Made by a program: the position numbers and the translations under genes
Source: Antitrichia curtipendula
Taxonomy: Eukaryota > Streptophyta > Bryopsida > Hypnales > Leucodontaceae
Length of the DNA: 64,000 nt
Direction of reading: 5' to 3'
Assembly (NCBI GenBank): GCA_951230915.1
Contig: OX579633.1
Location: forward strand, 6,608,145 to 6,672,144
The notes under the pieces: model-generated
Told to the model about the DNA's origin: nothing
The model's input: only the letters and a program-made list of their open reading frames with translations
Databases searched by the model: none
Shown: positions 1-64,000 of the stretch, in pieces
Layout: each line of letters opens with the position of its first letter
Position numbering within the stretch: the stretch's first letter is position 1

Positions 1-189
1 GAGTTTTTGGATCTTTCATAGTTCGAGAGGCCATCTATTGGTGCCGTAAATTGCACTATTAGAAAGCCAACTCATTCTTAGAGTGTGACCATACCCAAGG
101 AGCTTCCTACCGTATGAAAGCAGTGGTATCGGGACATTTGTGTCTTGTACGGCATTAAGGGGCTCAGGGGATCCTTATGTTTCTTGCAG
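1..189 (+). other. intron (3' part) of the topoisomerase-like gene
   Basis: Sequence upstream of the first recognisable exon. It ends in a good splice acceptor (tttcttgcag, AG at 188-189). No convincing coding segment is visible in it, so it is best read as intron. The exons encoding the rest of the protein would lie to the left, outside the window. Confidence 0.4.
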
Positions 190-677
190 GGAGTTAAAGT
201 GGAAAATTTATCTGTAGAGAAGGCTGTTGAAATATTGAAAGGCAAAAATGTGTCTAGACGTGGACGGCGACCCCACAGGAAACCAGTTGACGAGACCATT
301 CAGAGATCAAGTCCTCAGATTGAAGACGAGTCTTCATTACCACACAATGCCCCACGTCCTTCAGTCTCGCAGGAGCAACAGAGTACAAAGGGAGAGAAGC
401 AGCATACGAAGAAACAGACCCAGGACTCCAATAGTGAAAGTCTTCCGAGAGGTGTGAATTCTGTCATCAAGAAAAGAGGAAGGGGCAGGCCAAGGAAAAA
501 TGTTGCAGTGTCGGACAGTAGCTCCGAGCTTCTTCTCGTGCAGGTAGGTCTTCTTGCCTTCAACCTCAACCATGTTTGTTTTTTACATTTTAATTGACTA
601 GTTTAGAAGTAGAAAGGATGTTTTCGCAGGAGTCATAGCTTAACGAGTGATCTGATTTTTGTTCTCAGGGTGAATAG
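190..677 (+). CDS. 3' end of a gene resembling organellar/bacterial-type DNA topoisomerase I (last two exons, partial)
   Basis: Exon 190-543 is 354 bases (118 codons, phase 0). It lies between acceptor AG at 188-189 and donor GTAGGT at 544. A short last exon follows acceptor ttgttctcag at 668 and reads Gly-Glu-stop (669-677). The exon opens with VENLSVEKAVEILKGK. I read this as the last helix of a topoisomerase I C-terminal repeat, where bacterial and plant organellar type IA enzymes carry a sequence of the form 'tLe-AlelL..K'. After that comes a low-complexity Gln/Ser/Lys-rich tail with an AT-hook-like core, RGRGRPRK, around residue 100 of the exon. The family assignment rests on this short motif and is tentative. 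The AT-hook-like tail and the exon structure are seen directly. The alternative acceptor at about 631 would also end the protein within three codons. An unrelated AT-hook protein is the main alternative. Confidence 0.45.
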
Positions 678-1350
678 GCTGTGGTGATTTAGTAGAAGCC
701 TGCGGTAGGTGTGTCTACTTACTAAGGCTACTACTACATTCTTCAGCAGCTGTTGCGCAAGAGCTTGTATGTTTCTTAGAAAACTGTATTGCACAGAACC
801 ATTTATATTGATCAAGGGCTAGATTACGGCCCCGGGTGTTGACCAACGCTGTCCCACAACCTTAGCACCCTGCAAGTTTGAGAGGTGCTGCAAATAGACG
901 AAGAAGTGGGAAGCCTGGAAGCTAAAAAGTGAAGTCTAGAACTGGGACTTGGAATTGTAGTGGTAGAATCATGTCTGTCCTAGCAAACGGCACCAGGATA
1001 TTTCACAACTCAAGTGCATGTTAAGGTTCTTGGGTCGAGGCTGCTGGTGCGTTCATTGGATGCATAATGGGGTGAAGTTGAGAAAATGTACTTAGAAGGA
1101 CAGGATGTCAGTTTGAACTTGGCGTTAGCTCATGTGCAGTACTGTACATTGAATCATGTTCTTGTATCAGTATACTAGGTCAAATTGAAGGCACACTTTT
1201 TCTCTTTCTTTTCAGAATTTTGTGCTGTTACGGTGATTCAGCAAGATTTTGTTCTTGTTTGTAGGAGTAAGTTGTTGGGAAGCTCGAAACTTGATCACCT
1301 TAGACTTTTTAGGTTGTCATATGGGGGAGGAACCCTAAATCAACGATGAT
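678..1350 (+). other. probable 3' UTR and downstream sequence of the topoisomerase-like gene
   Basis: The stretch has no open frame of note. Its base composition is more even than the AT-rich DNA that follows, which suits a 3' UTR and gene flank. No polyadenylation site can be fixed from sequence alone. Confidence 0.3.
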
Positions 1351-2376
1351 GTCCGTTGTAGGGCCATGCGAAACGAAGGAAGATGTAGGCATGAACCAAC
1401 AAAGATTGACTTTTAAACAAGTGTTGGGCCCTTGAGCAACTTCAGCTTAGACGAAATGACATAGTTGCCTTCAAATTTGATCCAAATTGCCTCGTACAAA
1501 GAATGGTTCTTTGCTTTGAGATTGAAGTCTTGGGTCTTCAACAATATTTTTGAGTACCTTTGTACATTGTTACATGATGTTATGGATGCAATCAAATTCT
1601 ATTTGACTTGTCTCCTTAAATTGAGGTTTTGGTCCCATCTTGCAAATCCAATTCTCTTGAAGGGGTCAAAAGTTTTTGTGCACTTAGTTGTACAATATTA
1701 CTTTTGATCCTACTTTGCAGCTTGGAATTGTACTCTTGGAACCAAAATTTTAATTTAAAGTGAAGACAACTCAAATGAGATTAGCGTGCATATAATTATG
1801 TTTTGTTGGCACCTAAAGCAATCAAAAATATATGTTAAGAGAGGGGTCAAATGAAGGGTTCTTGATGTAAATGACTTACACTTTGAAGACATTGTAAAGG
1901 ATATATGTTGGATCCATCAATGTTTATGCAATTTTGATGAAATTGATTAAAAAAAATAAAAAACTTTGAAGGAAGGTGAACTATTGAATCACTTTTATGA
2001 AAAATGGATTGTTTGTTACACCTATTGACTTAGTAACATTCATTTAAAATTACCATAATTTATATTACATCATTTGTTTTGCATTACATCCTAGCAAACA
2101 AATGAATTCTATTTCAAACTCGGTATATTTTGTCACTATGAAAAATAAATCTTTCAGTTCAATTTCAAAAATCACACCAAATTGTTTTGCAATGTTGCAT
2201 ATGATACGGTTAGTGAAACAATTTTGCACATATGATATGTGATCATTTAACTTCTTCAATAAATTTTACAAGTAGAACAAATTGAGATATCTTTTTTTAA
2301 TGTAATCTGTATAGAAAAAACATTCAATCCTTCTATTCTACCAAATTTGAGATGAAATGCAATGAAGCTACCATCT
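1351..2376. other. AT-rich intergenic DNA, nothing recognised
   Basis: The only open frames are short and AT-driven on both strands (for example 1465-1707 and 2065-2259), and none resembles a known protein. No inverted or tandem repeat was noticed. Confidence 0.5.
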
Positions 2377-2870
2377 AAGGTGGATACCTTCAAACCGCCA
2401 CTAATTTTGTTATTGTGTCTAGATGGAGAATTTTGTTAAAATGGCAGTATTTTTTGTACCATTTTCAAACCACCTAGTCTAAACTATAGAAGTGTCATCT
2501 AGGATAGATATAGATTTTAGGAATCTAAGACTATTATAGGTTTTTGACTACACAATCTAAATTGTAAAAGTGCCATCTAAGATTGATGTAGACTTCAAAC
2601 ATCTAGAAAAAATATAGATTTCAAACATCTAGGACAACAATACATTTTAGACCGCCTGATCTGAATCATAAAAACTACCAAAATTATGGAATGGTGCAAT
2701 TTTAATGAAATCCCCCATCTAGTACCTATTATTTGATTGGTCAGGTTTTCATATTTTCTTGTTGGCAAATGAAAAGAAGTTCTAACACACCAAAAAACGC
2801 AACATTTAGATACTGTATAGAAAAAAAATTTGAAGCAAGGTCAAAAAGCTTTTTGGTAGATGTTCTACAA
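2377..2870 (+). mobile_element. diverged copy of the AGGTGGGTA MITE family
   Basis: The left end, around aaggtggataccttcaaa followed by ccgccact, matches the left end of the better copy at 51838. The segment 2710-2870 (attggtcaggttttcatat, then cttgttggcaaatgaaaag) matches 51890-52010 closely. Between them is an internally repetitive stretch built on 'catctaggatagatgtagatttcaaacatc'-like units of about 45 bases. The right terminus is not preserved. Confidence 0.5.
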
Positions 2871-3569
2871 TTGTTTCTTCCACATACATACATATTAGGA
2901 GAAAAAAAGGATGTCCCACCTCTTTTGTGAGGCTAGTGTGAAGAAAATTTCATATTTCATTCCTCTTGATTTATTTGGTCTTAATAAGAAGTTGGAGTAA
3001 GGAACTTGGTGAGAAAATATAGAGAGCAGACTTTGTTCTAAGTGGCAAGTGTGGCCTTCACTCAAGTTGACCTTATTAGTGGGGTTTGCAATTATTTTGT
3101 GGGTGCACTAAGCATATATTGCCTTATGTATTGTGTAGGCATGTATTGCCTATTTCCATGGCCATTTATAACTTTTACAGACTCTAATGCACTTGCAAAG
3201 AGTGTACCCACAAAAGACAACCTCTTTTCAAGCTTAGTACACAACTTGTAATGCCTTGATCTTGTATGCTTTTAAGGTGAATCAAAGTATTATTACTCTC
3301 ATCTCATCAATGCCCTCATGTATCCATAATAATGAAATTACATACACAAGGCGATGAGGGCAGAATTGAAACTCTGGTGGTAATAGACTAGTTCATTAGC
3401 CTTAATATTTCCTATAGTTTGTGAACAATTTTTTTTCCTAACCTCCAACGTGATAAGAAACACCAAAACTAAATGAAGACAATTATATTTTGACAAGGTA
3501 TTTCATTAATGTGAACAACCAAATTGCTTATCTAACATGTGATAAGTCAAGAGTTGAATATCTAACCCC
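2871..3569. other. AT-rich intergenic DNA, nothing recognised
   Basis: No gene, repeat or regulatory structure is evident. The open frame at 3042-3251 is rich in Phe, Cys and Leu, resembles nothing known, and has no supporting splice sites. Confidence 0.45.
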
Positions 3570-5218
3570 TTAACCCCTTAAGGACTGAGGCCTTTTCTCC
3601 ATCAAAACATATCATTACAAAAAATCTCAAACCTCCAGAGGGTCGCTCCAGAGCAACTGAAAGGATCCTACGATAACATTCAAATTTGCTTAAGGATTAT
3701 TTTTTCCCTATAGGCGCTCACTTTGGGCCATGACATTGGATGACTGTCAATGGTTCAAGATCCAAGTAAAAGGTATTAAATAATCAGAATCAAGGTATTG
3801 TAAAGCACCTTAACTGTGATTATTGCACACCTTGTACTCTAACCAAATTTCAGAAAAAGAAACAAATGTTGAAATTAGTCCATTGACATCTACCATCAAT
3901 AGTATTTTGAATGGCAATGTGATAGTCACAGTTCATTGTCGATTGGTGAAAATGAAGGATGAAGTGGTTGATTTTATAGAAAAATCAAATGTTCATGGTG
4001 AATCCTAAAAGGGTATGGGATATTTTGAAGAGAGATCACTCATTGTCAAATTCAAAAATTGTGTTCAAAGTCAAATTTCAAATCCCATTTAGGCATAATA
4101 GAATTAAAAATTTCAAAAATCTTTAAACTCAAAAAAATCGAAGAGTCAAACTAGTTTTCATCTCCAAAAATCCATTTGAGGTTTAGAGACTTCCAACATC
4201 CTTCGCAAAATTCACACAAGCTGACAATGCATTGCACCTAGATTTGTCAGGCTACCTATTTTCGATTAATAGATTGGTTTGGTCACTCTAGAGTGGCCCT
4301 CCTGAGGCCTACAATTTTTTCTAATTTCAAAACCGCCACTTCTATTGCAAAAAGCAAAAAGCTTCAAAAATTGTTTTTTTTGCATATCTAACCATAGGAT
4401 CTTATATTATAATAGTATAAGAATTTATGCAAAAAATTTCAAAAACTTTGACTACATAGATTGCAAGATATTTGCATCCAAAGGAAAAAAAAAAAAAAAT
4501 TTTGCACCTTGCTTGACTAGATTTTTTTGGCTTTGAATCTTCTTAACTTTCATTTTTTATACTATCAGTTTTGATTTTCTAAGTTTTTTTATTCAATACT
4601 TGAGTTGAGAATCTAGGAAAAAAAATTCAAGAGAAAAACACTTAATTTTTATTCATTAAACAATTGTTAAGTAGAAGTAAGTTCAAGATTGAAGGAAAAA
4701 CTAAATCGTTAATAGCTCTAGGATGAAATTGAAATACAATAATCCCAACAATGAGATTGTTCTAACAAGAAAATACAACCTTGTCTAACAAATTTTTGGT
4801 AAAAGTTGTAAACATTGTATTAAAAAATGAATCCTATAAGTTGTTTTTTCGAGAAAATGTGTAGATTGTCTGAAAAAACTAAGATTGGCCATAATTTTCT
4901 CATTACTAGTCCAAATAGAATGAATCTAGATTCAAATGGAGACAAAAATATATGGTTTTAGGAAAATTAAAATAAAATAAATTTTGGCTTTTTGTGATTT
5001 TTTCGTGATGCCTGCCGACCTCCATTTTTGGCTTATTGTGCCATAATTTTTTTTTCCGAGCACCAATTGAAATATAAAAAATTATATTATCCACAAAACT
5101 CTCGCAAAATTGCACATCCTCAAAAAATTTCAAAAAATTTCACTAAAAATTGAGGTCATACGAACCTACCCAGACCCAAATTGTCCCTTGAGGGGACAAA
5201 AGGTTCTTTCGAGGTTAA
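3570..5218 (+). mobile_element. TTAA-family element interrupted by another insertion
   Basis: The left end is ttaaccccttaaggactgag at 3570. The right end closes with ggttaa, the TTAA being at 5215-5218. The first ~40 bases and the stretch from about 4320 onward align with the uninterrupted copy at 10423-11016. The opening (ccatcaaa) jumps to the 'ccgccacttctattgcaaa' segment, so about 700 bases (roughly 3612-4318) were inserted later. Shared internal landmarks are agattgcaagatatttgca, 'actagtccaaatagaatg', 'gagcaccaattgaaatata' and 'cgaacctacccagaccca'. No protein is encoded. Confidence 0.6.
3630..4310. mobile_element. insertion inside the TTAA element, with imperfect inverted ends
   Basis: The ends are imperfect inverted repeats: cctccagagggtcgctccag at the left, against the complement cctcaggagggccactctag at the right. 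The internal part 3985-4190 (gggtatgggatattttgaag, 'catttaggcataatagaatt') recurs inverted at 54790-54960. Neither target duplication nor transposase is visible. Confidence 0.4.
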
Positions 5219-5739
5219 TACTCTAATGCCGAGAATTTGAACAACAAACATAGAGGTTCTAGGAGCTTTTTGACTACAAAACTTCTTGTTCATCCAAACC
5301 AATGCTTGACTTTTTTAAAACCACACTTTTTCTATATGATGAAATTGAGGTAAAATAATATATATTTATAAAAATATAAGCAAAACTATGCAAAAATTCA
5401 AGAAAGGATTCAGTTGCTAAGGCACTAATGATTGTCTTTTTAATAATATTGTTATTTTTCACCCCAATTTTTTTTGCTTGCGGTTCCAAATTTCTGGGAA
5501 ATCCACCATTTTATTTAGATGAAGTTTGCGAAAAGTCAGGGGGAGGAATTCATTGATTGATTTGCTTGAGCTGCAATCCTCCTCGCAATTGAAGTCAAAA
5601 TGGAATTGTATGGATACAACAAAGCTTCGATGCCAAGCAAAGGAAGGAATGATGCGTAGTTTTCAGTAAGAACCATCGAGCTTTCACTGAACCATACACT
5701 TGAAGTTGCACCAAGGTAGGAGGTTCATAATGTGTCCAT
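5219..5739. other. intergenic DNA, nothing recognised
   Basis: A mix of AT-rich sequence and a slightly more balanced segment (5520-5740). No gene or repeat was recognised. The minus-strand frame at 5274-5489 is Lys/Asn/Ile-rich and looks like chance. Confidence 0.4.
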
Positions 5740-5995
5740 TTAAGAGCTGAAAATTAATTTGGGGAGGTTAAACTTCTTGAAATATTTTTCAGTTAAATTT
5801 TCCTTGAAAGACATATGGAATTGGCATCTATCACAAGTCATTTCATATTTTTTGAAGTTTTGTGAAATTAGTTATGAATTTTGAAGTTGAAACACAGTGA
5901 TTACTAAAAGTGTCCACCTCCGGAAATGTACACTATTTGTACATTTTTGTTGCAATGAAAAAGAAAAATGTACTTTTGCGTTAAAGGACGTTTTA
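5740..5995 (-). repeat. dispersed repeat, inverted copy of 16790-17070
   Basis: Shared blocks, read inverted against the second copy, include aagagctga, 'catatggaattggcatcta', 'gttgaaacacagtg', a 'tgtacatt' pair and 'aaatgtacttttg'. The class is unknown and no coding potential is seen. Confidence 0.5.
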
Positions 5996-6024
5996 GAGCT
6001 TGAGCACTTTACAGACCTTCTTCT

Positions 6025-6948
6025 TTAATACTTAAAGTCCTAAGGTCATTTATTTTGTCAAAAAACACTCAAAACTACCATTTTCATTGCAAACAACAAA
6101 AATTTTAAACATTTGTTTCTTTTGCAAATCTAACCATCGGATCTTGCACTAGGCTAGTATGAAAACATCTAGAAGAAATTGCAAAAACTCAAAACAAATC
6201 AATCACAAGATATAAACATTTAAAGTGAAGGAAGGGATTCTTTTTTGCTCCTAGCTTGACTAGATTGTAAGGCTTTCAATCCTCTTTGTAGACTTAAACT
6301 TTTTGTACAATGTATTGTAAATTAAATTTTCATTTTTACGTTGAAAAATTGAGTTGAGGGTTTGGAAAAAAAATTCAAAGAAAAACATTGTGATTTTCAT
6401 TCTTTAAATTTTTTGTTAAGTTAAAACATGTATGTCATAGAAGGAAAAACTAAATTGTTGATAGCTCTAAGATGGAAATGAAACATGTTAATTCCAACAA
6501 CAAGATTGTTGTAAAAAGTAAACTAAAAAATTGTGATAATTGAGTTCAAAAATGAATCATGTGAGTTTATTTTTGAAGAAGATGCTATGATTGTCCAAAA
6601 AACAAGATTCTCCATAAATTTTTCATCACTAGTCCAAATAGAATGGGTTAAAAGTTTTCCATGTAGACAAAAATATTTTCTCTGAAAATTAAATTTAAAA
6701 AAATTATTTCAAATTTTTGTGAGTTTTTTTTGTTGCCCGCCCTTACCTATTTTGATCTTATTGTGGCATAACTTTTTTTTCTTGAGCACCAATTGAAATA
6801 AAAATATTATATTTCAACAAAGCTAATCAATATTTTTATCTTGAAAAAAAGAATTAAAAAATTTTGCCAAAAATTAAGATCATAGATACTCATTCAAACC
6901 TTCAAAGAGTCCCCCACAAAGACTCTTAGGACTTTTATTAGGGGTTAA
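6025..6948 (+). mobile_element. TTAA-family non-autonomous element (924 bp)
   Basis: The element is bounded by TTAA at 6025-6028 and 6945-6948. The left end (ttaatacttaaagtcctaag) is decayed, while the right end reads ttattaggggttaa. Internal landmarks match the other copies: a 'gcaaacaacaaaa' start, 'ggatcttgcactaggctagta', 'tccataaatttttcatcactagtcc' and 'gagcaccaattgaaataa'. There is no open frame above about 60 codons. Confidence 0.7.
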
Positions 6949-8504
6949 TCCAAAAAGTAAATGAAACTCATTTGATCTTACGTGTCATTCTCTAGTAGTG
7001 TCTAAGCACACATGACATGGATAAACATGAAGTTATATTGTTTATTTCAAAATAGTTTAGATCAAACTACTTCTAAACATCCACATTTTATAAACTAAAT
7101 GTGGACCACGATAATTTCCAACAAAAACACTATAGTGTACATATATACAATAGAACCTTTCTAAAGTAGTAATTTTTTTAAGGTAATATTGATTGTCCAT
7201 TCCCATCATGGGATGCATATAAACGTCATTAATGCAATGATCCTCTTTAATGTCATATAGTCAATCCAGTCCTACCATAATACTTTAGAGATGTTCTATT
7301 ATAGTAAACTAAGTAGTATATATATTCTATACTTCAGTTTTCTTTGAATATATTGAATATTTTAATTATTGTCATGTTTGAAATAATGCTACATGGGACC
7401 ACTTGAAAAGAGTTTTGTAAAATTGAGAGGTTTAATAGTGCTTGAACTGTTGTGTTTATCCATCAAAATAATTTTTTTGAATTTGAGCCGAACTAATGAA
7501 ATGAAGTGTATGAAGTCTTGTTTCTTCTCTTTGAAATTTTGAAAATCTTTGAAATTGAATATGTTATTGCAATTTGAACTTTGGGCTCATAAACGTGGTC
7601 TACTTAAAAAATTTAATTATGAAAAGATATGAAACTTTGGCTTATACCTCGACACTGTACATACTTATATACACCTCTAAAAACTTCAGATTTTTTGAGC
7701 TAATCTTGTCTTTGATATGACTTTTCTTCATTTTGTCACCAAAATTTCACAAATTTCACAAACAAATTTAAAAAAATTATGAATTCAAGGAGTCATGTGA
7801 TTTTATCTCTAGAAAAAGAATATATAAATTTTTGCACTCGTTAATAATCACCAAATGGGAAAATATAGACTAATGGATTTTAAAGTTGGCCTTAATGGTC
7901 ATGGGCTAGTCTTTTCAAGGTTAGCCTATTTGTCTTCCTAAACTAATTATAACTTCCTAATTTCATGTTCAAATATATGCACACACTACATATATTGGCT
8001 CCAAAATAAAGTAGTTGAAGCTTTGCATTGAACAAAAGCTATATGTGAAAAAGTTTAAACATGACCTTACATGAATGCAAGCAATTGCTACCCAAACAAA
8101 GCTACTAGTTGAGTACATTAATTTTTTTTGCTAGTATGTTCTACAAAATGATCTATTATACAATTAAATTTTTTTTCAAGGGAGGAATATTTGTACCCAT
8201 TATTTGTATACTGGTGTTCTTTATATTGAAAAATCATCACAATTATCATTGAAAAAAATGTTTTTTCCTTGTAAAAATTTATAAATACATTTAAGTTCAT
8301 TTTTGTAGTACACACTAATAAGACAAATCAATATAGTTTGTTGTTATTAAAATTCACAAAAAAAATTATAGTGAACATAATTGGGTATTGTTCAATTTTA
8401 CATGTATGAGTTTCACATAAAGTTGAATTTTTATAGTTTTACCATGAAGTAATAGTCCATTAGTGCCCCGGCTAGAAAAATAAAATATTTGGATCATTTT
8501 GTGT
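6949..8504. other. AT-rich intergenic DNA, nothing recognised
   Basis: About 1.5 kb of roughly 70% A+T sequence without gene-like frames, strong inverted repeats or tandem repeats. Frame 8118-8315 (minus) is low-complexity. Confidence 0.5.
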
Positions 8505-8507
8505 TAA

Positions 8508-8759
8508 GAACATCCCCACCAATCCTTCTCTATCTCTATGTTGATGAAGGGAGAACAAATATAAAGTCATAGAGAATGCTCTTTCCTACTAGTGTTATTC
8601 AATAATAAAGATACATAGAAAGGTGATTTTGAAATTTCTATATAAGCTCTCCAATATTAAATTGGGCCTACCCTCTAAATTTTAGGAATGCAAGCCCATA
8701 GTAATGGAATTTTCTTCCTTATCTGGATAGGGATAGGGAGCATCCTAGTGGGGATGCTC
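8508..8759. mobile_element. MITE with GAGCATCCCCAC ends, likely PIF/Harbinger type
   Basis: The left end is gaacatccccacca. The right end complements to gagcatccccacta, and near the ends there is a further imperfect 'ccttctctatc / ctccctatccctatcc' pairing. The element is flanked on both sides by taa (8505-8507 and 8760-8762), fitting the 3-bp TWA duplication of PIF/Harbinger elements. It is 252 bp and non-coding. The segment 'gatacatagaaaggtgatttt' near 8610 recurs near 57915. Confidence 0.55.
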
Positions 8760-9025
8760 TAATTATTAAAATTCCATAATATAAAAAAAACTTGTATAAG
8801 TTATTATAAAAAACACAGGAACGATATGACTATGAGGCTTTGTCCCAAGATAACAATAATTTTAGTTTGTTGATAGTGGATAGTGGAGAAATTAAACAAA
8901 GAAAACATTGGATCAATGATAGGCAACCAAAATTTTAAATTTAAATTTTAAAAATTAAAAAATTGGATCCTTCCATCTTACTAATCAAACAAAGAGGGGG
9001 CGTTGCAATTAGTCAATCCCCTCTG

Positions 9026-9720
9026 CCAACCAAATTCTATCTAACTACGTTATGGAATGTGAATGTGGTTGTAGATAGGATTTGCAAATTCGGATTCAGG
9101 TTGCAAGAGTCTATGCCATAGTTTCTATCCAAAGAATAGAATCAATAAAAACAATAACGGTGTGACCGTGAGGCTCTATCCTAGGCTCAATCCAATTGGA
9201 CTCCACATCCCCATTCCAACCAAACTCTAACCGCATTGTACAGTGTGGAGTGCAGTTGTAAATAGGATTTGGGATCTCCAGTTCAAAAACCATAGAGTCA
9301 ATGCTATAGTCTCTATCCAAAGGCCAAAGCCAATAAAAAAAAATACTAGTGTGATTGTGAGACTCTGTCCTTGGTTCAGTCCAAGTAGATCCCACATCCC
9401 CACTCCGACCAAACCCTAACTGAATTGCACAATGTGATTGCGGTTGTAAATAGGATTTAGAAACTTGGATTTTAGAAAGCGAGAAAGTTGATGCCATAGT
9501 TTCTATCCAAAGAATAGAGTCAATAGAAAGAAGAACGGTGTAACCACGAGGCTTTGTCCTAAGCTTAGTCCAAATTGGACCCCACATCCCCACTCCAACC
9601 AAACCCTAACCGTGTTGTGCAATGTGGGATGCCGTTTTCGATAGGATTTAGAAGCTCGAATTCAGAAACCATAGAGCTCGTGCCATAGTCTTTGTCCAAA
9701 GGACAGAGCCAATAAAAAGA
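9026..9720. repeat. tandem array, unit about 189-190 bp, roughly 3.6 copies
   Basis: Homologous landmarks recur at a constant spacing: 'tgtgaccgtgaggctctatcc' at 9161, 9350 and 9539, and 'ccaaccaaaccctaacc' near 9217, 9407 and 9597. Units differ by about 10-15%. A remnant of the unit head lies near 8825. The long minus-strand frame across the array simply reads the repeated unit in shifting frames, since 190 is not a multiple of three, and is not a gene. Confidence 0.85.
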
Positions 9721-10422
9721 AAAGAAAAAAGAAAAGCTTGTAAGTATTCAGGTTCCTGGTTCAACCACCCTTCGAGAGTGGGGGCTTGTGGGGGCCAGAG
9801 ACCACGGGAAAAATCTGAGCCAAAGGAGTTGGAGTGAAACAGAGGCTTCCACATTGCAGCTACGCGCTTCCACCCATATAGGCAGGGTAGGTCCCACCCA
9901 CAAAGGCCCAGGATGAATGAAGAAAAATATCCTGTCCCGATTATCCATCCAACTGACCAACTGAAAGGTCTCCCAGACTGGATGAGAAAGTGTAGTAAAT
10001 ACTAGTTTTAAATGGATGATATTGGTGTGTCGAAATGAAGGAGTCCAGTCAGGAAGGGTGGACTTCCATTCCGTCACCTGGAATCGTAGGAATGAAAAAC
10101 AATAAATAATAATAAACTATAATAATATATAAGTTTGCAATAGTTGCACGTGGAGAATTAGAATTAATGGTGTGCAAAATTTTGGGGGCAGCTTGTGAGA
10201 AGTTGGGGAGGCAAGTTTTGAACTTCTCGAAACTATTATTAAACATTGGACTTGAACTTTTGAAGTTGCTATTAGTTTGACAATGAGGCGAAGCTATCTC
10301 TGAAATGTTATTTTTTCCTATTCACACAAGAGTGAAAGCATCGTGAAACTTGGCCAAGGCAATTTGAACTTGGGAAAACTTAGGAGTTTATTCCCAATTC
10401 CAATACAACATGGAAGTTTGCT
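9721..10422. other. intergenic DNA of moderate GC, nothing recognised
   Basis: More balanced composition (9760-10080) than its surroundings. The minus frames at 9748-10077 and 10049-10246 do not resemble known proteins. This could be part of an older element, but no ends were found. Confidence 0.35.
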
Positions 10423-11016
10423 TTAACCCCTAAAGTCCCAAGGCCTTTGTTCCATCAAAGACCACTCAAAACTGCCATTTCTATTGCAAAGAGCAAAAAA
10501 AATTATTTTCATTTCATTTTATTTTTTCATATCTAAAAATAGAACCTTGTACTAGACTAGTATAAGAATGCATGGAAGAAATTTCAAAAACTGTGACAAC
10601 ATAGATTGCAAGATATTTGCTTTTAAAGTGAAGGAAACAAATTTCTTTTTAAGAAGATGCTTAGATTGCCCAAAAAACAAGATTGTCCATAACTTTCTCA
10701 TTGTTAGTCCAAATAGAATGATTCAAAGCTTCAGATGTAGACCAAAATGTAATATCTGAGAAAAAAAATTAAAAATTAAAAATTTTCAGATTTTTCAGAT
10801 TTTTTGGGGTTGACCCTCGAGTTGCTTTTTGGACTTAAGGTGGCATAATTTTTGCTTTAGAGCACCAGTTGAAATAAAAATTATATTCCTATAAAGCTAA
10901 TGTAGTTTTCTATCTTCAAAAGTGGTTTCAAAAAATCATGTCAAAAATTGAAATCACACAAGCCTACCCAAAATCCCAAGAGTTCTCCGTAGGGACTTTG
11001 GGACTTTAAAGATTAA
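10423..11016 (+). mobile_element. TTAA-family non-autonomous element (594 bp), well-preserved ends
   Basis: Left end ttaacccctaaagtcccaag at 10423. Right end cctttgg-type sequence 'gggactttaaagattaa', complementing to ttaatctttaaagtccc, with TTAA at 11013-11016. This uninterrupted copy gives the clearest order of the family's internal blocks: 'actgccatttctattgcaaa', 'actagactagtataagaatg', 'acatagattgcaagatattt', 'attgtccataactttctcat', 'gagcaccagttgaaataaa' and 'cacaagcctaccca'. No coding capacity is seen. Confidence 0.75.
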
Positions 11017-11899
11017 GTGACTATCAAGACAATAAGGTACAAGCACACATTCCTAATCTTGTCCTTTGAACCACACTTTAAAATATGAAGATACAAGTAG
11101 ACCAAAATGTATAGATTGCATGCATGAAATGCAGAAAGTTGTTTGGGGTGCATCATGTATTTAAACTTCAACTTCAAAAGTTCATTTTTAGTGTTTCAAA
11201 ATAGTTACAAGTGTTGATTCTATCCTAGAAGTATGCATAATTGCTTAAAATATTGATTATTGATGCTTCCTTGTTGAGGAGTGAGATAAATGAGACAAAC
11301 TTTAGTTGTTTATATTTTCCCTCAAAGGATAGGGTTATTGAAATTAGCATTGACATGTTGCATTAGTTGAACATTCTAGAGTGGAATTATCTCCTACTAG
11401 GAGAAGATCAATTGAACCAATAATTGACTAGCTTATCACAAATCTATTATAGTGACTTAGAAAGACCATATCCAAGAACTTGAACATATGGTTCAAAAGA
11501 GAAAAAAGGTTGTACATAAAAAATAAAGGCACCGATAGAGAATGAGGTCAACAATATAAGAGAGATGAAGAAAAATTAGGAAAAGAATTAGCCAAGGAAC
11601 AGTAGGAAGAGCTTGAAAAATCAAAGAGACAATATAGTGAAGAGTAAAGCATGAAGTATGGGAGATTAATGGGAGAAAAATTCCAAACATTAATTAAAAA
11701 AACAATGCTTTTGTTACTATTTATGTTTTGCACTTATGTAGGGTCATATTAGATGTGAGTGGAGACAATTAGAAGATTGCAATAGAAAAATAGAGAGCAA
11801 AAAAGAGAAAGGAAGACACAAGACACCTACCAAGCCTACATGAAGTTTTAAAGCTTAATAAATCCATGTCTTTGATCTTTTTTCTCCAACATTCTATAA
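11017..11899. other. AT-rich intergenic DNA, nothing recognised
   Basis: No gene-like frame. Frames 11493-11690 and 11548-11733 (minus) overlap each other in different frames and are compositional. Confidence 0.4.
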
Positions 11900-12450
11900 T
11901 CCTTCATGAACTAGTCTACATGTCATCCATTTAATCCAATCTATCCAAACCATGATTACAACTTCACTCCAATTCAAACATAAGCTTTTGAAATTGGATC
12001 TACAACCACGATGGTAATTAAGTGAGATGTACCCATCGTCAACCTTGACCCATACCCAATCTATAGGGAATATTGTTTCCAATTAGAGTTGGATCAAATT
12101 TCAACCAAAGCTAGGAATGTATTTTTTTAATTTCTTTTTCAAGGTTGGGACTAATAAAATCATGACACATGTCCCAAAGTAGTTAGCAACAAAGTAGGAA
12201 GTAGTGAGCAAAAAGTAGTTCTTGAATGATCGGAATTGAAAGACTCTAAACATTGGCTATAGACTTCGAGCACTTTTTGGCTCTCAAAATTCATAATTCT
12301 TTCAATTTTGGTATTAAAAAATAAATAAAAAATGACAATCCCATATCTCCTATCTCTCTACATGGGACAAATTTGCTACGCCTCAAATTATTCACGATTT
12401 GCTCCAAATTCCCTTAAGTGATCGGATATGGGTACATTTCCCTTGGATTA
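11900..12450. repeat. dispersed repeat, diverged copy of 52480-52920
   Basis: Shared blocks in the same order include 'aaatcatgacacatgt', 'aggaagtagtgagcaaa', 'gaatgatcggaattgaaaga', 'ttttggctctcaaaattcata', 'ctatctctctacatgg' and 'cacttaagtg'-like sequence. It was probably once part of one transposable element. No coding region is identified in either copy. Confidence 0.55.
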
Positions 12451-14339
12451 AAGGGATAGGAATTGTAGAAGAGAATTGAAGGACTTAGGATGTCCCAACC
12501 TTGACTTTAGGTTCATGTTCTACATTAAAAAAACAAAAGGATAAATCTTTAGGTAAAAAATGGTCAAACATTCCTATTGAATAACTTTCAGTGTACAAGA
12601 AGGATTGCATGGAGATAACAAAGTATCTATGAGGTCTGGGCACCATAGTAAGAGATGCATTAAGAAGTAAGAAGATAGACAACATTGGTTAATTCCAGCA
12701 AACAATGCAATTGAAGAAGATGCGGTCGGACTTCACATTCTACCATCTCACTAGGTTGATGGTTTATACCAAGTGTAGAAATTGAGGCATTGATAGGGTT
12801 ACTTAAATTTTTTGGCAACAATTAAATTTTTCTTTAGTGTAGGCAAATCTCGAACAACAAGAGATAGGAGAACAACGAGCGTGAGGGTGGGGAATGTTTA
12901 GAAAAAGGCAAATTAGAGACTTAAGTGTGATGTCGAGTGAGCATTGGTGGAACAACTACCATAGGAAGAGTAATTATACACACCATGAGTGGGAGATTTT
13001 AGATGTGCAACTCAAATAGAGATCTTAGAAGAGGAGCAAGATTTGAGCATGTTGTGAGAATCTAAAAAATGAAAATAGAACAGTATGGGAGCTTCATACG
13101 TGCCACACTTTAGAATAGTGCAAGTGCATGCAACATCTTCTAATGATTTACATAATTAAGCTAGAGTTAACAACATAGATCCCATTCCATTTTGACTTTA
13201 TACTTGGGGTGGGTCATAATAGTTACTAGGTGTGGTGTTTTTAAATACAAAGTGGGCCATTTTAGGTTGTCAATTAGCTTCATTAAAAACTTCATCATGT
13301 TCAAATTTTTTTAATTTCATATCACAATTTGGATATTAAAGCTTTGTGTTGTAAGTCCCACTATATATGCTCCATGCAAGGTGATTATTGTACTTTAGGG
13401 ACTTTATTTTTAGTTTGTCCCATTTAAAATTTTTATTCTATGCTATTGTAGGACAATTGAAGTAACTCACTTTTGCACAAACTTCAACACCTACCAACTA
13501 ATAGACTTTTTCATTCTTTTTAAGCAACACAAAAAACAATCTCTAGTAAAGTAGTGAAGCTATTTACATTCATCAATATCAATAACATACAAATGTGAAT
13601 TAAAATATTCATATTCATCAAAATGTGTGTAAATTCATCCATAGTAGAGCAATATTGTCCCTAGAGTTTATAGCAGTTGCTCACATTCATCCATTGAAAA
13701 CAAAAAACTATTGCCAAATATTCTCTCCAAAAAATTGTACAACATTTGAGCAATAAATCACCCCCCAAGATTACACTACTTTAAATTGTGCATAAGATTT
13801 GAAAATCATATTTGATTTTTTGTACATCCAAATTTTATAAATCAGTGTGCAATGGATGAGACTTCTATTCTTTTTCTATATGAAAAATCATTGTAATGCG
13901 TTTGGACCAACTTACATTCAAAGCAAAGCACATATGTTCCTAAAGGGGAGTTCATGCTTCTCCTACCTTAAGAGTCATGCTCTATAACTCCCATTATGAA
14001 TTGTTTTAAAGACATCGAGAAGGGAGGAGAAAACTTGACAATCTACAAAGATAAGTGAATAATCTTCTACCAAAAAGATTGCTAGCCTTTCCTTCTGCCT
14101 TCTTCTTTTTGTCTTTTTTAATCTATATAAAGAAGGGAACTCAAGGGAGTCATTAGAAGAGTATTAAAAATCCATGTGAAAAAAAATAAATAAATAAATT
14201 ATGAGTGCTCATGATTTTTGTTCCATTATTACAATTTTATTATTTTTAGTGTAGGATTGAGATAATTATGTGTTTCTTATTTTTAATAAACATAGGATTT
14301 CTAAAATTATTATTATTATTGTTGTAGAAATAATGTAGG
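12451..14339. other. AT-rich intergenic DNA, nothing recognised
   Basis: About 1.9 kb without convincing frames, tandem repeats or paired inverted ends. Short direct reuse of 'attcatcca' occurs near 13560-13690 but does not form a regular array. Confidence 0.45.
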
Positions 14340-14592
14340 ATCTTGCCACTTTAGATGCTAATGTGTGAGCGTAGAGACATGAGCTTTTGAGCCTTGAACC
14401 TCGTTGTAGGTATGTACCTACAACCATTTGCAGGTGTTTATAGCATATGTACCTATAACATGGAAAAATTCTATAACATATGAACCTATAATGTAGACAC
14501 CTATAACCATAAAAAGTGTCTATATTATACATTCCTAGGCTCATGGGCTCATAGATTCTATGCTCAAATACTAGCACTTACCTCTAATCATT
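14340..14592 (+). repeat. dispersed repeat rich in 'acctataa' units, copy of 32108-32330
   Basis: It is built from reiterated 'gacacctataacca', 'acatatgtacctataacat' and 'ctataatgtagacacctataa' segments and ends in 'ctaggctcatgggctcatag'. The same motifs in the same order occur at 32108-32330. The class is unknown. Confidence 0.55.
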
Positions 14593-14762
14593 GACAATAG
14601 ATAGATTTTAAAAAGTACCTTGCTTGATGCATCATAGTAGTACCTTTCAATCTTATATCGCAATTGTCTATTGTGTATCATTTACGGATGAAATGCTTAA
14701 AGTTGTGGGGAGTTTTTTCCTTGTTAATTGCGGTTTGTGCAAAAGCTACATTTGAAAGACAA

Positions 14763-15859
14763 GGCATGCCAATATGGTGCAGCAAAAGACTATTAACCCC
14801 TAAAGGACCACACACCGTTTTTTGACAACATAGCGTTTTTAGGCAGCTCACCACGAATGGAATTTCTATTTTTTTTCTTTGAAATTTTCACATAAGATGT
14901 GCCCGAGGAGTAGCTTTAGGGACCAACAATTTTCATAACTTTTGACCACATGGTTAAAAAGTTATGGTATGATATGTAGTTTTCATTGTTCGGTGGGCAG
15001 CCCGGGCAGCAAAAAAAACTTCTTTAAAAATAATTTTCTAGAGAAATAAAAATTGAAATTGATTCTCTAGATTTATGTGCACATGGAAAGCTTTGAATCA
15101 TTCCACTTTGATTTATGAGATGAAAGTTATGAGGAATTTTAGTTGTGGGTAGTTTGCGGGTAGTTATGGAATCTCTACTCTAAAATAAACTTTGAAGTCC
15201 TTTATTTAACTCAATTTTCAATATTTTGGGAAAAAAATATAAACACAAGGTGTAGATTGTTTATTACAACATTATAATCGTTTGGATTGGCATTTTTCAA
15301 TTCCATAATTAAATACTTAACAATTTAGTGTTTTGAATCATTTTCTACTTCTTTCTACTTACTATTTTTTTCCTATATGTTGTACATTTTCAAATGATCT
15401 GAAAATTTTCAAGCATGTAGCTAATTTGCTTTGAAGAATGAATCCAAAGAGTTACCACCATTTTGGACATTTTTTCATACAAATGTGACCATGTGAAGTG
15501 CAGCTTCCCGATTTTTTGCAGGGACAAAAAAAGGGTTTTTGTCACTTCAAATGCTAATATCTTGCAATCTACATGGTGGAAATTTCTGAATTTTTTTCCA
15601 CATCTTCTCAAACTAGTTTACTACAAGATCCTACGGTCACATGTGTCCAAAAATGTATTTTTTTCCAAAATTTGGTACTTGTACTAGAAATGGCAGTTTG
15701 GGAGCGCTTTTTGTGAAAACATAGTCAAAAACCTTTAGGGGTTAAGATAATTTGGTGCCAACCTCCATGCAAAATCAATGCAAATTCAATATCAAACCTA
15801 GCATGGAGGTTGATATCAAATTAGCTTAATAGCGTTTCTATGCACCATATTGGCATGCC
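14763..15859. mobile_element. foldback MITE split by a TTAA-family insertion
   Basis: The outer ends are ggcatgccaatatggtgca and its complement at 15841-15859. Ignoring the inner insertion (14793-15745), the left arm continues as 'ctattaagataatttgg...ccaacctccatgc'. The right arm (15801-15840) complements to 'gcatagaaacgctattaag' followed by 'ctaatttgatatcaacctc'. The arms pair over about 60 bases. The right arm carries the TTAA target only once (15826-15829), so it serves as the empty site for the inner insertion. Confidence 0.8.
14793..15745 (+). mobile_element. TTAA-family element, second subfamily (953 bp), piggyBac-like target site
   Basis: It starts ttaacccctaaaggaccac and ends acctttaggggttaa. 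TTAA flanks both sides (14793-14796, 15742-15745). Its interior differs from the 10423 copy: it has 'gacaacatagcg', 'cacataagatgtgcccgagg', 'gggcagcccgggcagc' and a 'ttttgcagggacaaaaaaag' block. It is present inverted, as the right half of the 17483-19023 composite. It is inserted in one arm of a foldback repeat whose other arm has a single TTAA, so TTAA is duplicated on insertion, as in piggyBac-type transposition. No transposase is encoded. Confidence 0.85.
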
Positions 15860-15896
15860 CTAAACTTTGTAATGTATGACACATATGTTTGGAAGC

Positions 15897-16462
15897 TTAA
15901 CCCCTAAAACCCCGCTTGTCCCCTCGGGAGACAATTTGGGTCCGGGTAGGTTCCTATTGTCTCAATTTGAAGTGAATTTTTTTGAGGTCTTTTGAGGTTG
16001 TGTAGTTTTGCAAGAGCTTTGTGGATATATAATTTTTGTTTCAATTGGATGCCGGATGAAATGGAGATTGGCGGGCAGTCCAAAACAAATTACAAAAAAT
16101 CAAAATTATTATTTTTGAATTTTTTTCCCTAAAAGATTATGTTTTTACCTATACATGGAGCTTTGATTCATTCTATTTGGACTAGGGATGAGAAAGTTAT
16201 GGACAATCTTAGGTTTTCGGGCAATTTAAGCATCTTCTTGAGAAAAAAACTTTTTGTTCAACTTTGAATGCTAATATCTTCCAATATGTACGGTCAAATT
16301 TGATGAAATTTTTATTGCATGATCTCAGACAAGTTAAGTACAAGATCCTACGGTTGAACTCCCAAGAAAACAAAAAAAATTGGTTTCCATAAATGAACAC
16401 AACAAAAGTGGTAATTTTGAGTGGTTTTTGGCAGAAAACACCCTTGGGGGTTTAGGGGTTAA
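15897..16462 (-). mobile_element. TTAA-family element (566 bp), both ends intact
   Basis: TTAA lies at 15897-15900 and 16459-16462. Left end ttaacccctaaaaccccgc. Right end complements to ttaacccctaaacccccaag. The internal blocks are those of the first subfamily, read in the opposite direction from the 10423 copy ('tttcaattggatgccgga', 'tggactagggatgagaaagt', 'atcttccaatatgtac'). It lies only 37 bases right of the foldback at 14763-15859. Non-coding. Confidence 0.8.
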
Positions 16463-16789
16463 GGAGTTTGTTGATAATGCTAAACCATGGCTACCATTAA
16501 CTTTTAATGAGTAAGATTCTTTAAGTTAAAGAATATAGTTCCAAAAATATACAAATAAGAGTTACATGCTATGGCAAATAAGAAACTTATATATATATAT
16601 ATTTTTATTTTTTATTTTTTTTGTTTTTTTGTTTTTTTGTTTTTTTGTTTTTTTGTTTTCAATTTATAGGAATTAATTTTTAAAAATTAATGGCAACTGA
16701 ATATAGTACAACTGAGCATATCTAGCATGTGGATCCAAGGTTGTGGATTTTAGGCAAAACAAACATCAAAGCTAAGCTCAATGAAAACA
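16463..16789. repeat. low-complexity tract with an 8-bp (gttttttt) array
   Basis: Around 16592-16665 there is an alternating TA run, then T-rich sequence, then about five copies of gttttttt. The rest of the interval is AT-rich and unrecognised. Confidence 0.6.
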
Positions 16790-17070
16790 TTTTCAAACAA
16801 TAAGGTAGGTGTCTCTGAAAGCGACTTGGCTCTCAAAGCGACCTCTAACACAAAAGTACATTTTATTTTCTTCAATGTACCAACATTGTACATTTCAGGA
16901 GGGTTTAGAAACCACTGCGTTTCAACTTCAAAAATTTGTAACTAATTCCACGAAGGTCCCAAAAATATGAAACGGCTTGGATTAGATGCCAATTCCATTT
17001 TTCTTCCTAGTAAAATTTACTGGAAATTGTTTCAAGGAGATTAGCTTCCCTGAAAATGCAATCAGCTCTT
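16790..17070 (+). repeat. dispersed repeat, inverted partner of 5740-5995
   Basis: Read in reverse it shares, with the first copy, the 'tgtacatttcaggagg / cctccggaaatgtaca' segment, the 'cactgcgtttcaacttcaaa' segment, the 'tagatgccaattccat' segment and 'cagctcttaaa'. Function and class are unknown. Confidence 0.5.
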
Positions 17071-17482
17071 AAAGGATCAGTTTAATAGCCTACTGACTAC
17101 CTTACAATGATTCCTTCTGCTGCAACAAACAGAAGGTGCATTAGTCTTTCAATTAATTGTCTCTATCTTCGGAGAAGCTTCCTCCATGCGTCCTAATAAA
17201 ACTGTTGTTCATGTTGACGATGTTTCTACTCAGCTCTTCAAATTCTCCATGCTCATGGGCACGAAAGACATGTTTCACCTTCCTTAACATAATAATGCCA
17301 AAGTGTCCCACTTCTTGTAAGTTGTGTTCTGTACTTCCTCTAGCTTGCATTCTTATTTATTTGTGGTGACACTGATGGTTCAAGAGATGGATTGAAATAT
17401 TTTATAAATATCCAATTACTGTAAGAGTTGAATAATGCGGGAGCCCTTCAATCCTACTTAATGAATTTTAAATGACATTTGT
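17071..17482. other. intergenic DNA, nothing recognised
   Basis: Overlapping plus and minus frames (17157-17369, 17153-17350) have no recognisable product. No repeat was noticed. Confidence 0.4.
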
Positions 17483-19023
17483 TTAACCCCTAAAGGACCG
17501 TCTGGGCAGGTTCGTATAACCTCAATTTTTAGTGAAGCTTTTAGAGGACGTGCAATTGTATGGACTAGTGATGAGAAAGTTATGGACAATCTTAGTTTTT
17601 TGGGCAATCTAAGCATCTTCTTGAAAAAATAACTTATAGAACTCATTTTTTAATGTAATTTTTATAAATTTTTCAGGAAAATGTGTTAAATAGGGTTTAG
17701 TTTGCATGTTCAAACAATTTAACCATTGGGATTATTGTGTTTCAATTCCATCTTAAAGCTATTAATAATATAGTGTTACCTTCATTTTTGAAACTATTTT
17801 TCCTTAATAAATTTTTAATGAGTGAAAATTAATTGTTTTTTTCCTAGATTTTGAACTTAGCTATTCAATATAAAATATTAGGAAAACATCATCTTTAGTG
17901 CATAAATTTTAAGTTAAGAAGATTCAAAGCCCAAAAATCTAGTTAAACAAGGTGCAAAAAAACTTGTTTTCTTCACTTTAAATGCAAATATCTTGCAATC
18001 TATGTGGTCAAAGTTCCTGAAATTTCTTCCACACATTTTTATACTAGTCTACTATAAGATCCTACGGTTAGATGTAAAAAATAACAGTTTCTAATTTTTT
18101 TTTCTTTGCAATAAAAATGGCAGAGACTATGCTTTCACCAAAACCACTCCAAAACTGCTATTTCTAATACAAGAACCAAATTTTAGAAAAAAAACATTTT
18201 GTAAAAATAAAACTGTAGGATATTGTATTAAACTAGTTTGAGAAGTTGTGGGTAAAATGTCAAAAATTTGTAATAGCATTTGAATTGACAAAAATATTTT
18301 TTTTGTCCCTGCAAAAATCCGGGCAGCTGCATTTCACAAGGTCACATTTGTAAGAAAAAATGTCCAAAGTGGTGGTTACTCTTTGGATTCATTCTTCAAG
18401 GCAAGTTGGCTACATGCTTGAAAAATTTCTGATCATTTAGAATTGTAAAACATATAGGGAAAAAATAGTAAGTAGAAAGAGGTAGGGAATGTTCAAAATA
18501 CTAAATTGTTAAGAATTGAAATACAGAATTGAAAAATGCCAACCCCAACGGTTGTAATGTTGTAATAAATAATCTACACCCAATGTTTTTATTTTTTTTC
18601 AAAAATATTGAAAGTTGAATTAAATATAGGACTTCAAAGTTTATCTTAGAGTAGAGATTCCATAACTACCCTCAAACTAAAACTCCTCATAACTTTCATC
18701 TCATTAATAAAAATGGAATGATTCAAAGCTCCCTACATATAAATCTAAAGAACCAATTTCAAATTTTTATTTTAAAAAAAAGTGATTTTTTAAGAAGTTT
18801 TTTCAGTTGCCTGGGTTGCTCGTCGACCAATTAAAATGACATATCATGCAATAACTTTTTAACCTTGTAGTCAAAAGTTATGAAAGTTGTTGGGCCTTAA
18901 AGCTACTCCTTAGACACATCTTGTGTGAAAATTTCAAAGAAGAAATATAAAAACTCTGGTTGTAGTAAACTGCCCAAAAATCGCTATGTTATCAAAAACG
19001 GTGTTTGGTCCTTTAGGGGTTAA
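17483..19023. mobile_element. composite TTAA element: two subfamilies fused head to head (1541 bp)
   Basis: It is bounded by TTAA at 17483-17486 and 19020-19023, with ttaacccctaaaggaccg at the left and ggtcctttaggggttaa at the right. The left half (to about 18150) matches the first subfamily ('gtatggactagtgatgagaa', 'cttgcaatctatgtggtca'). The right half (about 18150-19023) matches the 14793-15745 element in reverse ('ttttttgtccctgcaaaaa', 'atgtccaaagtggtggt', 'cacatcttgtgtgaaaa'). The outer ends remain a good inverted pair. Non-coding. Confidence 0.75.
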
Positions 19024-19286
19024 CCAGTGTCATTATTTGGATTAAATCTATGTGAAATTTAGATGAACGTTGGATGAACATAGATGAAAATTGGATGAAA
19101 ATTGAACAAGAATCATACTGTTTGAGATAATATGAAAATAGTGTATTCCACATTATATTGATTTTTTTAATTAACAAAACTTCCATATTATAGTGCTTCA
19201 TGAATTCACGTAATTTCCATATTTGTATTATTATACTGGGATTAGCTCAAAATCTCAAATACTCTACCTAAGGGACATATTCTGCA

Positions 19287-20218
19287 TTAACTAACCCTTC
19301 AAGTCTCTTTAGGGGAAAAAATGGATTTTGGGCAAGTTCCTATGAGCTAAATTTTTGGTGAAACTTTTTGGAACTTTCTTGTAAGATAGAAAAACTTGAT
19401 TTAATTTCTAGGAATATAATTTTTATTTCAATTGGTGCCTAGGAACAGAAGTTATACCACAATAAGCATATAAATAAACTCAACGGACGCAAAAAAAATC
19501 TACAAAAACTTCAAAAAAAAATTAAATTTTTTTTCCTTCATAGATTATATTTAATTCTACTTTGAAAAGCTTTGATTCATTGCATTTGGATTTGTAATGC
19601 GAAGTTACGGAAAATCTTGTTTTGTGGGCAATCAATTGAAAAAATAATATATAGAATTCATTTTTGAGCTCAATTGTCACATTTTTTCAAAACAAAAAGT
19701 TCCACATTGTTAACTTTGATTATTAGAAATCTCACCTTTGAGATTAAGGTGTTTTAATTCCATCTTTGAACTATTAATGATTTAATTTTTTCCTCTATGA
19801 TGTATCTTTTTTTATTTAAAATCATTTTTTAAAGAATAAAAATCACTTTAGTTTTTTAATCTTCTATTTGTTTTATAACTTTCAACCCAATTTTTCATAA
19901 TAAAAAAATTCAAAATCCAAAATCTACAATACAAAAAATTTAAGTTGAAAAGATTAAAAGTCTCATAAATTAGTTTGCTATGATATTCCAAAACATGATT
20001 TCTTTACTTTGTATGCAGTTATCTTGCAATCTATGTTGCCAATTGAAAGTGTTTGAAATTTTGTCCTCACATTCTCATACTAATCTATTGTTAAATTTTA
20101 CAATTAGATATGCAAAAAAATCCCATTAAATTTTATTTTTTGCTCTTTGTACTAGAAATGACAATTTTAAGCGATTTTTGACAAAAAAAAAAAAAGGCCT
20201 TGGGACTTCGAAGGTTGA
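19287..20218 (-). mobile_element. decayed TTAA-family element
   Basis: The left end at 19287 is ttaactaacccttcaagtc. The right end, 'ccttgggacttcgaaggttga', has lost the last TTAA match (TTGA). Internal landmarks 'ttatttcaattggtgcctag', 'gatttgtaatgcgaagttac', 'cttgcaatctatgttgcc' and 'ctagaaatgacaattttaa' place it in the first subfamily, reversed. Confidence 0.65.
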
Positions 20219-21842
20219 GTAAGTTGTATTGGAAAGTGATACATAGCATCTTGACATTGGATTCAACTAACTTGGCCCTGGCCCTTTCAAAATCTGATGC
20301 TACAATTCAATTTTGACACTACTACCTTAATCCTTGAAAGGTCTTTGGCGTTGCATTATACAACTTGTATTTTGCCTTGTAACTCTTCAAATGTGGTTTA
20401 ATATACAAATTGTATACGTTTTTATTTACTTACTATCATGATCATTAATTTACTTTGTATTGAAAAATATTTGGTCAATATTTTCTAATCAAATATCACC
20501 AAATTCATAATATATTACACTATGCGGCTGCAAAGGGGCTTTGGGGGTACAACCTCTCCCTCACATACGATACTCTCTACGTCACCACCCACAGTAATTC
20601 CAATTCTTCTCCTTGGAAAGAAACGACCCGGTGCGAAGTCGCCCCTTAACCGGTGACCGCGTTCCCGGCCTGTCACACGGTCTCCGCCGTTGTTACAGTC
20701 GTTCAACTGTACCTCCGGCAGCCGAATTATACCGCTTGACTGCGTAATAAGCCAGCCGAAGCTGATGTAAGATTGGATATTTGAGCATACAACTTGCCAA
20801 ACTAAAGAAAAAAAGAAACAGAAGAAAAATAGAAAAAACCCACAAAAAATCCTGAAAAGAATAATTCAGAAAATGCTTGGTTTTGATTTCGTTTGCGGCG
20901 CAGGCGGTTGCAGAGTGCGTGGGCAAAGCCTCCGTCAGGCGATGACTAAGCTTAATAAGTGAAGTTTAAATTACCGGTAGTGGGGCGCGTCGGATTTGAG
21001 GCTCAATGTACAGTACAGTAGAGAGACGCGATTTGATTCCCCACAGGCAGGGGCCGGAAGCTTGAACCTGAGGAGCAAAAAAAGTAGTGGTTTTGGGACG
21101 CAACCTCCACTTCGTACTGTAAAGTAAGTGTGTCTGGGTGTGTTCTGCGGAACTTTCCTTGCGGTGTCCGCGTTCGGAGCATCCCCAGTTGCCCACACGA
21201 CGATGCGATGATGATCAGTCAATTGGGGGGGGGGGGTAGTAAGGAAGGTAGAGTACGATTTGAGTGGAGATGATTAGGTCGCCCAAATGGTCCGCATGTG
21301 CTACTTACTGCTACTACCAGTCGAAGGAGGAAGTCCTCGCCCGCACTGAAACTCGTTTGCAATAGTGGCTAGTCACATCGCGTTCTCCCGTTTCTCTTTA
21401 GTTTTTTTTGCGAAGTCAGATGCTGTTAAGATATTTCCTTTTCCTTTTATGTGTTGAGGTTTTGATTGGTGGGTGACAAGGTGCTCATTTATCTGAGCGC
21501 GAAGAATTGAGAGCGAGTGAGCGAGGAGGTTTGATTGTTTGCCTATCCGATGGTCTCCACCATTTTGTTCTTCATCGTGAGCTTTTCCTTGGTGGGCTCT
21601 GGAATCGTCTCGTAGTGCGCGTGTGTGTGTGTTTTGGTTCTGAGAATGGCGAACAAGTTTGTGGAAAGGGGTTTGTAGCCCGAGTTTGTTGCAAGGTCTT
21701 TGTTTGTTGCCAGACCTTTACAGCCCGCGCGTTCCGCTTGACATGCAAGAGAGTTGCAGGAGAAAGCTCTCGAGCTTCGCCCTTCTCTCCCTCTCCTCCG
21801 TTCTCCTGGCTCCTCCACACCTCTCCCGACGCGTCCTCCGGG
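20219..21842 (+). promoter_or_regulatory. upstream region and 5' leader of the F-box gene
   Basis: Composition rises from AT-rich to about even from 20515 onward, a gene-island shift, with no recognisable gene in the interval. A run of thirteen or so G lies near 21225-21236. The frame of the F-box gene stays open upstream to 21507 but contains no Met before 21843, so 21507-21842 is best read as 5' leader. No TATA position or transcription start can be fixed with confidence. Confidence 0.35.
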
Positions 21843-24085
21843 ATGAGTCACCAGGTGCGCCACTACCAACCCTGCACTAGCCGATTCCGTAGCCACGGCT
21901 TCAATTCCGCATCCCCACCGTCGCCAAGCACGGCCACGGTGGAGGACAAGCTCCCCAGCACGAGCATCACTTGGATGGTGTCCCCTTCGGAGCCCCAGAA
22001 GAAGCTCCGGAGACCCTGTCCCAGCGTGGCAGCCTTTCTCGACCCTTCTCTGTGGCGCTTCCTCCCGGACGACCTCCTGGAGCGAGTGGCGGCCTACATG
22101 CCGTTTCCGAGCTTGTTCCGGTGCCGAGCGGTGAACAAGCGGCTCAAGGACTTCGTTTTCTCCCAGAAGTTCCAGGAGGCGAGGGCGTGCGTGAAAGCGT
22201 GGGAGGAGCTTTGTTGCAAGTCGCAGTACTTGCTGATATTTGCGACGATTAAGGGGGAGAATTTGTGTACGGCGTATGATGCGGGGACGAATCGGTGGCT
22301 GAGGATGCCGCCATTGAAGGGACTTGACCCGAGAGCGAAAGATTGCATCGCTGGTGAGAGAACTAGACTTGCCGGGTTTTTTTGAGAATGTCCTTTTTTT
22401 TGCCCTGTAATTTGCCACGTTCTTTAGCCTGTATCTGAATCGTTGCTCTTTTTTTTTATATAGTTTTTCTTATGTTGTGTATCATGTTCGATATCTTTGT
22501 CTGTTGTTTTGTTCGACCCCGCCCTCGCTTCGGCGTTCTCTGGTGTAGTTCGTTCTGTGTGAAGCTTTTTCACTGTCTAGAGTGCATCCCATTGTGAAGG
22601 TTTTTAATTGACTAGCATGTATCCCATTTTGAAATCTTTTTTTATGTTGACTAGCATTTCCACTGATCCTTTTCGAAGTTTCTTCATTGACTAGCATGTA
22701 TCCCATTTCTAGTAAGTACCGTGTATCCCATTTTGAAGCTTTTCCATCGACTAGCATGTACCCATTTTCACTGAGGAGTATGTATCCCATTTGGAAGCCT
22801 TTTTTGATGTTAACTAGCATGTATCCTATTTCGACTGATCCCATTCTGAAGCTTCTTCATTGACTAGCATGTATCCCATTTCCACTAACTTCCAAGCATC
22901 CCATTTTCAAGGTTTTCCATTTTGAGTAGCATGTAGCCCATTTCCATTGACCTACATTTATCCCATTAGAAGTTTTTCGTTGACCCACCCCTCGTATCCC
23001 ATTTCGAATCTTCTTCCTTGGCTAGCATGTATCCCATTTGCGCTCTCAAACATGTATCTCATTCTGAAGCTTTCCAATTGACTAGCATGGATCCCATTGC
23101 CATCCTCACACGTATCCCATTTTCGAACCTTTTCCGCATACTACCCAATGTTCCTCATTTGCGCTGACAATCAAGTACCTGATCTGGTGCAGGCGATGGA
23201 GGCTTATTATGTTTCCGTGACGTGAACGACCAAGGCGTTGCCAGTCTGTTTGTGTACAACCCCGTCCTCGTGAGCTGCAGAGAGCTCCCTGCCATGCACA
23301 TTGGCAACTCGATGATCCAGAACACCTGGATTTTAACCCACATTATATTCAACCGCTTCTCCAGCTCGTACAAGCTCCTCGTCCTAACCAAACGTACCTG
23401 CCACCAAGCCTGCGCACACATGGAGATTTACGACTCTCTCACCCAAACCTGGTCCGTGGACAACAACTTGTCCGTCATCGAGCGCAAGTACAAGCTGAGC
23501 TACTACCCCCAGGTGGGCGCCTGCTGCGACAACTTCTTCTACTTCGTGGCGAAGGAAGGCATCCTGCGGAGCTCCGTGATGGGCCTAGTGGTCTACGACA
23601 TCTACGAAGGCGTATTCCGGGAGAAGCTCTTGTACCGCTGTGAGCCTCGTTGTCCCGGAAGCAAGATTGAGGTGCAGGTGGTGGAATGCAAAGGGACGGT
23701 TTACATGGTGGTTCGGGAAGATGATTGCAAGGGTACCAAGGGAGTTTCCTTCTGCAGGTTGAACCCTTCAAAAGAGCAGAAGATCGAGGACGCGGTGCTG
23801 TTTGAGAGCTTCTTCGCAAAGTGGGGATCCAAGTTCCCTCGCTATCGATGCGTCTCAGTGAGGGATGAGCTGGGGTTGCTGCTGTATGACAAAAGCTTCC
23901 AAGTGTTGGCCGATGATCTGTCGGAGGAGCTCAAGCTGCCGCCGTGTCCGTTCCAAGGGTTGGATAACTTCGTGCCGTCGACGTCGCTCCTCCCTTGTCG
24001 CAACAAAGCCTTGCACATGTACTATGCAACACAGAATGTGGTCTCGGAGGCGCACTACCTGCCGAATTCCGCGGCAACAGTGTAG
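21843..24085 (+). CDS. F-box/kelch-type protein, two exons, 467 residues
   Basis: Exon 1 is 21843-22353 and exon 2 is 23193-24085. Donor G|GTGAGA and acceptor ggtgcag|GC join a Gly codon and keep the frame, for 468 codons including TAG. The F-box lies at about residues 72-110 (WRFLPDDLLERVAAYMPFPS, then LFRCRAVNKRLKDFVFS). F-box proteins of this kind join an SCF ubiquitin ligase through SKP1 and select substrates with the C-terminal part. That part (about 125-467) has the spaced Trp/Tyr/Gly pattern of an F-box-associated kelch-like beta-propeller (for example AYDAGTNRWLRMPP, EIYDSLTQTWSVD). Length and layout resemble plant single-copy F-box/kelch proteins such as those related to At5g15710; the substrate is unknown. 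The N-terminal 60 residues are Ser/Pro-rich. Coding GC is far higher than in the flanks. Start 21843 is the first Met in frame. No other host gene is adjacent. Confidence 0.85.
22560..23150 (+). repeat. intronic minisatellite built on 'gactagcatgtatcccattt'
   Basis: The single intron (22354-23192) is largely an irregular tandem array. The core gtatcccatt, exact or nearly so, occurs about 17 times between 22580 and 23120, alternating with 'ttgactagcat' and 'gaagcttttcc' spacers at about 25-60 base steps. The splice sites lie outside the array. Because the sequence is open in reverse it gives a spurious minus-strand frame (22482-22844). Confidence 0.85.
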
Positions 24086-24507
24086 AATAGCAATGGAAAA
24101 AGAGTAGAGAAAAAGCACACACAATTAAGGTGATTTTTTGGTGGATAGGGTCGACACAGGGAGGGTTATGCCGGGTTTTTTTTCCAGGATCGGAAGCTTA
24201 TGTATTCCCTGAATACGGCCATACAGGACAGGGGTCATTTTCCCTTAGGGCTTAGTTGGTATGCTGGTGAGGATGATCTCTAGACAGAACTCCAATGCTG
24301 CAGTGTCTCAATATATATGTATATATCGTCAGTGCCTGCTTGACGTGGTCTCAGACATATGACGTCCGGTTTGAAGGTATTTCAATGGCACACCCTTGGC
24401 TCACATTGCAGTAGTGGTGGTAATTCTCATTTGAGGGTCAATCAATTGGGGTTACTTTGCTTTGATGTTTCCACTGACGTTGACATGAAAGCTCATGTTA
24501 GGCTTTA
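24086..24507 (+). other. probable 3' UTR and flank of the F-box gene
   Basis: Follows the TAG at 24083-24085. It contains a short TA run (atatatatgtatatat near 24312) but no clear gene. Short frames here have no recognisable product. Confidence 0.35.
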
Positions 24508-25310
24508 CGGAAGGACGAGTAGTTTCCTGGATTTAGGGACTTCCTTATGATCACAGATATGGAGAGGTTGTACTTCACGTTTCCTCTATTCTCAGGGTTT
24601 CGTATTCTCAGGGTTTCGTATTCTCAGGGTGTAGGTTATAAACGGAACGGATTGGTACCCAGTTGTTTCATCAAATTGCTCAGTTGTTTGTCCTATTCGA
24701 TTTATGTTTTAAGTGATGTCAAGTACTCCTCCAGGGACCACAGAATGCATTGGTTTGAGGTTTAGTCGTTGGAGGCTGTTTTGTTTCGTGTTACATTTTG
24801 ATGTCACAGTTGATATGTGGGAGTTACGTATTTCTTCACGGAAGGACGAGTGTTCTGATTACCGTTAGTTTCCTGGAATTAGGGACTTCCTTATGATCAG
24901 ATGTTGACAGGTCGTAGTCCACGTTTCCTCTTCTTTTTTAAAAAGGGTTTCGTAAGTCATAAATGGAACGGATTGTTACCGAGTTGTCTCCACGAATTGC
25001 CCAGTTGTTTGCCCTCGTAGCTTCGTGTTTTTGAAAATACGTCCTGTACTTCCTTGAATCACAATGCATCGGTGTGAGGTTTAGTCATTTGAAGGCCTTT
25101 TAGTTCTGTGTTGCAGCTGATACCTGAACGGAAGGATGAGTTTTCCGAGTAGCTTCATGGAATTTTGGAGAGACTTAGCGTACGAACAGAGATTTGAGAG
25201 TTTTGTAGTTGACGTTTTCTCTTTCCACACGGTCTTTTAGGGTATTATCATGAGGTGGAAATGGAACGGATTAGTCTAGTTCTCTGTTGTTTCCACTTCT
25301 AAGTTAGTTG
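24508..25310 (+). repeat. diverged tandem triplication downstream of the F-box gene
   Basis: Unit starts marked by cggaaggacgag / cggaaggatgag lie at 24508, 24839 and 25129, giving units of 331, 290 and about 180 bases (the last incomplete). Each unit repeats, in order, 'agtttcctggatttagggac', 'cacgtttcctct', 'ggaacggatt', 'agttgtttc' and (first two) 'aatgcat-ggt-tgaggttta'. No frame is conserved among the copies, so this looks non-coding. Confidence 0.75.
24587..24630 (+). repeat. 16-bp microsatellite, 2.75 copies
   Basis: Unit tattctcagggtttcg, repeated perfectly and then partially, inside the first unit of the larger triplication. Confidence 0.8.
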
Positions 25311-26942
25311 ATTCAAAAGCAGCATCTGTGTGTGGCTAGGCAGCCGAGCGTTTTGCGTGTGCGCACCACACTTTTGGGTCTGGTTTACGTATTATAAAAT
25401 TTCCACTGTAGTGTCTTCCTCTGAAAGGACAGAGAAGAGGAAGCTGGGTAGCAAGTCTGTGGCTGTCGTCCAGGTCAGTTTTGAGCGCAGCCAAGCTACA
25501 CCGAATAGGGGTATTAAGTGGACCCAAAAAATTAAAGGGACTTCTTGTGGAAAATTGTAGATGTTTGAAACATGATGTACAACTCCCGGACACTTCAATA
25601 GCTATTGACGTACAACAAAGGTAGTTATTTATATAGTGTGTATTGTCGATTAGTTAGTATGGGTCCCCTGAAAACCCCTATTCAATGTAGAATCCATTGG
25701 TTTTCTAAGGTAGGAGCACCCATTTCCCTCCACGTTCCAGAACCCGTTCCCTTTGACTGCCCCCCAATCTGTCCATCAAGTGTCCAAACTCCACCCATCA
25801 CGTGATTTTTGTGGCCCTTGGATTCTATGTGATTTGTATTTGAAAATGGGACCATTGAACATCAGTGTAGGGTGCTTTTTCTTTTTGCACTTTGACCAAG
25901 ATTTTTGAAGATATTTTTTAGAATTCCAGATTTTTTTTATCTTACACTCTCTTATTTGCCTTTCCCTTATGTCTATTTGTTTTCCACACCAGCTTCATAG
26001 TCTACTCCTCATGACTTAAACGGGCGGTTATGTGTGCTCCCACCTTATTGGGAATGGGTTTTTTTTCATTGATAATCTTCGACTGTTCCTTGTAATTCTA
26101 CCTCAAATAGAAACTTTTCCTTAGTCCAGATTTGGAGGGGTCCAGATTCAGTTGAGGCGTTTTGCTTTGACTGGTTCATGGACCGAAGGCGGCGAATTGA
26201 AGGGCCGGAGGGCTGACCGTCTCCAGACAGGGGTGGCTTTTTGAGGGTAAAAGGTTTTCCACAATTCTACGTGTTACTGCTGGAAATGCGTGCGGGTTTT
26301 CGTCGTTGCCGAAGGTTCGGCCCACTTGCGGGGATTTTTTGGGCCTCCGAATGGGTCCACTGCGTCAAGATTCTTGACAAGGGGAAGAAGGCTTGGCTGA
26401 AATCCAGAGGATTCTTTCCCCCCCCCTGTGGCCAACTAATGGGTGCCAATCATGGTTGGCAACGCTCAACCCTAAAAGGCATGAGCGGCATCTTTTCACT
26501 GGTACAACGTGTGTTTTATGATGGTTTTGATGGTGATCATAAAACTTGGGGGTAGAATCCATATTTGTTTTGTTTTGTTTTGTTATGATGAGATCTCCGG
26601 AAACGTGGGTATCCCGGTCGCGTTCTTGGTACTGGTAGGAAGCTCTTTGCAAGGAAAGGTGCACGGGCTTTGTTTCGTGGCGTTTTGACTAACAATGTAA
26701 AAGTTATGAATTTTTGGGTTATTTTTTAGTTAAAAAAATTAGAAAATTACTTTTACTTTTATTTTGACTGTGGAAATGGCACATGGTACACGAGTTAACC
26801 TTTGAAGGATGTTGAGGGAGAAAAGTGGTCAATGGATGACTTCATTGTTCATTGTAGAAAGAAAGAATGCACATATTGGTCCAATTATATATTGAAGTAG
26901 TTTGGGTAACTACCTTGTCATGGGAGGCACATCCTTTATGGT
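25311..26942. other. intergenic DNA of moderate GC, no gene recognised
   Basis: Several overlapping frames exist on both strands (25330-25560, 25605-25805, 26241-26555), but none resembles a known family or is supported by splice signals. An orphan end of the TTAA family (ttaacctttgaaggatg) begins at 26795. Confidence 0.4.
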
Positions 26943-27856
26943 TTAACCTTAAAAGACCAGGGGGGGGGGGGGGAAGGAGATATTCCAAAAACTTTGATTT
27001 TTTGGTATGTTTTTGAAACTTCAACTGTACAAAATTAAAGTAAACTATTTTATCAAAATGTAGAAAAAATTTCAGCCCTTTTCACTGTGTGGATTGAAAG
27101 ATTATAGCATTTGAAGTGAGAAAAAAAACTTTTTTCCAATCCTGCGGAATAGGGTCAGCAAACTTCGGGCTCGTTTGGAGTAAAAATTTTGCTCTACACA
27201 AACATGAGATTTTTGACCATTCATAAGTATATGATATTAGGTTCATTCACCAAAAAAATTTAGAAAAATTATAGAGCCTAAATTATTCTAAATCACCTTG
27301 CAACGCAATGAGGTCAAGTGAGTTGGCAATATACTAGTCATTTTTTTGTGCAATGAGGTAATATTTTATTTGAAATCCAAACAGTGAATATTTAGAGACA
27401 AATATTTGGAATACGTGGAAAAAATTTCAATAATTTTGATTTCACTAATTGCAAAATATTAGGACTTGAAGTTAGAAGAAAATGTTTTTTCTTGAAACTA
27501 CCCCATTATAGCTAACAAAGTTTGACTTCTCTTACAATGTGCTATGGCAACTAAAATTTTTTTTTTTTTGACAATTGTATGCCATATTTTATTAGTTATA
27601 TACATGCCAAATTTTAAAATTTGGTGATTTGTTTTGCAAAAGATTCTCCAAAGATTCCCAAATTGCCCAAGCTGCCCGAAAAGTTCAAGGCAACATAACT
27701 TTTGATCTGGGCTCCCGATCGTAAAAATAATTAGTTTCTCGTAAAGGAGGTATATGTTTACATACTATGTCCGTATTTCATGAGCATTCAATCAAAAAGG
27801 ACCTACCCGAGATTTGTTGTGTATGTTGAACAGACACTTGGTCCTTTAGGGGTTAA
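26943..27856 (+). mobile_element. TTAA-family element, third subfamily (914 bp)
   Basis: Left end ttaaccttaaaagaccag at 26943, followed by a run of about 14 G. Right end ggtcctttaggggttaa, with TTAA at 27853-27856. The interior differs from the other subfamilies ('cctgcggaatagggtcagc', 'cccaagctgcccgaaaag', 'tgatctgggctcccgatcg'), so only the termini are shared. Non-coding. Confidence 0.7.
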
Positions 27857-28084
27857 CCTTTGAAAGACGCCGTGGACATTTTTTGTCCTATGAATGATAG
27901 AAAATCCTTCTATGTAGGAAAGAAGTACAATTATTTATCCTCAAAATTTTGTTGTAAAAAGGGTAGGTCATTTTACAATAGTTTGACTTCTAGTGAGTGC
28001 TTTTGCATTTATTTTGAACCAATATTTCACACAATATCCAAAAGGATGATTTCCATGGTCATCAGACTATCCTTTAAGGATTAA
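27853..28084 (+). mobile_element. small TTAA-bounded element abutting the previous one (232 bp)
   Basis: It shares the TTAA at 27853-27856 with its left neighbour. Left end ttaacctttgaaagacgc. Right end tatcctttaaggattaa, with TTAA at 28081-28084. A 74-codon frame fills it (27860-28084) but resembles nothing. Confidence 0.5.
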
Positions 28085-28449
28085 GGAAAGTAACAACCTC
28101 AAAAAATTCATTTCCATTGGTGTATTGTGTGTTTTGCAATGATTTTTATAATAATTATAAAATTTTGGGTTGAATCAAATGAAACGTCTATATCCAAAAG
28201 CGTTTATATAAGCATGTGAGCATGGTTTTCAGTTTTTAAATTGTCTTAGCTTTTATTGGATCTTATTGGCCATTGAAGTTGTGAAATTATCTTTGGATGT
28301 GGTTTTTGGACACTATGAGTAAACTATTATTTTTCAAAGGACTGATTATAGGTGCATCTAAAATTTAGTGTAGGCTCTTTATGCTTTGAAGGTGTACATT
28401 TTAGGCATGAATATGTAGAGTTAATTTTGAGACTTTGTAGTAGTTATTG
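28085..28449. other. AT-rich DNA, nothing recognised
   Basis: No frame, tandem repeat or paired ends noticed. Confidence 0.4.
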
Positions 28450-28745
28450 AAGCTATGAAAGTATGATTGATATTTGAACCTCTTTACCTTCTAAAGTTAT
28501 TTTGATGTTTTTACAATTAAATCAACTCCAAAATTTTCTTTTTCAAAGTAATGCTAAAAACTTCATTTTTAGATTATTATTTCTATATATAGTGAAAAAT
28601 TAAGTAATGTAGGAGAATGGTTTAATAAGATTACTAGACTAATATGAGAATGTGTAGAAGAAATTATATAAATTTTTGTTATATAGAATATAGTTGAATG
28701 TGAAAATAAATGTTTTTTTTGTACCTTGCTATATTAGGTAATATT
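28450..28745 (+). mobile_element. fragment of a first-subfamily TTAA element
   Basis: The block 'tactagactaatatgagaatg', then 'tgtagaagaaatt', then 'tttgtaccttgct' at 28635-28730 matches the interior of the 10423 and 4330 copies. Both ends are missing. Confidence 0.45.
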
Positions 28746-30299
28746 ACTTTGCAAAGTTTTCTATCCAGTGTGATGCTGGCTTTTCCCATCGAGATGTTCG
28801 TTAGTGTTGGTTGGGATGTATCTTGACACGTCAGGATTTACATTAGCCAATTTTTTTTTTGTAGATAGTTTGTTTGTTGATCTAGATAGACCAACCCTTA
28901 GGGCCATTTAGGAAAAAAAAATTACGATCTTAATGGACACCAAGAATCCGGACATTCCGACGGAAATCTTGACCTCCAGACATGACGTGACACTAACAAC
29001 CTTGATATTTTGAATTTTTTTCAATTAAATTTTTTTACATATTTGCATTTTGGGAAAAAATCCTAATGGTTAACAAATTGAGCTAAAAGTTTTGAATTTA
29101 AATAAAAAATGACATCTACTTTGGTGGAAATGTCTATTGTAGTTGAGACATCTACTTTTGTAGGGCTTTTGGCCTTGGATGTAGACGAGTATTCCACCTT
29201 CAAATGCCTTGAGCCAGGTTTGCTTCCTTTCTTCTTAGCAATGATTTCTACATAAATATTAGTATTACGTCAAGTCTTCTTGCTTGCAGCTAGAATGGCC
29301 AACCATATGGTGCCAAAGCCCAAGGTTTAGTCTATTCTGACCATAATTGAATCATTATTTTGAATTTTGAATGCTTTCCCTTTGCCTATTGTCTTCCCTC
29401 AAATTAGTTGATGCAATGACTCACTGCTACATCCGATCGTAGGATGGATTTTAGGATGTAGCTGTCAAGACAAGGGGGGGGGGGATTGATAAACGCATAC
29501 AAGAAAAATAAATACATACAAGGAAAGTAGTGTACAATAATCGAAGAAAAAAGGATATGCTTCATCAATAGCTACCATAACATTATTATTAGTGTACGTA
29601 GAAGGGAGGGGAGGTTGTCTTTTTGCATTCCTTGCAACTAGAGAACCTTCCAATAAATGTTGGCTAAACCAAATTTATCCATGCAGTTTGTAACCAAAGC
29701 ATTTCTATTGATGGCACCAAGTATCCTAAGGATTATATCTCCCTCCTTGAGATCTAGGGAAGATGGCTTAACCCCTAATGAGCCAAGTTGGACCATTTTT
29801 AGACCGTTGCCCCTATCTTTTGAGTTGCCTAATTTCAAATTTTGAGTTTTGTTTTCAATAATTAAAAAAATTTAAGTACACCCTTGTGGGCACAAGATTA
29901 CCCACTCTTGGTAATCAGGCAAACATTGACCAGGTTCTATGCCTTTATCCACCTTTTTAATATATGGAGGTGTTGTGAGCGCGGTCTACTGTGCCTTCCA
30001 AGCAATGGATCTTTTTTGCTAACGTCTCCTAAGTATCGTGGATGGCAACAAAACTACTAGAAATACATGGGTAACTAACAGGCTAACTGCAATGATCAGG
30101 GGTGATAATAAATCCTAAATCCCTAACTATCTATCCTATGTCTAGGGTTGACTGGGTAGTTGGCGTCATTTCTAACGTCCCTAACTACGTGAAAGGGGAA
30201 CCCTTACGTTCCTTCCATGAACCTCTAAGACTATCTTTTGAGGTTTGACACTTCTCTCGGAAGTTCTAATTCTACGGCTAACCCTAAGCTTATTTTTTA
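28746..30299. other. intergenic DNA; orphan TTAA-family terminus at 29768
   Basis: Mostly unrecognised AT-rich sequence. A ten-base G run lies at about 29475. The motif ttaacccctaatgagccaag at 29768 resembles a left end of the TTAA family, but no partner was found. The 29638-29838 (minus) and 29657-29845 (plus) frames overlap each other and neither resembles a known protein. Confidence 0.4.
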
Positions 30300-30900
30300 C
30301 TCTAATTTCTAATCTCTATATGTAACTCTAGATTTTTACTTCTAGAGTGCTATCTTTGATTTTTACTTCCACTTTTGACTCTATGTTTGACTTTTACCCT
30401 CGCTATTTCATTCCAAATATTAACTCTAAATTTTTACTCCTAAATTAATCCTAGTATTTTATTCCTAATATTAACTCTAAATTTTTACTCCTAAATTAAT
30501 CCTAGGTTTTTACTCCTAATTTAACTCTAGATTTTTACTCCTAATTTAATCCTAGATTTTTACTCCTAATATTAATTCCAAATTTTTACTTCTAAACTAA
30601 TTCTGAGATATTTGCTTGAGAGTTTGACTCCTAGATTAACTCTAGATTTTTATTCCTAATATTAATTCTAAATTTTTACTTCTAAACTAATTCTGAGATA
30701 TTTGCTTGAGAGTTTGACTCCTATATTAACTCTAGATTTATATTCCTAATATTAATTCTAAATTTTTACTTCTAAACTAATTCTGAGATATTTGCTTGAG
30801 AGTTTGACTCCTATATTAACTCTAGATTTTTATTCCTAAATTAATTCCTAGTTTAGATCCTAGATTCTCCTTCTAACCTAATCCCTAATTTAACACTCTC
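30300..30900 (+). repeat. tandem arrays: about 30-bp units grading into a 90-bp higher-order unit
   Basis: The first part repeats 'ctctaaatttttactcctaa' every ~28-30 bases. From 30601 the segment starting ttctgagatatttgcttgag recurs exactly 90 bases apart at 30601, 30691 and 30781. These three 90-bp units differ by only a few bases, so the higher-order expansion looks recent. Confidence 0.85.
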
Positions 30901-31013
30901 AAATCTAACACCTACTTGTACTAATCACAGCTTGTTTAATCACGCGTTAAGGCTAATTTAAAGAAATCAACACTAATCAGGAAAAAACACCAGGGATTGA
31001 TTCAAAGACTCAC

Positions 31014-31076
31014 CTCGTCACTGCTGGCGTCGAAATTAATTTCATCCACGTCCACGTCCACATCTCCATGCTCCAT
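31014..31076 (-). CDS. possible isolated first exon, unrecognised
   Basis: On the minus strand a start in strong context (ccaccATGG, Met at 31074-31076) opens 21 codons, very acidic (MEHGDVDVDVDEINFDASSD), ending at donor GAG|GTGAGT (31011-31013). The 90-bp repeat array would then lie in the following intron. No downstream exon was identified, so this could be the start of a decayed gene or transposon gene, or a chance structure. The composition is locally GC-richer than the array. Confidence 0.3.
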
Positions 31077-31655
31077 GGTGGTCCGTGGTCTTGGTTGGAT
31101 TTTCCCACGCTCACTGCTTATGTTTCGAAAATTAGGACCCCATGCGATCTAAACCTCTTCTTTCCCTTTCTCCCTCCCTTTCTTTCTCCTTCTCTTCTTC
31201 TACACTAGCACTATTCCACCTAAGTTTTTAATGGGTGTCTTAGAACTATAGACTCTAACTCCGAGGAGGTTTAATGCCCCTCCTACCCTCTTACGCAATT
31301 TATCTTTGTGTCATCCTAATCTACCTTCTAATGGCCACTACGAATTCTCAAGATCTCTTTCCCTAAGTCTCCCTAATCCTAAGCCTATGTCACTATTGAT
31401 CGTCTCTCCCACCTCATCTCCTATTTCACCCCATCCCCCTCTAATCCTTCCCCATTGTGTGTAGAGTGGATTTGTTGTTGGTGAGGTGACACTTTCTTGT
31501 ATGCAGGTACGGTGGTGCTACGCTCTTTTCTTCCTCCTCCCTTTTGTATTTTGGTGTCCATGTTTTTTTCCCAAGTACTTTGTGGCCCTAATTTTAGTTT
31601 TTTAGAGCCTAAACCCAGAAATCCCCTAAATACCCAACAACCCCCCAAGGCCGTA
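31077..31655. other. pyrimidine-rich flank, nothing recognised
   Basis: Long C/T-rich segments (31145-31200 and 31380-31450). If the exon at 31014-31076 is real, this would be its 5' leader and promoter. The 31421-31660 minus frame resembles nothing. Confidence 0.3.
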
Positions 31656-32010
31656 CCCACCCTCTAGCTGAACCCACTCCTCCGAATGACTGAGCCCCTC
31701 TCTGGCTGAACCCGACTCCCCCGAATGACTGAGCCCTCCCGGACTATCTCGACTCCCCCGGATGACTAGACTGATTGCTCCGGACGGGACTGAATACCTC
31801 GGATTAGACTGAGCCCCGGACTGAACTGAGCCCCGGATTGAACTGAGCTGGGGAGATTGGGTCCTTGATTTTGATTTTTTCTTCTCTCCAAGGGCTGATT
31901 CTAATGGTTGGTCCTAATAGTTGGTTCTAATGGGCTGTTTTCAAATGGCTGGTCCTAACGGGTTGATTTCTAATGGGCTGCTTCTAACGGGTTGGTTCTA
32001 ACGACCTACA
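31656..32010 (+). repeat. two adjacent short-period degenerate arrays
   Basis: 31656-31860 repeats 'cccgaatgactgagccc' and 'ccccggattgaactgag' with a 17-25 base step. 31880-32010 repeats 'ggttctaatgggctg' / 'ctaacgggttg' with a 15-18 base step. Both are irregular and non-coding. Confidence 0.65.
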
Positions 32011-32107
32011 TATCTTGGAAGCTAAACTCTGGAGGTTTCCTCAAAGGTCTTGGAAACTAGACTTTGGAATGGAACACCGAGAAGGATCAAAGCTTCGCCG
32101 CTAAGTT

Positions 32108-32330
32108 GGATTTTACACCTATAATATAAATAACTTATAACCATAGAAGGTGCTTGTAACATAGGGATCTATAATATAGACACCTATAATATAAATATTC
32201 TATAATTGTAAAAGATGCCTATAACATAGGTATCTATAATATAGGAACTTAGGCTCCTAGGCTTATAGGCTCAAGATCCTAAGCTCATAAACTAGCAACC
32301 GTGCACCTACTATAGTATTGATAAAGGTTG
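32108..32330 (+). repeat. dispersed 'acctataat' repeat, copy of 14340-14592
   Basis: Reiterated 'acacctataatataaat' and 'gatctataatatagacacct' units ending in 'taggctcctaggcttatag', as in the other copy. Confidence 0.55.
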
Positions 32331-32800
32331 GAAGTTATAATATTTGATCTTTACATTCTTTATTTGACCTTGATTGCATTGTCCATTGGACATTGTTGTA
32401 TTTATTTATTTAAATTTAAATTTGACATGGTTGATTTGTGATTTCAAATGCATATTTTATCTATACCTACAAGCAATCTATCCACTATTTCAAATTGTAT
32501 TAGAACCATTATTTCCTTAGAAGTTGATTAGACATTTAGGCTCATATTTTTCTAGAAGACTCAATCTATATCTACTCATGAATTATTGACACTCAAAATC
32601 ATTTGAAAAAGATTTAAAAAATGCCTTGATTGCTAGCAAAACAGAACGTTTCATAACTTTCCTTTCATTAGGTTTTTGGAAAAAGAATTGGAGACAAGAA
32701 CACCACTCTGTCAATCATTCATTTGTAGAAAATTGATCATGGCAATAGGATTGAAGAATTGATGGTATTAGAAGATTGTTGGCTATGTATTAGGTGATTG

Positions 32801-32910
32801 TTTTGTTGAACCGTTTATTGGTGCAGAACTGGTTTGGTTGAGGTGGTGAGCCTGCAAGGGCGAGCCAACTCAATAGAACCAGTTTTGCACCAATAAACGG
32901 TTCAACAAAA
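32801..32910. repeat. hairpin: 34-bp inverted repeat with 42-bp loop
   Basis: Left arm 32801-32834 (begins ttttgttgaaccgtttattg) and right arm 32877-32910 (ends caataaacggttcaacaaaa) are complementary with one mismatch. The loop is GC-richer (aggtggtgagcctgcaag). It could be a small foldback MITE or a structured transcript; no target duplication is visible. Confidence 0.75.
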
Positions 32911-34395
32911 TGATTACTGGACGTAACCGGTTGGCCGTTTTTTTGAGCCGTGCAAGTGACCTTAATAGCCGGTCACCTGTCTTCTTCTTCGACGATGTTG
33001 TCTTCCTCGAGCATTTCAACTTTGGGCACCACTCAAGATTTGGGTGCTGCAGATTGAATTCAAATTTTGCTGTTATTTGTAAGCATTCTTGTCTTGCATG
33101 TTTTGTTATCTTTTATTGCAGTTTCATTTGGCACTTGCATTTTGAGGGCTCATTTCAATTGGCACAATGTTGTATCGAGCGCATAGGTTGAGGCTGTCAA
33201 ATGGCCGGTGATGCTTGAGTTTAGAAAGGACTCCGCCTATGAGCACTTCATCATTGCTTTCTTTTGATTTAGGGATGGATTTAAGTTCTCTAAGGTCAAC
33301 TTCTATTTCTCCAAATGTTTCAAAGTGAGCGAAATTAGGAAAACGAATTTCAGTCACTGAACCTATAGGTGGTGTTGTTGTTGGTGTACTCTATAAGTCC
33401 TTTTGGAGATTTATACATTGTTGCAACTGACCTTGATTGATGTTCCTTATCATGAGACAGATTCTTTTTTGTTACCTACAAATGATCGTGTGGAAAATTG
33501 TATCAACATTGTGCACTGCGCAAGTTATGGTGGTCAAGAACATTTAGATTCTCTCTTCATAGGTCCTACAACGGCGCTAGAGTGTGAGCGTTGAGCATTG
33601 AGGAATGAGCAATTAGATTTGAGTGCTCACTGCAAAGATTATCACTAAATAGACATGCCAAAGTAATAAATAGGGTTGTTAGACCTAAATATAGTAATGT
33701 CAGAACCACCCCCAAAAAAATATAGAAAAAATATTGCAAATTTTTTATTCGAAATAATCAAGTTTGCTATCAAATGTTCTATGAACGGGCATCAGTGAAG
33801 GACTAGTATATCTTAGAACTAGATGATTTTACAACTGTAGATTTGATGTACAAATGAATTTCATCCATGTCATCCATTCATCATTCATTCTCCCAAAAAA
33901 ATCTTTACTCATTGCTATATATGTTTTAAGAAAATGAATGTGATTTTTTTCTTCTAAAAATAATAATTTACAAAAGTTATTAAAGTTTGCATTGTTAACC
34001 TCAAAACTTTGTAAAGTATTTTGAGTCTAGTTTATTGCTCCAAGGAGCTCCTTGAAGGATCGTTATTTTGGAGATATGTAACAATCAATGGTACAATGTT
34101 GTTTGGTTGTAGTTAAGTACTCTTTAGAACCAAGGAGCACTTTCAAGATTTATTTGTAGAATTGTAACATTGAATCCTATATTGCTATTTGGCTAAATTT
34201 AGCCTTTTTTAATGTCTTTTTTTTATGTTTATAATTTTACAAATGATTTGAGTGGTCCTTGGGTGCTATAAAACTATTTTCACCTTAAATTAATTAGGAT
34301 TTAGGGTATGGGTTAACTACTCCAATGGACCATTCTATATGAACCTCTAAATAACAATGGTTTCACTATCTACTACAAGATGGATACACAATATC
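32911..34395. other. intergenic DNA, nothing recognised
   Basis: Frames 32910-33191, 33403-33594 (plus) and 33124-33357 (minus) have no recognisable product. The last is gene-like in composition but short and isolated. From 33660 onward the sequence is AT-rich without structure. Confidence 0.4.
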
Positions 34396-37300
34396 TTATA
34401 GATTGCTACCTATAAGAAGTAGCTTAACTTCATCAAAATTCAGACTTGGTGCATGAATATACTTGTCATCTTCAGAATTTGCCTTGCAAATAAATCTAAA
34501 GACATAATACATATGCTTGCAGTTCACCCATGATTTCCTACTACCAAATACAGTTGTACTCATGGTGATGAAGTCTTTGTAGGTACAAGCAGGGCAGTTT
34601 GAAATTGTGATTCGATAGACCTTTCGGTTGGGAAAGATACTAGACATTAGAGTTGTCACTCTACCATAGCCAGGATATGGAATAACGACTACAGATTCAA
34701 TGATAGCTTTCAAGTTTTGTGTTGTCTCCCATTTGTTGCAGTGGTCAATTGTGGGCGCATTAGGATTACGCCATATGGTCCTATCCAATTACTTTGTGGG
34801 ATGCATATCACCATTAGATGGTTGTAAATCACTATCAAGTTGTTTTGAAAGAAGGAAGAACTTACTTCTACATGTACTCTCTTCATTAAAAATGTGGAGC
34901 ATTGGTTTGCCTAGCTCTTTAGTTTGCAATTGGAATCCTGCTTCCTCCAAAAAAAAGATATCTGATTTGGTGAGATGTGTCCCTATTGCAATAGACCACA
35001 CATTTGGCAAAGGAGGCCAATCATAAATCCACTTGACCTTAGAGCCTCTTGCACAACATATAAGGTCATATGCATAAAACCAAAAATCAAAGTTGATTAT
35101 GGCCTTGGTTCTATATTTTGCCATGCATCCGTTGTAGGTAGGTGCTACTATTCCACTCTTACTTGACTTGTTTATCTTGGCCCCACATTTCTTCTTCATC
35201 CCAACTTGAACTCCGTGGCAAGTCTTTGCTTTTTTTTTACACCTAGCAATGTGCTACAGAAAAAGGTTGCAGTTTGTTTCAAGTACTTTCATAGCATGGG
35301 ACAAAGTATGTAGGGTTCTTTTTCCTGTCTCAACATTGGTGTTGGTGTTGGCATTGATGCGCCTACTTTTGAGCATGCTCTAGTTGACTGAGTCTGAACT
35401 CTCGGTGTAGAAAAGTTCACTGTGTTGTAGCGGTAAGAGTCTTTGTCTGATCCAGATGGCAAATTTAGTTTGTGCTTTGAAGAGCTGAATACTTCTTTAC
35501 CTTCTAAGTGGGGAACTCGTGTGGTGATTAGATGAGCATCTGGTAGTTTGGCAACAGCCTCGGCAAACTTTGCTGGATTTCTGGTTTGTCTTGCAACTCG
35601 AAGGCGAAGTTCATCTAAGTGGGGACCAGTTCCGGATGCATATCCTTGGAGGTATGCCCAATAATTAGTCGATTGGTAAATAGCCTGCATCATGTCATTT
35701 GTAGTGGCCACATACAAGCATGTTCACCTTTTTCCAAACATTTGCAATCATTTGTTGTGAATTGTCTCCGTCAAGTTGCATGAAGGCATTTTGGCTAGCT
35801 CTTTTAAATTCAAATTATACACCAACAACAACAATTTTGAGTGATGCTACAAGGCTTCCTTTATTCTGAAATTCATGTTTCAATACTAAGAATTGTGTAT
35901 GTTCAGTTTAAGTTTGTGCAAATTCTATACATGTGAAGGAAAATAATTTAGTAGAAACCACATATACATTTTGAACACTTAAACAACTTATTTGTGAATA
36001 GAAGCTAATAATCAAGAAAGAAATTGAAATTGAAGGAGGCATGTGCTTTGCCAATACTAAAAATCCACCCTACTGCCGATATCGGAAGTGCCAAAAACCA
36101 AGCAAATCATCCAGTTCTTTGAGAGAATCCTCTAAGGCAACCCTTGAAGAAAGCCACCAACACTTGATTCCAAGGCATTTTTCTTCTGCTTCTACCATTG
36201 ACTTTGCATTCTTGTATTGTTTGCAGAGCTTCTTTTGAGTTTCTTGGAACTCCAATTGAATGAATTTTTCTGTATGTCTATTTAGCAAAGTTGTCCAATG
36301 AAGTAAATAAGAGCGCTTTCGATCTTGCATTGGTTCTTGCTTGTTGCCACCTCCATATACCACATGAACAACATGCCAGTTGGCCATTGCACTGTTAGCC
36401 ATAAAACCCTTGAAATTTGAAGAGGAAATCCTATGGTGCGCTATGACGGAGTTAAGGGATTCCACATTTGTTCTTGCGCCTGAGCATCCTTGCTCATCAT
36501 GTCGCAGACGCAAATAGTTTGTACTCGACAAAATTCAGGGTTGTATACATGGATAGCCATTGATGTCTATCCTTTCACCCTCTTTATGTGATTGAACATG
36601 CACCAAGAATTCTGCAAGTCTCCACCAGGTTGCATTTGCCTTACCAAATCCACTCCACTTCCCGGACCTTCCTCAAACATCTTAAAAAGATAAGCCTTAT
36701 CTTTACTTTGGCCTGGAAACATGCTATTTTGAATAAATGAATAGGTACTTCTCATTTTCAATGAGATGATGTTGTCAATGGGTTTCCTACCTATATATTG
36801 ACGGAAACTAGAGATGGTATTTTGAATATTTGGTGACCTGAGTATCTAAATTTGTCCATGATAGCCTCAAGGGCCTCTCCGTAAAGGGGCTTCCAGTGCC
36901 TTTCTAGTACTTCTTCTCCGAACAATTCTAATGAAAAAAATTCCTTACTAGTAGCAAGTCAAATGGCCAAATTTGTTGCAATAGGTGTTTTTGACACTTC
37001 TTGACTAATCAATCCTGTTGTTCGATCAACAAAGCCACAACATTATTCAATCAATAGAACCTACGGGATCACTAGAAGAAAACTGCATTACATTCCTTGA
37101 AAACGTGTCACTTGGTTTTTGTTGAGTTCCCGTTTCAAAACTCATTAGAAACGCAAAAAAACGCACTTTTTTGCATTTTGATTGCGTTTTGAAACGGGAA
37201 CTCAACAAAAACCAAGTGACGCGTTTTCAAGGAATGTAACACAATTTTCTTCTAGTGGATGATCATAAATACCAATGTGAGTACAAGCTCTGAGAAGGCC

Positions 37301-38098
37301 TAATGAGTTCAAGACCCTATACATGCAACAAGGGCATGGAGCTTTGCAAAAAGAAACTTCTTTACAAATCCGACATATAAGAGTAGACTTTGATGGAGAG
37401 TGCTCTTCCACAAGAAAGACGCTAGGTGATGACCCCTCCCACTCTATCTCATTTTTGTTGCCGCTTCGTCATAGTCTAGGGCAGGCTTTGTTCTTGCAAA
37501 CAAGATGACCCACACACAATAAGTAGCAGAACTTTAGGCCAAAGTCGTTTGTAATGTTTGTGGCTTGTGTGTGTGTCCAATTATGGCCATCAAACTTACG
37601 GTCCATATTCTCTAGCCGTCAACCTACAGAAGATGAGGATGCTGAGTTAACTTGATTTCCAAAAGGGAATATCGAAGGAAGAAGAGGAGATAACTCAAAA
37701 AGCACATCCCCATTAAATGATTGAGGAAGATGTCAGACAGATTCACAATAAAGTATATTGAGGTTTATAAACTTCAACTCATTTTGTGCGCGCGGACGAC
37801 TTTGCATATCTCTAAAGCACTCCAAGATGCTTACAAACTTAGGTGCATCTTCATAAATAGAAGGATACAACGTGCTACCATGTTGAACATGCTTTGCACT
37901 AAAAATAATGTCTTTACACTTACTGGGTATGGTAGGTAGCTTGCGACTTGTATCAATGAAAACGATAGTATCAACATTGGAAGACTCTATAAGATCAATA
38001 TGGCTATGATTGGAAGATTCTACCTTTACACAAATTCCTGGCCAAGACATTTGAACAATAGAGGTTGTAGACCCAAATGTGAGAATTTCTATTGACAC
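34396..38098 (-). pseudogene. degraded transposase with zinc-finger region and C-terminal SWIM-type finger
   Basis: Successive minus-strand blocks read as one broken protein. 38098-37733 is the N-terminal region. 37610-37258 is a Cys-rich stretch (FGLKFCYLLCVGHLVCKN, ICRICKEVSFCKAPCPCCMY) with a TGA inside. 37069-36567 and 36531-36070 form a middle region (FPGQSKDKAYLFKM, GSGVDLVRQMQPGGDLQNSW, FKGFMANSAMANWHVVHVVY, LLGFWHFRYRQ). 35717-35289 and 35199-34396 form the C-terminal region, with one in-frame stop at 34789-34791. The end has the SWIM pattern CPACTYKDF...NCKHMYYVF; the usual second Cys of CxC appears as Tyr. Transposase plus SWIM finger fits Mutator-like elements and related plant transposons, but the superfamily is my inference. 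Frameshifts, stops and an inserted CACTA-type MITE show it is dead. Confidence 0.65.
37070..37257. mobile_element. CACTA-type foldback MITE (188 bp) with 3-bp target duplication
   Basis: The ends are CACTAGAAGAAAA on both sides, and the whole element is nearly palindromic: two arms of about 78 bases with only a few mismatches around a short AT-rich centre. The triplet gat flanks it at 37067-37069 and 37258-37260. CACTA ends plus a 3-bp duplication are diagnostic of the CACTA (En/Spm) superfamily. On the minus strand its removal with one copy of the triplet joins THIGIYDH to PVGS without loss of frame, so it inserted into a previously continuous transposase gene. Confidence 0.9.
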
Positions 38099-38249
38099 CG
38101 ACCTAGTCAGATTTGGAGTACCAAAAGCATGGTACTTGCTTGGAAAAAATCACCAGACGTCTCTTGAGTCATTCTTGGTCTTCAATAGCATAACAACAGA
38201 TAAGACTTTAAGTCCTTGGAAATCAAATATTTATTCTTCTACCTATAGA

Positions 38250-38440
38250 ACAGAGTTGACGAATTTCAACGTCTGGCTCAAAATTGCGTCCAAAAATCGA
38301 ACATCCAGACGTAGCGGACCTCAACGTCCAGTGGACAGGCAAACGGCTTGGTGACCAGCAAATGCTGAGTCCGCTTATCACAGGACGTCCGGATACCTTG
38401 CACCTGTAGACGTCCGGACGTCCAGACAACTTTGCCATAG
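38250..38440. repeat. dispersed 'gacgtccgg' repeat, copy of 55660-55820
   Basis: The block 'gttgacgaatttcaacgtc', 'ctcaaaattgcgtccaaaaa', 'gcggacctcaacgtcc', 'caggacgtccgga' recurs in the same order at 55670-55800. Unusual for this window in being dense in CG dinucleotides. The class is unknown. Confidence 0.6.
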
Positions 38441-38845
38441 AGACAACAATTCTAAGTTGAACCTTACACTGAGAATCAATGCATATATCCATGCAACACC
38501 GTCATTGTTGCAAGGAAATGAAATTGGAATGCTAGATCCATCAACACGAACAAGTGCCATGTCCATACTTGCATGTGCATATAAGCTACAAACTCATATT
38601 GAATGTCATTGCATGTATATGATTGATGGGAGAATCCAAAAGCTTCCTAGTAATAGTAGGTAAATGAATATGAGGTAGCAAATATGGATTTAAAATATTT
38701 TATATTGGATTCGAGTGATTTGAAATTTGAATTGAAAGGCTTACATTTAAAATTTTTATGCATGGCTAACAATTTATTTATTTATTTTTAGTTACCTTTA
38801 CACAATCTTTGGAATTATTAATTGTAGATAGTGCTGCACTCAAGA

Positions 38846-39437
38846 ATGAATTCTGATAAGAGGCCAACAAATGGAGGCCTCTTTGAATGTAGGGGTGATA
38901 TATTCAAATGTAATAGTGATTACGAAGCAGCTGAGCAAAGAAATGATGATCTTAATTGCCGTTTATGTCATAGTAAGTAGATGTCATTTTGTCCAAAAAA
39001 GCTATAATGAATTGGATGAAAATACGTTCATTACATTCCAAGAGTGCTATATATTGGAGAGATTGAAAAGTTGCCAATGAAAAAGTAGAGTTCATTTTCT
39101 ATCTGTTTATTTTTTGGTTGGAGGGATGCCAGAGGGTATTTGTAGGAAGAGACGTGAGGCAAGTCTTTGTATCTCTAGTAAGAAGCAGTTAGAGAAATCA
39201 AAGATGCTCAGATGCTTGCAGAAGACCAATGGTACTGAGATGAATAGCATTTTTTGGACCTTATCGTATGAGGATGATGGAGTTGAAGGTAGTCATTTTG
39301 AATGTGGGAATAGTTTGACAGAAAATAGTAATAGACCAGATATAGTGGAGCTTGAAAGTGTGGATGAAATTCAAGCGGACATATCCCAATCAAGTATAAT
39401 AGAGAAAAACATGTCGCTAGTGCAGAATGCAAAGTTG
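38846..39437 (+). CDS. possible two-exon coding remnant, unrecognised
   Basis: Exon 38846-38972 begins ATG and encodes MNSDKRPTNGGLFECRGDIF, then a second Cys cluster (LNCRLCH), up to donor A|GTAAGT. A second block 39124-39437, after acceptor ggttggag, stays open for 105 codons in the matching phase (CRKRREASLCISSKKQLEKS at its start, acidic later) and ends at donor TTG|GTAAGC. Splice phases agree (phase 1 then phase 0). No family is recognised. It may be a piece of a transposon gene or a captured host gene. Confidence 0.3.
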
Positions 39438-40135
39438 GTAAGCTAATTTGTTTATTGGTAGTACTCGAGCCATTAGAGTGTGAGGAGTTGAATTTATGTA
39501 TTGATGAATTTTTTTCCTAGAGGTGCATTTGACACCAAACATCATATTGTATATTTGGAGAAGAAGATTGCAATGGTATATAACATGCAAGAAACGGAGA
39601 GTTTTTGAATGATTTACAGCCTAAAAACAAATTCAGCATTTTTAGATTCTTCTTTGGGTGGATGCATGGTTGAGTGGCTCAATTTTGGCAAAAGTCTATG
39701 TCCAAAAAGACCCTTGTGTTATTTTTTCTTCTGGAATTAAAAGTAGCTTCTTTTTGTCAACCTTTAATTCTGGTAGGTGTCTCGGTGGTGGAGTGGCCTC
39801 GTTAGACTTTAATGGTCTCTTTCAAATTTGGACGGCTCATTTATGCGGGAGGTTTAGGATCTCTTGTGACCATCAATGTATTGGAGGAATCAATGGTTAG
39901 ATGGCATTGGGTTGAAGAGCCGCGATTCTGGCCGCGCTAGGGGTCGGGAGGACTGTTGCCACTCTGTCGCACACTCTGCGCTTGGTGCATGTGTTCTTTG
40001 CTGCTCTGCTCTCTGCGTCGAGGTCGTGCAATTGTCTTTGCTATTTTGAATTCATGAATGCAAGTTTGAAATTTGTATGCGTCCGTGCAAGCTTCGGGTC
40101 GTTAAGTTTTAGGGTTTCAATATTAGACGATAGCG
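39438..40135. other. unrecognised DNA between two coding remnants
   Basis: Composition becomes more balanced after 39900 (for example gccgcgattctggccgcgct). If the flanking coding pieces belong together this would hold introns, but no link was established. Confidence 0.3.
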
Positions 40136-40755
40136 CTAGTGAGGGTGAGATCGGAGGGGATGAGCATATTGAGGTTGAGAAGTATGGCAGAGTGAAACTT
40201 GAGAATGTTGTAAATGCTTGGGTCCCATCTCTCTACGCTGAGGAGCCCATGCTTGTCTTTGACGGCAAATTGTCGGTCTTCAAGAAAACTTTTGAGGGCG
40301 TGTATGGCCTCTCGAACAAAGAAAAGTCTCCAAAGAAGTTGAAGATAGGGAGAGATTGTACTGAGGCTGAGGTTGAAAGGTGGTTTGGCCGGTGAATGGC
40401 AAGAATGCTTACCATTACAGCCACCATGACGATGAGGACGTTTGCAAAGAGATTGAGAAGATTTGGATGATTTGTCACCAGAAAACTGTAGTTCCAGGGA
40501 TACGCTGCATTAACAAGGCAGAGGCACAAAGCTTCACTTGTATGAAGAAAGACCCCCCTGTGTTTGTGAATTGGTCTGTCTTTGGAGAGTGGTGTATTAG
40601 GGATCGAATTCGGAAAGAAAGGATTGTGCGGAAATAACTTGCTGGAATGGGGTCTCACTCCGTGCTCACAAAAACCGTGCCTCTCAACTCCGACGAGGAG
40701 AATCCAAAGACCGGAAGGTGCAACATGGAGCACATTGATTTTGTGATAACCCAAT
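40136..40755 (+). pseudogene. broken coding region, product unrecognised
   Basis: Frame one runs to the stop at 40393-40395 (segment VEKYGRVKLENVVNAWVPSL and LVFDGKLSVFKKTFEGVYGL). A one-base frame change near 40385 leads into a second frame (NGKNAYHYSHHDDEDVCKEI, CINKAEAQSFTCMKKDPPVF) to the stop at 40635-40637. The same frame then reads on as GMGSHSVLTKTVPLNSDEEN before AT-rich DNA starts at 40745. Codon use and composition look like real protein. The frameshift and stop indicate a pseudogene. I cannot name the family. Confidence 0.45.
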
Positions 40756-40961
40756 TATCAATTTAAATTCAAAGGATTTGGAATGACTAAATGAGTGAAA
40801 TTGTTGTGAGATTTCATAATACGACACTAGTTCTAAAACTATTTGCAACTTTATATTTATTGCATTATATGAGTAGTGAATTTTAGAAAATTCGGTTGGT
40901 TAATTGGACATTTGAATAAGTCAATTCAATTATAATTATTCAATAGAAATTATAGATAATA

Positions 40962-41213
40962 CTCCCTCCATCCCAAAATGATTGTTCACTTTCAATGTCA
41001 TGTTCTTTAAGGTTGTTTTGAGTAGGTAAAAAAAATACAATGTTGTGGCTAGTTTTATTTAGATTTCAATGGACACATGAAATGTTCTTCATTGATTCTA
41101 GTGATATAAAATTTGAAATCTTTCTAAAATTATATTTTTCAGAACATGATCTATGAAATTGGCTCAAATAAACACCAACAAAATTGTGGACAATCATTTT
41201 GGGACGGAGAGAG
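40962..41213. mobile_element. Stowaway-type MITE (252 bp), TA target
   Basis: Left end ctccctccatcccaaaatga. Right end complements to ctctctccgtcccaaaatga. It is flanked by TA at 40960-40961 and 41214-41215. These ends and the TA duplication are those of the plant Stowaway (Tc1/mariner) family. Non-coding. Confidence 0.9.
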
Positions 41214-41923
41214 TAATAACATCCAAAAGTGAAAATTCCGCTACTAATTAATTTTACTAAACAAACGATAGTTTATTCAATAACAATGAAAATGACAATT
41301 GGAAACTATTGATTTTTATAATAGTTGAAACTTATAACCATTGTATGAAATATCTTACATATCATCTCCTAGGATTTTGTGAAGTTCTTCACTTCATGAA
41401 GAATTTGACAACACTCAACACCTATTGATTTTTTAAGCCCTGCATATAGTCAATAAGAAAATTATTCATTATTGACAAATACAATTTTAAATTGAAGTCC
41501 TATTCCTTTGTAGGCACAAAATTGTTCTATTTTAGAGGTCAAATATACAAAAGTTGGCAATGATGAATTCCTTTTGAGGTTTTGGAGTTTTATAAAGAAG
41601 ATTGGTAGTCACAAGCCAACCTATTTGCAAACTTTGATGCCCGTGGGAACTAATATCCTTGCAATTAAGTTTCAAGGTTTGCAAATCTATATCTTGATGC
41701 ACATTTATTTTAAATGGAAACTGGTATTATGTGAATTGATAAGGTATTTGTTAATTAAAGATGTCATATTTCAACTAGCCCTCTCATTTTTTGAGAGGGC
41801 CTGGTGACAATCAAATCAATAGAATTGTACCAACTCTTATATATAGAGAGACATAAACACATCTTATTTTAATTAATTAATTAAATTTTAATTAAATTTT
41901 AATTTATTTTTGAATCTCCATGT
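41214..41923. other. AT-rich intergenic DNA, nothing recognised
   Basis: A small hairpin (ccctctcattttttgagagg, 41779-41799) lies near a weak frame at 41574-41807. Nothing else was noted. Confidence 0.4.
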
Positions 41924-42745
41924 TTAATTCCTAAATGACCATTGCCAATTTGAGGGACAAATTGGATTTTAGACAAGTACCTACAGTCTCAATTTTTGTC
42001 ATGATTTTTGAATTTTTTTGTGAAGATAGAAAAACTAATTAGCTTTGTGGGAGTATAATTCTTTTTCAATTGGTGCCCATGAACAAAAGTTATACATAAA
42101 TAAGCTCAAAACATGAGAGACTAGGCAACAAAATTAAATTTTAAGTATGTGAAATTGTGAATTTAAAAAAAAAAAATCTTATAGATTTTAATTTTGTCTA
42201 CATGGGAATCTTTGATTCATTTCACTTATACAAGTGATGTGAAAGTTATGGACAATCTTGTTTCTTAGGCAATGTAAACATCTTTTTGAAAAAATATCTT
42301 ATAAGATTCATTTATGCATGCAATTTTTGTAATTTTTTTAGCAAAAAGATTTCTCACTATTTAGTTTGCTTGCTAGAACAATCCCACTATTGGAATCAAT
42401 GCATTTCTATTCCATCTTAGAAATATTAGTAATTTAGATTTTTCTTCTATCTTGCACCTATTTGTACTTAATAAATTTTTTTTAATGAAAAATAAGTTCT
42501 TTTGAAACATTTTTTCTCCCTAGACTCTCAATTCAATTCCCCCACAATAAAGATTTAAACCTCAAAACTTTGTAGTGCAAAAATTTAAGTTAAAAAAGGT
42601 TAAAAATCAAATAATCTAATCCCACAACGTGCAAAAATACTTGTTTTCTTCACTTAAATTCAAAGTAGATATTTTGCAATTTGTATTGTCAAAAAAATTG
42701 AAATAATTTGTTATGCATTTTCATACTAGATAGGTGTAAGATGTG
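41924..42745 (-). mobile_element. TTAA-family element, right end lost
   Basis: Left end ttaattcctaaatgaccatt at 41924. Interior blocks 'caattggtgcccatgaac', 'tacaagtgatgtgaaagtta' and 'cttgttttcttcac' are in first-subfamily order, reversed. The right terminus fades out around 42740. Confidence 0.6.
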
Positions 42746-42824
42746 CCAAATTTCCATGCTCAAGAGTTGATTTTCATTGAATTCACCACTACCAATTGAC
42801 TGACATAAACCGTATAGGAGACTT

Positions 42825-43335
42825 GGACTCCGTTAGAACTTGCAAATATAATTACAAAACAAATATAATTTGTAACACATGAAGAAGACTAAAAAAACAA
42901 TAGCCTTCCATTTCACATTTTGTCAGAATAAAAGGCCACAAATCCCAACCTTGTCATCGACCAAGAATAGCCAGAACGAGGCTTCTCACCAGCAAATTTC
43001 AACCCAATTTGGCAATTTGACTCATAGGACCCATCCCCGCAATGCGAATCCAGAAGTTACTTATTATCCCTAAAGACGGCTTTGACAAAATCAATACAAT
43101 TACGAAACCTATACAAATTTTAGCATCTAAAGAAGATTGAAGAAACATCAATATCCTTTCGTTCCTCATTCTAGAATCCTAACTGAATTCAAAATCCTTT
43201 TAGCCCACAATTTCCAAACTCTTCACCAACCAAGAACAACAAGAACGATGTTTGTCATTGGAAATTTAAATCTAATGCGACTCAAGTATGTGATCCATCC
43301 CCGCAATGTAACACTTAGTATCCCCTGAGGTGGCA
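42825..43335 (+). repeat. tandem duplication of a ~255-bp segment
   Basis: Two diverged copies (about 42830-43078 and 43085-43335) share 'gaagaagactaaaaaaacaa / gaagattgaagaaacatcaa', 'atcgaccaagaatagccaga / caccaaccaagaacaacaag', 'cccatccccgcaatgcg / tccatccccgcaatgta' and 'ttatccctaaagacggc / gtatcccctgaggtggc'. No conserved frame. Confidence 0.65.
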
Positions 43336-43440
43336 CTAATGATATTTTGAGAATGTGAAGAAGCCAAAAATGCTACAAAATTATGGCAAGAGTTGCAACC
43401 AAAATCCTAAATGCTAAATAAGACAGCCAAGAGTCGTACT

Positions 43441-43694
43441 ACGCCATATTCATTAAAATGAGACAAAGTGTAGTCTCAATTTTATCTTCGACTCGAAGAT
43501 AAATTGTTATAACTATTTAATTTTGAGACTATTCGGTAATTTGAGACTTTCATATGTTAATATATATAAAAACCTTTGATTGCCCAAAGGTTGCACTCGC
43601 ATTTTATCTTCGACTCGAGGATAAAATCACTAAAACGGTTTTAGGGTTGAAGTCTCAAAATGACCATTTTGTCTCATTTTAATGAATTTGGCCA
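43441..43694. mobile_element. MITE with ~30-bp inverted ends (ATTCATTAAAATGAGACAAA)
   Basis: The left end (acgccatattcattaaaatg) and the complement of the right end (tggccaaattcattaaaatg) pair over about 30 bases, and the pairing can be extended by a flanking GTACTA on each side. Two internal 'atcttcgactcgaagat'-like palindromes lie at 43484 and 43604. The target duplication is ambiguous because the flanks are themselves palindromic. It ends 64 bases from the Myb-like pseudogene. Confidence 0.7.
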
Positions 43695-43758
43695 TAGTAC
43701 TAGAGGGAGAAATTTTCACACCTGTATGAGCACCCTGCGAACAATGCATAGCAATGGA

Positions 43759-44991
43759 TCAGCGCCAATTTTGAAATTCTTCTGGACGCAATTCTACTTG
43801 CGATGATTGGAAGTTTTGAAAAGCGACATTGGCAGCTTCAGGAGTCCACACTTCATTGCCATTTTCCAAGACCAAGCCCTGATCGGCAACCAAATTGGAG
43901 GCACTTTGAGTATCCGTACCTTGTAATTCGTCCCCTGGAGTAGGTGTTGGCGAATCATCTTGCTCTTGCTCTTCTTCACTGTCTGAAAAATCAACCACAG
44001 GAGAAGGTGGTGAATGCATGGGAGCCGGAGGAATCCTGTTTCTACTGGCTTGGCGTAGCTCTTTAGCATTCTCCAACGCTTCCCGATCTACTTCGGCTTG
44101 TTGCTCTGCCACATTGTTGTCATGTACGGTGATACGGCCACGCAGCTTTTTGAGTTCTTCGGTACACCGTAAGTTAAGATATTCCTCGACTTGTTTGGGG
44201 TCAGCTCCAGGCATTGTAAACAACGATAAGGCAGCCTAGTCTTGAAGAACTTGAGCCTTCTTCAAATTTGCAACAACCATCTCTGTAGCAGCTCTTGCTT
44301 AGGCTCTAATTGTAGACTCCCGTTGCTTTTGAAATTTTTGCTCTTCCTTCGCCATCTTCTGTCCCATTGGGCGGCCTCGCTTTCGTGACTTGGTCACTCT
44401 GCTCTGGTCGCTAGAAAATGGAGCATGAACACCCGGTTCTTGATTCTCTTGCCCTTGACACCCTAAACTCTAGCCGAATTCTACAACCCTACTCAGAGGT
44501 AGTGTTGATCTTGGTGACTTGACTGGAGGTGGTCTCCTAGCTTGTGTCTGGCATTGTTGCTGCTCTGCTGAAGTTTCCATCCATCTGGGGTGATCTTTCA
44601 ATATTGTCCAACAATGAAGAAACACAAAACTTTGTTGTTTAGGATGCTTCACCTTGTACAACTCAAGTGCCTTTTGTAACACCTCTTCAAGCGTAGTACT
44701 AGACTCCTTCACTACATAGCAATGACCATAAATTGCTACAAATTTGGCAACATCGTGTTTTAAATGGCCCTATTTTGTCTCTAGAGAACGATAAGGACAA
44801 TAATCATAGCTAGTAATCATGTTTGCGTTGTAGTGTTCTTCTATCCTCTTCCAATATGTATCCTTCCATTGGCCATTTCCTTGAATCGGATCTTGCAAAA
44901 TGTGAAGCACGCTAAAACAAAGCTGACACTCCTCCTCGTTGGAAAAGTTTTTTCTTTTCTTGCCACAAGAAGCTGAAGTCGTCATCGTCAT
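43759..44991 (-). pseudogene. Myb/NAM-associated-like (trihelix-type) gene with four in-frame stops
   Basis: A single minus-strand frame runs about 411 codons from Met at 44991 to the stop at 43759, broken only by TAG at 44770-44772, TAG at 44470-44472, TAA at 44299-44301 and TAG at 44236-44238, with no frameshift. The order matches plant Myb-like/NAM-associated proteins, a type also carried by PIF/Harbinger transposons. It has an N-terminal Myb-like helix region (FSNEEECQLCFSVLHILQDP, WKRIEEHYN), then RSLETK-stop-GHLKHDVAKF where a Trp is expected, then FVFLHCWTILKDHPRW, then a KRGRPMGQKMAKEE AT-hook-like element, a Lys/Gln-rich helix and an acidic C-terminal tail (DFSDSEEEQEQDD). Either a dead transposon accessory gene or a dead host gene. 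Confidence 0.75.
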
Positions 44992-46501
44992 GATGACCGC
45001 ACGATTCAACTTGGCGAGACGCTTTGAGGGACAGGCAAAAAGCCAAAAAATGCCGGAGCTAGGAGGTCTTTTGCCGAGACCGTGAAACTAGCGGATGCTC
45101 TAACAGTCGCGTTGGAGCCCGCATTTAATTAAAAATTGCTTTACAAACGGTAAAGTGCCGATACAGTCACTTTTGAAGGGTGCATTGCGGATGTTCTTAG
45201 CAAGCCAACTACTTTATTTGGAGAATGCAAAATCTGAAATTGATTGGATATAAGTATGGTCGCTTTAAGAACCCTTGCTTGTTACTTATTGCAAATCTCC
45301 ATGCTTATTCTTGGTTTCCTCATCTTCCTTTATAGGCCGCATGTGTGCTGATTTTGCTAAACCTACTGTCATAAATAGGTGCCTAGAACCAAAAACTTTG
45401 AAAAATCATAACTAATTCAATATTGCTTGGAAAATTATGAAACCACTTTTGTCAGATGCCGCATCCATTTATCTTTCTCTGTAAAATACGCAAAAAATCT
45501 TACGGTCTACAGAAGCCTATGAAAAAGGTGGAACAGCCCGTAAATGGTCCCTTTTAGAGCATTCTACTTTACTGAGGAAATTTTGCTATTGAAGAGTGAT
45601 CAACAGGAATACATGGATGTGCCAATTTGGTTTTCAAGCTGTAGAGTGAGATTTCGTTGATGTCTCCGTACTTGACTTAAAGGAAATGGTTGTTCCTTCA
45701 TTGCAAAACAGGCTTCATCACACGATCAACGGATATTCCCGCTCTTCAGTTTCTAATTCCGCAAAATTTGAACGTTTTGAAACGTAATTCGATCTCCGTA
45801 CGTGGACTGAAGAACGGAGTCATTAGAAATTGAGTTGAAAGAACCGCGGTGCTCAAAAGACAATCGAAACTGATGAGAATTGGAACATTCCATTTGCGGA
45901 TGGTCAAAGATAGGGCGATGCTTGCTGTTCATGGCGAAGAATGAGGGGAGCTGTTTACCAGGTGAGGTCTTTCAACATAGGAAGAGTTTGAGGGAATAGC
46001 GGGAGAGAAACTATAGACGGAGGACCTGCAATTGTGCCAGTGAAGCATTGGCCTTGTCTGATGTTCAGAGGTGACGAAATTTTCTAGCTGTAACTTGGAG
46101 TGGAACCAGGGTGCATCGCACATGCCACTTAATGGAAAATACCGGCATTGTGATATTTCAAGAAAAGCTCTAGGCACAAGCCTAAAATGAGGTGCGTTGT
46201 GGCCTCCTTGGTCTTCCCTTTTGTTGAATTCCAATGATGAGTAGTTTTAGAAATGCTTTTTTGATGATACCTCTGAAAATTGAAATAACCAAAGTAAATC
46301 AGTGAAGAAGGGGATTGGATAGCTGTGAGCCTGGGTCAATGTTTAGGTCAATTCCTTACAAGTCGGGGATCTTGGAGATGAGCCTCTAGATGTTTCGAGT
46401 GCTGTAGTGCCTTCCTTACAGGAGATTTTCCATAATTTTCTTGCCTTGAAAATCAACTCTGTAAGCGCATCGGATGATCATGCCCTTGATGATTCTGTTA
46501 A
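44992..46501. other. intergenic DNA; weak dispersed repeat at 45380-45550
   Basis: The segment 'aataggtgcctagaacc...actttgaaaaatcataacta' at 45375-45420 and the following ~150 bases resemble 47755-47965. The minus frame 45929-46234 has no recognisable product. Otherwise nothing was identified. Confidence 0.4.
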
Positions 46502-46647
46502 TAACATTGTATCTTTCAATTTATAATAGCCATTTTATAGCTATCTGTAGCGAAGCGATGGTAGCTATTGCCACAGCTGATTTTGAGTCGTCAAATGGCG
46601 TTGGGAATTCGTTAAAGGAAATTGTTAATGAACCATTGTTTTGTCAC

Positions 46648-46862
46648 ATAACCGGTTGTTGACTTTTCAACTGTAACGTGGCACCGTCCTATTAGGTAGC
46701 CGTCACCATTACCATCACAAGTTGCAACTCATAACCTTCTTTCCTTTCAACTTGCTTCCCACACCCTTGGATTATGAAGATCAAAGGTTGTGATTGAAAA
46801 GTGAACAACCGGTTATGTCCGATAACCTACTCGCCGCTACCGCGGCTCGTCGGTTATCTAAT
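46648..46862. mobile_element. insertion with ATAACCGGTTGTT foldback ends, plus adjoining hairpin
   Basis: This segment is absent from the duplicate (compare 48690-48700). It begins ataaccggttgttgactttt, and the complement of 46790-46816 reads ataaccggttgttcactttt. A second small hairpin (gataacc ... ggttatc, GC-rich loop tactcgccgctaccgcggct) fills 46821-46858. The superfamily is unclear. Confidence 0.65.
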
Positions 46863-46993
46863 ACGTATCCGTGTTGGAGTGATGATATTGGTGTCTTCTA
46901 GTGGACATATGCAGTCTAATTCCCGTTGGCTGGAGGCCGTGGAGTAAGCCGTTAAGACATCTGCAAATTCTACCGCTCCTCTAGCTTGTTGTT

Positions 46994-47945
46994 AATATAG
47001 GAGGAGGCTCGAAAACAGTTTGGACATTAAGAACCACCCCTAAAGAAGTGCCCCAAATAGTGCAGAAATGGAAGTGACTTTGTGTGGTGAGAAACTGCCA
47101 TCCCATGTGAGGTTTTAAGCTATTGAACACGTGACATGGTTCACCATCATGTGTGATTTTGCTCATAATAAAGTTCTGAATTTGGTGAGGTCTGCAAAAT
47201 AGCATTGAAATGTCAAAAAATAGCAAAAAAACACATCTGAGCTTGAATGTTGAGATTTTGAACTTCGAATTGCTCCCAAACATTCAAAACAACTTGAATC
47301 GACATGAAAATTTTACCACAATAACTAGACTGCAAGGGGAACATAATCCAACAAATTTTGTTGAAAACAAACATTAGATGGAGTAGATACAAGCCCCCAA
47401 AGTTGCAGCTATCAAATGCAGTTTGGTGGACTCAAATTGAACCAGTGAACTTTGATTGGCTTCCAAAAAATCATTACATCTTGGATTGATCTGAAAATTT
47501 TATCACACAAACTAGAAGAGAGAGCGCAACTCTATCAACAAGTTTTATTGAACTCGGACATCGGATGCAAAAGTTACAGCACTTTGAAATGGACTTGAAA
47601 CTATGTGAAGAAACCTTGGGGCGTTTAGGGTTTGCAATAAATTTTGATTTACAAATGGGGATTGAATTGAACGAAAACGTACAAGGGATCATTATTAAAC
47701 TCATTGGCTCCATTAAAAGGCATGTTCTGATTCATCACAGTTGCACCTATGAGCATTAATAGGGACCTAGGCACCTTAGACTTTGAAAAATCATATCTTA
47801 CTCATTCCAAGTCAGAAAATTAAAATTAAAATTTTTAAAGTTGTGTTTCTCATTTCTCTTTCTCTCACAAAAATATAAAAATTGGTCCACCCAATTCTGC
47901 ACAGGAGTCTTTCTTCCCTTAGATGAGCACTTTCTGAGTCTTCTA
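46994..47945. mobile_element. ~950-bp insertion present only in duplication unit 1
   Basis: Unit 2 runs directly from 'cgttgttaac' into 'gagctgcgcag' (48822-48846), whereas unit 1 has about 950 extra bases between the corresponding points. No clear inverted ends or protein. Part of it (47755-47945) resembles 45375-45550. It could equally be a deletion in unit 2. Confidence 0.45.
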
Positions 47946-48302
47946 CGTATGAGCTGCGCAGCTCGCCTTCAGTCTAACTTTGTATTTTTCAGATAAAGGA
48001 AGAGGAGCACTGGCTATTTTGTGATGAGCAGATTCGTCTCTTCTATGTAGATCAAGGTATGTTGTCGGTCATCTTCTGTTTTTCTGTGTCGTTCACATCG
48101 ATCAGAGTTGCCAAATTCATTCCTCTGTTTATTTGACATCGTAAAGATGAATCCACAGTAATCTATTTCAGCAAAGATCTGTTCATTTTCTATCTCTTTT
48201 TTACAGTAAATCAAATCGTTCAGTTTTGCTAATAAGAATGTAGTATCTTTCAATTTATAGTAGTCATTTTATAGCCATCTGTGACGAAGCGATGTTAGTG
48301 AT

Positions 48303-48588
48303 CAGGGCTTTTATTTTCATTTTTTTATGAAGTGCCAAAGTGTTAATATAAAATGTTATAGTGGTGTTCCAAATTTCAACGTTCATCCATATATTGGATA
48401 GAAAATATCACATTAGCACATATCACATGTCTGTAATTTTGTTTTCATCCACAACCTGCCGATTTCATCCAAGAATTTTTTTAATTCTAATTTTTTAGTC
48501 AAAAACTTCACGATTTGTTGTCATTTTTTAGCCAAATGATTTTTTTCTGGTGCAATTTGACACCAGAAAGCCAAAAGAAAAAGCCCTG
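48303..48588 (+). mobile_element. hAT-type MITE (286 bp), copy 1, with paralogous empty site
   Basis: It starts CAGGGCTTTTATTTTCATTT and ends AAAAGCCCTG. Flanks are ttagtgat (48295-48302) and gtagctat (48589-48596), a diverged 8-bp duplication. The paralogous sequence at 46551-46572 reads gcgatg-gtagctat-tgcc, exactly the pre-insertion state. An 8-bp duplication and CAGGG-type ends identify hAT. Non-coding. Confidence 0.92.
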
Positions 48589-49122
48589 GTAGCTATTGCC
48601 ACAGCTGATATTTGAGTCGTCACGAATTAAAGTATCGGCGGCATCTGGCGTTGGGAATTCGTTAAAGGAAATTGTTAATGAACCATTATTTTGACACGTA
48701 TCTGTGTTGGAGTGATGATATTGGTATCTTCTAGTGGACATACGCTGTCTAATTCCCGTTAGCTGGAGGACGTGTAATAAGTCATCTGGAAATTCCCTAA
48801 ATTCTACTGGCCCTCTGACTCGTTGTTAACACGAGCTGCGCAGCTCACCTTCAGTCTTTGTATTCTTCAGATGAAGGAAGAGAAGCATTGACTATTTTGT
48901 GATGAGCAGATTCGTCTCTTCTTATGCAGATCCAAGGCATGTTGTCGGTCATCTTCTGTTTTCCTGTGTCGTTTACATCGATCAGAGTAGCCAAATGTCA
49001 CTCCTCTGTTTATTTGACATCGTCAAGATGAATCCACAGTAATCTATTTCAGCAAAGATCTGTTCATTTGCTATCTCTTTGTGACAGTAAATCAAATCGT
49101 CTCAGTTTTGCTAATGAGAATG

Positions 49123-50249
49123 TAAGACCTGTACATTGTAGTTCGACTGGAGGTTTAGGTTCTCAATGCGTTTCATGCGAGCCCATGGGTGCAATCCAGA
49201 AGAAGAGAGCTGGTAGTCGGAAGATATCGAGTGACTTACTAACACCCAAGGAATGCAGACTTTTGCAGCACTTTTTTTTCGTTGGATTTCAGCTGGAACC
49301 TTAACTTTTGCATCAAGGAGTACTAGTTGAAGATCAAATATCTCTGAATTAGGCCATAAATAAAGACTGGAAAATGGCGGTTCTGGCACCATGCAGGTGA
49401 TGATTCGACCAACGAGCTCAGTTATATCGGCCATTTTAGGGGTGGAATTGTGAAGGTGTGCGACGTGTATGACCAATTGTTTCACATTGGTCGGGCGCCC
49501 ACATCTACAATATCCGAGTGGCAAGTACACGAGCTTAATTAGATAATCTTGCAAGAGTACATATGCAAGAGCAACTATTTCTTCGAGGAATCAGAGCAGG
49601 TACACAATTATTACATTAGAAGCTCCACAGCTTTTTATCTTACTGAGGCAGGGACGATGATAGTAACTGATTGATAAATTCAAATGATAGTAACTGACTG
49701 ATGAATTCAAATGAGCTTTAAAAGAACTGACTGATAGACACATTCATAATAATTTGCGGTGGGCATGATTTGATCAAGCAGCAAGAGTTTAGCTTCACCA
49801 TTCAAAGTGTCAATGTATAATTCTTGTGACTACTAGGCTAGTGGGTTGTGTTATTTGCTTGTGATAAATTTGGAAGGGAAGACATTTCTCAAAAACTAGC
49901 ATCGTCACGTCTGGGCAATACGGTATGCTGAATGTGGCATACCAAGAGTGGTGTCAAAAACAGTGTACATTCCAAATGCTACGGACGGATGATATTCTAC
50001 TAGAAGAATGTAACGATATGCCCTCTGCAGGGAGTGTGGGAATATGGTCAGTAAAACCGTGCACTACGATTCATGGCGGGTACTCCAATTTGAGGCTATC
50101 ACTGAGATTTTTATCTGGACATCATCATGAGTCAGGACTTTCTCAAGTGAAGCTTTCCTTGTTTATTTATTTATTCTTAAAAATAAATTAGAACGCAATT
50201 GAAAGAAAATCCATTGCAAATAAAAACCTCCTCAGCGCAAGGAATGTCA
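49123..50249 (+). other. unrecognised region with possible coding remnants
   Basis: Around 49430-49608 the plus frame reads YIGHFRGGIVKVCDVYDQLF, then a stop, then EYICKSNYFFEESEQ before GTACAC, which looks protein-like. 49925-50191 is open for 88 codons (EWCQKQCTFQML, WSVKPCTTIHGGYSN). The opposite strand at 49111-49554 is also open. No family is recognised. It may be a gene fragment captured with the duplicated segment. Confidence 0.25.
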
Positions 50250-50257
50250 GTTATTTG

Positions 50258-50545
50258 CAATGTTTTTTTTTTCATTTTCTATGAAGTGGCGAAGTGGCGA
50301 TATTAAATGTTATGGTGGTGCTCCAAGTTTCAACATTCATCCAAGTGTTGTATAGAAAATGTGATACTACGTATTTATAATTCTATTTTCATTCACAATG
50401 CAGCAATTTCATCCAAGATTTTTCTTGAATTTGAAGGTTTTTGGCGATTTCATCCAAAATTTTACTAAAAATTTCCTATAGGCTTGGTGCTAGGTCAAAA
50501 ATTTTGGTGCAATTTTGCACCAAATCGCCGGAAAAAAAAACACTG
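50258..50545 (+). mobile_element. hAT-type MITE (288 bp), copy 2, perfect 8-bp duplication
   Basis: It begins caatgttttttttttcattt and ends ccggaaaaaaaaacactg. It is flanked by gttatttg on both sides (50250-50257 and 50546-50553). The interior matches copy 1 ('atgaagtggcgaagtgg', 'gttatggtggtgctccaagt', 'tttcatccaaga', 'gtgcaattttgcacca'). Confidence 0.93.
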
Positions 50546-50553
50546 GTTATTTG

Positions 50554-51837
50554 GATTAATTAATTATCACCGTGACACATTTTGTTCATCATCTAGAATA
50601 TGAACTTTGGGGGTGCTCGGGGAAAAGCATTTTGACTGCAGATGAACTGGATTTCTTTGCAAGATAGTCTATTTTTGTTGACCGGTATCCATGAAGGTGG
50701 CAGATTGTTTGCAGTAACTTACCGGGACTCCATTGCTAGCTGAAAGCATCTTTCGACAGGACCGTCTATCTATCCAACGATAGCAATCAATAGCAGAATG
50801 TAAGTGGAAAGGACTGAATGGCTTGTGAAGTAGCAGCTAAAGTATTCTCTCACAAAATCTTTTCAATCAGTTTGTCCAGGTCACTAATTACAACCTGCTT
50901 GCAAAATGGGACCCTGAAAATTCTTGATTAAAATGTCCATCACCTGAACATGAGAGCCTCGAGTCAATTTTGGTTAACACTCATAACTAGCAAAAGGGAT
51001 CCCTGCCTCATTGGTAAACAATGTTATGGTACAGGTAGCTTCAAAGTACAAATATGGAGGAGGATACGGTACGGCGTACCTTACACATGATCTCAACGTG
51101 CAAGAAGGTCAGTTGGATAGCCTGTGATTTGCAGCCGTATAGATGTAATACGTATTTCAGTTTTCCTGAGAAGGTTAAGTACGTACGTGAAGCCTCGACT
51201 GGTTGGCCAGCTGCATCCGCGCAGTGTTCGATCTCCCTAGCAGCTTTTAATCTGTTTTGACGCAGCCGCCCCCAAAACATGCCTGGCTTTCGCTGTAAAT
51301 GTACTTACAGTATCATCCCATTCGAAACTTACAATTACTGCAGCTCATGATTCATTTTCCACTTTTTCTTACAATTCCTTTCCTGAGTGCTACTGTGGTC
51401 CTGTGCATATCAGTGGTTACTTACTTGCAGGCTCACTGAGAGCTCGCTTTCCGAAGTTGCCTAGCTAGCTAGCTAGCGTCGTCCTTTGATGAAGAGCTAG
51501 CTAGTGTCCCGTTTTCTTCTACGCAGTTGAAAACGCCCAGCTTCGCATGAGTCTTCTCTTCACCTGATTTGAGGAATCCTCTGCCCAGGTAAGGTAAGTA
51601 CTGTACTCCGCCATCTACGTAAGTACATACACGCGTGCCTGCCCACCGTCAGTCCGTCACCCCTTCGACCTCACCCGGAGCGTGTTAATGCGTGGAAGGC
51701 CTACACTACCTTAACCTCATTCAATACAACTTGCTGGGTATTTTTTTATAATTTTAAACTATTATTTTGATTCATTCGTTATTTACATTTTTCTACTAAA
51801 GCATGTAATATTGCACACATAAGATTGTAACTGTATA
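50554..51837. other. intergenic DNA of moderate GC, nothing recognised
   Basis: Frames 51041-51280 and 51054-51260 overlap on opposite strands and resemble nothing. A ctagctagctagctag run lies at 51463-51478. This might be a gene flank, but no exon was seen. Confidence 0.35.
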
Positions 51838-52109
51838 AGGTGGGTACACCCAAAACCGCCACTTTTTGCTACTGAGCCTAGTTACTACTATTAGATTGGT
51901 GAAATTTTCATATATTCTTGTTGGCAAGTGAAAGGAGGTTCCAACACACCAGAGAACGTGACATTTGGACATTGTATGCAAAAGTTATTAAGGGTCAAAT
52001 TTTGTTTCTGAAAGCGCTCCATCCAAATAGGTACATAACTGATTTTCGAAATGTACGTAGCCTGTAGATGGCGCTTTAAGGTCAGGTGCCATTTTGGGGG
52101 TGCCTACCT
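51838..52109. mobile_element. MITE with AGGTGGGTAC ends, TA flanks (272 bp)
   Basis: The left end (aggtgggtacacccaaaacc) and the complement of the right end (aggtaggcacccccaaaatg) pair over about 26 bases. TA flanks both sides (51836-51837, 52110-52111), suggesting a Tc1/mariner-like element. The interior is shared with 2710-2870 ('ttcttgttggcaagtgaaag'). Confidence 0.65.
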
Positions 52110-52143
52110 TAAGTTAACCTGGAGAGGATGTTAACGCAGTAAC

Positions 52144-52458
52144 CAGGGCTTTCTTTTTGGCTGTCTAGTGCCAGATTGCACTAGAAAAATAATTTGGTTA
52201 AAAAATGGCAAAAATTGTGACATTTTTTGTCAGAATACTTCGAATTAAGGAAAAAATTTGGATGAAATAGCCAAATTGTGGATGGAAATAGAATGAGAGA
52301 CATGTGATATTTTCTATCCAATATGAGGATATGTTATGGAGGAGCTCCAAATTTCATCCTCACATAAAAATGAAAAAATTTGGAGCTCCTCCATAACATT
52401 TTATATCACCATTTTGGCATTTTATAAAAAATGAAAAAAAAAAAAAAAAAAAGCCATG
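52144..52458 (-). mobile_element. hAT-type MITE (315 bp), copy 3, inverted, perfect 8-bp duplication
   Basis: It begins cagggctttctttttggctg and ends aaaaaaagccatg. It is flanked by gcagtaac on both sides (52136-52143 and 52459-52466). The interior matches copies 1 and 2 in reverse. The centre (52325-52405) also holds a perfect local palindrome, ggagctccaaattt / aaatttggagctcc. Confidence 0.92.
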
Positions 52459-52479
52459 GCAGTAACAATTTTGGTCTCC

Positions 52480-52920
52480 CCATCTCTTTCGATCAATGGC
52501 CTTGGTCATCTTTTTATGGTAGAACCACCTATTATCAACCAGGTATCCATGTCCAGCTATTTCCAACCAAGGTTTGAACAGTTTTCCAACCAAAGTTTGG
52601 AAATGTGATTTTTCTCCTTTGCAAGATTGGAACTATAAAGTCATGACATATGTTTTGATGTAGTGAGCAAGAAATTAGGAAGTAGTGAACAGGAAAGCAG
52701 TTATGGAATGATTGGAATTGGAAGACACTATATATTGGGTATGGGTTGATGCCAACTTTTGGTTTCCAAAATTCATAGTAATTTGGATTTAAGGAAAAAA
52801 ATCATGAAAAATTGGCAATGTCCGTCATTTCTATCTTTCTACAAGGTAATAAATTTACATTGCATTCTACTTCTCCTGAACATGTGTGGGATCACTTAAG
52901 TGGTCGACTATGGGTGGTTT
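52480..52920. repeat. dispersed repeat, diverged copy of 11900-12450
   Basis: Blocks are shared in order with the first copy: 'aaagtcatgacatatgt', 'aggaagtagtgaacagga', 'gaatgattggaattggaag', 'tttggtttccaaaattcata' and 'cacttaagtggtcg'. No coding region. Confidence 0.55.
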
Positions 52921-53563
52921 TATCATATGATCGACTTCCAGTGCATAATATTTGGACATGAACAAATCCTGATTTCTTTAAAACTAGTTAAGGGTGAAAT
53001 TTTAGTACTACTGAATTCTAGAAGGCTGCTTGAATATTGTGTACGCTTTGAGGAAGTGATATTTAATATATTTGCAAGTTTTGATAGGACAATCAAACTT
53101 TGAGAGATGTTTTTCTCAAATGTAACTATCAATGTTTAACTCTTAAAGATCCATGTGTTAGAAATTGACAAATATTTTCACTAAAATGCCCCCCAAATGG
53201 ACTATTAATCAATTTTTATTCAATTTTTAAGATTTATAACAATAGGATCTTATTCTCAACTAATATTAGAGTTCCATATAAAAACTTTGGGGCATGAGTG
53301 CAATGTATGTGTGAGAACAAAGCTTGCAAAGTGGAACAAAATGGTTTTTTTTCAAGACTATCTATGCTTTTGACAATATTGCCTATTAGACTTTTAACTC
53401 TTAACTCAAATTTTATTTGCAAGAAGGATTTAGGGACTTCATATTTGAGTAGAGCATTAAATTAGGAAGAAGTATTCAAATTTTCAAATGAAAATGATGC
53501 TTTTCTCCCCGCTATTCTCTTCTTGGTCAAATAGGAGTTAAAACAAACACAAGCATAATTCTT
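52921..53563. other. AT-rich intergenic DNA, nothing recognised
   Basis: Only short frames on both strands, none recognisable. Confidence 0.4.
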
Positions 53564-53638
53564 TTTTTCTAACTTTGTATATATATATATATATATATAA
53601 TTTTTTTAAATATTTTTATATATACAAAGTTAGAAAAA
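53564..53638. repeat. AT-rich hairpin around a (TA)n run
   Basis: Arms tttttctaactttgtatata and its complement (ending caaagttagaaaaa) flank an alternating TA tract, giving perfect pairing over about 22 bases each side. Confidence 0.75.
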
Positions 53639-53749
53639 TAAGGTTACAACTTGATGATAGCACGTGGCATTTTAATTGATGATAAGCATATTACTAAAAT
53701 GGAGTGCAAGAATAAAGAAACACAATCAATACATTTGAGTTCATTCAAC

Positions 53750-55594
53750 TTAACCCCTAATGTCCCAAGTTTAAGAGTCCATTTTCTTTGAATTTTTTTT
53801 CAAATTATGCTCCTAAAATTTTTAGCTTTTGAGGAGCATAATTTTTATTTTAATCTTTGTCTTTGAAAAAAAGTTATTATAAGCCCCAAATAGGCAACGG
53901 CCAAAGGCAAGCAACAAAAAAACACAAAAAAATGGAAATAGTTTAATTTTTCAAATTTCATATAGATTATATTTTTGTCTATGTGGAAAGATATGATTTA
54001 TTCCAATTGGATAAGTGATGTAAACGTTTCAAAGCTTTTTGTTTTATAGGCAATTATACCCTTTAGATGATTTCTAAAACCTTTCAAAGACCTTTTTAGC
54101 CTGGTTCCCATCCCTGCTCTCCTCACAAAGTCCAAAAGTTTCCACTCAATGGACTCTTCATGGAAAGTTCACAACCACTCCCGATGAACATTGATGATTG
54201 GTGGACTAGTAGCCCAAGTTTGTCACTGTTCATAAACAACCAATTTATCAACCTTTGAAACTTTAAAGTACACACAACTTTTAAGAAGTGGGATTCATAC
54301 TCAAAAAAATTTAGACATACTGGGCATCCGTGACTCACAGCTTGAAAACCCCCATAATTGTGGGGTTGAATCAAAGAGAAGACAAGATCTTTATACAAGT
54401 GGGTAGTGGTAGGCAATACAACCCATGTGGGATGTATAAATTAGAATTAATAGGAGTTCAACCGCTCATAGTTAAGTCAAAAGCAGAAATTGTGTTCAAA
54501 ATAGAATTTTAGACCTCTTTTAGGCATAGTATAATAAAAAATTTCAAAATAATTTAGACTAAGAAAATCTTTAAAATGAATGTAAATTTCATCCCCAAAA
54601 ATCTTTTTGTAATCTTGAACCGCCGAAAAAAAGTTATGGACAAAATTCAAAGAAGAGGTTTGAAAATGCCAAAGGAAATGGCCCTTCAAATCCCTCTTTG
54701 AATTCTATCCATAACTTTTGATTGGAGACTCAAAATCTGAAACGGATTTTTGTAGATGAAATTTAGCTTGATTTTTTACATTTACTCAGCTCAAAGTGTT
54801 TTGAAAAAAGTTATTCTACTATGCCTAAATGAGGCCTGAAACTATACTTTCAATACAATTCCTAGGTTTTGACAATGAGCAATCAAGCTCTCATCTTCAA
54901 ATTATCCCATATCCTTTGAGGGTTCATGAAGGACAATGCATTTCCTTATAAAAACAACCTCTCTACCTTCCAAAGTCACAATATGTCAATGAGTCCTTTC
55001 CTCCCCTACCAGGATTCTTTTGAGTGGTAGGTAGTCAAATGATAGATAGGTAATTGATTGTCAATGGATTATCTTCGTTGTTTCGCATTTTTAATTAAAT
55101 TATATGTCGACGTTGCTATCAAGGTACAATGATTTCCTTGTCTGATGTGGCAGTCTTCTGACCACATTAGATTAGTACCTACAATAGCCACCAACAAAGA
55201 CGGGCTTACGGAAACATCTTGGGAACTTGCAGGCTTCCAAAGACTTCAGAAATCATCTAATGAAGTTCTTGAGAAAATAATGTATTTGATTCATTTACGA
55301 AGTCAATTTTAACAATTTTTCCCCACAAAAAAGTTGCACATGGTTCAATTTGCTTTCTAGAAGTATTTCATAACTGGAATTAGTGTATTTCATTTCTGTT
55401 TTATGGCTATTAATTAGTATAGTTTTTTCTTCTATTTCATACCTACTTTAATTGAATAATTTTTTAAAGAATGAAAATCATGGAAGGTCAGATGAGTTTT
55501 TTTCCCATGCAAAGAAACAAGTGTTTAAATTTTTTGAAAATGGTAGTGTTGAGTTTTTTTGACGAGAAAATGGCCTTGGGATTTCAAAAGTTAA
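53750..55594 (-). mobile_element. TTAA-family element interrupted by a ~1.1-kb insertion
   Basis: Left end ttaacccctaatgtcccaag at 53750. The right end is 'ccttgggatttcaaaagttaa', with TTAA at 55591-55594. First-subfamily sequence occupies 53800-54060 and 55240-55594. Between them lies unrelated DNA, including an inverted-repeat segment at 54480-54860 ('cctcttttaggcatagtata' pairing with 'tattctactatgcctaaatg') shared with the insertion at 3985-4190. Confidence 0.55.
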
Positions 55595-55659
55595 ATTATT
55601 CTTATAGGACTATTTATATTTTATTTGACTCTTTCCTATGAGTTTAATTGGACTTTGCA

Positions 55660-55880
55660 TCACGGGCACGGTTGACAAATTTCAACGTTCACCTCAAAAT
55701 TGCATCCGAAAATTGGATGTCCGGATGCAACGGACCTCAACGTTCGGCGTCCAGCCTGATGGACGTTGAAGTCCACTTATTACGGGACGTCCGGACAACC
55801 CTAGTCACAGGATGTTTGTGGTAGAAACAAAAAGTGTTTGATAATTTCTTGCAAAAAAATTATTCTAATCAAGCATAGTA
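55660..55880. repeat. dispersed 'gacgtccgg' repeat, copy of 38250-38440
   Basis: It shares 'gttgacaaatttcaacgttc', 'ctcaaaattgcatccgaaaa', 'caacggacctcaacgttc' and 'cgggacgtccggacaa' in the same order, with C-to-T differences typical of decayed CG sites. Confidence 0.6.
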
Positions 55881-55887
55881 CTTGCAT

Positions 55888-56807
55888 AAATCCTAAAAGA
55901 CCAAGAATTCATTTGGAGACTCTTGAAGGCTTAGGCATGTTCCTATGATCACAATTTTTGGCATGATTTTTTGAAACTAGTTTTTGAAGATGTAAAAGTT
56001 CATTAGCTTTTTGAGAATATAATTTTTATTTGAATAGGGGCTCATCACGGGAGCAAAAGTTATGCTATCAAAAGGTCAAAATGGAAATCATCAACACCAA
56101 AGAAATCACAAAATCTCAACAATAAATTTGTGAAGTTTTTGTGTACATAGAAAGCTTTGATTCATTTTATTTAAACTAATGATGAGAAAGTTATGGAGAA
56201 TCTTGTTTTGGAGGCAATCAAAAATATTTTCCTTAAAAAATAACTTATAAGACCCATTTATGAACTCAATTTTTACAATTTTTAGAAGAGAATTGCACAT
56301 AGTTTATTTTTCTTGCTTACACAATTTTATTGTTGGGATTAGTGTGCTCCAATTCCATCTTAGAGTTATTTAAAAATTTAGATTTTTCCTCAAGCTCATA
56401 CCTACTTCTACTTAACAATTCTCTTAAGAATGAAAATCAATTTTATTTCTTGTGAATTTTTTCAAAAGAGTCTTAACTCAATTTTTCAACATACAAAAAA
56501 ATTTATTCAAAATTTTATTTGCAAAATTTTCAAATTAAGAAGATTCAAAGTCACAAAATCTAATTAAGACAAGGTTTAAGAAGAAACATTTTCTTCACTG
56601 TAAATGCAAATATCATGCAATCTCCATAATGAAAGTTTTTGAAATTTCTTCCATATAATCTCATGCTAGTTGACTAGTTGAGTGCAAGACCCTATGGCTG
56701 GATATGAAAAAAAAATATTAAATTTTTTTTTCCACTTTGCAATAGAAATGGCAGTTTTGAATGTTTTTGGAGGATAAAAGGGGCCTTGGTCCTTCAAAGA
56801 CCATTAA
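55888..56807 (-). mobile_element. TTAA-family element, left end decayed (~920 bp)
   Basis: The right end is ccttggtccttcaaagaccattaa, with TTAA at 56804-56807. The left end (tcctaaaagaccaagaattc) lacks the TTAA. Interior blocks 'gagaatataatttttatttg', 'aaactaatgatgagaaag', 'aaatgcaaatatcatgcaat' and 'tgcaatagaaatggcagttt' follow first-subfamily order, reversed. Confidence 0.65.
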
Positions 56808-58130
56808 TTTTTTTGACAATATCACCAATCAAAGCATTCAATTTGGTGGGGAGCTCAAATTGCAGGTTCTAAAGCCCAAGGATTGGAGTGAGTTTTTGTT
56901 TTTTAACCTGAAAAGGACATTTCATATCTAGGCTTTGTCAAACTTCATTAGATTTTGACGTTAGAACATACATTTCAAAAATTTGATATTCTTCACATAT
57001 AGTAATATATGCATGTCTAAAATTTAGTATCAATTTTTTATAATTAAAAACATTAAATTAAATTTCATATGATTTTTTAAAGAAATTTCTTTGTAAAAAT
57101 TATAATAATTACAAAATGCTTAAAATAGTATGAGATTCTTTTAAAAAATAGAAATAATATTGACAAAGCTACATTAAAGCTACATTATTAAGCTACATTT
57201 TTAGTTAAGTTTGAAAACATTTAAAATCAAGAACTATGTGAAATTCAAATTTTTGACTTTCAAAATGTCTATGGGCCTTGCAATGTCCTTTAATTTAAGG
57301 GCTAAATAAAATATTTTAAAATAAAAGAAGGCAAGGGATCAATAATAGGAAATCCATAAAAATCTAAACATTCAAATAATTTAATTAAAATCCATTGTTT
57401 AGCCTCTGCTTGTTTGTCAGATTGTTTTTTGTTTTTAAGGTAAATATGGGAAGAAGAGTCCGCTGCAAAAGGACATGTAAGTTATTATGTTTTTTTGGAA
57501 TGAAAGTGAAATTTTCATTTGTGAGAAAATAAATAAATTATAACGATCAGTTCAACAAATAGAGGGATGTGCTGTTACTCATTACTCTGCACTTAATTTT
57601 TGATCTTTTCTATAGAACATAAACAAAGAGATCCTTTCTCTATCAATCCGGCAAAACTCCAAATTAAGAGATGTATGCTCTCCCTAAATTTTTGGTTTGA
57701 GATGATTATTTCTCTTAAATCGAATGGATTTAAAGTAGAATAGAGCCCATTTCCAGTTTTCCACCAACTACCTAATTTCATCATCCTACTTTTGACCCAA
57801 TTCCACCACTAAAATCATCCAAATCTGTTCATTTTTTTGACAAAAATAGTACATTAATGTCAACAAGGGATAACATGTCAATTCTTTATTGGTGAATACT
57901 TAAGTGCCATTAGATACATAGAAAGGCGATTTTAGATTGTTTGTAGGAAGTTTATCACTCCACTTTATGGGCAGTTTTGTAATTTCAGGGCAAACCATTT
58001 TAGAAATTCAGAGAAATTATAGTTTTAATCAAAAAGTTACAATTCCACTTGGATTTGATTAGTGAAACAAATGCACACCTCAAAAAATATGTTTGCCTCC
58101 ACCTCCAAGATAATCAGATTCCAAATCCGG
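56808..58130. other. AT-rich intergenic DNA, nothing recognised
   Basis: No gene-like frame. A short block near 57915 (tacatagaaaggcgatttta) is shared with the MITE at 8508-8759, so a decayed relative may lie here. Confidence 0.4.
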
Positions 58131-61100
58131 GTGGTAATAGGCTTGTCTACCTTTAGAGCCCTATGCTTAACTAGTTAACTCCTGGATCTCCTTCGGCCTG
58201 AGTCACGGCAGGTATCAGGTTGTGTCTTGATTCAGATGAGAACAACACTGTAGCATGCACTTAAATAAGTTGCTTAACACCGACAAAACACCTGCCAGAC
58301 ACCTAATCAACTTTGTCAAATCCTGCATCAAAATAATGAGAAATGCACACTGCTTTTACTTATTAATTTCTTCAGACTCTTGGATCCTATTTCCACTGCG
58401 CATGCATGACGAGAGCACCAGGCCAAGTGCTGCAGCTAAACTAATAAGCCTCACCGGCAAGCTGGACTAATTCAAGTCAAAGGTTTGACAATTGATTCTT
58501 GACCGAATCCTTTGAGCTTCTCAAGCTGCCAAGTATAAAAGACAATTTGCGGTCTTGAGATCATCAAATAACCTATTATTGATTCACGATATGGAGCCGT
58601 GCATGGAGCTTCTTGAATCAGTTGACGTACACCCATTCAGGTGGGGCTCTCTTATAATTATCAGTCAAATTTTCCACGGCTTTGATCGATCATTTGACTC
58701 CCTACCAGCCAACGACATTGGTTTCGCAAGAGAAAACAAAACACTTGCTTGGCACGCAGCTGGGGACGCTGGGGACGTGGCCAGAGGGAGATCACAGACC
58801 CTTCCATTCATTCATTCATTCATCAAATTTCAGTTTCCTTGTGTGACTGAGAGCTCGTATCGGTTTTTGTCTCTTACAGCACGCTTGATGTGAGTGGTAC
58901 GTACCGGCCTTACCAGCTTCCCCCCCGGGGCCTACCCTTCCCCTTGGGATAAGTTAAGTTAGTCTGGAGAGCCAAAAAATCTGTGGTGGTTATAAGATGT
59001 CTCGAAGCACGCGCCTAGCTCGTCTCGGAGAGTGTGCTCGTCGCGTCTACGACAGGCGGGGCTTCGATCGATCGGTAGGTACGTACACCAGACAGTCTAG
59101 TAGCAGCCAGCATCTCTTATCTGCTCACTTATTGCCAAAGTCTATGCCATCATCAGCTTGCAGTACTAGCTACTCATCTTGAATGGAAGCAGCTGGGCTA
59201 GCTCTCAGTCTACTTCGTGATATTAGCAGGACCGAGAGAAGTAGCTGCTGGCTGCTGTACTTACGAACTTGTTGCTGCGCGCTACAGTATAACTTGTTAT
59301 TAGTTTTTGCTCCCCCTTGCACCGATTTGATGACGCAAGACACCCACAGGTTCCTCCTGTGCTTCAGCCTTTGCCCTAATGAGCTCCTGACTGACTGCCG
59401 CCTGTGACAATCATAATTCGTCAGCAATTGGTAAGGTAATCCCAGTTAGAAATAATTGGAAGTAAGTTTCGTATACGGCGCTAGTAAAGGAAGGGTTCGG
59501 AGATCGAGGGAGAGTGACGTCGTTTTCCCTCCAAGCTAGCTTTCAGATTCCCTGCTTTTATCTCGTTGCTGTAGAACTACCATCAAGTCGATCACCTGCA
59601 TGACGAGCTGCCTGCCTCAGTCATATATCACGAAGTTAAATTTCGTCGCCAACATAATGCAGAATGATCCTTTCCATGCCAGGAAGGTTGTCACTTTAAT
59701 CAGCCTTGAAAACTTCATTCCGACGTGATTCCGACAGCGTCATATGCAGGGGGGTGTTTTTACTGGTGGCTTGATTAAGAAAGATTTGAATGCAAGCGCG
59801 TACCGGCCAACTTGGGTGATCCTGACGCTGAGTTATGATTGGAGTAAGGTATGAATTAAGAAACCAAACTCTTGCTCTCAAATTCTTATGTAGAGACTGG
59901 CATCTGTGGCGGGGACGAAGATGGCTCCCAAAAGTGACACTGCCATACTCAATGATGTGGACAAAGACTGATTGACATTAACAGGACCTTTAACAATCAG
60001 TCTTTACATAAGGTGGCTAAGCTAGCTAGTACATGGTCTTATTTGATCACCTCTGTACCAGAAACTCTTCGGATTTTTGCCCAAATACAAGCGAATGAAG
60101 TGACTGGCAATCTAAATTGGAAATTATGCTCCTTGCTTGCTGTGGTGACTGTCCTCGCGGCACGAGCTCGTCCGGAAGGATCGGACATACATTCTCTCCA
60201 CGCACCAGCTCAAGAATTTGTAACAACATGCTTCTGTTTGGTAACAATTGGATGTAGCTGTTTGTGGAAAATATGGTGTCCAGGCAGCAGCAGAAACTGA
60301 CAGGGACATCCTGACAAGGCAAGCTGAAAAACTGCGATGAAACTGACCTGACCTGCCTGACCTGACAGGAAGAGCAATGCAAGCATAACTTACTACCAAA
60401 CACATGATGGGAGCATATCAGCGTTCATTCTTAGGAATTAATTTTCTATGAGGAAGTCTGCGTGGGTGCGTGACTCTCTTGCTACGATCATCAACTTGGC
60501 CAATTGATACCATGTGAGCCTTGTTGACAAGAATATTTATGATTTCATTAATTGTCTCCTCATGCTTGTTTAGTTTCAGTACCTTGTCTGCTCTCGTAGC
60601 AATAATGACTGCCGAGGTCAAAACCGAGGTATCTTAGTCCTCGGAGGCCAGGCCGGGGTGAGCTTCTTCTTGTATACTTCCCACACAACTAAGGTCCACG
60701 GTATATATAAACTTGCACCCTATTTTGTGGTTGAGTAGGCGGCTAGGGCCCTACTCTCAATGGCAAAGTCAGTCTAAAAACTTGCATATCTACAATTAGT
60801 CTGAAAATCATACTAAAATCATGAAAGAGAACCATTCTGTAATTACGACTATCAGCTAACATGTCGGTTATAATATTTAGTGTCAGAGTTGTAGTGAATC
60901 GTATGTTCGCTGTCAGTAGCTCTGTGACAGTCTTAGATTGTGCCCCAGCCTGTGCTGCCCGGTTCGGTTGATTAGTGGCCGGCAGAAAGGAAGTGACACA
61001 GGCAGCAAAACTTAAGTTAATAACCCAAGTGTTCATTCAGGGAACTGAACGCTGAAGTTATGCTGTATTTTTTTTGTGATTTTTTGCAGCAAAATGGGCA

Positions 61101-62126
61101 AGCCAATCCCCAAGAGAGAGGATCCAAGTTTCAGGTTCCTTTGCAACGAAATCTCACCTTTCACGTTCCAAAAAAAATACTAAACAAAATGCCGAAGTGA
61201 GGTACGTGTCTCAATTCCAGACAATTAGTATATATAATACTCTTGTTCGGCACCATACGCCCATGACGATCCCAATAGCTTCCAGGCTGGCCTGGCTAGC
61301 TGAGGCCTGCTGACACAGACAACCTGCGGGTGACTGCCGCCAAGCAATGACAAAGCATCCTTTATAGTTTACTTTCGCCCACGGGGAACCGTGCCCCAAC
61401 CAGATCACATTCATTCACAAGCACGCACATTTAATGGGGAGTGTGTGTTTAATGGACTGGTATTCAACGTAGTAAGGTAGTACCATAGTTGCAACTGAGA
61501 ATTTTGTTTTCCTTGTAACGTAAATTACTTTCTTGCACTCCAAGTACGTTTACTTTCAATACAGCGTAAGGTACCATAAGCTTAGCTGATCCAATTATAC
61601 AGAACTCAATGTGGGACTTTCTCGCCCCCTGTTAAGGGGCTCTAATCTAATCCGGTGTAGCTTATGTACCAACTTCATTAATCTTCCTAATTTGAATTTT
61701 TAAAAAAACTAGCTATCTCCTATGAACCTGAGGTAAGGTAGGTAGTAGAGAATCTGTTGAGCGATAGAGCAACTGCAACACGACTACCTCAGAAAATCAT
61801 AGGAACCAGTGATTCCTGACAGCGAACAAGATCTTCCACCAAGTACTATCAATACGTACCCGTCGAGCGCTGGTAACATTGAGCAAGCCACGGCAGGGCC
61901 ATGCCCAGTTGCTGCTCAAGCCTCAAACTAAGGTAAGGAAATATATTAAACTAAAATCCTACTGAAACTTGTTGTCGCTGTCAGCGTTACGTTGTCGATC
62001 ACAGTCTCTTATTACAAGCTAAAGCCAGGAAGTTAATATGATGATCTCACGCGGATACCAAGCCAGTATTTTACAAGCGACCATTGGAACTTGGCAGTGA
62101 GAATTTCGATCCCGTCCATAATTTGC
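58131..62126. other. intergenic region of balanced composition, no gene recognised
   Basis: Composition changes from AT-rich to about even near 58130 and stays so to the EPFL gene. Frames such as 58555-58893, 60013-60300 and 60047-60403 overlap on opposite strands and match nothing I know. Minor features are a (cattcatt)n run at 58804-58824 and several ctagctag / gtacgtac strings. The part nearest 62126 is presumably 3' UTR of the EPFL gene. An unrecognised non-coding transcript cannot be excluded. Confidence 0.35.
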
Positions 62127-63899
62127 TTATGGCATGTAGTACCTGCTGCCGCACTGGCATCGCCAAACCTCAGGGTAATACTCGGTCTCGGAGATGACGC
62201 CATGTGGGCTGCCGATGGCAATGTGCACTGCCTTGCAAGGTGAGCAGGTGCCGCACTTGGCCATGCAAGTGGGGGGAGACGACCCCACCAAGCTTCGTCT
62301 GCTACTGCTGCCGCTGCTGCCATCGTTTCTGTGGAAATGGAAGATGGAGTCGGCGTCCCGAGGCGCAATTCTCAAATTATCCGGACTCTGAAATTCCACA
62401 ACAGGTGTTTTCATCAGTTCAATGACCAAGGCTAGAGTAGGCATGTAATACAAAAGCTAGACCTGTGGAATAAGTCTCCTTCACACGATTTGCTGCCACG
62501 TACTGTTGGAATTTAATCATTATTTCACTGAAGCTGGAACTGAAAATGTACGTTACTACGCAATTGAGAGTTTCCATGGGTTTCTGGTGTCAAGAGAATT
62601 GGACCCTATCAGGCTAGGCTGCTGTCTGTCTCTAGTGTCACTGAATGAGGCGACGGTGTAAAGAAGGGAGACAGGCTGTTCCTGAGGCGGCTTTCAGAGT
62701 ACTTACACTGCCAACATGAGATTAATTCAAGGACAATGATTCCGGTCCTCCATGCCTGCTACTTTCACGTAGTGGTGTAACTTATGTTCCACAGCAGTAG
62801 AAATTATACTCAAAACTCTGGCGTGACTCTGTGAACTTTTCCAAGCTTACTGCAGGCTTGTTTATGTCTACTATTCAGGGGAATTTAAAGATTCTAAATA
62901 AATTAGCGGCAATTGCCCCTCTGAACCGCCCTCGGGAGTCAGAACGCCTTGTATTCTTCTGGCTGTTTTCTTTTTTTAAATGACACGGTCTCTTTCACTT
63001 AAAGCTGCAATTGACGCGGTTTTGAAAATATTACCTCGATGGTATGTGCTTTCACTTCTGCCGTTTCAGGGAGCGCTTCCAGCTTGGTGGGAGCCGGGCC
63101 AGCTAGTTCGGGTGTTCGCTCCAGATACGAGATCGTCTCCGTGGCTATATTGCCTGTAACGCATCGAAAAATGACAGACGTGAGTTGATCGCTTTCTTCA
63201 ATGAAGACAAAATACGAATCCTCAAATCGATCCACAAAAAAACAATACAGAATGAATCTCGACAATATCTTAAGACCACTGACTTGCCAAATCCATTGGA
63301 GTAAAAGCACATTTTATCCTTGTGTACGTCCTTGGCTACTTCTATATTCCTCTCAACAAGGAGCTAGCATGGCCACATTAAACACAATGATAGAAAATAG
63401 GTGATCTTCTTGGCGAAGCCCATCTACCAGATTAATTGTGTCAAACAGTAAATTCTATAAGACAGGGAACCAAAATATTTCGATACAAGAACAGAAATAG
63501 AGTTGAGAGAAATTCCATAATTCCTAACAATCTCGCTACTGAGCCACAAGAAATGAAGAAAAGAATGAAGAAACTACAATTCTAACTCCTTTCCTTTAAA
63601 TTTCTTAGCCTATAGATTCAGCTACTCCATGTCCAAGGGAAAACCAGCAAAACTGTCTAGCTTGCAGTGACATGATACACTCTGACCGGCAGAGAAAATA
63701 AGCTGAACTCTTGTGTAACTACTAACTCTAATACAGGATGGAAAGTATTCAGATTCACTACAGTTAATAATGGGCGAAGTGAGTGTTATCAAGCAATTGC
63801 AAAGAAGAGAGAATTACCAGCTGGTCCCGTGCGTGCCACGACCGAGGCGGGAAACAGCACCAGAAGCACGAGAGCGCTGATCAACCAAGCGACCGACAT
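62127..63899 (-). CDS. EPF-like (EPFL) secreted cysteine-rich peptide precursor, three exons, 153 residues
   Basis: Exons on the minus strand are 63899-63818, 63153-63035 and 62387-62127. Splices are G|GTAATT / ACAG|GC (inside a Gly codon) and GAG|GTAATA / TTTCAG|AGT (phase 0). Residues 1-22 are a signal peptide (MSVAWLISALVLLVLFPASV). Residues 23-104 are a variable propeptide. The C-terminal ~50 residues are an EPF domain: GSSPPTCMAKCGTCSPCKAV, then EYYPEVWRCQCGSRYYMP at the very end. Six Cys in the pattern C-x3-C-x2-C-x2-C...C-x-C, together with YYPE.WRC.CG, are diagnostic of the EPF/EPFL family. Members are processed, secreted and read by ERECTA-family receptor kinases with TMM to control stomatal spacing or organ growth. 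Six rather than eight Cys, and the GSSPP...CKAVH start, resemble the EPFL4-6 type more than EPF1/2. All exons are intact, so a live gene is likely. Confidence 0.93.
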
Positions 63900-64000
63900 G
63901 GTGCTCCTCTCTCTCCTTGAGCTTCCAACTCTGCACCTTCCACTCACTGAATGATACTCAGAGTCGCAACGAAGCTGATCAAGCGTGTATGTCGAACAGG
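63900..64000 (-). promoter_or_regulatory. 5' leader of the EPFL gene
   Basis: Upstream of the ATG the minus strand reads a purine-rich gagagagaggagcacc leader. The promoter lies at or beyond the window edge. Confidence 0.4.

Follow-up and report, generated by a model that had tools for sequence, protein, structure and literature searches.

The element at positions 14793-15745 (forward strand, both TTAA copies included; c4 below) is almost certainly an old, internally deleted, MITE-like non-autonomous copy of a piggyBac-superfamily transposon in a moss, Antitrichia curtipendula. It lies in a 64,000-nucleotide stretch (the window, C1:6608145-6672144) of the 400-Mb genome assembly that we searched, and is identified by its ends, whose outermost 18 bases are identical to those of a transposase-bearing element, and by its homology to 11.9-kb and 7-kb elements of this kind. 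An earlier reading of the letters alone (the sequence-only reading) had placed here an element with inverted ends, set in one arm of a foldback repeat, and this description is borne out. The left end is TTAACCCCTAAAGGACC and the right end CCTTTAGGGGTTAA; counting in the TTAA, 14 terminal bases are exactly complementary, and past base 14 the two ends diverge (...AAAGGACCA on the left and ...AAAGGTTTT on the right). As that reading also stated, c4 carries no transposase, its longest open reading frame having 81 codons and the six frames of the window giving no piggyBac profile hit; this is expected of a non-autonomous copy and is not a defining property of the superfamily.

The left arm of the foldback consists of an outer part (14763-14796, forward strand), which runs through the left TTAA and forms a 34-nt inverted repeat with 15826-15859 (85%), and an inner part (15742-15770, forward strand), which starts at the right TTAA and forms a 29-nt inverted repeat with 15801-15829 (86%). 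The opposite arm (15801-15859, reverse strand) is indeed the empty site, with a single TTAA, that had been recognised there: the left flank of c4, one TTAA and the right flank, when joined, match it without gaps at 50 of 59 positions (BLAST E 1.1e-13). A 60-base probe of the joined flanks scores 50/60 at this arm, and 34/60 at the next best place in the window when the probe's own two source places are left out. Five neighbouring cut positions score equally at the junction. Since TTAA is its own reverse complement, the c4 empty site fits a duplication of 0, 2 or 4 bp; this site could not by itself establish the claim that TTAA is duplicated upon insertion, which stands, at 4 bp, through copies inserted at ATAA.

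The proposed search of the genome with the 17-bp termini yields 13,737 matches to TTAACCCCTAAAGGACC at no more than one mismatch (6,880 and 6,857 on the two strands), against 0 and 1 for the reversed, uncomplemented control. With the outer T replaced and the rest of the motif unchanged there are 208 matches (109 + 99) among the 13,737 near matches, and none for the control. The sample for duplication length comprised 20 loci from the first 100 or so of these 208 outer-base variants, all on the forward strand, 18 on C1 and two on C2. In two of them, L054 and L059, the 13-bp ends are perfect at either side and the order is ATAA-element-ATAA; because this target is not palindromic, the two perfect-ended copies fix the duplication length at 4 bp. 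ATAA is described as a known second target of piggyBac (PMC8634313, in part). At eight further loci (L052, L060, L062, L064, L065, L067, L068 and L070) the partner end is TTAA, and because these partner ends have one to four mismatches in 13 we read the odd outer base as a later mutation, a picture that a 2-bp TA model predicts as well. The other ten have no convincing partner; the likely one of L055 has TTTT, which like the eight counts against the 4-bp reading, and those of L053 and L063 are weak candidates with TTAA.

When the flanks of elements in the window and at fetched loci were joined, 5 of 29 found a match that spans the junction, and for each of the five at least one such match has the 4-mer ungapped. 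The comparison of flanks with empty sites that had been suggested thus gives spanning matches, with TTAA itself in register only for c4. The inner element of L012, which is nested in another, matches L044 at 79% over 320 columns, with TAAA in register within TTTTAAAAA and TTAA one base off. A paralogous site in the window, 56912-57118 (reverse strand; 82% over 207 columns), is empty of the 7-kb L047 element and has CTAA in place of the TTAA of the filled site. Two cases are old and weak: the flanks of a related element with TTAA at both ends (c12, 26943-27856) match L026 at 70% over 264 columns with TTAT in register, and those of L018 match two window stretches at 67-69%, with ATGA in one and the junction gapped in the other. 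The L018 sites come from a second repeat family, which adjoins elements in the window (5739-5999 and 16829-17073, 74% alike). The spanning match of L010 (E 0.002, gapped) fell under the cut-off and was dropped, as was, on alignment, the element c2 considered as a second empty-site case.

Larger copies with the same ends and a transposase, which the sequence-only reading had proposed to look for, were found, at 7.0 and 11.9 kb and with PF13843 (DDE_Tnp_1_7). The first is a 6,990-bp element, L041:1684-8673, in which TTAACCCCTAAAGGACC at the left end and TTAACCCCTAAAGTTCC at the right enclose a 967-codon frame. Its predicted protein (P0170) has all three acidic motifs and matches PF13843 at E 1.6e-77, the solved piggyBat transposase at E 1.1e-21 and the solved piggyBac transposase at E 2.9e-20. 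Two other copies of it, L047 (6,997 bp, on C9) and L049 (7,216 bp, on C5), have an interrupted transposase frame; the three are 99.1-99.4% identical in pairs, have identical end bases and sit at unrelated TTAA sites. The second is an 11,879-bp element read to both its ends (L048/L050; left TTAACCCCTAAAGGACCAAA, right TTAACCCCTAAAGGTTTTGG), whose 636-codon frame encodes a predicted DDD transposase (PF13843, E 4.7e-77). L043/L051 is another copy, with 99.2-99.3% identity along stretches of 6.2 and 4.3 kb, of which the right end was not reached; the possibility that the terminal repeat at L043 is the end of a neighbouring element was rejected, as L048 has the same 6 kb from that end. Within the 11.9-kb element lies an array of tandem repeats of about 146 bp (L043:65-1505, reverse strand; L048:6546-7089), which apparently differs in length between these two copies. 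A third complete element, of 5,161 bp (L045), has somewhat different ends (TTAACCCCTAAACGACG and TTAACCCTTAAACGACG) and a 781-codon PF13843 frame, so that three complete transposase-bearing elements were measured, at 5.2, 7.0 and 11.9 kb. Beyond the TTAA, the number of identical end bases is 13-15 in the window element c6 and in L012-L018, 10 in c4 and the 11.9-kb element, 9 in the 7-kb element and 3 in L045; all begin with CCC, as had been claimed for the element proper.

The termini of c4 and of the 11.9-kb element agree in 18 of 18 bases at each end, including the tails GGACCA and GGTTTT, in which the two ends are unlike; the two ends of the 11.9-kb element also diverge from each other after 14 bases. 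From the ends the homology runs inward, positions 1-216 of c4 matching this element over 216 bp at 72.7% (E 7e-30) and positions 577-740 over 168 columns at 69.6% (E 7e-11). Against the 7-kb element of L041, positions 1-54 match at 81% and 574-953 at 68% (E 3e-31). The transposase-coding middle is missing from c4, and the middle that c4 has (about 217-573) gave no reported match to either the 7-kb or the 11.9-kb element. Because both ends match the 11.9-kb element, the homology extends inward and the coding middle is absent, c4 is a non-autonomous derivative of a transposase-bearing piggyBac lineage and does not merely share a similar target with it. A recent simple deletion of the copies that we read cannot account for c4, as the outer parts are only 68-73% alike beyond the first 54 bases. 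Copies of family-A type agree with the 7-kb element at their outermost ends and in part of the right subterminal region, examples being L013 (704-922, 68%) and c2 (27-128, 72%).

A profile search with PF13843 of the moss's own genome found at least 116 loci over the family cut-off (116 of 907 candidates were scored, and all 116 exceeded it), with scores of 242-276 bits and nearly all spanning the whole domain; among the control genomes, 0 of 14 were positive. Twenty transposase frames were compared, from 20 stretches in which two genes occur twice (L029/L045 and L036/L046). At 60% identity they form seven groups, and since the groups are only 26-55% identical to each other, several old lineages coexist. 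All three acidic motifs (DE; DNFF, DNWF or DNYF; GVD) are found by a simple pattern in 12 of the 20 frames. The frame of L049 has N in place of the second D, the first match in L039 looks spurious, and L031, L033, L034, L038, L040 and L042 miss at least one motif, some being truncated or outside the pattern. The sequence TTAACCCCTCAACGCCCC lies downstream of four other transposase loci (L031, L032, L035 and L040). Exact terminal repeats next to the transposase genes at L036/L046 and at L042 were assigned to neighbouring elements and not counted as their own ends.

The earlier inference of the superfamily, made where no transposase was present, thus has behind it a PF13843 transposase in same-ended elements and the homology of c4 to both ends of one of them. 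The elements use a TTAA target with a 4-bp duplication, as the piggyBac superfamily does, and the same-ended relatives L041, L045 and L048 encode predicted DDD transposases of the DDE_Tnp_1_7 family. Sola3 elements also duplicate TTAA and have a Sola transposase; the transposase linked to the ends here is PF13843. Inverted ends of 12-19 bp with a CC[C/T]T motif, given for the superfamily in the relevant part of PMC2872659, are likewise found in the family, those of c4 itself being too short. By analogy with known piggyBac biochemistry, the transposase of a related element would have bound the TTAACCCCTAAAGG ends in trans, and c4 would have been excised through 4-nt TTAA overhangs and inserted at another TTAA in the manner of piggyBac; excision would presumably have been seamless.

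The same biochemistry offers a different history for the foldback, in which the element is older than the duplication and one arm was later emptied precisely, the opposite arm being an excised site; piggyBac is described as restoring TTAA upon excision (PMC7351741; PMC8086355; both in part). We consider this unlikely, as it requires an additional step and the sequence offers nothing in its favour. Three other superfamilies that might account for the ends are far less probable still. The PF13843 transposase linked to the ends speaks against Kolobok, the other superfamily stated to duplicate TTAA, which has the target in its favour and is present in some algae but has ends in 5'-RR (PMC9587614, in part), against 5'-CCCC here; we give it very little credence. 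As little can be given to a Tc1/mariner-type element with a TA duplication, ends in ACCCC... and a preference for TTAA. The single empty site of c4 is compatible with such an element through its palindromy, as is the TTAA at the partner end in 8 of the 20 variant loci; against it, ATAA...ATAA in L054 and L059 is a duplication of 4 bp and not a 2-bp TA, the transposase linked to these ends is that of piggyBac, and the described Tc1 elements of mosses end in CAGT (PMC4054914). A PIF/Harbinger (Tourist) MITE with a 3-bp TTA or TAA duplication is the least credible, the use of TAA/TTA by Tourist MITEs (PMC10004981, in part) being set against the 4-bp duplication and the piggyBac transposase within same-ended elements.

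The piggyBac-type elements represented by c4 are numerous in the window. At up to three mismatches the end motif has 13 matches, where 0.15 are expected and none of 100 shuffles reaches 13, and TTAA precedes CCCCTAAAGGACC in 4/4 cases, CCCCTAAAG in 6/8 and CCCCTAA in 11/15. Self-comparison of the window reveals about a dozen related copies, mostly of 560-1,020 bp and typically 66-82% alike over long stretches; by our intervals, element copies cover about 18% of the window, a share of repeats that can now be named. None of them codes, the longest frame per copy being 54-105 codons. Of other copies said to have TTAA at both ends, the six named positions (6025, 10423, 15897, 17483, 26943 and 3570) do each start with TTAA; the claim falls short for 3570-5218, which is not one simple element, a separate family-A copy of about 930 bp (4288-5218, forward strand, with an approximate and degraded left end) occupying its right part. 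The family-A element c2 (6025-6948, forward strand) has TTAA at both ends; c3 (10423-11016, forward strand) is a shortened family-A element with a right end that is degenerate yet retains TTAA; and c5 (15897-16462), a related element, has TTAACCCCTAAA at both ends. A longer related element (53750-55594) begins with TTAACCCC and has a degenerate right end with TTAA. Mutated ends occur in c7 (about 19296-20220) and in c11, an old family-A copy (55886-56807, reverse strand) with ATAA at its left end and TTAA at its right, one end in each thus being without TTAA. A coding origin of the family-A interior was considered and dropped, the majority consensus being without a frame over 81 codons. Elements also nest in or abut each other at TTAA sites (26930-26946; L012:27-1605), and the left flank of c12 resembles the end of another element.

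The element c6 (17483-19023) joins two different elements head to head: positions 17483-18124 are a family-A copy and positions 18125-19023 a c4-like one (82% identical to c4), and each lacks its inner terminus. Because the ends of the composite are perfect over 17 bp, with TTAA included on both sides, it may have transposed as one unit. A flanking palindrome around c6 was dropped as a candidate, 934 of 20,000 random TTAA pairs matching its score.

Direct searches of the window for piggyBac coding sequence were negative: a profile built from the 122 query sequences reached at best E 2.5 in its six frames, and the best tblastn hit of the same 122 piggyBac proteins and fragments had E 0.009, which is not significant for so many queries. 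In Pfam, ten short element frames yielded one match (E 0.15, nothing of note), and Rfam gave none for the window. Neither the 17-bp end nor a 20-bp internal word was matched in viral contigs, where a piggyBac-like fragment gave 29 pattern matches, none confirmed, and c4 had no match among plasmids. In a broad piggyBac protein search, those of the best 120 of 1,538 hits that have a visible species name are from insects.

With piggyBac of Trichoplusia ni and its superfamily the moss elements share the TTAA target, the 4-bp duplication (also at ATAA), the CCC...GGG ends and the predicted DDD PF13843 transposase; unlike the superfamily examples compared, they have a moss as host. They are long, at 5.2, 7.0 and 11.9 kb as against 2.23-3.52 kb for the bee elements of PMC10140906 (in part), and the P0170 transposase is distant from that of the moth element (E 2.9e-20). 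By description, the closest analogue among the systems compared is the CMITEs of coral (PMC2872659, in part), which are non-autonomous, duplicate TTAA and have CCC ends of 13-14 bp, and of which one family is connected with a piggyBac-like transposon in the coral's own genome and an empty allele was found. The CMITEs are about 100 bp, whereas the moss copies are mostly 560-1,020 bp and, unlike them, have long subterminal stretches in common with transposase-bearing elements. The statement that piggyBac is not normally reported from land plants holds in part, the superfamily being not wholly unreported there: the repeat table of the fern Ceratopteris counts 1,230 PiggyBac elements (PMC6890710), PiggyBac is listed among angiosperm MITE superfamilies (PMC10004981), and it is mentioned for 'plants' without detail (PMC8086355, PMC10140906). 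In the parts of the fern and angiosperm papers covered, these entries share the name and are counts or a list only, without elements, ends, transposase or empty sites. Among the matches listed from titles and abstract starts of the open-access literature there was no native moss piggyBac family; one moss paper uses the word 'piggybacking' (PMC10619864), and another source, in the part covered, discusses insect piggyBac as a tool that had still to be tried in Physcomitrella (PMC5505980). What is new here is a piggyBac family member in a host lineage with sparse documentation, where the transposase-bearing elements are unusually long and the non-autonomous copies very numerous.

We lean towards the view that piggyBac is active and of major importance in this moss, now or until very recently: deeply diverged lineages would exist side by side, some with an unbroken frame and copies about 99% alike, in unusually long elements of 5-12 kb, and would mobilise thousands of non-autonomous copies. 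If so, a land plant would harbour a piggyBac system that is active in nature. The piggyBac transposon, taken from a moth, serves widely as a tool of genome engineering; the literature covered gives only a vague account of where it is native among land plants. At the sequence level the moss genome has the full set of transposase genes, near-identical elements, 4-bp duplications, empty sites and a large non-autonomous population, and two questions become testable: whether the piggyBac elements of mosses still transpose, and whether they came by descent or by horizontal transfer.

The window also holds an F-box/kelch gene (21477-24085) in two exon-like frames, of which that at 23183-24085 is 85% identical to a protein of the moss Ceratodon purpureus and up to 97% identical to environmental proteins. 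The frames at 36070-36534 and 34789-35253 (reverse strand) have no convincing Pfam match; the former has 33 relatives in environmental data, one cluster of them with 197 members, which may signal a mobile element. A near-perfect hairpin lies at 37070-37257, with 91-nt arms that are 90% complementary and a 6-nt loop. Tandem arrays occupy 9056-9723 (period about 189 bp), 22558-23135 (about 35-173 bp), 30404-30847 (about 25-101 bp) and 31662-32004 (about 14-43 bp).
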